Positions 1 to 64,000 of a stretch of 64,000 nt of DNA are shown piece by piece (position 1 is the stretch's first letter; every line of letters starts with the position of its first letter). This DNA comes from Haliotis asinina (Eukaryota; Mollusca; Gastropoda; Lepetellida; Haliotidae), in assembly GCF_037392515.1 (NCBI RefSeq), contig NC_090295.1, positions 12,605,001 to 12,669,000 on the forward strand. Reading direction: 5' to 3'. The position numbers and the translations under genes were made by a program. The notes below the pieces were generated by a model. The model was not told the origin of the DNA. It made no database searches and was given only the letters and a program-made list of their open reading frames with translations.

Positions 1-640
1 CTTCAGGTGGTCAGAAATACTGTTGAGACACCTCATGGTTTCCACCTACGTCTGAATGAGTAAACTTCCTATCACGTGGTCAGCTCCAGGGGAGATGCGA
101 GATACACTTTGCAATTCATTCAGTCATGCTTTCGATTTTCGCACGTTTTCTTTATGGGAGGTGGAAACAGTTTCTTTTGAATATCCCAGTCATCTTCTGT
201 AAGATATATATTACTTTAGTGGAATACGATATGTGAGTATTGTTATTTAAGGAACGTTTTTAAAATGACCTGGGTTGTCCTCATGCCTTGGAACAGTTGG
301 TGTATAACAGGGCAGAACTGCAGACAGAGGGCAGTTTGATGAATGAGAATTTAAATTTAAGAATGAGTCTACATCATACATGGATATTTATGATTGGTTT
401 CCTTTGAAACCACTATGAGTGACATACAACTGTTCTAAGCATTAACCTCCATACCCTCATTTTGCACATACTCAAATTTTAAAAACATGCATATCATGAG
501 GGCATTGACAGGGACGAGTTTAAGGCAGCTTACGTCGCCCTATGGCTGATGGTCTTCATCGCTTTCAGCATAGGTCTATAAGACCTATAAGTATAAGAGT
601 CACGATCCTCTTTGCGCAAAGATTGCTTGGACTGGTTTAT
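1..640. other. no gene recognised
   Basis: AT-rich sequence with stops in all frames. I see no coding signal, RNA gene or structured repeat before the SINE that starts near 655. Confidence 0.5.
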
Positions 641-654
641 TTGTAGTGTAACGT

Positions 655-845
655 CGAAATCAAGCTGCCTGACGGCGGCGTTCTGTAAATGATGGAGTCT
701 GGACCAGCTAACCCAGTGTTCAACACCATGAGCATCGTTCTACGCAACTGGGGTATGACTACATGTGTCGCCCCATACGATAAGCATGGGATCTTGGAGT
801 AGATGCAAGTGGATCCAGGTGTGACGAAATTTACTCGTGATACTT
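655..845 (-). repeat. SINE family B copy, 5'-truncated and diverged
   Basis: Recognised by the block that reads on the plus strand as gagtctggaccag, a run close to cagtgatcaacagcatgagc, and acatgtgtc, followed by a shortened ataagcatggg block. The same body recurs more than ten times in this window. This copy is divergent, so it is probably an old insertion. Confidence 0.7.
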
Positions 846-1655
846 TCAATGAATGAGTTGTTTCGAATTCAAATTGGAATCCATAGCAGGATCGAGGATC
901 AGAGGCCACAATGCGTTTCTTGTCTTTGAACTACCGCCATCGTTATGTCCATCAACCAATGACTCTGTGTTGCACTTTCTGTCGAGATGCTGACGTAATA
1001 TTACTGATAGTGGTGTTCAGAGACATTCGCACTGAAACGCATTATGCATGAATGGTCCCTATTGGACTCCTGCTGTATTAGGAATGGTACAAAAATGAAA
1101 AATAAAAAAACAAAACAAAAAACGTTTGCGATGGGTCTAGATTTTTTATTGCGTTGTTTAACTTGTGAAAGGGTTTGATCCACATGTTGAAGTTCAGTTC
1201 CTCTGACAACCAACGTATGAAGCCAATACATATTGTCGTATCATTCACACATACAGATATTGCCTATGTGACGTTAAATATTAACTCACTCACTCACTTA
1301 CACAAAAAGAATTAGGAAATGATTGCTATGTATCAACATTTGTATTTCACTGACACGGTCGTTATCCATTCAAAATGCTTCTCGTGTTGTACAGTCTGAA
1401 AAAAATATAAGTAGAAGTTAACCGAATAAGCATATACGTCATTTGTACGACGTAAATATGATAATATATCAAAATATGTCTAAATGTTATTGTTAACGAG
1501 TTTACGCTAAACACCTAGGTTCGTTTTTCTCATGAGAGATGTACATGTGAAGCACATGTTGGTGTTACCCTCCGTACAGTTTATGCCTTGGGTACTGAGT
1601 ATTGTTTCAGACACCAAGCAGTTGAACTGAGCAACAGTAAAAATGTACAGACTAC

Positions 1656-1846
1656 CTTTCATTTCTTTCCAAAGGATCCGAAGGATCCGAAACCACCAAA
1701 GGAACTCAGTCCGGACGAAGAGAAACTTGAGGGAAAGAAACTCTTGAACTTGCTGGAGCCAAAACCGCTACTGCTGCTGCTGCTGTGACGGTGATGACTG
1801 TGTCGGTGATGACAACAGCTCTCAACAGCACTAAATGTGAGGGCAA
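1656..1846 (-). CDS. candidate terminal exon, Ser/Gly/Phe-rich secreted-like protein
   Basis: I do not recognise this protein. The minus-strand frame has no ATG, but a good acceptor (pyrimidine tract ending TTTTTCTAG) opens an exon reading ALTFSAVESCC, then His/Arg repeats (HHRHSHHRH), a serine run and a Gly-Phe-Ser-rich tail ending FGKK and a stop. Hydrophobic residues upstream in the same frame look like a signal peptide core but may be intronic. The composition resembles small secreted matrix or mucus proteins of molluscs. No upstream exon was identified. Chance low-complexity coding is a real alternative. Confidence 0.25.
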
Positions 1847-2032
1847 CTAGAAAAAGCGAGATTGTCAGACATGTAAAAATATGATTGACAAAAATGTGTG
1901 CTCTTGTAATGATAATGGTAGAAAACAAGTTCTCCACTATACGATACCGCACAGTTTACAGATTTAAAACTAAACTTGTATGTTCGTATTCTAATTACGT
2001 AAAAGTGGCAAATGGTTTTTCCATATTAGCGG

Positions 2033-2180
2033 CGTAGCCTACTGGTTAAAGCGTCCACATAAAGTGTAAAGCAATTTCTGGTGTGAGACTGCTGGAACCA
2101 GGGATATTCCACAACATGGATGTGCGAGACTTCTCGCGGGAACATTGCTAAAAGCGGCGCAAAACCATACTCACTCCCCT
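2033..2180 (+). repeat. tRNA-derived SINE (family A)
   Basis: The head contains tactggttaaagcgtc, like the A-box region of the other family A copies. The body has tctggtgt and the 3' end has ggaacattgctaaaagcggcg followed by actcactc. The sequence between head and tail is diverged. Confidence 0.7.
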
Positions 2181-2469
2181 TTCCATGTTGATAAAACACA
2201 CATGTTTCGACTGTACCATGGCCATAAAGTTCGTGACTTACCATCAACAGCTGTGGCTGCATTGTCCTGTTCCTCAAAGCTATCTTTGACGATAGAACGA
2301 TCCTTTGTGGAACAAGAACTTGGTCGCCATTGTAGCTTGGCTATTGCTGAGAGTGTCGTTAAACATCACTCACAGCAAGTACCATCCTACCATAAGTACC
2401 CAGTGATGCTTTTCATCAAATATACCGAGACCCTAATACGCTATAGCTTATTACACTGAAATAGTTCTG

Positions 2470-2712
2470 ACCCCTGAACATCCGGGATAGAAAAGGACCT
2501 ACGTTTGCCACAAAAGACGACCACCCCTTAGAGGTGACTAAAGGGATCGGGTTCGCTGACTTGGTGGACATGTCATCGGCTCCCAATTGTACAGATCGAT
2601 GCTCATACTGTTGATCACTGGAGTGTCTGACCCAGATTTGATTATTTACAAACTGCCGTCACTTAGCTGGAATATTGCTGGTTGCGGCGTACAACTAAAC
2701 TCACTCACTGAA
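2470..2712 (+). repeat. SINE family B copy
   Basis: Nearly complete copy in sense orientation: an aacatccggg block, a block like gactaaagggatcgggttcg, ctgacttggt, gatcactggagtgtctgacc, and a tail tggaatattgctggttgcgg followed by aaactcactcactg. The tail matches that of tRNA-derived family A although the bodies are unrelated. Confidence 0.8.
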
Positions 2713-3599
2713 ATATTTCTTTTTTTCCTTTCATACATGCACGTTGACTTACCGAAACAGATGGCCACCATAACGATCGTTGTTGACTTCATTGTTTGTG
2801 GTCTTCGGATGAACTGACAGACAAAAAGATTTGTTGATGAGCCTAGTGACTGTGTCACGATTAATCCCGACTGCTGGTTCGGTGGTAGATCGCCAACGTT
2901 ATTTATACCAATTTAACGACTAGTGTAAAGGAAAAACAGCTTCAAAAGGTAGGAACAGGGTCATTTTTCTTTAAGGAGCCTTGTCTTTGTACCTCCATCG
3001 TCACCGCATCACAGCATGCGACTTTCTTTGTTGCTTAAAAAAAACAGAAAATTAAGAATTAACAAGGACTAGGAACAGCTTTGTGTTTGAAATTCGCCTC
3101 CGTGGTCAACTCACGCAGTCAGCGGAAGGATTTGTCAGCAGGTGATTAGGCTCTTCTCAGCATGCTCGGGTTTGTGGCTATATTCGCCACCATAGCTAGT
3201 CCATGTTTTATATAGATGCACGTTCTGTCTACCTTTCACTGTAAACTTGAAACAAATATATTGTGAATCACTACGGCTTTTGTACTTTATCAGACACTGT
3301 TTACAAACCGCAACCAGTCTCAATATTGATATTAATCCATGAGTAGAGGAATGTACGTAAACTGATTCAAGAAAACCAGGATTAACGGCATTGCCAATTC
3401 TCGCATCACCGATGGAATCCACACACGAATGTAATGAGTTGGTTATAATTCATAATGCAGAAGTAAATGAGAAAACAGCCGGTCCCTGTATTGGAATCGA
3501 TAGTGTCAAACAAGACTTCAGAGTTAGGTTCCTACTGTGGTTTGGTGGACGGCACATCTATCCAGAGAGGAATGGTCAGCGGTTCAAACCTAATAAAGA

Positions 3600-3830
3600 C
3601 GTTAAAAGAATACCCGTGAAGATCCGGGTTAGAACTGACCCTCGGTAACCTACGCTTGTCGTAAGAGGCGACTAACAGGATTGGGTGGTGAGGCTCGCTG
3701 ACTTGGTTGACATGTGTCACTGTAAACCAGCTCTAGATCTATGCTCATCGTGTTGCTCATCGGATTGTCTGGCCCAGACTCGATTATGTAGAAACCGCTG
3801 TCATATAGCTGAAAATTTTGAATTAACAAC
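3600..3830 (+). repeat. SINE family B copy, 3'-truncated
   Basis: It carries gaagatccgggttagaactg, cttgtcgtaagaggcgacta, the ctgacttggttgacatgtgt block and gattgtctggcccagactcg. It stops before the shared tail. Confidence 0.8.
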
Positions 3831-3839
3831 ACACCAATA

Positions 3840-4558
3840 AACCAAAGTTAAGAGAGAGTATTTGTTGTTTCCCAGGCAAAATGTTCCATCTACAGGATCA
3901 TCAGTGGACTTCAGAAACTGTAGGCCATTGACGACTTGTATTTTGTATGTATCCCTTGCCCAGCCAGAGGTTGTAAATCCGCGTCAAACAGAAGAAGCAG
4001 AAGGGCTACAGGGATTTAAACCCCTTGGACCATTCGGGGAACTCCAGGTTTAACCCCGATGACAATTAAAGGACTCACAAGCTCGAGATTTCATATAGAC
4101 CATTTCAAAAAGTAGGGGATATACCATTTTCCGATTATACCACTAGCCAATGCCAATGCATTTGAGAAAGATGAAATATATATCTATGTACATGTAGATG
4201 AAAAATTTCTAAAGGAGAGGAACAAATTGTAACATTTTCTCATAATTTCATCATCTTCTTCATCATCTGTTTCCTCCCTGGCTTCATCATTTGTATTTTA
4301 TCAACCTTGTAAATCCAATATCCGCTCCTTTTTCCGAATGGTATATATATTTTGAAAATTGCCCGCAATGATAATTTTCAGTCCCAATGCGATGTGCACT
4401 ATGCCTCTATTGAGTAAAATATACTCGCATGTTTTATTTCAACGCCTTTGTCATGAGTTGTCAAAGGTACTGTGATATCACAACAGTTCATTGTGTAATC
4501 GTTATATGTGGATGCTTTCATGAGGCTTGGCGTTTCCTGGACGCCCATCATGACGTAT
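3840..4558. other. no gene recognised
   Basis: AT-rich non-coding sequence. Short open frames here have no domain or splice support. Confidence 0.4.
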
Positions 4559-4592
4559 GGGCTGCGTGCGGCGTAAAACTCACTCACTCTTA
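4559..4592 (+). repeat. SINE 3' tail fragment
   Basis: Isolated tail gcggcgtaaaactcactcac, the shared end of SINE families A and B, without a recognisable body. Confidence 0.6.
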
Positions 4593-4649
4593 TAGCCAAA
4601 GTAATGCCGGCCTCAGACATTTACCATTTAGGTGAAATACACGAGCAAT

Positions 4650-4820
4650 CATTAGTGAGTGAGTGAGTATGATTTTACCCCGCTTTTAGCAATGTTCCTG
4701 CAAAATCGCAGCCGGGAACACCAGAAATGGACTAACACTTTGTAGCCATGTTGAGAGTCAAACTCGGGGCTCAGGCCTTACGAGCGAACACTTTGACCAC
4801 TAAGCTACCCCGCCGACCCA
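4650..4820 (-). repeat. tRNA-derived SINE (family A)
   Basis: Starts on the plus strand with gtgagtgagtgag, then the complement of the tail (cgcttttagcaatgttcctg), the complement of tctggtgttcccggctg, and the complement of a tRNA-like head with a B box (aaactcggggctcaggcct) and A box (cactttgaccactaagctac). It is a full-length copy. Confidence 0.85.
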
Positions 4821-5079
4821 GCAATAATCAAGCAGATGTGATGAAAATAAATATGGATCGAAACGGACCTAAATCAGCTCATTCGCTATCACCTGTTTAT
4901 TGTAAAATATCTATTTGGTTTTTCATTGAGAACAATTGACCGTGTTTGAACTTAAAATTGAAAGGTTCACTTTTCATGACACATCCACATCAGTGGAGTT
5001 TATAGTTAACGCCGACGTAATACACACAATAGACAGACAGTATGCAGTGACTAAACACATATACCATCAGCTGTGGTGA

Positions 5080-5087
5080 TATATAAA
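5080..5087 (+). promoter_or_regulatory. TATA box of an unidentified gene
   Basis: TATATAAA lies about 28 bp upstream of a plausible initiator (gcacagcagtta, near 5107) and about 100 bp upstream of an ATG in good context that begins a signal-peptide-like exon. Spacing fits a focused core promoter. Confidence 0.5.
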
Positions 5088-5182
5088 CGCGGACTGGATG
5101 CACAGCAGTTAGGACAACGCTTCTTCTATTTCTTGTGCCGTATCAGACAGCAACGCCGTCGTCGTGAAGTCGTACAGGCAAG

Positions 5183-5225
5183 ATGATGACGCTGGCATGG
5201 TTTATGCTCATGTCTTCTATGATGA
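5183..5225 (+). CDS. candidate first coding exon of a secreted protein
   Basis: Two consecutive ATGs with A at position -3 open a frame reading MMTLAWFMLMSSMM, a typical hydrophobic signal-peptide start. It runs straight into a consensus splice donor (A|GTGAGT, phase 1). With the TATA box and about 75 nt of leader it looks like a genuine first exon for a secreted or membrane protein. I could not identify later exons downstream, so the product is unknown. If a transposable element has displaced or removed the rest, this is a remnant. Confidence 0.45.
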
Positions 5226-5231
5226 GTGAGT

Positions 5232-6063
5232 ACTTGCATCGAAATTATACTGAGATGGCTCGTATTTAATTACTTTAGTTTGAAAGAATTTGAAATTTAA
5301 TTCGTGATGGAGAAGTTGTCCAGTATATGACCGCTTTACGACTGAGTTAATGCTGTCGAAAAGGGTTCAGCCGCTGAGATGTAATGGAAGGATGCTTGGG
5401 GGATGTTGCGTGTGTTGGGGTGGGGCGGGGAGTTTCACATCGCACTCAACAATATCGTGGGGAGCGGCGCCACATGGACTTGAACCCAAAAGGCGATGCG
5501 TGTTAGATAACATCATGGGAACACCGGAACTTTATGATGTGAATTGAAAACTAGATGGTAAAGGGCTAAGTACGATGAAGGGTCTGTTTGGACAAGAGGA
5601 TATAGAAATTTCAAATTTATGCATTTCTTTGTGAATGCCCCATGTGTGCTCACAGGAATTAGTCGTAACATTAACAATTCTTTTAATGCTGATGTTTATT
5701 AAAATGTGTAAAAAGAACTTGATTTCTAGGCCTTTTTACTCATATTTGAACACCTAATAAGAGTATTCCTTCTATTATACTGGTGTTTTAGAGTGAAAAG
5801 TATAGAAGCTATGCAAAAGCGGAGTTAAAAATGTCCTTGTTCACGGTATTGCTGATAGTATGGTTTTCGTTTAGTTCGAAAATTCACATTAAAGTCATCG
5901 CTCGTTTCTGCTTGTGTTTGTAGATCAACATTGCATGACTTTACAACTGGAAAATGAAAGCAGAAACATTCATTTCAAACGAAATCAAATTTGGTCATCT
6001 ATTTTGAAACTTTAACACTTAAACAATGGATTCACGATGGACGGTGCACATATCTCCGTGTCG
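5232..6063. other. no gene recognised (possible intron of the 5183 gene)
   Basis: If the exon ending at 5225 is real, this stretch is its first intron. No exon with a matching phase and recognisable protein was found. Confidence 0.35.
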
Positions 6064-6267
6064 TTAGTCTGTGTTCGGTATGTTGTCCCCAACTCTACCC
6101 CATATCAACATGTCGGTTAAATCATGAGGACATGTCTGTTCAGTGATGCTGTCGCTAATGACGATGTTTATGTACGTTATAGGACGTCGAAGACGCCGGC
6201 GCATCTTCTGGGTGAGGAGAAGGCGGATGATGTGGATGTGATATAGCGGTGCCTGATGTTCTGTGCC
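6064..6267 (-). CDS. candidate terminal exon, unknown protein
   Basis: A minus-strand open frame with higher GC than its surroundings follows a good acceptor (a pyrimidine-rich tract ending TGTGTCCAG). It reads GTEHQAPLYHIH, then a basic stretch QKMRRRLRRP, and ends GDNIPNTD before a stop. The longer frame to 6309 has no ATG at its beginning, though an internal ATG would give a short hydrophobic start (MFLLCCVQG). No family is recognised and it may be chance. Confidence 0.2.
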   Translation of the reverse strand, partial: GTEHQAPLYHIHIIRLLLTQKMRRRLRRPITYINIVISDSITEQTCPHDLTDMLIWGRVGDNIPNTD

Positions 6268-6839
6268 CTGGACACAGCACAGAAGAAACATAAATATCAA
6301 CAAATCCACGAACAGTAGCCACGGCTCCTACATACAGAACAACAACGAATTGTTTACACAGTCAAATGTGTTCAGAAACGATCTCAAGATAGCAGTAGTA
6401 AACAAAACACCCCAAACAACATACATTGTCGTTTTTGTATAGAACAATTATGGGCGAAATAACCTGAGCTGACAACAGTTTGCGATACAAGAGCCTCACG
6501 TTCGAATCTGGTTAGGATATTACAGCCTCTTTAGGTCAGTGTGTGTCTTACAACCATATCCCATGGCTGTAAAATTGATACCAGAAAAAACAAGGATTAT
6601 GATCGAGACAGGAATATGTTTACTTCAGTGTGTGGAGTTGTGAACTATGTTGTTCAAAGCACTTATAATCGATTCACGTAATTATACGTCTTCGAGCAGT
6701 GCTAAACATCCCGCGTCGACCTTGCCGGTTTAATTTCTGCATCTAAGATAGTTATTTAAAAATTGTACGTTTGTGTAAATTACCGTTCATATTATCGAGT
6801 GTGAGATTGCAATCTTTCTCAGAAAGAAATCCATTTAAA

Positions 6840-7194
6840 CAAGGAGAACACGGTAAGGATCCGTCTGGCTTAATAAATATTACTAGCTGGGATGATCCGG
6901 GAAGCGAAACGGTGGCACTCGGTCAAAGGGAGACAACTCGGACAACCGTCCCTCACCGTTACGGTTTCTTTTGAATGTGGCCATTGCAATTTGGAGACGC
7001 CAGAAAATATCGAGCATTTTCTAATTACACGCCCTGGGCACAATAACATTCAACACAATCTCAGAAATGCTGTACTTGAGGTTGATGATGTATTTTCATT
7101 AGAAACAGTTTTGGGCCCCAATATCATGTATGGGTCTGTGCAAAGGGCAGTTTTAGATTTCGTCTCGTCTTCTGGAAAATATGATACTACCTAG
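6840..7194 (+). mobile_element. LINE 3' fragment (ORF2 C-terminus)
   Basis: The frame ending at 7194 contains CGHCNLETPENIEHFLI then PGHNNIQ, the Cys/His region found at the C-terminus of many CR1/L2/Jockey-type ORF2 proteins, followed by an acidic helix and a stop. The overlapping frame upstream probably holds preceding ORF2 sequence. It is a 5'-truncated dead copy, distinct in sequence from the large LINE at 20.7-26 kb. Confidence 0.6.
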
Positions 7195-7688
7195 ACAGGC
7201 TCTCGAATGGCTTTGATGTAAGTCTATGGTTTTTAAAACATTCAACACTCTGTCATATGAACCCACTGCTTTTCTAATGAACAAGTATCTCGTCTTTCAG
7301 TCTGAGAAATGAAAGTGGTTACTTAAGGTTTTTGATCCGTAACACTAAGCAGAGGTTATTAGATATGCTTATTTTCCTATCTAAAGTAATATTGATACTG
7401 TTGCCGTCTTTTATTTTGATTAAACGATTCTGCTTGAAATTACAATACAGTTACACACGGTTCACCAGGGCGTGTTGTGTCGTCTTGAGAATGGTGGACT
7501 GTATCTAAAGGCGTTTCATGGCTACATCAGCACTCGGTTTCATTCGTTTCCAACCAGAGTATTGGGTAGCAACACTGCACCCATGTTGTGCCATTTATTG
7601 TCTAAGCGAGGTAAAATATATTGTCTCTAACCACATTTGCCAAAAAGATTTAACTCCCTTTGGGACAACAGGGAAATAACTCTTGTTT

Positions 7689-7809
7689 ATTGAACATGAT
7701 AGACTGGTTCCCCTGCCCTATTCCGCGCTGCGCTATCGCTGCACTACTACTTTGTGTAGCCAGCTTGCTGACCGTAGCATAGGCAGAGTACCAGTCAATT
7801 GAACATGAT
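7689..7809. mobile_element. 97-bp element with inverted ends and 12-bp direct repeats
   Basis: The 97-bp segment 7701-7797 begins agactggttcccctgcccta and ends with an imperfect complement (taggcagagtaccagtca). It is bounded on both sides by the direct repeat attgaacatgat (7689-7700 and 7798-7809). This is the layout of a tiny non-autonomous insertion with a target duplication. The family is not recognised. Confidence 0.4.
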
Positions 7810-7879
7810 TATCTCCCTTCATTTATAGGCACACGCCATGTGTGAAGTTCTGAGCCAGACACTGCATGGAGTTTACCCA

Positions 7880-8176
7880 TAATTGAAAAATTAAACGAGA
7901 CTTGCCTGTAAGATGAAATTTGTTTAAGATTCTCCGAGGGACCGAGGGAACTAGTGAGATCACGTGAGATTGCTCGTGAGGAATCGGCTTCAGTCTTTAA
8001 CTTGTACTGTGGGCTATAAAATTATCTGAATATCCATTATATTATATATATATAACCCTATACCAAGTAGGGTGGGTGGGCGTGGCACGTGATCTCACTT
8101 GTTCCCTGATGCCTCGGAGAATCTCAATCAAACTTCACCTTAAAGGTAAGTCTCGTTCAATTTTTCAATTCTCCTT
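7880..8176. repeat. inverted repeat at the downstream end of the DIRS-like element
   Basis: Arms of about 85 bp (7880-7966 and 8092-8176) are complementary at most positions. Both arms share ttgaaaaatt, acgagactt, attctccgagg and gtgagatcacgtg when read in the same sense. Inverted and internally repeated ends are characteristic of DIRS retroelements, which lack ordinary LTRs, so I assign this to the end of the neighbouring element. Confidence 0.55.
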
Positions 8177-8389
8177 CGGCACCAGGTCACGTGAGACCCC
8201 GTGAGATTTAAAAGCAGGTCCACAGTACAAAGTATGTTATTGGAAGAATGAACACAAATAGTAAATCTATACTACAAATCTTTAATACAACACCCAGTAT
8301 GTTCCATTGTAAAGTATGTTGTTTACAAACACAGACTATATATCTAACTAACTGATATTATAAGCTAATCTACTGAACCTGTATTCAAT

Positions 8390-9341
8390 ACTGCGCTCCC
8401 GAAAGAAATATCTTGTTCTAAAGGCTTGCAATAAAATCTAGCAAACACATTTGCAGAAGACCATCCAGCTACTGCCATAATAGTCTTGATGGACAGTCCC
8501 TGACTGTTGGCTGCACTGGTAGATGCTACTCTGGTGCTATGCCCTGAAAATAATGCTAATGTCTATCCCTACATTCTGCAGAGTGATCTTAACCACCTGG
8601 AGACAGTCTCTCTTGTGACTGCCCTATGAGGTGTACAGTACCTCAGTAGCAGCTGGTCATGCGTCTGCTCTGTACGTAACTCTGTTGTTCTCTTTAAATA
8701 AACTTGAAGGCACTTGACTATACATAAGTTGTCCTGGTCTAGTTATCTAAAACTAACGGGTTAATATGACTACGTGGTCTAGACTGCTTTACTAAGTCGG
8801 TAAGAACAAAAATTACTCTATTCTGTGATTTTGACATGTTACTTAGTTTTCATAATTGGAGAGACTGCGCTCTCTGGCCCGTTGCTAACGCAAGTAGCAT
8901 AGTCAGTTTTGGAGTGAGTTCCTTCAAAGAAAGTTCACCATTGTCACCAAGTCCCTCAATGTATTGTAGGACTATACCAACATCCCATGTCGTCTGGTAT
9001 CGAGGAAATGATGGTCGAGAGTTGAATACTCCCCGCAAAAATCTCTTGATCAAGGGATGCTGTTCTATCGGCAGACCAGATGGCATTGTCAGCATAGATG
9101 AAAGAGCACTGCGGGCTGTATTCAGAGCATTGTATCCTGCACCTTCATTAAACAATTCAGTCAAGAATTCATTGACAAGCACAGGGTCTGCCACAAAGGG
9201 GTCTTTACTAGTCTTAACACAAAACTGATTCCATTTGTTCAGGTATTGATCCCTAGTACCCCTTCTCCAAGAATTCATAATAATGGATATAGACCCCTCC
9301 TGGAGCCCCATGACCTCGAGACCCTGCCTGACAAATGGCAA
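8390..9341 (-). pseudogene. tyrosine recombinase region of the DIRS-like element (fossil)
   Basis: The N-terminal part has a SAM-like/core-binding pattern (SWRRGTRDQYLNKW, then NTARSALSSM). The catalytic domain shows the first catalytic arginine in TGQRAQSLQL, and further downstream GHSTRVAST (His-x-x-Arg) and an FARFY motif with the likely nucleophilic tyrosine. These enzymes join circular cDNA to the target without duplicating it. Treated as a fossil part. Confidence 0.7.
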
Positions 9342-9393
9342 ACTAGAAGTTGCATCTTTTGATACAGAGGATGAGTTTCCCTTGGCTTGTAAG

Positions 9394-10674
9394 TTAGGAT
9401 GGTGTTCGCCTCCCTCTTGGAAGTGCCCGCAATCTGGACATGCAGAGCTTCATTGCTGCTGGGAAGCAGCTCTGAGTTGGCCAGTAAGGTAGAACCACAA
9501 TGCCTTCTGCCTGGTGTGCTTGGATCTTCTGTATCACTCTCTCTAATACACTAAATGGAGGAAAGGCATAAAATGCATACTGGGACCAGTCATACATAAA
9601 AGCATCAATTGCACAAGCTTCAGGGTCTGGTGACATATACCATGACATATACCGTTCTGCTTGCTTATTTAACCTTGAAGTAAACAAGTCAATGGAAGGT
9701 GTGAAGAAATGATCTTTAATCTTGTGAAAAATTTCCTTATTTACCATCAACTCCGTCTCATCATGGAAGATTCTACTCTCCCTGTCAGCCTCTACATTCA
9801 AACTACCTGGCAAGTGAACAGCGGTCAACCACATGTTATGAGACATGGCAAAGAGCCAGATATCTCTTGCTTCAGTACAGCAGACCTGTGATTTTGTGCC
9901 CCCCATGTGGCTGATATATGCTACTGCTGTGGAATTGTCAATTCGCAATCGAATATGCTGCCCAGTCAATTGTTCTGTGAAACAATTCAGACCCCAAAAC
10001 ACTGCCCTAACTTCAAGGTAATTGATATTGTCATGTTAGAAGAGTCCAGTATAAAACCAAGAAAAACAATAGATCCTGCTGGTTGTAGCACAGATTTGTC
10101 ATAATTCACCACAAATCCTAATTGTTCTAGCCTGGATCTTGTTGTTGCTAATATTGTCAATACACAGTCCATAGTTCTCCCCCTGCAGGTAAGAGTCATC
10201 AATGTAAGACACTGACAAATATCCTTCACTTCTAAGGTGGCTGTATATTGGTTTGGGCAGCTTGGTGAACATCCGCGGCGCAGATGACAGACCAAAGGGG
10301 AGACATGTATACTCATATCGTACACCTCTCCAAATGAATCGAAGGTATTTCCTGTGATCTATATTTACAGTACAGTATGCATCCTTTAGGTCTATAGAAC
10401 CCATATAACAACTTGGTGTCATCAGTCGAATGATCGACATTAAATGTTCCATCTTGAAATGGGCCTTCAGAACAGTGTGGTTCAACTGTTTAAGGTTTAA
10501 AATTACCCTGTAAGTCCCGTTAGGTTTTGGTACCAAAAACACAGTACTGATGTACTCTCTTTCACTTGGTTTGGGTATTTCCAAAACTCCCTTTGCCATC
10601 ATATCCTTAATCTCCCCATCAAGAAATTCGCTCTCTGATTTGTTCAGTTTAGTTTCCCGAAATTTATATTGCAA
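9394..10674 (-). pseudogene. reverse transcriptase and RNase H region of the DIRS-like element (fossil)
   Basis: RT motifs seen in order are FLVPKPNGTYRVILNLKQLN, GSIDLKDAY, a CLPFGLSSAP block and the YIDD active-site box. RNase H shows IDNSTAVAYI with the substrate loop region behind it. The C-terminal extension (DAFMYDWS, then a block rich in aromatic residues and prolines) is typical of DIRS polymerases. Treated as a fossil part. Confidence 0.75.
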
Positions 10675-10968
10675 TGGCTGTTCACAAAATTCAATTTTGT
10701 TACCACGTACTGTCTGAAGAATATGTTTATCAGATGTTAATTTCTACCACTCATCGGAAAACAAGGATAATCTACCAGCTAACCGCTGTTCACCCTTTTC
10801 ACTGCAAGCTGATATTTCACCCACCTCCTCTACATCTTTGGTTTCCTCTTGTCGTCTCGACGCTGGAATCTGTCCATGTTGGGGAAAGGTGGGCGAGGAG
10901 ATTGTAGCTGTGGGTGATGCCCTAAAAAACGACCCCCTCTGCCACGAGGTCTAAACATACTCTGCCTC

Positions 10969-11556
10969 TCAGCGGGTTGTGTCGAAAGTTGCTGTAACTA
11001 TTGTGTGGCTGACCAGGTCTGACACATTGTCTCCAAACAAAAACTCTGTAATTGGAGTGTTAGGTCCACACAATGATATAAATTCGGGTCTCAAGTCACC
11101 GCGGATTGCGTCTCTGCGCCTCATGCTCAAATCCATATTTGCAGCCGCAACCATGGCGACACCATCCACTATGTTACTGACTAAGTCAGAGATATCCAAG
11201 GTGCTGGTTTTCCCTGTGCAAAGTGTGTTTATCACCTGCGTGATCGGAATAAGTCCCCTGCAAATTGCCTCCTGGATCTGCTGCTTGCCCAGATCCTTAG
11301 ATTTGCTAGATTGGTCCATAATTCGCCAGATCTCATTGTTAACCTTAGGCGGCTTAAGCTTCGAGCAATTTTCAGGCCTGTCATGTTTTTTCATTATTTC
11401 ATTTCTACGGCCTTCATCCAACTTAGTACACATTAGACCTTCCACCAGGTCTGCTACACTCTTATCTACCGGTGGTCCAGTTTTTTCTTGCAGTTTGAAT
11501 GTATCGGCAATCTTGCTGATGATTGCCACGTTCCGTGCGACATTTGGTTCCGACAT
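10969..11556 (-). pseudogene. Gag-like region of the DIRS-like element (fossil)
   Basis: Open frame of about 195 aa from an ATG. It contains KPPKVNNEIWRIM, an arginine-rich RRRDAIRGDL segment and PITEFLFGDN, a pattern I associate with Gag-like proteins of metazoan DIRS elements. No zinc knuckle is visible in this part. Position directly upstream of the RT agrees with the role. Confidence 0.55.
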
Positions 11557-11559
11557 TCG

Positions 11560-11626
11560 TTGGTTTCACATTAATTTCAGACTCGCTGTACGCCAGCTCA
11601 TTAATCCCTGCGTGGACGATGATGAA
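11560..11626 (-). CDS. SGNH/GDSL-hydrolase-like exon, second part
   Basis: After an acceptor (TTTCCAG) the frame begins FIIVHAGINELAYSESE. This fits SGNH block III (hydrophobic residues, then His-x-Gly-x-Asn-x-Leu), which should follow the GDS and GAT blocks of the preceding exon at this distance. The phases agree (0/0). The frame then runs into the start of the Gag-like region in a different frame, so the true 3' limit is uncertain. Confidence 0.4.
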
Positions 11627-11792
11627 CTGGAAACAATTTAGAATTCAAAATTACTTCAGAAATGAATCCATATGGGCGATCAAAATATAATATGCGCTTT
11701 GTAGCGAGCAATATCCAATGATATATTACGACTACGCACGTGAAATAATCCTCATTCAGTGCAAAATCCTACATACTTCAACTGTTTCCTAC

Positions 11793-11975
11793 CTTAAAGT
11801 TCTCAATGTCCCACAAAAGATCGGGAATATCAGCCACCGTGGCTCCGGACAGAGACCTTGTCACGATCCCTTCTTTCTCCGTATAACGTCCAACATACTT
11901 CAACAACGAGTCGCCAAGACGTAATGTAGACATTTTCAGGTCATATGACTTGAAAACAGTTTTATAGGGATACAT
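11793..11975 (-). CDS. SGNH/GDSL-hydrolase-like exon, first part
   Basis: From an ATG at 11975 this reads a short basic start, then LRLGDSLLKYVGR, which fits block I (Gly-Asp-Ser) of SGNH hydrolases, then SLSGATVADI, matching the Gly-rich block II region. A donor (AAG|GTAGGA) closes it in phase 0. SGNH domains hydrolyse esters but also occur as non-catalytic modules in retroelement proteins (the esterase of CR1 ORF1 is the known example). It may be a host exon or a captured domain upstream of the DIRS Gag. Confidence 0.45.
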
Positions 11976-12009
11976 TTGGAGAAGGTTAGGAGAAGGTTGA
12001 GACACTGAT

Positions 12010-12768
12010 GGTTTATGAAAACATACTTCTCCCCACGGCCCTCTTTAATGCTTTTATTGTCTGTATTTGTGTTCAGGAAAGCAAGTTTATCTGAAAGGCT
12101 GGAAGTTTACAACATCCGGAAACAGCATCTCCGAGTAGCCTTTGTGTTGCAAAGCTCATGCAGTGAAAACAAATTTCTCCTGGTCCGGAGCTGGACAATC
12201 TAGAGACGTATTGGATGTGTTTTCACAGTTTCCTATGTTCAAATTACGTAACCATAACATGTCATACTCAAATTCCGTAAGATGTCTCGTGTTACCTTTC
12301 TTCTGACAGGTATTAAGTTTCTGATATGTTTAATTCATGCCATGAATAGCCTCACTCGTCTGTCTGTATCTGTGATAGTATTCATTGATGTCTATGCTAT
12401 GAAAATGTGCGGGAAAGTTCTATATTCTTAATCATTGAAAATAACCCAAGCCTTTCAAGCGTTTCATGTCATATACTTGGGTGTAATATCTTCTACTATT
12501 TTTTCAGTTTATTATATGTGTACATGTTTATAAATATATAATGAAACAAATGTCTCATTTTAGTACTTGTAATTTAGTCAGTTATTGTGAAAAACGTTAT
12601 AAAGAAACGGTGGAGTAATCAATAACTCTGAAGGCCCCTGACAGGTAATTAAGGGCAACAGTATGTTGATTGAATCACAACACCTAGCTGATTGCAATTA
12701 GACAAGGGTAATTAAGCAAGCTGGATGCAGGTGTAATTAACAGGTCCACCAAGTTCATTAGCCCGCGC
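12010..12768. other. no gene recognised
   Basis: AT-rich spacer between the SGNH-like exon and the satellite. Nothing beyond short chance frames is visible. Confidence 0.45.
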
Positions 12769-14043
12769 AGTGCAGACCAAACACTGGGCGTCACTTTAAG
12801 CAAGGTGCTTGCTTCAAATACTCCGTTGTGAAACTCTATAAAGAACTAGTAAGGCAGATATAATACTATACTATGGATGCAAACATTAATCAGTATACGT
12901 GTGAGGTTTAAGCTGTTCTTGAGAGAACGGGCCGAGTCGGGTTCTCGTTAAACAACGTGTTTGTTTCCAATACAACCATCCGAAACTCTATAAAGCGATA
13001 TGTGGGTAGATATGATACTAACCTATGGACAAAGATAGAATTTAAGATACATCTATGGGGCGTAAGATGCCTTAAATTTGACGGCCCGAGAAAATCCTGA
13101 GTGTCTTTGTTGAGAATATATATGGAAGAGAGTGCTGCACTTTGAGCAACGTTTTTTTTCTTTCATCAAATACTTCGCTTTTAGAATCTAGAAAGGATTA
13201 GTTAAGTAGATATAATACTATTATATGTATATATGCATGGGGGTTTGAGCTGTTTTTGAGTGCTCGGGCCAAGTCGGGCCGAACAGAGACTTAGCACTTT
13301 TGATCGAGGCTATGTTGAGAATGTAAAGCCAAAAGGGCTTCTCTTTAAGGGACCGGCTATCTTTACATGTTGCATTTCATTGCATCACAAATAAATCTTT
13401 AGGCAGATATAATACCAATCGATGGATTTCAACATATGTCTGGATACATACGTCAGGTTTAAGCTGGTTTGGTGAGCTCGGGCCAAGCCGGACCGAAAGT
13501 TTGTGATACTGTGTCTTTATTGAGAATGCCTAGAAAACAGGGTTGACTTTAAGCTACGTGCTTGCTTCAAATACTACGTTTTGAGACTTAACAAAGAGGT
13601 ATTTAGGTAGATAGAATAGTCATATGTAATTGTAAATACAAAACAGTACACGTGTGTTAGGTTTAAGCTGTGTTTGAGAGGTTGGGCCAAGTCGGACCGA
13701 ACAGAGACTTAACACTTTTGGTCGAGGCTATGTTGAGAATGAAGAGTGAAAAGGGCTTCACTTTAAGGGACCGGTTATCTTTACATGTTGCATTTTGCAA
13801 CATGAGAAAGTGATATTTAGGTACATGTAGATGTAATCTATGGATTGAATTACAACTCAAGATACATGGGTTACGTTTAAGCTGCTTTTGAGATACTAAA
13901 CTATGGATTTAAATAGAATTTAAGATACATCTGTGAGGCGTAAGGTGATATTGAGAGGTCGGGTCAAGTCGGGCCGAACAGAGACGTAACACTTTTGGTC
14001 GAGGCTGTGTTGAGAATGGAGAGCGAAAAGGGCTTCACTTTAA
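12769..14043. repeat. degenerate satellite, about 200-bp monomers (left part)
   Basis: Blocks recur in fixed order: aggtttaagctg, gggccaagtcgggccgaac, cacttttggtcgaggct, gttgagaatg, gggcttcactttaagggacc, atctttacatgttgcatttt, taggcagatataatacc and ctatggatt. The aggtttaagctg-type block appears near 12905, 13239, 13455, 13654 and 13870, giving a mostly 195-220-bp spacing with one long gap. Monomers differ by many substitutions and indels. The array is cut at 14043 by a DNA transposon and continues at 19568. Confidence 0.8.
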
Positions 14044-14132
14044 GCAGAGACCGTATAATATACCGTGTATTCGCGAAATGCGTGTCGTTATAAGCCCAGA
14101 ATATCTGTTTTCAACGAACATTCGGCATTGTC

Positions 14133-14430
14133 ATGGACGACTTTATTCATTGGGATGATTCCGACTTGGACCTCGATACTTTACTTGGAGAATTTACAGA
14201 CTACGACCAGGCTTGTGTTTCGAGTGATACTGAGTGTGATGGAAATGACAGTGCGGCTACTTCTCCCAAGACGTCTGGTGAATCTCCGAAGAAGTTTCAG
14301 TCAAAGAAAAAGACAGGAAAAGAAACTACCACGGCTGTCTACAAGTGTCCTGCGTGCCACAACACCTACAAAACTATTGTAGGTTTCCGAGGGCATATGA
14401 AGAAAAACCGCGACCGATCAGATATCAAAG
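14133..14430 (+). CDS. transposase-like gene of the DNA transposon, exon 1
   Basis: ATG opens a 99-residue acidic N-terminus (MDDFIHWDDSDLDLDTLLGE) followed by a basic Ser/Lys linker and a C2H2-like finger start (YKCPACHNTYKTIVGFRGHM). The donor (AAAG|GTACGG, phase 1) splits the finger. The second histidine would come from exon 2 (AYEHRQ), giving a plausible zinc finger across the junction. DNA-binding fingers at the N-terminus are common in cut-and-paste transposases. Confidence 0.6.
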
Positions 14431-15537
14431 GTACGGTACATCATACATTGTGTATATATATTAATGTGTTCAGAATATAAAGTACTAATTGTGTTACTAA
14501 TATTTATAGACAATTTCCAAAATTGAAATCCGATGCCATCGAAAAGGTTTGACTATTACACAGAATTCCAACCAATATAACCCAATCAGATGAAGCAGTT
14601 TTACAGTACTGTTCCAAATATTCCTGATGTTCACCGAATGTATATTCACGCAATCTGTGTTTTATTTGCAAGTATCCGTTTGCAGTGGAAGATGTTTCAC
14701 TAAATGAGGCTGTTAGTCTCTGATTGTAATCTCATAGAATTCGCATAATTGTATTCAGGTAAAACGAACTGCTTCAACAGTCAAAGTGTCAACTTTACCT
14801 TGGCATGAAACTGCAGCCAATACCATTAAGACACAACATCACACTTTCTGATATGTACAAGTATTTATTATAGAATAGTTCTATAGATCTATATGTATTA
14901 CTAAATTCAACCATTTAGATATTCATTCATTAAATCCTCAGTAACACTGTAAATACGATTGTCAACTGTTGTAAATAAAATCTGAACTTGCGACTAGGAC
15001 TAAAGAGTGTACCAATGTTTTAACTTGGTGTAACACAAACAGCATAGCCATGTTGTCCATTTAACATTTACATTGCAACTGAAAAACATAAAATCATACA
15101 GTCTTAAAATAACTTTTTAAAACCAATATCTTAGATATGCATAATTTGAATTGTACATTTGATCATAATTTTCATAAATGTTTCACATGTAATTTATGAA
15201 AGTCAACCGTTGTAATGAAACTTAAAAATGATATTGGAATTGAGCTTAAGACCAAAGAATATATATAATATATAACATATTATGCCAGGAAAACTGATAA
15301 CATTCTTGCAACACAATCTGCATAGTTGTGTTGTCCACTGAGGACTGACTGTACATGTAAAACATAAAATCATACAAAATCTGTACAGTGTATACAATCT
15401 TAAAATAAAGTTGTTAACTGATATTCTAGACATCATTGAAGTGAATAGTACACTAAATTTTCATTTCCATAATTTCTACCCATGGTGTCTATCCCATGTT
15501 AAATTATTAAATATAGCTATCCTCCTCCTGATTTCAG
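14431..15537 (+). other. large intron of the transposase-like gene
   Basis: AT-rich, ending in a strong acceptor (cctcctcctgatttcag). It contains a diverged direct duplication: the region around 15000-15130 resembles 15300-15430 (shared aacataaaatcatac and tcttaaaataa blocks). Confidence 0.5.
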
Positions 15538-16737
15538 CTTATGAGCACAGACAGAAGAACACCACCAACAAGCAACACAGCTTCAAACCCGATGAAAAAC
15601 AATCTTCAACAGTCTTGCCTCTTTCAAGTGAAGCTCAAATGATGGACGCTTTAAAGGATGGAGTGCCAAAGGCATTTGCGACCCTATGATGGATGCATCC
15701 AAGTCAGGTTCAAAAGTTAGTGAAGATCTGATTCAAATTGCAAAATCCCTCAGCAGAGACTCTCATGCCATGAACGACTTTATAGCTATTTTGACACCAA
15801 AGTTATGCCATGTGTTCAAGGGGTTTGGCCATGTGAGTTCATTTTCAAGTGACCGAGAGGGACTTTGGAGCAGGTATCATCAGATGCGCAACCAGGAAGA
15901 TTTTACTTCAAACATGCACACCTGCATACAGGATGTCAGCGACCATGACATCACACTTATTCACATTTTAACCCAGTGTTTGTTAGACCGTATCATTCAA
16001 ACCCTCTTTCAATTTCTTTCGGAATCAATGAAGACAGCTGATGAGAAGCAAGCAAACCATATCAGTGGAAATGACCAAGCTGTGCTCTTTCATATTTCTG
16101 GATATATTGTCCATGCTATGCTCAAAAAGAAAACAATAGGTGGTCAAAACACAGAGGCTCTCATCGATGGCCTTTCATACAAAAAGAGAATCAAAGGAAG
16201 GATACATTCAGACATTTTCAAGATGGACAGAAAAAAATCAACAAGGGTGGCCTTACACTTCCTAGTGATTGTTGCTTTCTTCTTGTGAGATCAGTTGAAA
16301 CAGTAGTTAAGAGTCAAGTGGATCTGTCCAACCTTAGTGCCCATTCACTTCAATGTGATAAACTGAAAGAAACTATTCTGACTAACCCCATGGTCATGTT
16401 CTACTGGGACAAGTTAATCATGTGTGAAGAAAAACTGAAGTTACAACTGTTAGAATGTCTAATATCTTTGTTCCTGAATGAGCGTGGTGGGGCTGTGGCC
16501 AAGTTTGTGAAGTGCCAACACCAGAAAGAGAAAAAAATCGGGAGAAAAACTAGTGAAGGGAAAAACAGCCAGTCACTCAGAAAAAATCTTAAAATCAAGA
16601 GACAATTTACTGTAATCATCAATGTGAGAATAGTCATAGGCATCAGTCTGCAACACTTTTATGAGACTATTTACTCTGTGTGGTTAATTATAACAATATC
16701 TTGTATGTGCACATTTTGCACACACATGGAAATCTAG
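15538..16737 (+). pseudogene. transposase-like gene of the DNA transposon, exon 2, frameshifted
   Basis: Exon 2 is readable in three successive frames: 15538-15687, about 15650-16240, and about 16240-16737. Reading ends with stops that disappear if one base is gained or lost near 15650-15687 and in the A-rich run at 16231-16237. The middle block has a leucine-rich helical region and DQAVLFHISGYIVHAML, like the hinge helix of THAP/P-type and related transposases. The next block begins KGGLTLPSDCCFLLVRSVE. No clear DDE triad was assigned. AATAAA occurs at 16764 and again about 20 bp later. Confidence 0.5.
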
Positions 16738-16935
16738 GTTAGAATGACTCATCAGCAATATGTAATAAAACAATACAATGAAATAAAGTACATATCATTG
16801 ATTTGTAATAAGCTTGTATGTATACATTTTGCACAAACATGAAAATCCAGGTGAGACTGACTCAACAGCAACATGTAATAAAATAATACAATGATCTGTT
16901 CAAAAATGAACAATAAAATAAATTACATATTATTG
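16701..16935 (+). repeat. tandem duplication of the transposase 3' end
   Basis: About 112 bp occurs twice: ttgtatgtgcacattttgca at 16702 and ttgtatgtatacattttgca at 16814. Each is followed by a related block with aatgactcatcagcaa or its variant and AATAAA-type polyadenylation signals. The copies differ at roughly one base in six. Confidence 0.7.
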
Positions 16936-17108
16936 ATATGTAATAATTCAACCTTCAGTCTGGTGTTGTGTTCTTCCTATATAAGAGTCAATAGTTACAG
17001 TGCCACAATTACAACAGATACTTTTACTGAGCGGTACGCCAGTGGTATGGGAGATGGAGCGTTGAGATTATACATTTGTCTGTCCTTTTATTATTCAAGT
17101 AAAACACA

Positions 17109-18491
17109 TTACACACGCTTCTGTTTGCGCCTAGGGAGTGCTGTATCATCAACTGTCATGGCAGTATGTGGCCTCTTGCTGGATATGTTGCCACATATCG
17201 GTTGGAGCACAGATGAACCAATGACCTTTATCTGTGAAAAGTTCTGTTTGACAGCATCTCTTCTGGCATTTGCTCGGAGTGTGGCTCTGTATTTACTGCA
17301 ATGGCTACAACGGTCTCTCTGAGACACCAGGAACTGACACTTCATGGATCTGATGGTGGAAGTATAAGCAATTCCATTTATGTTAGCTCCAAAATCTCCT
17401 TCTCTGTAGGCAGATATTGTTGAAATAGCTCCTTTACTTATCCCCGCACCAACCGGAACCATGTCTGCAAATCTGTCTTCGTAATTGCCAACACAAACAT
17501 GGTATGTAGACAGTTTTGATAGAAGTTTTTTCACATCACTAAGAGTGGAGAAAAATGTAGGCAAACCAATCCAGAATTCATGATTTGGGCCAATGTCACG
17601 TCGATGCGCATATATGGTTGCTGTAAAGGATGGCTTGATGACTACTGAAAGCTGGACTGAGCCTAAGTCACTGTCATAAAACTGCACAATTGTAATGTTT
17701 TCACGTTGGTTTCTTGCAATTGTAAAATTGCCAAGCTCATCTACATGTTGAAGCAGCTCCTTTTTCATTTTCAAATATTGCTGGTACCTGTGGTACTGTA
17801 GGATGACAACAAATTCATCCACATTGTTGTCTGGATGATACTGGTGAACTTTGTCCAAAATAACAAAGAATTCATCAGCAGAACAACCATCAGAGTCTGT
17901 TGCTTCTTGACATGGGTCATCTGTAGGTTCATCACTGAGGGCAATGAAGAAGGACTTCCACGCTCTGTCCCACAGTGTATCTCTTGATCTGAAAATGGAG
18001 ATACACCATATTAATAATAAAAAAAATAATTTGTATTGTTCTAAACACTTGTTAAAATTATGCAATAGTTGGTTGCAAATGCTCTTTCAAACATGGTCTA
18101 CTTACTTACTCAAGACTGGAATAATGTACTTAATAGTTTACATTGTACCTTTTTTTCACATGACAAAAGAAACAATATTAAATTTGATTATACAATTACC
18201 TTGATAGTTAAACTTATTTCTGCAGGAACCAGAAACAGCAATACCAATGAAATGTATAAATACCATAACTACAAAATATTAACACTCACTTTTTAAAAAG
18301 AAACCACTAGCCAGAATGGACACCATTTCTGAATTTCCAGTTTTCATTAATACTTACCTGCAATCATCAAGAACAGTTGTCTGAACTGAAGAATAGGAAT
18401 GGTCAGAGAGAGCAGAAGAACGTTGTTTCGGACCTCTCTTTGAATAGCCCTTCCGACGACTGCCAATAACAACTTTCTTTTTCCTGGGCAT
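17109..18491 (-). CDS. second gene of the DNA transposon, intact two-exon protein
   Basis: Exon 1 (18491-18358) starts at ATG with a basic MPRKKKVVIGSRRKG signal-like stretch and ends at GTAAGT after AG. Exon 2 (17988-17109) follows a TTTTCAG acceptor and restores Arg across the junction, giving about 337 aa with no internal stop. Features are an acidic segment with DSDGCSADEFF, a central beta-rich region, VPVGAGISKGAIST, a CxxC-type motif RCSHCSKYRATLRA, and a basic C-terminus PRRKQKRV. AATAAA lies about 20 nt beyond the stop (complement at 17087-17092). No family is recognised. Two basic termini suggest nuclear localisation. Being intact beside a frameshifted transposase is notable. Confidence 0.65.
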
Positions 18492-18499
18492 CTACAAAA

Positions 18500-19540
18500 C
18501 AAATCATACCTTATGATATAGATAGTGTCATAAATAAAATGTTGAAGAATGACTTCATAGTTCACTTTCGTTGTTGCATAAAGACAGGCTGCTGGTATTG
18601 TATATCAATAAAATAATATATAGTAATGCAAATCATAATTGAATTTCAGTAGTAAGAATAGAGATAACATATAACAATATTGTTAAGAATTTTTACATGA
18701 TAAATAAAGACCCTTTCCACAAAGATAATCATTACAGTGAACAATAATGGAAACATTTGCATTTTTTTCAAACGATTAGGTGCATGAGACTTTTGCAAAG
18801 TGATCTAAATATATATTCGGCTGATATTAACGAACAAAATGAATGTTATGTCGTCTGCTGCGTGATGATTGGAAAGTTCAGTCCACCCTGAAAATATGGG
18901 TTTACGTCAAAAGTCATAAAAAATAAAATACCGATCGTAGCCATACAAATTTGGTACCAAGCAAAAGATGAAATCACCGTGAATGTTCACAAATGTTTTT
19001 AAAATATGCTAGTAATAAGCCATTCTTGTGAAAGCGTGCGAAATTCTAAGTGTTTTGGAGTAAATATTTCGGAAAACATCATATTTCGTCGTAATTCAGG
19101 AGTCAAAATAAGGAATGACGCAATCGCCACAGACTTTTTAATGTCACTAAACTAATCTTCATCGTACTTTCTTTCATTACACTCGGGGAACTAAGTATTT
19201 GTGTTTAGAGTTAGTATCCGTTATTGAAAATCAAAATCGGAAGTTTCGCTGATTTTGCACCTCCGCCATTGTTCTCACAGAACAACGAGCCCACATGGCA
19301 GTATTCATCAAATACAAAGGCACATGCATGCTTTAGCACCCCTAATAAACCTTAGATGCACGATTGCAAATATAAGTATAGGCATGGGAATACATGAAAA
19401 TATTCAAATCTTACCTTTGCAATGGAAATACGCGAAATCGGTGACTGAAGACAGTGAAGTGATCGCACGTTTATGCCAGCTTCCGGATAGGCTGCGCAGA
19501 ACAAGCCGTAGCACTGATGTTGTTGCGCATCGGCTAGAGG
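18500..19540. other. subterminal region of the DNA transposon, upstream of the minus-strand gene
   Basis: No open frame of note. It should hold the promoter and leader of the minus-strand gene, but no TATA box at a convincing distance was identified. Confidence 0.4.
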
Positions 19541-19567
19541 GCCGTCCCTCAAATATATGGTCTCTGC

Positions 19568-19732
19568 TTTAAGGGACCGGTTATCTTTACATGTTGCATT
19601 TTGTAACAATACAATGTGGTGTTTAGATAGATATGATACCAATCTATGGATTCAAATACACTTCAAGATACATTTGACAGATGAAAGATGCTTCTGACGG
19701 AACGTGCAAAGCTGGACCGAACACTTGTAATA

Positions 19733-19733
<1 letters not shown>
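19568..19733. repeat. satellite continuation after the transposon
   Basis: Sequence resumes inside a monomer (aagggaccggttatctttac) exactly where the left part stopped and carries on through ctatggattcaaata to the TG tract. Confidence 0.8.

Positions 19734-19771
<38 letters not shown>
19733..19771. repeat. (TG)n microsatellite
   Basis: About 19 TG dinucleotides directly following the satellite. Confidence 0.95.
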
Positions 19772-20197
19772 GAGATTATACTGCGCTTTGAGGAAACATG
19801 TTTGCACATGCTCTGCTAAGTGTTATTTAGGTAGATTTTATTGCATTTTGTCTGTCATGTGTACTAGTAAATTTAAGCATTTGCATACTCGCAAGCTTTT
19901 GGATTTTTGCTGGATTTGTGCTTTTTAGAATACAGTGACATTCATACGAGTTTTGCGCGTGCGAATGCATTTTTCCTTTTTTTATCCTCTATAATATATT
20001 GTGATTTAATATATGTCTTTTAACACATATTTATAATCATGTAACGGTTGCCACTGGCTCTCGCCAATGCCCGTCCCTCTTTAACATAAACATCCTCTGC
20101 TGATTCAGCATGAGACAATAAAAGTTCATTAGGAAACCCCAACTGTTTTAATTAAGGAAAGAAAAGCTGTCAAAACACTGTCACTTCCTGCCCAGAA

Positions 20198-20302
<105 letters not shown>

Positions 20303-20882
20303 CGTTTTGATATCAAACGAGCGAAAGCCAGTTAAATTAAAATAGTATTTCATGAAAACGAGTTTCGTATTCTGTGTATTACCCTCGAACACAAATTACT
20401 AGAAACTGCGGCTTCACTCCCTGCAGGGTGAAGACTCAGCTTTCCACGAGTCAAGCAAGCTCTAGTACCATTACGACAGTGGCATTAGCATTGTGACGAT
20501 GACGTCTTACACTAGTGTAATATTGCATTAAAACATTCCTCAAATATTTTCAGCATTAAGAGTTGGATTTTGTATGATTCTGATAGCCCTGACAAGAGAG
20601 GCTGAATCGCTTTAGTCTATTTATTTGTAACTACACTGTTACATCTACAAGGGTCAGTGGATTTTAGGAGGCGGCAGTTGATGCATGGTCAAGGGATGGT
20701 AAATCATTCTTATATTTCCAGAACGCCATACTTATTACTCGGACGTGATCGGATTATAGGACTGATAAAGAACTCAAAGTGAGCAAAAGCCACCTGTATT
20801 ATCATGTGTTGATATTACTAAGACTGTTTGTGAACAACTTTTGGAAAACCAAAAATTGAATTGAGGCATAATACAGAATTCC

Positions 20883-21785
20883 ATGTCGAAAACCCCAAGC
20901 CATTCAAAGCGCCGGCAAAGTTCCCCAGTTTCACCCCAATTTGATATCTCTTTTTCAATTTCAAAACGAACTCGATCCTTTTCTGACTTTTCCATATTTC
21001 TCCCATTAGAAGATTTATCTATGTCTGGCCCAAATTTGGTCCCCCAGATTATCGAATTAAACTCCCCTCAAGTGCTAGGGAAGGTTGCAGAAGCAGTTGC
21101 TAGTACTGTTTTACCCCAGATAAATGATAGCCTTGATGCAAAACTGAAGGCTGTGTTTGAATTGCAAATGGAAAATAAAAATAAAATAAAAAATTTGGAA
21201 GAAAAAGTTTCTGATCTAAAGATTCCCAATTATAGGCGGCATTTACCAGTACAGTCGTCGGAATAATGTGCAAGTTTTCGGTGTGCAGGAAACTGAAGGG
21301 GAAAATACAGATGACATCGTCATAAAACTTGCAAGCGACATTGGTGTTAAACTGACCCTGAAAGATATCGAAAGGAGTCATAGAACCGGCGATCCATCGA
21401 AATACAGAGGTCGACCAAGACCAATCATCGTAAAGTTTCTGTCAGATCGGAAGAAACGGGAAACTATGAAAACCTATCAAAACTCAAGGGGAGACCTGGG
21501 CAGGGTAAAGTGTACATCAATGACGATCTCACAAAGGAGAGGTCCAGGATAGCAGCAGATGCCAGGAATCCCGTTGCTGCTAGAAGGTTGGCAGGAACGT
21601 GGGTGAGAGACGGGATAATCTTCGTTAAAAGACTGGATGGCCAGGTATCGCTCATAACCAAAAGGTATCAGTTTGACAAACTGATAGAATCCTTGAGGCT
21701 CAAAATACGGCTGAAACTATGGCAGGGCCCTCAAGGATCAGTGGAGTTTACCGATGTGGATAGCGAGGAGGAAAACAGCATGTGA
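20883..21785 (+). pseudogene. LINE ORF1 (RNA-binding chaperone), frameshifted
   Basis: ATG start, then a basic Ser-rich N-terminus, a predicted coiled coil (about residues 60-115, with LQMENKNKIKNLEEKV), and an RRM-like domain with VQVFGVQETEGENTDD, DIERSHRTG and RPIIVKFLSDRKKRE. The order matches L1-type ORF1p, which trimerises and coats element RNA. The reading frame shifts near 21266 (+1) and again near 21510-21550, so the protein is broken. Confidence 0.65.
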
Positions 21786-22810
21786 GTTGTTACATCGTAC
21801 AACGTACAGACAACTTCTGTGTCAGCACGTGTCGTATGTTTTGTAAACATTGGTGTGTAGACAGTCATTGGCTGAATGATCAAACACGGGTCATGTGACC
21901 CAGGGCGATTGGTTACCTCTTAGCTTGCGCACGACGCCAACCAATCGGTGGGCAGAACAAGCTGACCCAGCGGGAGACGTGTCAAATATAGTTCAACCGC
22001 ACTATAGACACGAAATGGACATTGTTTCTATTTTGACTTCGTTTTAATGTTTCTGACTTTTCCGCATTTTGAAAAATGTGAAATATTCCTCCACATGTAT
22101 TGTCACAAATATTGTGACAGTTTTTATCCCCGTGTTTAGCAGAGATTTGCTTGACTTTAGCGTGTTTGTGTTTTGTATGCTTCTCGTCTGTTCAACCAAC
22201 TCGAGACGGTCAACTAGTTCAAATGATTACGAAGAGTCAAGTCTACTGGCTCTTCATATCTAGTTATTTCTAATTCACATTCTCCCTAAACCATTGAGAG
22301 CACGACTCTTGCTCTCTTTGTATTGCATTAGTTTCCAGTTGATATATGCTCTTCTTGTTTGATCTATCTATGGCCAAGACTGACGTGCCATTGTCTCATC
22401 CCCTCAAAAATGTCGGGATTCGTTTTTGTGTTTTATTCTTACGTTCTTTTCTTACTATCAAAACTAATCTCTAACGAATACGGCATTCTACATATCACGT
22501 GTTCTTTTTATTTGAAAACCACAGGCAATCACATTATGAATTCAACATTCCCAAGCATTAGACACTCTAAAGCGGTGAACACTGTGAATGTTTTCCTTTA
22601 TTGTAAGTCTGTAAATATATACAATCACACATTTCGTATGCCTAGGCTCTCTGTCCATATTGTTCATGTAGACTTTTTTGATGGGAGTTGACCTAGTACA
22701 ATATCGACAGAGAATCGGGGTATTCCACTGTAAATTTTCCAATTCTTCAAAAAAAACCAAAAAAAAACAAACAAACAAACAAATTAGATCTAAATACTTA
22801 TTTCCTTGTA
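21786..22810 (+). other. LINE inter-ORF spacer with CCAAT-box cluster
   Basis: About 1 kb without a coding frame starting at ATG. Near 21865-21945 it has several CCAAT motifs on both strands (cattggctg, gattggtta, ccaaccaatcgg) and further on an A-rich run (22748-22782). It may be an internal promoter or leader for ORF2, or a sign that ORF1 and ORF2 belong to different copies. Confidence 0.4.
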
Positions 22811-25800
22811 ATGTTCACCTTTATACTTGGTGTAAGGGGTATTCAGTTTTCCATCATGCTTTTGATTTGTTGTGGTGATGTTCACCCAAATCCGGGACCT
22901 TCGCTATTCAGTCAATCAAACTGGAACGTAGTACATTTAAATGTACGCTGTCTAAGAGAAAAAGTTAATATTATAGGAATAGAATTCAAAGGCTGTGATG
23001 TAATTTGTATTACAGAAACCTGGTTACATTCTGGTATTTCAGATGATGATATCTTAATACCAGGTTTTCACAAACCACTTAGAGAGGATAGATCCACAAG
23101 GGGAGGTGGGGTTGCTATTTACGTCAGTAAACACCTTCTTTGTAAACATATGATCACTTTATCGGTAGTGGGTCTAGAGGCAGTCTGGGTGAAATTTTTA
23201 AGTAAAAATAAGCACCGTCTAGTTGGCACTTTCTATCGTGCTGATAAGAGCAATGCATATTGGGATTTTAATTGACATGTTGATGGGTAATGTAGCAGAC
23301 TTGGATTTAGACGTGATTATTGTAGGAGATTTTAATATTGACTATCTCACTTGTCATAAACAACGTATAGAGTATTTACAAGCAACTTACGGCCTTACAC
23401 AAATTATATCTGAATCTACTAGGATCACGGAACACTCTAGAACATTAATTGATCTAATCTTTGTCTCAAGCTATAATGATGTTTGTTCTTCTGGTGTGAC
23501 TGACCCCGTATGTAGTGACCATTGTCCAGTCTTCGTTATTTTGAAAAGCTGCAAATCACAAACCTCATGTTTCAAGAGAAAGAAACTGTAACAGTTAGAA
23601 ACAGAGAAAACCATGGATGACAGCTGAAATACGAAAACTAATTCGTAAACGTAACCGCAAACATAAGCTCGCCAAACGAAGAAATTCTTCCACTGACTGG
23701 AAATTGTTTAGGAATTTAAGAAATAAAGTGGTATCAGCTGTAAGGAAATCAAAAGAATTATATTTTCAGAAATTAGACAATATTATCAATGATAATTGTG
23801 ATAGTAAGACATGGTGGCGTCTGATAAAATCTTATCTTAGAAGAAAGGAAACATGTATATCCTTTGCACCTATATCACACGAAAATGTAACATATGAGGA
23901 TCCAGAATCAATAGCAAACATCTTAAAGAATTTTTTTGCGAGTCAATCTACTGTCCCAGATCCGGATCGACCGCTTCCTCTCCCAGTTATGATAACACAA
24001 AGTAGATTAGACTGTATTGAGTTATCACAGCGCGATGTCCAAGACATATTGCTTCCTCTTAACACTAGAAATGCTATTGGCCCAGATGGAATTGGAAATA
24101 CCTTTCTTAAGCTCAGTGCTATTAAATTATCATTTCCCCAGTGTGAGATTTTTAACAAATCTCTTCACACAGCGGTTTTTGGAAAAAGGTATCGGTAATT
24201 CCTCTACACAAGAAGGGTTCAGTAAATGAATGTGGCAACTACTGACCTGTTGCCCTTTGCAGTTGCGTATCTAAAGTTTTCGGAAAGTGTGTCCCTAAAT
24301 ACTTGTTTAATTATTTTAGAGATAATAATATCATTAGTACAATGCAATCTGAATTTATTCCTGGTGATTCTACGGCTTATCAGTTAATGGATTTGTACAA
24401 TTTTATTGCAAGTGCTTTGGATAAAGGTAAAGAAGTAAGAGCAGTGTTCTGTGATATAAGTAAAGCATTTGACAAAGTATGGCATAGGCGACTTTTAAAC
24501 AAATTACAGACATTTGGAATTAGTGGTAAAGTGATAGTATGGCTAAGTAGTTATTTAAGTAACAGAGTCCAGAAGGTACTTATAAATGGATATAACTCTA
24601 AATATATTCCTGTGTTGGCAGGAGTTCCTCAGGGTTCAGGTTTAGGGCCTCTATTATTCTTAATATACATTAATGACCTTGTGGATAATACTGATTGTAA
24701 CATACGTCTTTTTGCTGAAGACACATCTTTGTACGTAATAATAGAAGATCCTGTTTTGACAGCAAACAGTCTTAATGAAGATTTACAAAAAATATCAACT
24801 TGGGCGAATAAATGGCAAGTGAAATTCAACCCCTAAGAAAACGGAAACAATTCAATTTAGCAGAAAACGGATTGCCAGCCCCAGACCCTCTTTATTTATG
24901 AAAGGGAGTCCTATAAATGAAGTTGATGAACATAAACACTTAGGTCTTATATTTCAAAATGATGCTAATTGGGCTGCTCAAATCAATAATATTGTAGATA
25001 GAGTTACTCCTATGATAAACTGCTTGAGAAGTTTGAAATATCGTTTATCGCGTAGGTCACTTCAGATTATGTACCTTTCATTCTGCCGTTATTTGACTAT
25101 TGCAGTCACGTCTGGGACAACTGCACCTCTGCTCAGAATACCGCTTTAGAAAAATTACAGTTATATGCATTAAGGACAATCTGTGGGGCAACAAGAGGAA
25201 CAAGCCATAACAAACTATATGCAGAAACTATGTTCATTCCTCTTATTGAGAGAAGACATACAAAAATTAACCCTCTTCCATAAAACGATAAACGGCAAAG
25301 CACCAGACCACTTATGTGCTCTTGTCCCAGACAGCGTTTCGGTCAATAATTCATACAACTTAAAAGATTCACCAAACTTACACAACATTCGCGTGAAAAC
25401 AACTCTTTATTCAAGATCCTTTTTACCAAGTACAGTAGATCTTTGGAATGCTTTACCAAATGACGTTAAAATGATGCAATCCCAAAAATCATTTATTGAA
25501 AAAATAACCACACAACCTGGACATACATTTAGATTTAATGTGAATTATGGAAGTCGATTTTGTCAAATTATTCACTGCAGGCTTCGTCTAGGATGTAGTG
25601 ATCTGAACTATCAGAAATTTGAACGACATTTTTCAAACGATCCTTCCTGCTCTTGTTGCGCTCCTCGTGAAGATACCCAACACTATCTACTTGTCTGTCC
25701 TAATTACACTGTACGAAGAAATGATGCAGAATATTACAAACATGGATACAGCTTAAAGACAATCTTATATGGAAATAGTGAACTATCTGGTCTTGATAAT

Positions 25801-25869
25801 CAAGCCATCTTAAAATCCGTCTACCTCTTCGTCATTGATTCTCGTAGATTTGATACTAAATGTGGTTGA
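22811..25869 (+). pseudogene. LINE ORF2 (AP endonuclease and reverse transcriptase), broken
   Basis: From the ATG a hydrophobic start leads into a 2A-like motif, then the AP endonuclease (HLNVRCLREKV, CITETWLHSG, RGGGVAIYV, IIVGDFNIDYL, SDHCPVF). RT follows with NAIGPDGIGN, CDISKAFDKVWH, GVPQGSGLGPLLF and the active-site box, here FAEDTSLY where FADD is usual. The C-terminus has CSCCAPREDTQHYLLVCPNY, a Cys/His cluster of CR1/L2-type proteins. Frame changes occur near 23260, 23590, 24190-24300, 24835 and 25150. The copy cannot be active. Confidence 0.8.
22877..22900 (+). other. 2A-like ribosome-skipping motif in LINE ORF2
   Basis: The codons read DVHPNPGP about 22 residues after the ATG, preceded by a hydrophobic run (IMLLICCG). 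Canonical 2A is D(V/I)ExNPGP; here His replaces Glu. 2A-like sequences at the N-terminus of ORF2 are documented in APE-type LINEs of molluscs, lancelets and sea urchins. If functional it would release a short hydrophobic leader from the endonuclease. Confidence 0.6.
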
Positions 25870-26030
25870 GAATTACTAGCTCTAAGAAATATACTGGTTG
25901 TTTTTGAAACATTAACCATTAACTAGTTTCATGTGGATTTACCTTGTGGTTTGTCATGTGACTATCTTCTATTAGAACTTTGGTTATTTACTTTTGTAAA
26001 ATGCATTGGAGAGGCATTAACATAAGCTTT

Positions 26031-26945
26031 TAACTTGTTTGCCAATCCATTCGTTTTTCACGAATAAACATGCTTAAACCATATTTCCAGAACAACAGAG
26101 TTACAGCGAAGTATGCATTTATCTCCCTTCGATTGTTGTCACTCGCCAAGACGTAAGAAATATGTACATTATTTTGAATGGACTGTAGGATGTGACGAAT
26201 CATCAACCGGTTGGGTGGCATGGCTACAAAAAGGCGCACATCAGACCTCACTACCAAAGAGAAGGACAGAGTCGACTTAAAACCAAGAGAGCTAACTCCT
26301 GTTGAAACACTTACCTGGTTAATTACTTCCCTTTGACCAAGACCAAGCACGAGTGGGAACGTCGGGATTGCTTCCCTTTGACCACGAACAAACAAGGCTG
26401 CTACGCCCCTCTCCACAACAATGCGATTATTTGATAGTTACACTATACAAAACCCTGCAAAGCCATTCGAATTCAACACCTTCATAAGAGATGTTATGAT
26501 GGAAGAGATTGACATAATGCCGGAAAAATATTGAACGTTCAGTTTAACTCAGAGTGTTGCCAAACTCCTGAAAGCAACTTTTCATAGTTCAGCTATACAT
26601 TATTTAAAGTATGTATCAATTACCACAGAATTTTCTTTTCTCATCAATAAAGTTTGGATTTACTTGATGTAGCTTAATTTGCTTGTGCGTTCAAAATCAA
26701 GTTTCCAAGGTACTGTAGCTTCACATGCCAAACAAGTACAGGGTCAATTCATTCTTGACATCATGCAAGTCAAACTATAATCAGGCATCATGGGAAATAT
26801 GTATTCAAGGCTCAAAAAACAATTTCAAAATGGCCATATGGCTGCCACATTTAAAGTAGAATCTGACATGTTGTATTTGAGATCACACTTTTTCAAGGAA
26901 GTAGAGATTCCAGTATCTTTGGGATATATCATTTAATTCCCGAAG
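26031..26945. other. no gene recognised
   Basis: The longest frame (minus strand, 26416-26030) has no recognisable domain or splice context. It is treated as non-coding. Confidence 0.4.
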
Positions 26946-27135
26946 GTCCAAGTTAGAATTGATCTTCTTGTAACACATGCTTGTCGTAATAAATAACTAA
27001 AGGCTAAAGGGGTCGGGTGGTCCGAATTGCTGACTTGGTTGACACACATTTTCATATTCCAATGGCGTAGATCGATGCTCATGCTCTTGATCACTGGAAT
27101 GTCCAATCCAGACTCAATTACTTACAGAACACCAC
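26946..27135 (+). repeat. SINE family B copy, 3'-truncated
   Basis: Contains aagttagaattgatcttctt, acatgcttgtcgtaat, a variant of ggggtcgggtggtc, gctgacttggttgacacaca and gatcactggaatgtccaatc. The tail is missing. Confidence 0.75.
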
Positions 27136-28070
27136 CATTAGCAAAGCAGAGATTCTGGGTCCTTTGGGGTTTCGTCAACCAGGATCTGAACCAACACTCA
27201 GAGTCAGGCACGTATCACCAGCACATAAAGTCAGTAATCTGCCAGCACAGATTTCACAAGTATCGCACAAATAACTACCTCTGAGCAATTTCAGAGACAC
27301 TTTAGCTTGAATCATTCATACTGATGTCGGTTCAATAATTCTTGCAGTTCTGTTATATAAGTTAATGAGGGACAACCACACAGAGACCTATCATTGAAAC
27401 TCACTGGACTTTCAGTCTTGTCAGCTAATAACAAGTAATAAACAAGTGTTATACAAAAGTATTTTATTTCCAATATCAACATGAAATGGATGTGGTAAAA
27501 TCTGACAATTCCTCTTTAACATGTATAATGTCACCAACAATGATTTTTTATCAATGGCAAGATTGCATTCAGAGAAATATGTATTTCATATGGTTAAGAC
27601 TACACAGGTAAACACATGTTTATGATCAGTATTCTGCCCAAGCTAGTTCATACTTTACCATTCAGGCAACAATCTTTGGCTATACAGCTTTATTATTATT
27701 AACATAAACAACATTTGGGTGTAGCTACAAACATCATTATCATCCTTTCTAGGCAGCGGTTATCACTTGCTTAAGAACAGTGTTAGCAGCTACACTGATA
27801 TGTCACTGACACCAGTAAAGACATAAATCCATAGATCTGTCCCCTTTCTTCTAAAGATTCTTGTTGAGTATGGTTCTTCTGATTCCAAAACAAATTTCTC
27901 AGAGCACTCATTGCAGCCATTACCGTGCCTACAGTAATTCCTACCTTGTTCATGAGGGCATAACATATATACACTTATTAGTAAATTATGTCACAGTGTC
28001 ACTCTCACTATGAATATTTTGAAACAATTGATACCTCCATATTAACTCAAGACAACATCAATTAATCTCA
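27136..28070. other. no gene recognised
   Basis: AT-rich, with no coding or RNA signal seen. Confidence 0.4.
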
Positions 28071-28077
28071 ATTAGGA

Positions 28078-28186
28078 GATAAACATCATGTGTTGGCCAT
28101 TTTTCGGGTGTTATTGAGTATTTGAAGCACGGGAATGCATTTGGAATCAATAACACCCGGAAATTGGCCAACACATGATGTTTATC
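28078..28186. repeat. long hairpin, 40-bp stem
   Basis: The left arm starts gataaacatcatgtgttggc and the right arm ends gccaacacatgatgtttatc. The arms (28078-28117, 28147-28186) pair with only about two mismatches around a 29-nt loop. A second inverted pair flanks further right (ttgtaaacacaaaagt near 28191 with acttttggtttacaa near 28494), so this may be one end of a foldback or MITE-like element spanning to about 28510. Confidence 0.75.
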
Positions 28187-28743
28187 GACATTGTAAACAC
28201 AAAAGTAAACCAAATGGTTTTACTGTCTGCACTCGTTTACATCGAATACGGACACAGCAGTGAAGTGTCATCAGCTGGCCGTTTCAGCTGGTTCTCATGG
28301 TAGCATCTGGAGTTGCTCATTTGTGACGTCATTCTAACTTTACGTCACAATATGATTTGAATGACGTCACCACTGTTGATGACACAACAAAACAATTGTT
28401 TACGTGTCAATACGCGGTGAATAGTTTTTCAGTTTCCGGGAATCTAATACCATTTAATCATGTTTTTCAACCAATCAGATTACAGAACACAGTAACTTTT
28501 GGTTTACAATAGACAATTACGCACAGATTATTGACGAGAAAGAGGACAAAACTTGACTACATGAACATGTATATCTGCAAAAAAAAATTGTTGTTTGTTG
28601 AAAACTCTTTCCTGTCTGCATTAACAATGTATTCCAATGTATGCTCCCGATAATTGTTTATAAGGTCAGTTGCCAAAGCTGATACTGAACAGAATACTAA
28701 AACTAAATTAACACAAAATATGAAAACACCTGAAAAATGTCTT
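28187..28743. other. no gene recognised
   Basis: Non-coding. It includes the possible right part of the foldback element up to about 28510. Confidence 0.4.
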
Positions 28744-28918
28744 GATGAGTGAGTGAGTGAGTGAGTTAAATTTTACACTGGTTTTGGCAATATTCCAGCA
28801 ATATCATAGCAGACGACACCAGAAAATGGGCCTCACACATTGTACCCATGTGGGGAATCAGACCTGGGTCTTCAGTGTGACCAGCTAACGCTTTAACCAC
28901 TAGACTACCCACACCTGA
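28744..28918 (-). repeat. tRNA-derived SINE (family A)
   Basis: Complete copy: gagtgagtgagtgagtgag, the complemented tail (ttggcaatattccagcaata), complement of tctggtgtcgtctg, complement of the B box (aatcagacctgggtcttcag) and of the A box (acgctttaaccactagacta). Confidence 0.85.
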
Positions 28919-30413
28919 CAAATAAGTACATTATACTTCACACTCTCAGGCAGTAATCAACAAGCATTCACACCTACATCTGTTCCATGGATCAACTGTA
29001 TGGGTACACAAATTAAGCCTGTTGTCCTTAGTCTCACTCATCACAACTTTCTGGATATTTTTGAGCAGCTTGGTTCATCATTTTACATGAACTAGATCAT
29101 GGGTGTCAGAGTCTTTTCTCAACAAGCCTTCAGATATTGAAGTTAACATTGTACATATTGAATAACTGTTAAACTAAAATTGTTAGAACTCAGTGATTGA
29201 TCAATAACTGATTGTAATTATAAGACCTTTCACATAACTCATGTGAGCAACAGTTTGACATAATCATAACATTATAACAGGTAGTGATTAACACCACTAT
29301 CAAGGATATTGCCTGTCAAGACACGCACACAAGGATGTTATTTATATTATATTTTACAGGTCAGGAAACTGCATTAGTTGTTTATATCTTTATATAACAA
29401 ACAAAAAAAATAAGAATCATACATTCTAACTAATAATTTGATGTTTATTTTTTTATTAATATCAAATAGTCTTCTGAGACCATTGATAATCACTGACACA
29501 AGCGAGATCAACCGACTGACTGATCATTTGATCAATCACTCCATCACTAATCTAAATACCCCAAAACAAAGACATAAAAAAAATATACCTGAGGAATGAA
29601 CAAGATGATAAAAACACCATGGGTATCTGATAATGCCACTTGTTACAAAAAATAAATGATTGACACAACCACAACATTCATATAAAATTAGTTGTAGAAA
29701 ACAGTATTCACTGACGGTTAAAATGTTCAAGGGACTGTTGACACTGACAGTCTCACCTGTAGTTCATAACACACAAATCCTTGGCTGCCATTGGATGACA
29801 TCCTGGGACTACACAAAGAGAACATACACATAAACAGTGGATCTGATTGAACAAGGCCATTCAAAGGTCAATCCTTTTCTAAGACAGTAATTATCACAAA
29901 AATTAAGTCATTCAATAAAGTTGGCCCATGATCTATACATGAATGTGGGTGATGTTACACGATTTTCAACTGAATTTCAGTTCAGTTATGTCATGGCATC
30001 TTGAACAAAATCCCAAATTATACTAGGTAACAGGTGTAACACAAATGTACCACACAGCACATTACTCTAATCACTTCCTAATCATTGTCAGTCTCACATA
30101 TCAACCTTCAGCAACTTATGGCTGTCTTAAAAGCTACCAACAAAATGGTTTGATCAATGTGCAGATTTGACAAAAAACAAACAAGTGAGTATAGATTTAA
30201 GCCACTTTAGGAAAATAGAACCCTTGCCATTCTAAGAAATCATGGCCAAAAGCACATTATCACAAGTGTGTGTTAATGATCACAATCCAACACTAACTAT
30301 GCCTACTATCAAAAACAGCAAATTAAACTGCCATCATTTTATCACACAAGTAGTGTATACCAGTATACCAGGAGTATTACGTCAAGGAATACATAAAGCC
30401 CATCACTGAATGT
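28919..30413. other. no gene recognised
   Basis: 1.5 kb of AT-rich sequence without supported coding frames, RNAs or clear repeats. Confidence 0.4.
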
Positions 30414-30548
30414 GAGTAGTGAGTGAGTAAGTATGGCTGTATGCTGCTTTTAGTAACATTCCAGCAATGCCATGGCTGGGGACACCAGAAATGGAGTTCA
30501 CATATTTCATCCATGAGGGAAATTGAACCAAGGTCTTTGGTGTGACGT
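30414..30548 (-). repeat. tRNA-derived SINE (family A), head-truncated
   Basis: gtgagtgagtaagtatggct, then the complemented tail (tagtaacattccagcaatgc), complement of tctggtgtcccc and a partial tRNA-like head. It breaks off before the A box. Confidence 0.75.
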
Positions 30549-30982
30549 GCCAACACGTCTAGGTTCCTCCAGCACCCGCACAACGGGTATGAATGATATG
30601 AGCTGGAGTCCCTTAATGAGTGACGCCCTCATTGAATATAACATTCCTAACTTACGGGCATCTCTCTTACTCTTTTTGTCTTAAATAGTTTTCACAGTTT
30701 TAACTGTCATACCTCTAAACCAGAATGCTTTGTGTGATCCTGATAAATTTGGTCACAGAAAGAAATTTATCATCCAAAACTGTGATTCCACAGGAGATAT
30801 CACTTGTGTAAGATCAGATGATATCTACTAAGAGATATCGTTTTGACAGTAGATTTTGCACAAGGCCCTGACAATGCTGTAACTTGATGACATCACAATG
30901 CCATAACAAATCTAATGGCAGTGCTGTGTTCAGAGATGTACCTTTTTCATTGAAAACTAATGAAGAATGATTTTGGATAATA

Positions 30983-31114
30983 AATAGAATGTCACCCTCA
31001 TGTTGACAGATATCAGTTATATCAACACTTGTTGATAAAGGTAAAAATTTGTTACTTTATCAGCTCGTGTTGATATATTTGATATCAGTACACACTTGGG
31101 TGAGATTCTCTATA
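30983..31114. repeat. 135-bp near-perfect palindrome
   Basis: Two arms of about 60 bp meet near 31049. Left arm elements gaatgtcaccctcatgt, gatatcagttatatcaacac and gttgataaagg are mirrored on the right by tgatatatttgatatc and acttgggtgagattc. Typical of a foldback MITE. It would also fold into a pre-miRNA-sized hairpin if transcribed. Confidence 0.65.
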
Positions 31115-32002
31115 TACCTCAGCAAGGGACAACAAATACCATATACCCTGTGACAAAGGAAACAGGCTAGAAATGGGCATTTGAGCATGACAAAAATCTC
31201 TTGTTCTCCACAACAATTCAAAGGCCTGTCAATGAAAGTTACACAAGGCATGACAAGTCTACCTTAGGTGAAATGAGTTCTTCTTTTTCGCATGAGGGGT
31301 AAATAACATTGGGCCTAAAACCACATACATCCCTCAAAATTCTGCTTAAACACACAGTGTTCCGACATGTGGCCTTCCCCTCCATGAGAAATATTTGCTT
31401 ATTTACAATTAGAACATACTACTGGATGGGTCAATAGCGACAAAAATGCAATAAAAATTATGTGAGCATCTAATCAAGCTAAATGCATAAAACACAATCA
31501 AGACAAAGACATATACATGACATGCCATTCTGGAACGAGCCATTTTTTCTCACTTTGTTTCAGATATGTATAGGCAATATTAATATAAACAAACAAGAAA
31601 TTCTGTCAGGTTACATATATTTTGTCTAAGCCATTATTTACAGGAATGACAAAGTGTAGTCCTTGATTTGTATACAGAGCTTACAGAGCAAATACCGCTG
31701 TCACACTTCTGTATATATCAAGGCTCCTTATAAATGAAAATTCAAACCACAGTCCATATGCTCATACTTGCAAAACATTTCGATTACTTTAACTTATGTG
31801 TGACCAGTGTATGAAACTCCTACAAAAAGACAGGGAGCCCACAGGGCTGATAACTAAAATGTTGCTGGCCCTTGTAACATGTAACCAGCCCTGTATTAAA
31901 ACAAGGAAACTGAGATATTGTGTTGAAATAAAGTAATTAATGAATTACTTGTAGTGAGGTAAACTTAAACATGTGCAAAATGCAAATTTAATTATGAGTG
32001 AG
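31115..32002. other. no gene recognised
   Basis: Non-coding sequence without features I can name. Confidence 0.4.
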
Positions 32003-32270
32003 TGAGTTTAATTTTACACTGCACTCAGCAATATTCCAGCAATATGGAGGCGGTCAGTACATAGACAGAGTCTGGACCAGACAATCCAGTGATCAACAGC
32101 ATCAGCATCGATCTGCGCAGCTGGGAACCGATGACATGTGTCAACCAAGTCAGCAAGTCTGACCAACCAATCTCATTAGTTGCCTATTATAACAAGCATG
32201 GCCTTTTATGGCAAGCATGGGTTGCTGAAGGCCTATTCTACCCTGATCTTCACACTACTTCTTCTTCCTT
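32003..32270 (-). repeat. SINE family B copy, full length
   Basis: Begins gagtgagtttaattttacac with the shared tail cactcagcaatattccagca, then gagtctggaccagacaatcc, agtgatcaacagcatcagca, the acatgtgtcaaccaagtcag block and ggcaagcatgggttgctgaa. It is the best-preserved copy of the family in the window. Confidence 0.85.
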
Positions 32271-32780
32271 CACACGTTTGAACATTTTTCCATACTGCTT
32301 TCTCAATTTAAGTAAAACCTAGCCTTCTTATGACCTTCTAAGTATTGTATAGGTTTTCATCTGTGACTATTCTACCTTTCTTAAGTACATTCCAAATTGT
32401 AACATGCGTTAAGCTGCATTCAGTGTCAATACCATAAAAAGTGAAAATTTCAGGATTTCTATTTAGCAGCACTACCCTTTAACTGTAAAATCAGTCAAAA
32501 AGTAGAATTTAAGCAAGACCCAAATATCACATCACTTGAGATCTTCAAAGACCATTTCCATATATAACTAGAGCTCAGTCACGACCTCCCAACTTGCTCA
32601 GTGGTATTATCATGGATTCAAGGGGTGTGAATTCCTGTGACCTATACGCAGAAAATTAACAATGGACGCAACAATATTTAACAGCACATCCACAAGGATG
32701 CATAAAAAGTCCAAATACTTTTTGTAAAAATTTCAGTCAAATGAAAATAAGTAGTCTCTGAGTCTGCAACTATGCGGGTT
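32271..32780. other. no gene recognised
   Basis: Spacer before the 74-bp array, with no coding signal. Confidence 0.4.
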
Positions 32781-35700
32781 GCAATTAAATTACTGTAACA
32801 GTGTGATGATCATGAAACACAACACAATAACAGTAGCTGAATATGGTATCATTTGCAATTAAATTACTGTAACAGTGTGATGATCATGAAACACAACACA
32901 ATAACAGTAGCTGAATATGGTATCATTTGCAATTAAATTACTGTAACAGTGTGATGATCATGAAACAAAACACAATAACAGTAGCTGAATATGGTATCAT
33001 TTGCAATTAAATTACTGTAACAGTGTGATGATCATGAAACACAACACAATAACAGTAGCTGAATATGGTATCATTTGCAATTAAATTACTGTAACAGTGT
33101 GATGATCATGAAACACAACACAATAACAGTAGCTGAATATGGTATCATTTGCAATTAAATTACTGTAACAGTGTGATGATCATGAAACACAACACAATAA
33201 CAGTAGCTGAATATGGTATCATTTGCAATTAAATTACTGTAACAGTGTGATGATCATGAAACACAACACAATAACAGTAGCTGAATATGGTATCATTTGC
33301 AATTAAATTACTGTAACAGTGTGATGATCATGAAACACAACACAATAACAGTAGCTGAATATGGTATCATTTGCAATTAAATTACTGTAACAGTGTGATG
33401 ATCATGAAACACAACACAATAACAGTAGCTGAATATGGTATCATTTGCAATTAAATTACTGTAACAGTGTGATGATCATGAAACACAACACAATAACAGT
33501 AGCTGAATATGGTATCATTTGCAATTAAATTACTGTAACAGTGTGATGATCATGAAACACAACACAATAACAGTAGCTGAATATGGTATCATTTGCAATT
33601 AAATTACTGTAACAGTGTGATGATCATGAAACACAACACAATAACAGTAGCTGAATATGGTATCATTTGCAATTAAATTACTGTAACAGTGTGATGATCA
33701 TGAAACACAACACAATAACAGTAGCTGAATATGGTATCATTTGCAATTAAATTACTGTAACAGTGTGATGATCATGAAACAAAACACAATAACAGTAGCT
33801 GAATATGGTATCATTTGCAATTAAATTACTGTAACAGTGTGATGATCATGAAACAAAACACAATAACAGTAGCTGAATATGGTATCATTTGCAATTAAAT
33901 TACTGTAACAGTGTGATGATCATGAAACACAACACAATAACAGTAGCTGAATATGGTATCATTTGCAATTAAATTACTGTAACAGTGTGATGATCATGAA
34001 ACACAACACAATAACAGTAGCTGAATATGGTATCATTTGCAATTAAATTACTGTAACAGTGTGATGATCATGAAACACAACACAATAACAGTAGCTGAAT
34101 ATGGTATCATTTGCAATTAAATTACTGTAACAGTGTGATGATCATGAAACACAACACAATAACAGTAGCTGAATATGGTATCATTTGCAATTAAATTACT
34201 GTAACAGTGTGATGATCATGAAACACAACACAATAACAGTAGCTGAATATGGTATCATTTGCAATTAAATTACTGTAACAGTGTGATGATCATGAAACAC
34301 AACACAATAACAGTAGCTGAATATGGTATCATTTGCAATTAAATTACTGTAACAGTGTGATGATCATGAAACACAACACAATAACAGTAGCTGAATATGG
34401 TATCATTTGCAATTAAATTACTGTAACAGTGTGATGATCATGAAACACAACACAATAACAGTAGCTGAATATGGTATCATTTGCAATTAAATTACTGTAA
34501 CAGTGTGATGATCATGAAACACAACACAATAACAGTAGCTGAATATGGTATCATTTGCAATTAAATTACTGTAACAGTGTGATGATCATGAAACACAACA
34601 CAATAACAGTAGCTGAATATGGTATCATTTGCAATTAAATTACTGTAACAGTGTGATGATCATGAAACACAACACAATAACAGTAGCTGAATATGGTATC
34701 ATTTGCAATTAAATTACTGTAACAGTGTGATGATCATGAAACACAACACAATAACAGTAGCTGAATATGGTATCATTTGCAATTAAATTACTGTAACAGT
34801 GTGATGATCATGAAACACAACACAATAACAGTAGCTGAATATGGTATCATTTGCAATTAAATTACTGTAACAGTGTGATGATCATGAAACACAACACAAT
34901 AACAGTAGCTGAATATGGTATCATTTGCAATTAAATTACTGTAACAGTGTGATGATCATGAAACACAACACAATAACAGTAGCTGAATATGGTATCATTT
35001 GCAATTAAATTACTGTAACAGTGTGATGATCATGAAACACAACACAATAACAGTAGCTGAATATGGTATCATTTGCAATTAAATTACTGTAACAGTGTGA
35101 TGATCATGAAACACAACACAATAACAGTAGCTGAATATGGTATCATTTGCAATTAAATTACTGTAACAGTGTGATGATCATGAAACACAACACAATAACA
35201 GTAGCTGAATATGGTATCATTTGCAATTAAATTACTGTAACAGTGTGATGATCATGAAACACAACACAATAACAGTAGCTGAATATGGTATCATTTGCAA
35301 TTAAATTACTGTAACAGTGTGATGATCATGAAACACAACACAATAACAGTAGCTGAATATGGTATCATTTGCAATTAAATTACTGTAACAGTGTGATGAT
35401 CATGAAACACAACACAATAACAGTAGCTGAATATGGTATCATTTGCAATTAAATTACTGTAACAGTGTGATGATCATGAAACACAACACAATAACAGTAG
35501 CTGAATATGGTATCATTTGCAATTAAATTACTGTAACAGTGTGATGATCATGAAACACAACACAATAACAGTAGCTGAATATGGTATCATTTGCAATTAA
35601 ATTACTGTAACAGTGTGATGATCATGAAACACAACACAATAACAGTAGCTGAATATGGTATCATTTGCAATTAAATTACTGTAACAGTGTGATGATCATG

Positions 35701-38700
35701 AAACACAACACAATAACAGTAGCTGAATATGGTATCATTTGCAATTAAATTACTGTAACAGTGTGATGATCATGAAACACAACACAATAACAGTAGCTGA
35801 ATATGGTATCATTTGCAATTAAATTACTGTAACAGTGTGATGATCATGAAACACAACACAATAACAGTAGCTGAATATGGTATCATTTGCAATTAAATTA
35901 CTGTAACAGTGTGATGATCATGAAACACAACACAATAACAGTAGCTGAATATGGTATCATTTGCAATTAAATTACTGTAACAGTGTGATGATCATGAAAC
36001 ACAACACAATAACAGTAGCTGAATATGGTATCATTTGCAATTAAATTACTGTAACAGTGTGATGATCATGAAACACAACACAATAACAGTAGCTGAATAT
36101 GGTATCATTTGCAATTAAATTACTGTAACAGTGTGATGATCATGAAACACAACACAATAACAGTAGCTGAATATGGTATCATTTGCAATTAAATTACTGT
36201 AACAGTGTGATGATCATGAAACACAACACAATAACAGTAGCTGAATATGGTATCATTTGCAATTAAATTACTGTAACAGTGTGATGATCATGAAACACAA
36301 CACAATAACAGTAGCTGAATATGGTATCATTTGCAATTAAATTACTGTAACAGTGTGATGATCATGAAACACAACACAATAACAGTAGCTGAATATGGTA
36401 TCATTTGCAATTAAATTACTGTAACAGTGTGATGATCATGAAACACAACACAATAACAGTAGCTGAATATGGTATCATTTGCAATTAAATTACTGTAACA
36501 GTGTGATGATCATGAAAACAAACACAATAACAGTAGCTGAATATGGTATCATTTGCAATTAAATTACTGTAACAGTGTGATGATCATGAAACAAAACACA
36601 ATAACAGTAGCTGAATATGGTATCATTTGCAATTAAATTACTGTAACAGTGTGATGATCATGAAACACAACACAATAACAGTAGCTGAATATGGTATCAT
36701 TTGCAATTAAATTACTGTAACAGTGTGATGATCATGAAACACAACACAATAACAGTAGCTGAATATGGTATCATTTGCAATTAAATTACTGTAACAGTGT
36801 GATGATCATGAAACACAACACAATAACAGTAGCTGAATATGGTATCATTTGCAATTAAATTACTGTAACAGTGTGATGATCATGAAACACAACACAATAA
36901 CAGTAGCTGAATATGGTATCATTTGCAATTAAATTACTGTAACAGTGTGATGATCATGAAACAAAACACAATAACAGTAGCTGAATATGGTATCATTTGC
37001 AATTAAATTACTGTAACAGTGTGATGATCATGAAACAAAACACAATAACAGTAGCTGAATATGGTATCATTGCAATTAAATTACTGTAACAGTGTGATGA
37101 TCATGAAACACAACACAATAACAGTAGCTGAATATGGTATCATTTGCAATTAAATTACTGTAACAGTGTGATGATCATGAAACACAACACAATAACAGTA
37201 GCTGAATATGGTATCATTTGCAATTAAATTACTGTAACAGTGTGATGATCATGAAACAAAACACAATAACAGTAGCTGAATATTGGTATCATTTGCAATT
37301 AAATTACTGTAACAGTGTGATGATCATGAAACACAACACAATAACAGTAGCTGATATGGTATCATTTGCAATTAAATTACTGTAACAGTGTGATGATCAT
37401 GAAACACAACACAATAACAGTAGCTGAATATGGTATCATTTGCAATTAAATTACTGTAACAGTGTGATGATCATGAAACACAACACAATAACAGTAGCTG
37501 AATATGGTATCATTTGCAATTAAATTACTGTAACAGTGTGATGATCATGAAACACAACACAATAACAGTAGCTGAATATGGTATCATTTGCAATTAAATT
37601 ACTGTAACAGTGTGATGATCATGAAACAAAACACAATAACAGTAGCTGAATATGGTATCATTTGCAATTAAATTACTGTAACAGTGTGATGATCATGAAA
37701 CACAACACAATAACAGTAGCTGAATATGGTATCATTTGCAATTAAATTACTGTAACAGTGTGACATGAAACACAACACAATAACAGTAGCTGAATATGGT
37801 ATCATTTGCAATTAAATTACTGTACACAGTGTGATGATCATGAAACACAACACAATAACAGTAGCTGAATATGGTATCATTTGCAATTAAATTACTGTAA
37901 CAGTGTGATGATCATGAAACAAAACACAATAACAGTAGCTGAATATGGTATCATTTGCAATTAAATTACTGTAACAGTGTGATGATCATGAAACACAACA
38001 CAATAACAGTAGCTGAATATGGTATCATTTGCAATTAAATTACTGTAACAGTGTGATGATCATGAAACACAACACAATAACAGTAGCTGAATATGGTATC
38101 ATTTGCAATTAAATTACTGTAACAGTGTGATGATCATGAAACAAAACACAATAACAGTAGCTGAATATGGTATCATTTGCAATTAAATTACTGTAACAGT
38201 GTGATGATCATGAAACAAAACACAATAACAGTAGCTGAATATGGTATCATTTGCAATTAAATTACTGTAACAGTGTGATGATCATGAAACACAACACAAT
38301 AACAGTAGCTGAATATGGTATCATTTGCAATTAAATTACTGTAACAGTGTGATGATCATGAAACACAACACAATAACAGTAGCTGAATATGGTATCATTT
38401 GCAATTAAATTACTGTAACAGTGTGATGATCATGAAACACAACACAATAACAGTAGCTGAATATGGTATCATTTGCAATTAAATTACTGTAACAGTGTGA
38501 TGATCATGAAACACAACACAATAACAGTAGCTGAATATGGTATCATTTGCAATTAAATTACTGTAACAGTGTGATGATCATGAAACACAACACAATAACA
38601 GTAGCTGAATATGGTATCATTTGCAATTAAATTACTGTAACAGTGTGATGATCATGAAACACAACACAATAACAGTAGCTGAATATGGTATCATTTGCAA

Positions 38701-41050
38701 TTAAATTACTGTAACAGTGTGATGATCATGAAACACAACACAATAACAGTAGCTGAATATGGTATCATTTGCAATTAAATTACTGTAACAGTGTGATGAT
38801 CATGAAACACAACACAATAACAGTAGCTGAATATGGTATCATTTGCAATTAAATTACTGTAACAGTGTGATGATCATGAAACACAACACAATAACAGTAG
38901 CTGAATATGGTATCATTTGCAATTAAATTACTGTAACAGTGTGATGATCATGAAACACAACACAATAACAGTAGCTGAATATGGTATCATTTGCAATTAA
39001 ATTACTGTAACAGTGTGATGATCATGAAACACAACACAATAACAGTAGCTGAATATGGTATCATTTGCAATTAAATTACTGTAACAGTGTGATGATCATG
39101 AAACAAAACACAATAACAGTAGCTGAATATGGTATCATTTGCAATTAAATTACTGTAACAGTGTGATGATCATGAAACACAACACAATAACAGTAGCTGA
39201 ATATGGTATCATTTGCAATTAAATTACTGTAACAGTGTGATGATCATGAAACACAACACAATAACAGTAGCTGAATATGGTATCATTTGCAATTAAATTA
39301 CTGTAACAGTGTGATGATCATGAACACAACACAATAACAGTAGCTGAATATGGTATCATTTGCAATTAAATTACTGTAACAGTGTGATGATCATGAAACA
39401 CAACACAATAACAGTAGCTGAATATGGTATCATTTGCAATTAAATTACTGTAACAGTGTGATGATCATGAAACACAACACAATAACAGTAGCTGAATATG
39501 GTATCATTTGCAATTAAATTACTGTAACAGTGTGATGATCATGAAACACAACACAATAACAGTAGCTGAATATGGTATCATTTGCAATTAAATTACTGTA
39601 ACAGTGTGATGATCATGAAACACAACACAATAACAGTAGCTGAATATGGTATCATTTGCAATTAAATTACTGTAACAGTGTGATGATCATGAAACACAAC
39701 ACAATAACAGTAGCTGAATATGGTATCATTTGCAATTAAATTACTGTAACAGTGTGATGATCATGAAACACAACACAATAACAGTAGCTGAATATGGTAT
39801 CATTTGCAATTAAATTACTGTAACAGTGTGATGATCATGAAACACAACACAATAACAGTAGCTGAATATGGTATCATTTGCAATTAAATTACTGTAACAG
39901 TGTGATGATCATGAAACACAACACAATAACAGTAGCTGAATATGGTATCATTTGCAATTAAATTACTGTAACAGTGTGATGATCATGAAACACAACACAA
40001 TAACAGTAGCTGAATATGGTATCATTTGCAATTAAATTACTGTAACAGTGTGATGATCATGAAACACAACACAATAACAGTAGCTGAATATGGTATCATT
40101 TGCAATTAAATTACTGTAACAGTGTGATGATCATGAAACAAAACACAATAACAGTAGCTGAATATGGTATCATTTGCAATTAAATTACTGTAACAGTGTG
40201 ATGATCATGAAACACAACACAATAACAGTAGCTGAATATGGTATCATTTGCAATTAAATTACTGTAACAGTGTGATGATCATGAAACACAACACAATAAC
40301 AGTAGCTGAATATGGTATCATTTGCAATTAAATTACTGTAACAGTGTGATGATCATGAAACACAACACAATAACAGTAGCTGAATATGGTATCATTTGCA
40401 ATTAAATTACTGTAACAGTGTGATGATCATGAAACACAACACAATAACAGTAGCTGAATATGGTATCATTTGCAATTAAATTACTGTAACAGTGTGATGA
40501 TCATGAAACACAACACAATAACAGTAGCTGAATATGGTATCATTTGCAATTAAATTACTGTAACAGTGTGATGATCATGAAACACAACACAATAACAGTA
40601 GCTGAATATGGTATCATTTGCAATTAAATTACTGTAACAGTGTGATGATCATGAAACACAACACAATAACAGTAGCTGAATATGGTATCATTTGCAATTA
40701 AATTACTGTAACAGTGTGATGATCATGAAACACAACACAATAACAGTAGCTGAATATGGTATCATTTGCAATTAAATTACTGTAACAGTGTGATGATCAT
40801 GAAACACAACACAATAACAGTAGCTGAATATGGTATCATTTGCAATTAAATTACTGTAACAGTGTGATGATCATGAAACACAACACAATAACAGTAGCTG
40901 AATATGGTATCATTTGCAATTAAATTACTGTAACAGTGTGATGATCATGAAACACAACACAATAACAGTAGCTGAATATGGTATCATTTGCAATTAAATT
41001 ACTGTAACAGTGTGATGATCATGAAACAAAACACAATAACAGTAGCTGAA
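32781..41050. repeat. 8.3-kb tandem array of a 74-bp unit (about 112 copies)
   Basis: The unit starts gcaattaaattactgtaaca, continues gtgtgatgatcatgaaacac and aacacaataacagtagctga, and ends atatggtatcatt. Copies are almost identical. A recurrent variant has aaacaaaac for aaacacaac in about 15 units. Single-base indels and one 6-base deletion are concentrated between about 36.5 and 37.9 kb, with one near 39322. Seventy-four is not a multiple of three and stops occur in every frame, so it is non-coding. The unit has the palindromic core tgatcatga. The array ends 500 bp from the SLC2A stop codon, on the 3' side of that gene. Confidence 0.98.
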
Positions 41051-41549
41051 TTACAGCATTATTACAACATAATCTTAATAATGATATCTAATTGTTTGGG
41101 ACCCCCATTTTGTAATCCAGGACCCCAGAAAATTTGGAATATGAGTACCAGGTACCCTGTAATATAGGTCTCAAGGTAAATCCCTGAATATGCAATGAAT
41201 GTTTTCTCTGTTTCAAAAATAGACTGCTAATATGTCCTCCTAGCATCATCAATCAGGGCTCATGTTTTAACACTTTCACAAAATCTAGTTCTTTTTTCAT
41301 TCCATTCAGTCTCAGAAAGAAGGTTTCTTGGTCTGATCATGTCCCAAGCACTCGTTGCCATAACACCAAACCAAACTGAGGCTCAGGCAGTCATATGCTC
41401 ATCATGGCTGTGTAACTGTCTAGATGTTTGGTTCTTTTGTTACAAGTCAGTTGTACATGGAAAGACTGTTGTATTGCTGCAGAGAAAGCACACTCATTAA
41501 ACAAACCTTTCAAAGGCCACATCATTCAAACTTAAACTATTCTGAGACA
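41051..41549 (-). other. presumed 3' UTR of the SLC2A gene
   Basis: Sequence between the transporter stop codon and the 74-bp array. I found no AATAAA on the minus strand here, so the transcript either uses a variant signal or runs into the array. Confidence 0.4.
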
Positions 41550-44500
41550 TTAAAATTCTTTCTGTATTGATCCTGATGTGTCTAGATCAGGTGACAGTAC
41601 TTCCACATCCTTGATGTGAAGTTTATCTATGTTGTCCTTGAAAAGGTGTGTGATCTCCTCAATCGTCTTGCCCTTCGTCTCTGGTACTTTCAACATCGTG
41701 AACAGGAAGGACAGTAACAGCATGACAGCGAACGGAACAAATGAATAAACACCAATGGATTTCTGCAAGAGATAAATTTACAGTAAGAAAAACACATGCA
41801 TAGTTTAACAATTCACAAAGTAATTTGTAAAAGCCGCAAGAATTATAGATGTGATGTGATTGAATGACTCTACTGTCAGACGAGCTTAAGAATAATGCCG
41901 ATCAGTCCTTTGAACCTGTGAATCTGAATGGTGGTGCAGTCCACTTTACTATTAAATTCTCACTATTCTACTCTCACTGTTCTGGAATGGGCTCATTTGC
42001 TATTTTGTGGTTGGCGATTTCCAGACACAACCAAACACAACACTTTTCGTGTTTAACGCTAAAACGAAATACCAAAAGGTTCATTTCTGTCCTTGTTTAT
42101 GTTCTCAGTTATTAACATCAATCCATTCATCCATCCATCTAGACATTCATGTCCGTCTGTTATATTTTCTTAATTCTAAATAGTATAAATTCAGCACATA
42201 GCTGCCATGATAATATCTTAATTGCAATTACGATTTCAAACATGCAACATTCAATCAAGACAACCAAAACCTGACTGACATAAAATTCTTGGATTTTGAA
42301 TATTATACCAACACCCCAGCCTACCTGCAGTGTGGGGAATACCAGACCCACGACACAGTTGGCCGACCAGTTGACGAGTACTGCTGTACTGACAGCCGCT
42401 GACCTTGGACCCTGAGCGAACAACTCTGCCACAATCAGCCAGGGAATGGACCCTGAGAATAATGAACTTTCTCATTAGGTATTTTGTTTATGATTACAAA
42501 AAGTCTGGACAATGGAAATAATCCCCTTCTACATTCTCAAACAGTTCAAATCCTTAGTTATTTCCACAAATTCAGATCGTTTTGCAATAAGATCTTTCCT
42601 AAATACCACTGATTGAGATCCAGCATGCATGGTTTGGAGGGTGGGTGGGTAGAGACTGTTTGGTTAATTCAGTGAAAGAATAAGTTACATTCTCTCTCTC
42701 TCTCTCTGTGTCTCTCTCTCTCTGTGTCTCTCTCTCTGTCTCTCTCTCTCTGTCTCTCTCTCTGTCTCTCTCTCTGTCTCTCTCTCTCTCTGTCTCTCTC
42801 TCTCTGTCTCTCTCTCTCTCTCTCTCAAGTTTAATCAAGCAAGGATGTGTTTGGGTTCAGAATGTTTTGTAAACCAGGGCAAATGACCTTAAGAGAGTAA
42901 AGACTACTTTTATGACACGATGATGTAATTATGAAAGAATAAATTAACATGGTATTTGATGTTTATGCTTACTGAACTACTTATCGAAAAGTGAAAAATA
43001 GCAAAGAAAGATAACCCTGAAAAATTTAATGGCTACACTTTTAGCAGATATAAAATGAAAACCTAGTTTATTTGCACTTTGAAACCATAATCAGAAATGA
43101 TCTAATAGCCCATGAACAAGTAAAATACGATTATTTGATTTCCTGAAATGAGAACTGACTTGACCCGGGTGTCAGGCGATGTGATTTTTTAACCCCTGTA
43201 AACACATCAGGCCTTGTGACGCACGTGTGTAATACAGATTAATGTTACACATATTGATTCTGTCTGACTGATTTCTCCCAGCACACATTACCTGGTCCGA
43301 CTGCAAAGAAGATGATGTAACAGATGACGGCCACAATGCACAGGTAGGAGAGCCATGACACTTGGTGCTGAAAAGAACATAATGGTCTCCATGAGTGTTT
43401 TGTTTGTTTGTTGTTAATGCTACATTTTGCAATATTCAAGATATAAGATGGTGGTTGGTAAATAATCGGGTCTGGGATTCTGTGATTCTGTGATTCTATG
43501 ATCAACAGCATGAGCATCAGTCAACACAAATGATGACATGTGTCAAACATGTCTGGGTGTCTGATCCCAATAGTGGCCTCTTATGACAGACATGGATTGT
43601 TAAAGCTGGATCTAATGCTAAGCTGGATCTTCAGGGATCGGACAGCAAATAACCAAGTCCGGACCAGAAAATCCAGCGATCGTCATCATGAGTATTTATC
43701 TATGTAACTGGGATACGATGACATGTGTCAACCAAGTCAGCAAGCCTGACCACCCAATCCTGTTAGTTCTAACGACAAGCATGGGTTACTGAAGATCAAT
43801 TATCAAGCTAGATCTTCACAGATGCCCACATAAATGAAGCCCATGATTGTTTGTACTGACTAACTTCATTGTCTGCTGTTGGTGGCTTCACTACTAGATA
43901 GATTACAAACACAAAATTAATCAAATCAAACCAAATGCTATGTCTTTCATGGGGTGGTGTAGCAGCGTAAAAAAGCTGCATAAAACTCACTCACTCACTC
44001 ACTCACTCACTCACTCACTCACTCACCTCAAATACAAGAGCCACAGTGAGGATGACAGTGAAGACAAACATCCCTCCTAACCCCAACAGGAGCAGGATGC
44101 GCCGCCCTGCCCTGTCAATGATCAGAGCTGACACAAATGTCATCAATACATTCACTATGGCCGATCCCAGTGTTGCAAACTGTGAGTTTTGCTCAGACAA
44201 CTGAGCTGATTCATATATACTTGTTGAGTAGTATATCACCTGTGGATGTAAAAAGATAAATGGTAGATCAGGTCATAGTCAGGTGAACTGCATGGAAGTT
44301 TTTCCTGTGTTCGGTAGCTGATTATCAACATATACATGTATCTTTGATATCGATAACTGTTGACTGATTATCAATCAATTCTTGATGAATATTTGAAAAG
44401 TAACTTTGAGGTTTTATTTTCTTGTTATTTCAGGCTGTACTGGCAATATTTCAGCTGTATGGTGGCCGTCGGTAAATAATAAATATGAGGTACAGGCAAT

Positions 44501-47500
44501 CCAGTGATTAACAGCATGAACATCAATTTATGCAGTTGTGATATGATGAGAACAAAATCAGCAAGCCTGAGACCTCAATCCTGATAGTCGCCTTGTACAA
44601 CAAGCTTGGGGTTTTCTCATAAGTGAGTAAAAACAGATTTAAGTTTGGCCCAGAAGGAGACTTTCTATGCATGAAACATGGACACTGGCCAGCTGAAGAA
44701 CCGGATCTTCATGGTACTTGAGGTTATGACAGGCATTACATCTGTCACAACTGTCAATGATATGATGGTGCACATATATACTACTGGCATAACAACTTGT
44801 TATCAATGTTTTGCATTCACGTGAAGATATTTTTAATGTATCATTATTTCCATAAATCATCGTCCACCACTCAATATTTTATAATGGGGATAATTAATAT
44901 ATCTTTTCACACCTCATATAGAAGTTATCAGGCAGCACTAAATGAAATCAGAGGAACAGAGTTAGGTTGGTCGGTTGTTTAACTCCACATTCAGCAATAT
45001 TACAGCTGTATGGCGGTGGTCTGTAAATCAAGCCAGACAATCCAGAGATCAACAGCACAAGCATTTATCTATTTATCTACAGAACTGGGATATGATGACA
45101 TGCGTCAAGCGAGTCTGACCACCCGATCTCGTAAGTCGCCTCTTAAGACCAGCTTAATTGCCTTTTATGGCAAGCATGGGTTCATGTTAGTATAAATTGT
45201 ATGAAAATCCTTACAGCATTAATTCCTGAGAACTGCTGTGTCAGCTGTAGGACAACGCTGATGGTAAGTGGGATGCGGAGTTCATTGTGTAGAAACAGAT
45301 GTGATATCTTGAACTGAAAAAATACATTTGTCACACATGATAAAATTTTATAAGCAAAATAACCATAATAATAGTCAGGACACTTTTAATATATTAATAC
45401 TTTCACATAATGATGTTTTGAAAGTCATTTTCAAGACAACATATATTTGTTCCAAAAATTACAAGAGGAACAAAAGGAAATTCCTCTAATATATCAAAGC
45501 ATTAAGTTAACATTTTCAGGATCAAGATTGATGGGAAATGGGGCTTAGCATCATATTCAAGATTATTCCCCTCATTTTGACAAGTGGGTGGGTGGGTGCG
45601 TGCATGCATGTGTGTGTTTGTGCATGCGTGAAAGTCCTTACATCAGATTGTTTCTTTTCATCAGCTTTTTCCAAATTCATCTCTTCAATTTCATCCTCTA
45701 CGTCGTATGACTTCCTCAGCCACATCAGCGCTGTAAACAACATCAGTGACTTTCAAACAATATCAGAATCATTAAAAAACATGTAAATTTTCTGATAAGA
45801 TTGATATTCCATACTTATCCTGATTCATGCTTATTGCTCACCTCCCTTCTCCTTTCGATGGTCATGTGGAGACTTGAATGGGTTTCAGTTCCCTGAAGTG
45901 ATCGTAAAATCACCCACCAGACTAGCCTCCCTTTGCCTTTCCAACCAAAGCAGTCCCACGTGACCAGAGCCAAGCTCTCATTACGCCTTACAGTGAAGAA
46001 CGTAATGGCAGAGGAGGGACTGTTAGGAGGGCTTTATCTCATGAGTTCTTACGGTTGTTTCATCCTTGTTGCTCGTTTTGTCCCAGTTAGCACTGCAAGC
46101 TAAAGTTGTATGGTGGCCGATTGGCCTGTTCTATCATGCATCCATGTGTGTGGCATTTTACTGGGCCATTGAGATACTGTGCATTGCATTCTCTGGCATT
46201 CATTCTGTGCATCTGATACTGGCCTTCATGGCCTTCACAAACATGGTCAAAAGCTGGCCAGTGCCCATGTTTCATCTATAGAAAGTTTTGAGAGAACGTC
46301 TCAAAACCTTATCAAAATGTGAGAAAGGTGAACCCATCATAACATGACAACCAGAGATGAAAGATAATGGCATCTGTAGTGGACTGTAGACCAAACTAAA
46401 GTGCAGCTTTAAGCTTCATGGATTCAGCAGCCTGCTTTTCCCATTATGGATACCATGACAGACCATGAGAAAAACGGCAGGATTGAACTAAACTTGACTT
46501 TGGAGGAAAGAAATGGGTAAAAATCGCATGTCGCACCTCTCAGGGGGAAACAAGGTGACAGTTGCCACCAGGAACATAGTACAACCCTTACAAAGTCAAA
46601 ATACATCTACAACAATGTAATAGCACGGCTTCAGTCTGTTACCAATGGAAAATCTCAGATTATATCTGTTTATATGATAAGGAAATCTAATACAGTGAAA
46701 GCTCACTAAACTGGCTTTCATTGGGACTGTCAAAAAATGCCGGTATAGGGGGCATGTCGGTTTAGAGAACTTTGATTGAACTGACTGGACTAGGCACATT
46801 GACATGGCAAGTGACTGAAGAATTGCGACACAACAGTTAATTCCTGTTGACACGTGTCACTTACCAACTTAACTCACCTGCTCAGGCCTAATCCTCTCTC
46901 ACAGACTCTTAAAGAGGTGCTCTCAGATCTTTGCACATGATCTAAGAGGGGCAAAAGGGGTAACCTAGGGGCTAAAGCATTTACTTGTCGCTCTAAAGAC
47001 TCAGGTTCGATGCCCCACATGGGCACAATATGAGAAGGTCAATTCTGGTGTTACCCACCGTGATATTGCTGGAACATTGGTAAGAGCAGAGTAAAACAAT
47101 ACTCATTCACATGATCTCAGAGTAGAATATCACTGACCTTCCTTGGCACCCTCCGTATCCTCCCGAGACAGCATCAGGAAACGTGGACTCTCGGGGCAAC
47201 AGGTCAGTGTCAACAGCTGGAACACTACAGGTCCGCAGGTCAGCGCTGAAACAAACATGTTTACTTCTACTCAGTGTCTTTTTTAATCTTTATTTTCCTT
47301 AGTACGTGAGGGGTTGGGTAGCCTTGTGGATAAATAGCTTGCTTTTCAAGCCGACAGCCTGGGTTTGCTTCCCATCATGGGTGCAATGTGTGAAGCCTAT
47401 CTCTGGTGTCCCCTGCAGTGATGAAGATAGCTAGAAACAGCTTTATTGCATGGTAAATTGTAAATAAGCCTGGATGAGTTAACCTATGATTGAAAAGAAA

Positions 47501-50500
47501 CAGGACCATTCCTACTAAACCTCTGGTGTCTAGTGGTTGGTTTTATGTGTTGTCAAATGAAGAGTGAGAGATTTGGTTGGTAGGTTGGTTTTTATGTGTT
47601 GTCAAATGAAGAGTGAGAGATTTGGTTGTGTTTTTATGTGTTGTCAAATGAAGAGTGAGAGATTTGGTTGGTAGGTTGGTTTTATGTGTTGTCAAATTAA
47701 GAGTGAGAGATTTGGTTGGTAGGTTGGTTTCATGTGTTATCAAATTAAGAGTGAGAGATTTGGTTGGTAGGTTGGTTTTATGTCTTGTCATATCAAGATT
47801 TGGTTGGTAGGCTGGTGTGTTGTTTGAAGTCAAACTTAATAATATTGCAGCTATTTGGCAGTGGTCTGTAAGTAACTGAGTCAGGACAAGATAATCCAGT
47901 GATCAACAGCATGAGCAAATCTATGCAACTCTGATATGATTCCATGTCAGCAAGCCCGACGACCTGGACCAATTAGTCACTTCTCAAAGCATGCATTTGT
48001 TGCTGTAGATCAATGAGAGGTGTAAAATTTCTCAAATCCCTTTCATGCATGTCATATCAATTTGATTATAACAAAATCAAACATAAACATTTCAAAAGAT
48101 ATTTGTGTGAAGAGGTATTTTTCATTCATATATTAATAAGCTGAAGTGGAGGAATCACAATAATCACACCTAGACATATTGGCCATAATGTCTGCGAACC
48201 AAGGATGAATTCCAATCCCAGCAGCTGAGATACAAACACTCCAGTTGTGATGGCCAGCTGATTGAATGTGCCTGCCAGACCACGCAGGGATATTGGTGCT
48301 ATCTCAGACAGGTACATGGGAACAATGCCAGTATTGACTCCTGGAACAGAGAAAACACAACACAATCTCAGACAGGTATATGGGAACAATGCCAGTGTTG
48401 ACTCCTGGAACAGTGAGAACATAACACAATCTCAGACAGGTACATGAGAACAATGCCAGTGTTGACTCCTGGAACAGTGAGAACACAACACAATCTCAGA
48501 CAGGTACATAGGAACCATTCCAATGTTGACTCTTGGAACAATGAGAACCTCAGCAGGTACAGATATGTATATAATATGTTAGAGGTTATTAAAACATATG
48601 AGTGAAAAAATGTAAAGTTAAGCAATCAGACTGGTCATTGCCGGTTTTCCTCAGACCAGATCCATGATGCAGTGGTTAAAGCGTCTGCCCTGAGAGCGGA
48701 AGGTTACAGGTTCGATCCCTGGACATGCCATACCAAATGATGTCGAAATATGGTACTTGTTAGTCACTGCCTGGTGCTAAGCATCCTTGGTACAACAAGG
48801 AATGGTTGGCACAGAGTCATGCTTCATGCTTAACAGAGGTATGGTATCTCAGTGAGCTAGCACTACAATACCAGTTAATTCTGGGCAAGTACAAGCAGCC
48901 ACATATACACACGCAGCTTGTCGTCATATGAGGAAATGTACTCTTAAACTCAGTTTCACCTCACCTGATCTTTTATCATAGCTTGTCCTTGGATCTTTTA
49001 TCATAGCTTGTCCTTGAACAAGGTTCTCTTTAATGCCTTGTTGTTTGTTTGCTGGTTTGTTCATTGTGTAATGTTACACTCAGCAATATTCAAGCTGGTT
49101 TCTGTTTGTACATAATCAAGTCTGCCTAAGGCAGTCCATTGATTGGCATAATGACTGTTGATGTACACAGTAGGGATGCAGTGACACATTTCAAACAAGT
49201 CAGCGAGGCTGATCTCCCAAACTCAGAAGTTGCCTGTTACAAGCATGGACTGTTGAAGATCAGTTACAAAAATCTTCATGGGTTAATACCATCTACTGAC
49301 TGACACAGCTCACAATATGAATCTGATGAGTTCACGACTCTATTTGCCAGTTCTTTCTTGAATTAATCGGTGAGTTCCACTCTACCTGCATTTAATCCAG
49401 AGATAAACCGACCCACGATGAGCATTTCGTAGGACTTGGCCATCTTGGAGAAGCCAAGAAGACCACCAGCTATCACTGCAATAACATTGTTCCTCAGCAG
49501 AGCTCCCTTCCTGTATGGAATCAAAACAACTGAAATGCTGACCAAAACACATGATGATGCAGTGTCAAAACATCATCAACAACCTAACATAAACTTCCAG
49601 GTGAGTAACAAAAGATGACGTTTTTTTTCCAAAATGGTTCTGTAACTACTTTAATTGGCATTTAGAAGTTGGCATGATGAAGAGGAACAATTCTTATTGA
49701 CAGATAACTTCTTTTCACAAGAACCTTCAGTAATGTCATCACACTGTAAATCAACCTCTTTAAGTGTATGAACTCACATACCTTTAATTTATTCTCTATG
49801 TACATAATGTGTAGAGTGTTAGTGTTAGAGTCCATACCAAAATGTGGCATCTTTTACAACAGCGAAGTTGCCTATCATACAAATTGGAAATTTTAACAAT
49901 AAATTGTATATTTATATACCAATCCTATCTCACATCTTGTAGTCTCTCTCTTCAGTTCGACCTGCTGAAAATATAAATCTTTGGCCTCACTTGCCTGTCT
50001 CCATATCAGAATGCCTAGAGAACTTCCTGGAAAGCATGGTGCACATACCTGGACCTGCTCACGTGACCATCTTACCTCAATCATCATCACTCTTATTGCA
50101 ACGTAAATAATCTGAGTAGTGGGTAGGCCAAGCAAGCATTCATCACGTCAGATAGGATAAGTACATAAATATGCTAAAGAAAAAATGTTAAAACTTCCAA
50201 ATTATTAAATTTATCCTGTATCTCGATGGTGAGTCGCAGAATACCCTTTTCAGGACAGTGCAAACAGCAGAAGCAGTGTTGTTGGAAGTCAACTGGAGAT
50301 AGTGCTACAAAAGGAAGGCCTGTAACTTGCAGCTCCTAAGCTTATATGGGTTCTCCAAACCCCATGGTAAATTAAGTACAACGACTCCCAGGGAGATAGG
50401 TGCTCCTGAGTGAAGTGGACTTCAAATGCAACCTTAGCACAAAATGAAAGGCCGTAACTTTTGATGAGTAAAACTTGCCAAGTCATGATTTACAGACATT

Positions 50501-53500
50501 TACAGATTCACTTACACAACTGCTCTGCAGAGTAGAGGTAAGTACACTGGAGTGGTAATGATGTAATGATAACTACTGCGCGAGCATAAGGAGTCCGAAC
50601 AGATGTAGTTGTTGGACATCAGTCACGGAGAGGTCTCTCATAGAGTGAAAGAGAACATTGTGTTGATTTGCTAAAAAAAACCTTCAATAATGGATGTCAA
50701 AGAACAGTTACCATGAACAGCCATCGCCAAAGCTAAAGATTGAGTCTAATCATGTATATTAGAGGTTGCTTGAGGAATGGTAGGCTGGCAAAGATGCTGG
50801 AATGGTAGGCTGGCAAAGATGCTGGAATGGTAGGCTGGCAAAGATGCTGGAATGGTAGGCTGGCAAAGATGCTGGAATGGTAGGCTGGCAAAGATGCTGG
50901 AATGGTAGGCTGGCAAAGATGCTGGAATGGTAGGCTGGCAAAGATGCTGGAATGGTAGGCTGGCAAAGATGCTGGAATGGTAGGCTGGCAAAGATGCTGG
51001 AATGGTAGGCTGGCAAAGATGCTGGAATGGTAGGCTGGCAAAGATGCTGGAATGGTAGGCTGGCAAAGATGCTGGAATGGTAGGCTGGCAAAGATGCTGG
51101 AATGGTAGGCTGGCAAAGATGCTGGAATGGTAGGCTGGCAAAGATGCTGGAATGGTAGGCTGGCAAAGATGCTGGAATGGTAGGCTGGCAAAGATGCTGG
51201 AATGGTAGGCTGGCAAAGATGCTGGAATGGTAGGCTGGCAAAGATGCTGGAATGGTAGGCTGGCAAAGATGCTGGAATGGTAGGCTGGCAAAGATGCTGG
51301 AATGGTAGGCTGGCAAAGATGCTGGAATGGTAGGCTGGCAAAGATGCTGGAATGGTAGGCTGGCAAAGATGCTGGAATGGTAGGCTGGCAAAGATGCTGG
51401 AATGGTAGGCTGGCAAAGATGCTGGAATGGTAGGCTGGCAAAGATGCTGGAATGGTAGGCTGGCAAAGATGCTGGAATGGTAGGCTGGCAAAGATGCTGG
51501 AATGGTAGGCTGGCAAAGATGCTGGAATGGTAGGCTGGCAAAGATGCTGGAATGGTAGGCTGGCAAAGATGCTGGAATGGTAGGCTGGCAAAGATGCTGG
51601 AATGGTAGGCTGGCAAAGATGCTGGAATGGTAGGCTGGCAAAGATGCTGGAATGGTAGGCTGGCAAAGATGCTGGAATGGTAGGCTGGCAAAGATGCTGG
51701 AATGGTAGGCTGGCAAAGATGCTGGAATGGTAGGCTGGCAAAGATGCTGGAATGGTAGGCTGGCAAAGATGCTGGAATGGTAGGCTGGCAAAGATGCTGG
51801 AATGGTAGGCTGGCAAAGATGCTGGAATGGTAGGCTGGCAAAGATGCTGGAATGGTAGGCTGGCAAAGATGCTGGAATGGTAGGCTGGCAAAGATGCTGG
51901 AATGGTAGGCTGGCAAAGATGCTGGAATGGTAGGCTGGCAAAGATGCTGGAATGGTAGGCTGGCAAAGATGCTGGAATGGTAGGCTGGCAAAGCAAAAAG
52001 TCAGTGTAGTCTGCGAGACTTTGGCTCTGGAGGTGGTTGACAATGGAATCAGCTGGCCCAACAATGGTGGCCAACAGGGGAATTGAACACACACGATCCA
52101 GCTGTCCTGGCAACTAGGTGTATGCTATGCTACAAAGACCCGACAGAGACCCAGGAAAGCATGCTTCTTATCATCACGATTGACATAAAGTCCTTGAGGC
52201 TGAGATATACGAGCTGCAGTAGCCATCACTACAAGGAAAAAGGTTTTAAACTTCATTTAAAGTCCCAAGCAGTTGTAGTGGTTCAAACTGAGTAAATAGC
52301 AGCCAGATACATGGCCCTTGAGTTTCTTTATAGACCGTAAGTGCTAAAGAAACATACTATCCTTACATAGGTTCGAAAAATATTTATCATGCCAAAACAA
52401 AATATTGCCACCATCAGAAGTATATACCCATTTCTTCACTGGGTTGTGCTCTCACATTTCCAACCCCATGTTGAACAATTACTCACATGAAATAATTTTT
52501 ATTCAACATTTTAAGCGCATCTCGTGGTATATCAGACCCTACTTCGCCTCCATTCCCCCTTCCAGTTTCCGGTTCAATGGAGTGAAGGAACAGGAGGGTA
52601 TTATTCCACATTTAATACTTACAGTTACCTCCCCTGCTACATTCACCCATTACGCCAGAAGTGTTTTATATAGAATCAATGTTACGAAAATTCTAACAAT
52701 AGCAACAACAGATAAGACAAATAAATTTCAACTGGTTCATGATAAAATTAGGCAATATGGTTTTTCTTTTTAATTTCTGCTTATTCTTGTTCTGTCACTC
52801 CGTTCAACCGGAAGCTGGCAGGGGTAATGAAAGGCGAAGAATGATCTGAACACCACACTTGGCGCTTAAAATGTTGAATAAAACATATTTCATGTGATTA
52901 ATTATCAAGCATGGGGTAGAAAATCTGAGAGCACAACCAAGTGAAGAAATGGGAGTGTACTTTTGATGGTGGCCATATTTTATTTTGACATGAAAGATAT
53001 TTTTCGATCCGAAGCGCTGGAAGTATGTGGCCAACCTTTGCTCACTTTGCTTGCATATAACAAGCCTTGTCATATTCTCTATGCTGCACAGCTCCTTTTG
53101 CGCTACAGTTTGCCTGTGCACAGGTATCCTCAAAAAGGCCAGCATGGAGCACACTGGTATGAGGGCAAGTGAGGCCAAAGATTTTTATTTACAGTTTGTC
53201 CAACACAGCAGGTCATATTGAATCGAGAGAGAAGTACAAGACATGAGATAGGATAGGTTCCTTTTCAAAAGGGTTTCTGAATACCAGCTTCAAACTACTG
53301 ATGTAACCATTGATATAAATGGCTTGGATGGTTCTCATATACATACTGATGTGACAGCTTAACCTGTTGTCGCAAATAACAGACAAATTCCATCAAATGA
53401 TCTCAGATCTACTACAGATGCAAGTATAGGTTAAAAACAGGACTCAGTCACCTTAGTGCAGAGATTTGTTTGTGAAAGGTGCCATGAGACCCTATCCACA

Positions 53501-56500
53501 ATGAGTCCAAAGCACTACACTATTCATAAGCCAACGGTCAGTGTTTCAAAATATTCTTAAAAGCCACTTGCCATAGGGCAAGTGACTTCAAGAAAGTAAC
53601 TTGTCCTGACTAACTTTCCAGTTACCCTGATTTTGTGACACAATGTTAATGTTTCATGTTTATGTTTACTGAACTATACATCAAAGATTTGAAAGAACGA
53701 TAACTGTACTTTATTATTAATGCAAAATTTCATAAATACATTACAAGCAGATATGAAATGAAACCCAAGTTTATTTGCAGTTTGAAACTATAAGTGGAAA
53801 TTATCTAGTAGCCCATGGAAAAGTAAGAAGATATTATTTGTCCCGGGCAACGGGCGATGGGATTTTGGAAACCCTGCCAACGATATGTTGTAATGCTACT
53901 ACAGCTTTGTGGAAAGGTAGCCAGATGTACAAACCTGCCATATCTGTTGGCCCAGTATCCAGCACTGACACCGCCAATCATGCCCCCGACTGCATATATG
54001 GCCACAGTGATGGACCACAGTAGGGTCTTCAGTGAGGGCTGCATGTATTCCCCATTCCGATCAAAGTAGGTTTCATTGTAGAACTCCTGAATAATCTGAG
54101 AAAAGCAATACAAGAATTCATTTGGATGACACGATCAAGAAACATTGTGAGCAGAGTGTATTGAAAGCCAACACAAGCATACAAAGTTACATAAACTGCT
54201 AATATTCCCCAAACAAAAGCTTTATCTACTGTTAAGAACAGAATGAACCAATTTCTTATTTTTCAAAGTTTTCTGCAAAATTGGTGGCAAACAGAATGAG
54301 ATTACGCTGCTTTTAACAACATCCCAGCAATATCATGGTAGTGACAGAAATGAATTTCACACATTGTTCTCATGTGGTTAATCAAACACGGGTTTTCAGT
54401 GTGACGAGTGAACGCTTTGACCACTAGGCCAAATTCACACACACCCTTGTACATGTTGTAATCACTGTATTTCAGTGCACCTTTTCACTTTACACACACT
54501 CTCCTTCTTGATCAAGCTGCATACCTCTTCTGGAGAATTGACGACTCCTGTGTTGTAGCCAAACTGAAAGGATGAACCCAAAGTGATTGCTGCAATGGCC
54601 AATGCCAGATGGCTGTTGAAACCCTGCAACACAGTATATACATTCCCTCAAGAAATAATGTTGATTGATTGGTTGTTGTTATTTTTTAACACCACGCTCA
54701 GCATTTTTACAGCTATGCTAGTAATCAACTCTGGACTAGACAATTCAGTGGTCAACAGTATGAGCATTGATCTACACAACTGGTATACAATGACTTGGGT
54801 CAACAAAGTCTGACCACCCAATCCTGTCAGTTGCCTCTTACAAGAACATGGGTTACTAAAGACCAATTCAATTCTTCAATGGTACCAAGAAATAATGACT
54901 GAGAAATTCAATTAATTCAGTTAGACTTCAATTAAGAGTTAACTCTCATGTGAAAAAGTTAAAATTGAACCAAATTAGCAACTTTTTTGATCGATCTGAG
55001 AAAAACAGCTATTGATGTTGTGATCAAGGACTCACTCATGCCAGTGTAACACAATGACATAAAGTACAAGGACATCCATAACTTCAAGTCATTTGGTACA
55101 ATGCATTTAGTCCCGTTTCTGACAAGCTGTCTTTACTACCATTCACAATCTGACATTTGTCCTCAGGGGATAGAATAATCATTTGTCAATATACTAGTAA
55201 TAGACACATTTGTAAGTCGCTTGATTATCATAGCAGTTGAGCTAGTTACTGAACATGGTTTACGCTGCTTTTAGCAATATTCCAGCAATACAGTGACACC
55301 GGAAATGGGCATCATGCACTGTACCCATGTGAGACTAACATTAACTGCTTGATCCGTGGCAAAACGAAAGTACAGCACTTCATGATACTGAAACTTAGTG
55401 CTGATGAATGTTTCATGCTCAATTCAATCTGTCTACAAATGAATACATGTGTTATGCAGAAGAAACAGCAAAATGTCAGAAATGTTATCAATTATACATT
55501 TCACTTTGAATGCGGTAACTTGCTTCCAACAGATACAGAATGCTATTACTAAGAATAGTAAGATCTGAACAGTACTGATACTTGCAGTAAAACTAGAAAT
55601 GCTATTGGTAATTCATCTACTAACTAAAATTACGAGAGAATACTAGTAAATAGATCATATCATAGTCACAAGTTCCATGCCTTGAATGATCATTGTTTTC
55701 TTTGATCAATAGACAACAGTCATGAAGGACCAATTTTAAGAGATAACAGTATTGTGTCCCTAAAACACTGATAACTAGTGGCCTTCAGTTAGCTGTAATT
55801 GTGTCAGTCACTGACCTTCAGAAATAATGTAAACTCTCTATCAGAAGAGATAACTGCATGTACATGTACTACTAATAAGGTCAGCTGCACACTTCATGAA
55901 CACTGACCTCAACCGACTGGCAGGAAAGCTTTGCTATAACTACAAATCTTGATTTTTCCTATTCTCAGACATACTTGTCTTAAAGGATATAGATTATTTT
56001 TCTGAACTAATTTTATCATTTTGAAGCAAACACCAAATTTCATTAATCCAACTGAAAATATATATGCTATGCATGACAGTATGTTTCATTCAAGAGGCAA
56101 CTAACAGGATGGGGTGGTCATTGAGGCTCACTGACTTGGTTGACACATCAATGGTTCCCAGTTGTGCAGATTGATGTTGATGCTGTTGATCACTGGATGG
56201 TCTGGTCCAGACTTGATTAATTACAGGCCACCACCATATAGCTAGAATAGTGCTGAGTGCAGTGTAAAACTAAACTTACTCACTCACTCATGTACTGAAT
56301 CTTTCAGGTAGTTCACTTACATCTTGAAACTTAAAACTAAATAAACTGGAATACAATGGATGTTTCAAAACAAAGTTGGAGTAAGCTTGGCATATTGCTG
56401 AAAGACTATTTATTTATGAACTACCGCAGACCTTGTTCAATGCACCAAAATGTGCACATTCACCATGTTAACTTTACATGTAATCCTTCTAAGAAAAATG

Positions 56501-57174
56501 CAACTTCTTAAAAACAAATGTCAAATGATGTTAATGTGGTCGTTTCTAGTGTGACATCATTTTGACCTCAAGTCACAAAACTGTAACGATATCAACAATC
56601 CTATCTCAATGACAAACACTCTAAACTTACGCACATGATGGGCAATTTGCAATGGTGGCTCCAATGAACTCGAACATTTCTAATATAAACAAACAACGGT
56701 AAGACTTCCACTTGTATCACCCCTAAATTAAAAGGCGAGGAAGCATTTCTTTGAGTGGCATTTCTAGAAGTTGAATGTATATACCTTTGATTTTGTTCAG
56801 ATACCATGAACGAAACATGTTATCAGATAAGGAATATACATTCAGATGATACATAATTTGGCAGGTATAATGTTTAAGGGGGCATACTGGCGGAAATGTT
56901 CCCAAACATCAAACATACCCCCAAAAATCATGTACACAAATGCTGCATAGTGCTGCTGGTGCAATTTCTTGCTTCTAGCTGCATGTTTATAAATGCATAC
57001 TTCGATGCATTTTAAAGAATAGTATTGCAATACAGCAATTCAACATTTAACAGCTCAATTCATAATACGTACATGTTTCGTTTTGGCCTTGCCAATTCTA
57101 TAGTCATCATATTCTTTTGCCCCTTCGCCATCACTCGAAGACAGTAAAGGTTTGCGTTCTTGCCCGTCTGCCAT
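41550..57174 (-). CDS. SLC2A: facilitative glucose transporter, SLC2A/GLUT class I-like, 12 exons
   Basis: Moves hexose down its gradient across the plasma membrane; 12-helix MFS sugar porter. Exons: 57174-57073, 54623-54525, 54095-53935, 49510-49386, 48340-48170, 47245-47138, 45730-45642, 45313-45215, 44239-44027, 43367-43292, 42452-42325, 41762-41550. All have AG/GT borders and compatible phases, giving about 527 aa (human GLUT1 is 492). Landmarks in order: cytosolic [27 protein letters not shown]; glycosylation site NET in the first loop; NRYGRKG across exons 3/4; [17 protein letters not shown] with the conserved Gln; [25 protein letters not shown] (QLT where class I usually has QLS); [25 protein letters not shown] with the cytochalasin-site Trp; [19 protein letters not shown]. 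The tail is longer than in GLUT1. Regulation is suggested by the E-box pair at its start. Confidence 0.93.
41864..42324 (-). other. intron 11 of the SLC2A gene
   Basis: Non-coding. No element of note except AT-rich tracts. Confidence 0.5.
42690..42828. repeat. (CT/GT)n polypyrimidine microsatellite
   Basis: tctctctctctgtctc-type repeats of about 135 bp in intron 10. In the minus-strand transcript this is a purine tract (GAGAGA), and it creates a spurious Arg/Glu frame. Confidence 0.95.
42880..43200. repeat. dispersed repeat, copy 1
   Basis: Similar in the same orientation to 53580-53885: shared blocks are tatgcttactgaac/tatgtttactgaac, atgaaaacctagtttatttg/atgaaacccaagtttatttg, gcactttgaaacc/gcagtttgaaact and tctaatagcccatg/tctagtagcccatg. 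Estimated identity is 70-80%. Family unknown. Confidence 0.6.
43440..43620 (-). repeat. SINE family B copy
   Basis: agatggtggttggtaaataa, gggtctgggattctgtgatt, gatcaacagcatgagcatca, gatgacatgtgtcaaacatg and a gacagacatggattgttaaa block. Moderately diverged. Confidence 0.7.
43628..43812 (-). repeat. SINE family B copy, tail-less
   Basis: ataaccaagtccggaccaga, aaatccagcgatcgtcatca, acatgtgtcaaccaagtcag, caagcctgaccacccaatcc and gcatgggttactgaagatca. It lies directly beyond the previous copy. Confidence 0.75.
43955..44026 (+). repeat. SINE tail with (ACTC)n microsatellite abutting SLC2A exon 9
   Basis: tagcagcgtaaaaaagctgc, then about ten ACTC units. On the minus strand the first base after exon 9 begins a GTGAGTGAGT series, so the microsatellite supplies or has merged with the exon 9 splice donor. 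Confidence 0.75.
44425..44620 (-). repeat. SINE family B copy, diverged
   Basis: ggcaatatttcagctgtatg, gtggccgtcggtaaataata, gcaatccagtgattaacagc and caagcctgagacctcaatcc. Intron 8 of the transporter. Confidence 0.65.
44978..45192 (-). repeat. SINE family B copy
   Basis: ccacattcagcaatattaca, gctgtatggcggtggtctgt, gatcaacagcacaagcattt, gtctgaccacccgatctcgt and ttatggcaagcatgggttca. It lies about 20 bp from the exon 8 donor. Confidence 0.8.
46955..47105 (+). repeat. tRNA-derived SINE (family A)
   Basis: gtaacctaggggctaaagca head, aggttcgatgccccacatgg B box, tctggtgttacccaccgtga and a tail gatattgctggaacattggt. It lies within intron 6, about 30 bp from the exon 6 donor. Confidence 0.85.
47318..47445 (+). 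repeat. tRNA-derived SINE (family A), tail-truncated
   Basis: gggtagccttgtggataaat head, gggtttgcttcccatcatgg B-box region, gcaatgtgtgaagcctatct and ctggtgtcccctgcagtgat. The shared tail is absent. Confidence 0.75.
47530..47806. repeat. minisatellite, about 48-bp unit, 5-6 copies
   Basis: Units contain agagtgagagatttggttgg, taggttggttttatgtgttg and tcaaatgaag, with small length differences. It lies in intron 5. Confidence 0.9.
47825..48010 (-). repeat. SINE family B copy
   Basis: acttaataatattgcagcta, gatccagtgatcaacagcat-type block (aatccagtgatcaacagcat) and ccatgtcagcaagcccgacg. Diverged. Confidence 0.7.
48303..48556 (-). repeat. four 64-bp copies of the SLC2A exon 5 acceptor and exon start
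   Basis: The unit starts ctcagacaggtacatgggaa and includes gttgactcctggaacag. In gene sense each unit has a pyrimidine-poor acceptor GTTCCAG|GAGTC followed by the first 38 bases of exon 5. Copies begin at 48303 (the functional one, running into exon 5), 48367, 48431 and 48495. The outermost is most diverged. The unit length is not a multiple of three, so use of an upstream acceptor would shift the frame and end translation soon afterwards. Confidence 0.93.
48655..48945 (+). repeat. tRNA-derived SINE, third family (C)
   Basis: The tRNA-like head has agtggttaaagcgtctgccc and ggttacaggttcgatccctg. The body differs from family A: atatggtacttgttagtcac, cctggtgctaagcatccttg, ggtatctcagtgagctagca and a tail with gggcaagtacaagcagcca. 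It resembles a SINE body that I recall as widespread in molluscs; the name is not certain. Confidence 0.7.
49065..49292 (-). repeat. SINE family B copy, diverged
   Basis: gttacactcagcaatattca, agctggtttctgtttgtaca, ggcagtccattgattggcat, aacaagtcagcgaggctgat and caagcatggactgttgaaga. Confidence 0.75.
49912..50055. repeat. inverted-repeat arm, left (pairs with 53120-53258)
   Basis: aatcctatctcacatcttgt, agtctctctcttcagttcga, cctgctgaaaatataaatct and ttggcctcacttgcc recur as the complement at 53120-53258, about 80% alike. The arms enclose 3.2 kb of intron 3, including the 25-bp array. Confidence 0.6.
50776..51993. repeat. perfect 25-bp tandem array, about 48.7 copies
   Basis: The unit is aatggtaggctggcaaag followed by atgctgg. 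I see no sequence difference between units. Because 25 is one more than a multiple of three and the complement has no stop, all three minus-strand frames stay open across the array (about 410-455 codons), giving a repeating peptide that includes [20 protein letters not shown]. It lies in intron 3 of the transporter. It is not a gene. Confidence 0.98.
52355..52520. repeat. inverted-repeat arm, left (pairs with 52850-53030)
   Basis: aggttcgaaaaatatttatc, ccaccatcagaagtatatac, ccatttcttcactgggttgt and ttattcaacattttaagcgc are complementary to 52850-53030 with about 85% match. The enclosed 330 bp has no gene. MITE-like or a broken DNA transposon. Confidence 0.75.
52850..53030. repeat. inverted-repeat arm, right (pairs with 52355-52520)
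   Basis: gcgcttaaaatgttgaataa, agaaaatctgagagcacaac, aagtgaagaaatgggagtgt and agatatttttcgatccgaag mirror the left arm. Confidence 0.75.
53120..53258. repeat. inverted-repeat arm, right (pairs with 49912-50055)
   Basis: ggcaagtgaggccaaagatt, agcaggtcatattgaatcga and gacatgagataggatagg are the complement of the left arm. Confidence 0.6.
53580..53885. repeat. dispersed repeat, copy 2
   Basis: Partner of 42880-43200 in the same orientation. Each copy lies about 50-90 bp downstream of a transporter splice donor (exons 3 and 10). Confidence 0.6.
54295..54432 (-). repeat. tRNA-derived SINE (family A)
   Basis: acgctgcttttaacaacatc, ccagcaatatcatggtagtg, the complemented B box (atcaaacacgggttttcagt) and A box (aacgctttgaccactaggcc). 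Intron 2. Confidence 0.8.
54680..54872 (-). repeat. SINE family B copy
   Basis: taacaccacgctcagcattt, tctggactagacaattcagt, gtcaacagtatgagcattga, gtctgaccacccaatcctgt and acatgggttactaaagacca. Intron 1, about 60 bp from the exon 2 acceptor. Confidence 0.8.
54873..55254 (-). other. intron 1 of SLC2A, nothing recognised
   Basis: AT-rich intronic sequence. Confidence 0.5.
55255..55352 (-). repeat. tRNA-derived SINE (family A), truncated
   Basis: acgctgcttttagcaatatt, ccagcaatacagtgacaccg and gcactgtacccatgtgagac. The tRNA-like head is mostly lost. Confidence 0.7.
55353..56090 (-). other. intron 1 of SLC2A, nothing recognised
   Basis: Open frames here lack domain or splice support. Confidence 0.45.
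56091..56292 (+). repeat. SINE family B copy
   Basis: caagaggcaactaacaggat, ggggtggtcattgaggctca, ctgacttggttgacacatca, gatcactggatggtctggtc and a tail agtgctgagtgcagtgtaaa followed by actcactcactc. Confidence 0.85.
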
Positions 57175-57187
57175 TTTGACAGCACAA

Positions 57188-57204
57188 CACGTGATTGTCA
57201 CGTG
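57188..57204. promoter_or_regulatory. paired E-box fitting the carbohydrate response element (ChoRE)
   Basis: CACGTGATTGTCACGTG is two perfect E-boxes with a 5-bp spacer, exactly the consensus CAYGNG-N5-CNCRTG bound by the glucose-sensing Mondo/ChREBP-Mlx factors. The right half extends to GTCACGTGAC (57197-57206), the CLEAR element recognised by TFEB/MITF, and overlaps a TGACGT half-CRE. It lies 14-30 bp upstream of the transporter ATG. Function is inferred from the motif and from the gene it adjoins. Confidence 0.7.
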
Positions 57205-57411
57205 ACGTTAAATGTATAGCAATGTTCTTTGGGTTTATAAACTTATGAAATCCTTTGTTCTGATTAAAATTTTATATGTTAAGTATATTAAAATGTTATA
57301 TGTTAAGTATAAAGTCGAAATTGTATCTCTAACAGATTTTCTAACGTATCATTTAGGTAAATAATATTTCCTTTCTTTTCTATTGTTGTTCATGTTTTCA
57401 ATATAACCCAA

Positions 57412-57420
57412 ACCGGAAGT
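57412..57420 (+). promoter_or_regulatory. ETS/GABPA-type site upstream of POLR2D
   Basis: ACCGGAAGT, a strong ETS-family consensus that is frequent in TATA-less housekeeping promoters, 20 bp before the POLR2D ATG. Confidence 0.6.
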
Positions 57421-57439
57421 TTCTCAGATTCGTGTCAAC

Positions 57440-60400
57440 ATGGCGAGTGCGGGGATGGCGTCTGACCAGCAAGAAGAAGATGCCTCCGAATTACAGTTCC
57501 CAAAAGGTAACCACAGAAAACATTTGGACCAAACATTTAACAGGGGTGAAGATTTAACTGGGTATAACCGAAGAACCCAGTCGCAGTAGACGGCTAGATT
57601 TAAGAACGTGGTGTTCTGGTCCACGATAATGACTTGATGATCATGAGGGTACTTTACGTTTATTTGGAGCAAATCCTTTCTTCAAAAATAGGGTATAGTA
57701 CATGCACTACAGACTGTGTTAATCGTAAGTTAAGAGTTGAAAATATCAAAAGGCACCACTTCAATACTTAACTAAAGCATACAACGTTTCAGAAGAAATA
57801 ATGAATGGTTTTCAAGTTCAGCTTCAGAAACTTAATCATTCCAGACAGACATTGAGACAAGGTTATGACTATCTCTCACTGTATTAGAGTCCCGTGGAAA
57901 ACTACACACCCAATTTTCACTGATTAAGTGCTCATAAAAACCATTATACACTCCTAAGTCAAAGATTTGTCATCAAGTAGGACTAGACTAAACTAAACAG
58001 ACTAATAGTATATCATAATGATGACTGACGATGATCCAAGACCTTATGCTTACTCACTGCACATGCAACTATTCAGTTAAACATATCTTCCATTTAGCAT
58101 TTAGTTTCAAACACTTCCCAACAACACTTCCCCTTTAAAAATGTGGTTGACATTTTGTGTGCAAGAACACTAATGGTTTGGTTTTAAACAGTTTCATCCA
58201 TTTCCACCTATTTATTCTCCACTATTTTAATATTTATAAAATCATTATGAACGCCCTTGACCTTTAATTTTGTTTCAACTAATCAGCATTGATAAGGAAA
58301 CATTTCAAGATTTCAAGATTTCATTTTTCCCACCAAAAGAGAATGTTTTACGTACGGTTGTCACTTTTGATGTTTTGTTTTTATTTTTGTTTTACATTTG
58401 TTTAATGGTCAGCCACATGTATCGGTTTTCCCAACATACTTAAAGGAGTGACACCATGCCATACTAATGATCCATCTTTGTTTCAGAATTTGAACATGCT
58501 GAGACTCTGCTGATATCAGAAGTACAGATGTTGTTAGAACATCGGTATGTATGTCATGGGAGTGTTGTGTATCAGCATCATCAGTCTTGTAAGACTGTAG
58601 TAGTATATGGGACTAAGCTTTTGCAGTTCATTTAAGATGCAATTAGATTTAAGTCGCCACTCAAAGAATTTAACTAAATTGTTAGTATGATGATAAGATG
58701 AAAAAAATTTGTCGAACGTATTCTGTAGCTGCTTTGACTGTGCCTTTTGTGACACTGAGGTTTCATGGTTCTTTTTTCTTGTGGTGCTGGAATAGTGGTG
58801 CCAGGATAAGATTAAGAACCCCGTTCCGGTCAGAACTGCACTCATATCAGTCTTTAGGATTCCACTCATAATGTCTCCTTGAAGCTTCTAAACGTGGTAG
58901 AAGGTAATCTAAGGGACTTTTCATTATTTATGGCTAATGTGGTAATGATGATTTTTATTGAGAAGCATATCAGTGACCTACTTTAAAATGTATATATAGT
59001 CGTCCCTCGCAATAACGCAGATCTTGGGGTCCATGGACACCCCCCACGTTATTAGACACCTGCGTTATTGCTCACATGAATATAGGTCGAGTGAAAGACC
59101 CAGCAACAAGAGCGTATATGTACATTGCATTTGGTACACGTGTGCATGTGTATAAAGTAATTGACCTCCCCTGCATGTCATGAACACGATGAACTGAATC
59201 AATGACCCCTTGTCCCCCTTCCCATAAGTTTTAAGAATAATCTCTAAATATTGCACTGCTTGCAACTGAAGTAGATTTTGGAAGTGTTCTCAGGCAAGGC
59301 CAGCAGGGTACACCTTAAAATGGCTATCTGATCCTGTGTTTGTTGTGTGTTTGTGTGTGTGTGAACAAAGCAGCAGCATCACATTGGTTAGATGACCCTG
59401 TGTTAGTGTGCAGCAAGTGTTGTTGTTAAAATTGCAAACTGACCCAGTGTTTACATGTATACAGAAAGCAGCAGAATGAGAGTGCTGAAGAGGAGCAAGA
59501 GCTCTCTGAGGTGTTCATGAAGACACTCAACTACTGCTCCCGCTTCAGCAAGTTCAAGAACAGAGAAACCATTGCCGCTGTCAGAAGGTAGACTATAATT
59601 GTTCTATGAGCTGTTGTTAAAGACTCTGATGGATATGTCTTTCCTTTGAATCAATTCTCTGAAACTAGTGGAAGACGAATGAAATACTTTGTCTAGTCTT
59701 TATCATGGCAGGGTGTGACTATGAAACTCCCAAAAATTTTAGCCAGACCACAGAGCTGGTTAGATGTAAAACTGGCCAGCCCTGTCCAAAAGTTAAACTT
59801 ATAATTAAATTAAAACTTGTTAAATATTGAAAAAAAACCCTAATACTAACTTTACGTACACATCTAAATTTTAACCCGACCCGTTGGGCAGGGGAAATGA
59901 GAATCTGGCAGTCCGTTTTGAAAATAGCCCCTCCACGGCGGTCGGGCATGCTGACCATGGTCATTATACAGGTGTCAAGTTATCATTAGTGAATTTGTTT
60001 TGCAATTTAATGAAGAAGGATTCAATATTTATAATTCAGTTGTTTGACGGGCCCTGAGATATTGTCCATGTTTTTAGCCCAACCATCAAAACTCTTTACA
60101 TGCAGTAATCAGTCAAAGAAAATGACAGTAATCTGAGTGAGGTTTTCGGTTTGAAAACAAACCCAAAATAATATATAAGCAGTTTAGTTTCTTTTCTCTC
60201 TGTGTATATATCTGTTTATGGATACAAAAAGTAAAAGTAGGTTGTTGATAAGCTTGAAAGTAGTGGACGTAGTTTTGGTGAATTCATAAAATGCTTCAAA
60301 TGCCCTTTGGTGTATTATTATTTTCTGCTGCACTATTATTGGTAATCTCTAATAGTGATAATGAGATCAACTATGCACATTCCTTTGTTCCAGTTCTCTA

Positions 60401-60547
60401 ATGCAGAAGAAGTTACACAAGTTTGAACTTGCTGCCCTGGCTAACCTTTGCCCTGAAACATCAGAGGAAGCTAAATCTCTCATTCCCAGGTACTGTGCCA
60501 GAAGGAAAAATGAATACAAACAGGTTTAAAAACCAATTTACATGCTT

Positions 60548-60578
<31 letters not shown>

Positions 60579-60882
60579 TCTGTGTATTTCAAAATTGTTG
60601 TTGTGATTGCGATTAATGCAGCAGTTTTAATATGATATTCTTTTCTTAAAAGTTCATTTGTTAGCAATATATTTTACATAAATTGTTAGAGAGTCTGAGA
60701 TAACAATGCCTTGTAAACATTTTCTCATTTTAAAGAAGGAAATGCAATGTGTACAGGATAAATTTGTATTTAAAATAATTTTAGTTATTTCTTTTTTTTC
60801 CAGTTTGGAAGGAAGGTTTGAGGAGGATGAGCTGCAGCAGATATTAGATGACATCAAAACAAAGCGAAGCTTTCAGTACTGA
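57440..60882 (+). CDS. POLR2D: RNA polymerase II subunit RPB4 (POLR2D), 5 exons
   Basis: RPB4 pairs with RPB7 to form the stalk of RNA polymerase II, which binds emerging RNA and helps initiation. Exons: 57440-57506, 58487-58544, 59465-59587, 60394-60489, 60804-60882. All have GT-AG borders and phases that join correctly, giving 140 aa (human 142). The N-terminus [20 protein letters not shown] is variable in the family. Conserved blocks are [20 protein letters not shown], a stretch with [58 protein letters not shown] and the C-terminal KTKRSFQY. This is near-identical to the animal ortholog, so assignment is secure. It shares its promoter region with SLC2A. Confidence 0.97.
57507..58486 (+). 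other. intron 1 of POLR2D
   Basis: Nothing recognised in it. Confidence 0.6.
58545..59464 (+). other. intron 2 of POLR2D
   Basis: Contains a short palindrome at 59009-59071 (separate entry) and otherwise nothing recognised. Confidence 0.6.
59009..59071. repeat. short palindrome
   Basis: GCAATAACGCAG (59009-59020) and its exact complement CTGCGTTATTGC (59060-59071), with a third cgttatt in the loop. It may be the core of a dispersed repeat. Confidence 0.6.
59588..60393 (+). other. intron 3 of POLR2D
   Basis: Near 59880-59960 it has gacccgttgggcaggggaaa, faintly like the end of the dispersed repeat in SLC2A introns (cccgggcaacgggcgatggg). No other feature. Confidence 0.4.
60548..60577. repeat. 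(CAT)n microsatellite
   Basis: About ten CAT units in intron 4 of POLR2D. Confidence 0.95.
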
Positions 60883-61465
60883 GACCACCAGTCAAACCTT
60901 TCTGAAGTGCTGGGGAGGCAAGAGTTGTCTCCCTTGCATGTCATGCCAGTCTAGAGGCAGAAGAAACATTTCAGTTCAGTGAATATTTCTTTGAGACTAT
61001 TTCAGGCCAGATTTTACTATTATTAATTTGATTACACTAATAGACTTTGTGTTTATATTAATATTTAAAGAGTGAAGTTTAATATTAGCAAATGTTTTGC
61101 AAGTGCATTTACCCAACATGGTAAGAGAGAATGATATTTATAACAGGCATTGTTGATAGCTTATAAGGTCACCAAACTTTTGAAAATTTTCAGTTCAACA
61201 GATATTGAGAACAAACAAAATGATCTAGCCTCTGGAAATGTTTGCAGTAGAGATCTGTATCCCCTGAGGGGTAATGTCCCAACTGCAAACAGGTCTTCAC
61301 CTGAAGCTGGCTCAATGATCTTTCTTTTTTTGTAAGATCTTACGGCATTGTTTTTCATCTCACCATCATTTCAAACATTGTTGTCTCATTAATCATGTGA
61401 AGCAGTTTTTTTCATTGTTATGTAAGTCATGTTTCATCAATAAACATTTTTATTTGCCTTTTATG
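60883..61465 (+). other. POLR2D 3' UTR with polyadenylation signal
   Basis: AATAAA at 61439-61444 is the first canonical signal after the stop codon, followed by a T-rich stretch. A polyadenylation site about 15-25 nt later is expected. This gives a 3' UTR of about 580 nt. Confidence 0.6.
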
Positions 61466-62103
61466 TATTCATTTCTGTGTTATCTCACAAGTATTTCTGC
61501 CAGCATAGAGGTTGTTATGACATCTATACTGGCTTGGATCAGCTGCTGATCTGCTGATCCTGGGTTTGAATCAGGATCTCATATGGGCTTGAGAACGAAC
61601 GTTTCTACTTCAAGAGTTATCTCCCCTGGTGATAACTGGTCTTTTGTTGATATAACAGAAGAGAAGTGAAGAGAGCTGGCTCTTGATGCTTATGATAAGG
61701 GCGTGACTAATGCAAAAGTGTTAATTGGTAGACATGACATTCCTCTGTTTACAGTATACAGAACTTTGAAGTATATTCAGTCTCTGCCAACGAGTTGGAA
61801 TTGAGCACAATACGGGCAGAGAGGACAAATATGTTCAGTACTAGGGATCTTTGGCGAGAATGTCAGAAATGAAATGATTGATAGAGGAAGTTCTCATGAA
61901 ACCTTCAGACTACAATTACAAAGCTTTAACTGTGTGAAAAGGGGCGGAATTCGCTCACCATTGACGAAAGGTGCACAAAAAGAAAGACATTTAATTTGAT
62001 GTAGTTAAGATAGGGATAATGTTGTCTTTTGTGATGAAAGTTCTGGTCGACTTTTTTCGATTTGCTGCTCAAAGGATACCGTGAAACCTTTCTACCAACA
62101 CCC
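61466..62103. other. no gene recognised
   Basis: Downstream of POLR2D. Short frames only. Confidence 0.4.
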
Positions 62104-62257
62104 CTGGAGTAGTCTAGTGGTTAAAGCGTTCGCTCGTCTCGTCGAAGACCCTGGTTCGATTCCCACCTGAGTACATTGTATGAAGTCCATTACTGGTGTC
62201 CCCCGCCGTGATATTGCTGAAATATTGCTAAAGGCGGCGTATAATCATCCCACGCCT
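62104..62257 (+). repeat. tRNA-derived SINE (family A), full length
   Basis: ggagtagtctagtggttaaa with A box, ccctggttcgattcccacct B box, ctggtgtcccccgccgtgat, and a tail attgctgaaatattgctaaa followed by ggcggcgtataatc. It is the best family A head in the window. Confidence 0.88.
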
Positions 62258-63487
62258 CAAACAGCGAGAAATTTCACATGTAGGGTGGTATCACCACGTT
62301 GAGGCACGACCTCGTGTATTTTCAAAGGAAATTTGACAAAGGAACGCGTTCGTCACCACTCGCCCCTTTCCGTATCCTCCAAGAAGACTCGATTCGCTAT
62401 TCGACTTGTCCCAGAATACCACGGGTTGGTCACGAATGGAATTAAGGATGTGTTAACATGTTAAATGGTCACCTTCTTCCAGCGGCCCTAACTCTGTATG
62501 GCGGTAATTGGGTTTTTCTTGGCTTGACTTGATACGCACATTTTATTGCGAAATAGTTTCGGTAGGAGATGGAATTATGTCTACAAGACATTCATGAGTT
62601 TTCACAGTTCGTAAAAACAGACCAAGTTTCTTATGTGTACGTCTAACTTTTAAAGGTAACCAACCTAGTACATGTGCCAGACCGAATTTCATTACCAATA
62701 TGCTGAACAGATTTGATCATGATTTTTGGTTAGCTTAATATCTGAGGTGTCCAGAAATGGTTGATGGACCTTCAGATCACTTTGCCAAATGCCATTTTGG
62801 TGACCATCTTTAAATGTGGCCGCCAGTTTTCTCTTCAAATAGAGGGGGTTAGGAAATCCGCCATAACTCTACACAGGATTGAGCAATTGATGTGCAAATG
62901 GGCTCAAAATGTTTCTAATAAAATTCCGCATCTCCTGATACATGCTTTGTTTTGTTTAATTAAAATTACCTGCTTCATATTTGCAAAATACTTTGAAAAA
63001 AAGTGTTACTTTAGATAGACATATCATGGCCTTTGGGACTAAACATAAGAAGGAAAATCGTGAAAAAATGAAAAAAATAACAATTCCCGTCATATTTTCA
63101 TCATTGCGGGCGTTAAAGTGTTACATTTGTCCTTTTATTTCCCTGCACTATAAAACGTTTAGTGTTTCCGTACTTATCAAAATCAGTGTGTGGGGATTCG
63201 GAGCGGTGGGGTGGGGTAGGGTGTCACCATCCTCGTGAAATGAGTGAAATGTCAATACTTTGATCCGAAAATAATATGTAAACAAATCCTAAGGGGACTA
63301 CCTAGGGCCATATGATTGATTAATGCGCTTGTGTATGGCATGGCATGTTATGGTCTGTGATATTCGTGATCGCCACTCAAAACTCGAAGTGAATCGTGTC
63401 TTCCCAGTTTTGATTCAAACCACATACCCCACATCGCCCTTACAAGTAAGAGTCGCAAGACCTCGGAACTAAAAGCTAGCAACTTCC
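62258..63487. other. no gene recognised
   Basis: Non-coding as far as I can see. Open frames at 62761-63238 have no domain or splice support. Confidence 0.4.
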
Positions 63488-63648
63488 AGGGGGCTGTGGG
63501 GTAGATTACGGGTTAAAACATCTGCTCACCAGACCCAGGTTCGATTCCACACGTGGGCACAATGTGTGAAGCCCATTTCCGGTGTCCCCAGTCGTGACGT
63601 AGTTGGAATATTGCTGAAAGCGGCGTAAACCTTCCTCACTCACTCAAT
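63488..63648 (+). repeat. tRNA-derived SINE (family A), full length
   Basis: ggggctgtggggtagattac head, acccaggttcgattccacac B box, gcacaatgtgtgaagcccat, ttccggtgtccccagtcgtg and a tail ggaatattgctgaaagcggc followed by ctcactcactca. Confidence 0.88.
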
Positions 63649-64000
63649 CAATGAACTTCCAAGAAGACCTCGAGTAATTCTGTGATATATACCCACAAGA
63701 GAGGTAAACCGCCCGTCTCGCAGTGTAGTGACAATCAGCAGTGACACCAGGTGTTCACGGGAAGGGTAAGGGTGTCCCGAGTGTACAACACCAGTAAAGC
63801 TTATCTCCGACATACTCTTGATGTTCTCATAACAATGGAGTGTCGTGATCTGTCACCGAATACGACAAAGGCGTGTGTGGTTATCTTTCCATTGTATATA
63901 CTTCATCAGGTCCACTGAAACTTAATCGCTTGTCTTATGACTGGATTATTGCTGTCACGAGTCGAGAGTGGACAGTTCCCTTTCAAACATATGACCGTGT
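63649..64000. other. no gene recognised
   Basis: End of the window. Nothing supported. Confidence 0.4.

Follow-up and report, generated by a model that had tools for sequence, protein, structure and literature searches.

Does a pair of E-boxes lying just before the start codon of a glucose transporter gene serve the abalone Haliotis asinina as a nutrient switch? An earlier note on this DNA had proposed so: a glucose-sensing, Mondo-Mlx-type element at an SLC2A gene would make a feedback or feed-forward loop, and an overlapping CLEAR motif would add TFEB/MITF input. We analysed the whole stretch of 64 kb, called here the window, together with the genome to which it belongs (1.143 Gb, 159 contigs).

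Sequence and position of the E-box pair

The letters at 57188-57204 read CACGTGATTGTCACGTG, a 17-mer of two perfect CACGTG words with a 5-bp spacer, just as the earlier note had described. It was also right about the position of the pair, 14-30 bp upstream of the SLC2A ATG (A of the ATG at 57174), and about box 2, which extends to the CLEAR palindrome GTCACGTGAC. Box 1, unlike box 2, is not a full CLEAR 10-mer. The features of the pair and of the intergene around it are as follows.

57188..57193, no strand, E-box 1, CACGTG, palindromic, reading TCACGTGT in the SLC2A direction
57199..57204, no strand, E-box 2, CACGTG, 11 bp start-to-start from box 1, with ATTGT as the spacer
57197..57206, no strand, GTCACGTGAC, a perfect 10-bp CLEAR-type palindrome around box 2, single copy in the window
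57203..57207, plus strand, TGACG, which we take to be a CRE-like half site, overlapping box 2
57234..57241, no strand, TTTATAAA, a TATA-like palindrome about 30 bp toward POLR2D from the pair
57413..57419, plus strand, CCGGAAG, presumably an ETS-type site, starting 27 bp before the POLR2D ATG
57175..57439, no strand, head-to-head intergene of SLC2A (minus strand) and POLR2D (plus strand), 265 bp between the ATGs

The 64-kb window contains 17 CACGTG words, whereas 100 dinucleotide shuffles had a mean of 8.6 (sd 3.0). The perfect pair with a 5-bp spacer occurs once, at 57188-57204, and no perfect pair with a 6-7 bp spacer is present within the 64 kb. From 17 CACGTG words in 54,507 non-satellite bases, with independence assumed, 0.006 such pairs per 64 kb are expected by chance. 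The looser ChoRE consensus is CAYGNGN5CNCRTG, and the E-box pair is its single match in the window. Tandem E-boxes are also the mark of the E1-E2 element of CLOCK-BMAL1, whose spacer is 6-7 bp; this candidate was rejected because the spacer here is 5 bp and the window holds no 6-7 bp pair.

The SLC2A gene

The gene read away from the pair on the minus strand was modelled as a complete coding sequence of 12 exons, running from 57174 to 41550 and encoding a predicted protein of 527 aa. All 11 introns are GT-AG and the exon phases are consistent.

57073..57174, minus strand, predicted SLC2A exon 1 with the ATG and the N-terminus, ending in phase 0 just before the first conserved GLUT stretch
54525-54623, 53935-54095, 49386-49510, minus strand, SLC2A exons 2-4 of the spliced model
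48170-48340, 47138-47245, 45642-45730, 45215-45313, minus strand, SLC2A exons 5-8 of the spliced model
44027-44239, 43292-43367, 42325-42452, 41550-41762, minus strand, SLC2A exons 9-12 of the spliced model
41550..54623, minus strand, overall span of SLC2A exons 2-12, from the spliced model, Pfam and solved structures

The protein matches the Pfam family Sugar_tr (E 6.5e-136), and its nearest solved structure is human GLUT1 (E 3.9e-144), followed by GLUT3 and GLUT4. In this comparison, which was with solved structures only, it is a class I SLC2A, a full-length sugar porter nearest to GLUT1/3/4, and the earlier naming of the gene as an SLC2A glucose transporter holds. The first intron of GLUT1 is presumably at about the same place as the end of exon 1. 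Exon 1 (57073-57174) also encodes ERKPLL, which we take to be a dileucine-type sorting motif of the form [DE]xxxL[LI] and which would be in keeping with a transporter that cycles through endosomes or lysosomes. The glut1 qPCR primers given for Haliotis discus hannai (PMC7924355) differ from the window coding sequence at 2 of 22 and 1 of 22 positions.

Several repeats lie in and around the gene. At 48301-48548, the 5' end of exon 5 is duplicated, together with its acceptor site, in tandem 64-bp units (3.9 copies); the acceptor and the first codons are present in three copies, and the units could permit alternative acceptors. Intron 3 contains a 25-bp minisatellite at 50774-51993 (about 49 copies, 100% matches), in which all three minus-strand frames are open. 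Just downstream of the 3' end of SLC2A is an 8.3-kb satellite array at 32779-41051, with a 74-bp unit in about 112 copies (99% matches). Retroelement pieces are found at 10102-10743 on the minus strand and 22697-24833 on the plus strand, both with a reverse transcriptase, and the second also with an endonuclease-like match below its cut-off.

The genome search with SLC2A matched 20 other SLC2A-like stretches, on C15, C16 (at 48.2 Mb), C13 and C9, at 34-63% identity; 12 further rows were the window gene itself. Two 1.1-kb stretches on the 5' side of the C15 paralogues, which may or may not take in the gene starts, contained neither a ChoRE-type pair nor a match to the consensus, and CACGTG was found once in one and not in the other.

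The putative shared promoter region

The neighbour in the opposite direction is POLR2D, on which the earlier note is silent and for which the identity searches were run with a query protein lacking one serine.

57440..60882, plus strand, POLR2D (RPB4), 5 exons: 57440-57506, 58487-58544, 59465-59587, 60394-60489, 60804-60882

Within the 265-bp intergene, the two E-boxes of the pair are the only CANNTG words, and no CCAAT box was found in either direction. CpG observed/expected over 57000-57600, in 200-bp bins, is 1.08, 1.41 and 0.85, compared with 0.48 in the whole window; this undepleted CpG is the pattern as at an unmethylated promoter. If TTTATAAA serves SLC2A, transcription would start at about 57205-57212 and the 5' UTR would open with the E-boxes.

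Tandem E-boxes in the genome

Perfect CACGTG pairs with a 5-bp spacer were counted 401 times in the whole genome (backward-pattern control, 57), and those with a 6-bp spacer 221 times (backward control, 145). In the A..T inner-flank class, which includes the window site, there were 50 pairs with a 5-bp spacer (backward, 4) and 27 with a 6-bp spacer (backward, 2). The same 17-mer, letter for letter, is found once more in the genome, at C1:4237052 (L019), a locus with repeat-like ORFs.

Many of the 5-bp pairs lie in repeated DNA. We read 30 of the 50 sites of the A..T class (29 loci and the window), and 15 of the 30 had flanking DNA in common with another site read. Matches to transposase-like ORFs were found near 12 of the 30, with query ORFs picked by eye (L020, L021, L023, L030); among these 12, L023 matches only itself and L044 and L045 are weak (best E 1.8e-4). 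With the Pfam Tc3-type transposase, L030 scored above the cut-off and L021 just below it. The form CACGTGA-N3-TCACGTG stands beside transposase-like ORFs at L021, L030, L032, L038, L040, L041, L042, L044, L045 and L047. The E-box core is near position 3050 in each transposase-linked locus, and at L030, L040 and L047 the matched ORF starts 45-63 bp from the pair. CLEAR/ChoRE-like sites may be spreading here by way of mobile elements.

Of the 401 5-bp pairs, the first 50 listed include 18 whose spacer is GTTGA/TCAAC or GTCGA/TCGAC. CACGTGGTTGACACGTG, with the GTTGA/TCAAC spacer, seems to be carried by a second repeat family, and the flanks of L001 and L004 are alike. Extrapolated, about 144 spacer-family sites of the 401 and half of the 50 A..T sites come close to the excess of 180; in this estimate repeats were discounted among the 5-bp sites only, on the basis of the first 50 of the 401 sites and of the A..T list. 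On this extrapolation, most of the surplus of 5-bp pairs relative to 6-bp pairs could come from repeats. With repeats taken into account the excess is no longer clear, so selection on tandem E-boxes as a regulatory feature of this genome is not evident.

ORFs near the pairs were searched against Pfam at six of the 12 non-repeat loci, chosen by eye. They gave an intermediate filament protein (L027), a TIR domain (L028), a temptin-like protein (L025), a TNFR-type protein (L046) and no family for L022 and L037, whose ORFs look like transposon and LINE pieces. No sugar or lysosome gene was among the ORFs searched at these six loci, a sample by eye and not a survey. At L028, near position 3015, a perfect CACGTGACAGTCACGTG lies several hundred bp from the TIR-domain receptor-like ORF.

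Candidate E-box-binding factors

With the C-terminal region of human ChREBP as a query, matches were found on C1 (60% identity, query residues 80-134, E 1e-16) and C6 (47%, query residues 82-124, E 1e-6). The two loci are most simply Mondo and Mlx, in one order or the other. The Mondo/Mlx partners of a ChoRE are thus represented by exon matches, in which the matched stretches, and not whole genes, were read. The human TFEB bHLH-Zip matched two neighbouring blocks on C9, with 67% identity over 27 residues and 51% over 49 residues; they read ERRRRFNINDRIKELG and NKGSILKASVEYIRKL, and through them a MiT/TFE gene, as a CLEAR site would need, is represented in the genome. The search with Pfam DUF3371 gave no match here, and likewise none in any of 14 controls, so that it is uninformative. 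The USF bHLH-Zip matched C1 in two blocks (61% and 69%) and, more weakly, C14. Where matched, the stretches on C9, C1 (Mondo-like) and C6 have the look of intact exons, with the counted stops at their edges; in the C1 Mondo-like row two stops were counted, both at the edge of the open exon.

The genome would therefore offer at least three kinds of possible E-box readers, Mondo/Mlx-like, MiT/TFE-like and USF-like. With exons of these kinds present, a glucose-sensing route is possible; since several kinds are present, their presence does not choose between them.

Proposed function of the pair

We suggest that CACGTG-binding bHLH leucine-zipper factors use the pair as a tandem, promoter-proximal site in what would be the compact bidirectional promoter of POLR2D and the abalone-type GLUT1 gene. 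There would be room for two dimers side by side, 11 bp apart on the same helix face, and once bound these could raise transcription of SLC2A, and perhaps of POLR2D, depending on the nutritional state. Because box 2 is a perfect CLEAR palindrome, a MiT/TFE-type factor would be its most likely reader; competition would come from USF and MAX-network dimers, and Mondo-Mlx would be possible but not singled out. A tandem bHLH-Zip site acting in a nutrient-dependent way in a bidirectional GLUT1/POLR2D promoter is the best explanation that we can offer, and we hold it at slightly below an even chance. We infer the promoter activity, the position of the transcription start, the bound factor and the nutrient response.

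The pair is a real candidate for a bHLH-Zip (CLEAR/ChoRE-type) site, and there are mammalian precedents. One published account gives GTCACGTGAC as the consensus CLEAR motif of MiT/TFE factors (PMC9363479). As in CLEAR sites (TFEB, TFE3, MITF, HLH-30), box 2 is a perfect 10-mer; it would lie close to the start of the promoter, whose place is a likely one. A review describes TFEB over-expression in mouse muscle as accompanied by higher GLUT1 and GLUT4, reported there as TFEB-responsive and said to contain the CLEAR sequence (PMC9562866). The same review announces contrary findings for TFEB loss in cardiomyocytes (PMC9562866), which counts against the explanation that we prefer. The likeness to CLEAR sites is limited in that box 1 is not a full 10-mer. 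Nor do glucose transporters count among the classical lysosomal targets, though exon 1 of SLC2A has the dileucine-type sequence. Of the TFEB/MITF input that had been proposed, the CLEAR 10-mer and MiT/TFE-like exons on C9 stand; a USF-like gene is present as well. Against the explanation that we prefer there are also the paralogues, since at the 10 of 20 SLC2A paralogue positions tested none of the 50 A..T-class pairs lay within 1.8 Mb, and the few promoter coincidences to be expected in a genome of this size.

These coincidences are the ground of a strong rival to any functional reading, namely that two CACGTG words came to lie 5 bp apart by chance in a CpG-rich promoter, where a single box may work and the pairing is functionless. 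The genome density (401 per 1.143 Gb) corresponds to about 9e-5 pairs per 265 bp and, if 25,000 promoters of that length are assumed, to 2.3 in all of them. A pair is therefore unlikely at one named gene and is expected a few times near promoters. More would presumably be met in CpG-rich promoters, and scanning many motifs across many windows will yield some. Against chance, about 1e-4 pairs are expected at this one promoter, both boxes are perfect, and one has the full 10-bp palindrome. On balance we regard coincidence as somewhat unlikely.

A true ChoRE, at which a Mondo-Mlx heterotetramer would occupy both boxes when glucose-6-phosphate rises and so switch the transporter gene, was what the earlier note had in mind. 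The pair fits CACGTGN5CACGTG perfectly, its position and gene are suitable, and the ChREBP-like exons on C1 and C6 could supply the proteins. USF and MYC/MAX bind perfect CACGTG. Perfect boxes suit USF, MYC/MAX and MiT/TFE as well and are not specific to Mondo-Mlx, so that of the glucose-sensing claim the motif, spacing, position, gene and presence of candidate factors stand and the specificity does not. The perfect palindromes and the CLEAR 10-mer favour MiT/TFE or USF-type factors at least as much as Mondo-Mlx.

In the literature, ChREBP-MLX is described as binding tandem E-boxes five nucleotides apart, and endogenous ChoREs as having E-boxes that match CACGTGxxxxxCACGTG imperfectly (PMC11900861). 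The ChoREs of Txnip, CACGAGggcagCACGAG and CACACCgtgtcCACGCG, are given as degenerate and CCAAT-dependent, about 80 and 170 bp upstream of the start (PMC2791861). The window pair is like Txnip in having two E-boxes with a 5-bp spacer at a metabolic gene; unlike Txnip, both its boxes are perfect, the intergene lacks the CCAAT partner which the Txnip promoter needs, and it is possibly at or downstream of the start. A 2017 review counts Glut2 and Glut5 among ChREBP targets and gives the Slc2a5 ChoRE as not yet identified (PMC5331612). In Drosophila, the promoter of the Tret1-1 transporter is starvation-induced, and in the account given of it the Mondo-linked activin branch was not found acting on it (PMC8149124). 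Searches for ChREBP in molluscs (glucose transporter), in abalone and in Crassostrea returned nothing relevant by title and start of abstract; in one paper among the results the name stood only in the list of references. The stretches 5' of the C15 paralogues without a consensus match, and a 5-bp spacing not clearly enriched in the genome apart from repeats, also argue against a ChoRE. We consider it unlikely that the pair is one, and the feedback loop at this gene may be kept as a fair hypothesis drawn from the motif and its place.

The boxes could also belong mainly to POLR2D, or serve a bidirectional housekeeping promoter as a general core-promoter element. The head-to-head layout with 265 bp between the ATGs agrees with this, but the boxes are 14-30 bp from the SLC2A ATG and at least 236 bp from the POLR2D ATG, and an ETS-type site that POLR2D has to itself lies 27 bp ahead of the latter; we judge this quite improbable. 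Still more improbable, in our view, is that one 19-bp element, perfect both as a ChoRE and as a CLEAR site, is contested by Mondo-Mlx in the fed and MiT/TFE in the starved animal on the same bases, possibly where the transcript begins, and in this way sets glucose uptake directly at the only close GLUT1 relative found in the genome.

A transposon origin of the pair, such as other 5-bp pairs here seem to have had (half of the A..T sites read share flanks and 12 have a transposase-like match nearby), has very little probability. The window site has no flank or transposase-like match among the 30, and a genome search with 57176-57330 matched that stretch alone. A recent transposon origin of the window site thus finds no support in flanks, transposase-like ORFs or genome copies; this evidence bears on recent origin, and an old decayed insertion would be compatible with it. 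Least credible is an RNA hairpin in the 5' UTR controlling translation, rejected on folding energy: a stem between the two palindromes is possible immediately ahead of the AUG, but the 63 nt have an MFE of -16.8 kcal/mol (z = -1.18), 21 of 200 shuffles fold as well or better, and any perfect E-box pair would fold so.

Implications

If the element proves to be no nutrient switch, the 15 of 30 A..T-class 5-bp pairs found in repeated DNA are a caution: with half of those read in repeats, a ChoRE motif scan of this genome would return many repeats. If the contest between Mondo-Mlx and MiT/TFE were true, an invertebrate transporter would be under both pathways through one 19-bp element. If the pair is a nutrient switch, as under the tandem bHLH-Zip explanation that we prefer, it would extend the mammalian observations on ChREBP with Glut2 and Glut5 and on TFEB with GLUT1 and GLUT4 to molluscs, and the sharing of DNA between MiT/TFE and Mondo-Mlx could be tested on a short, mutable element.
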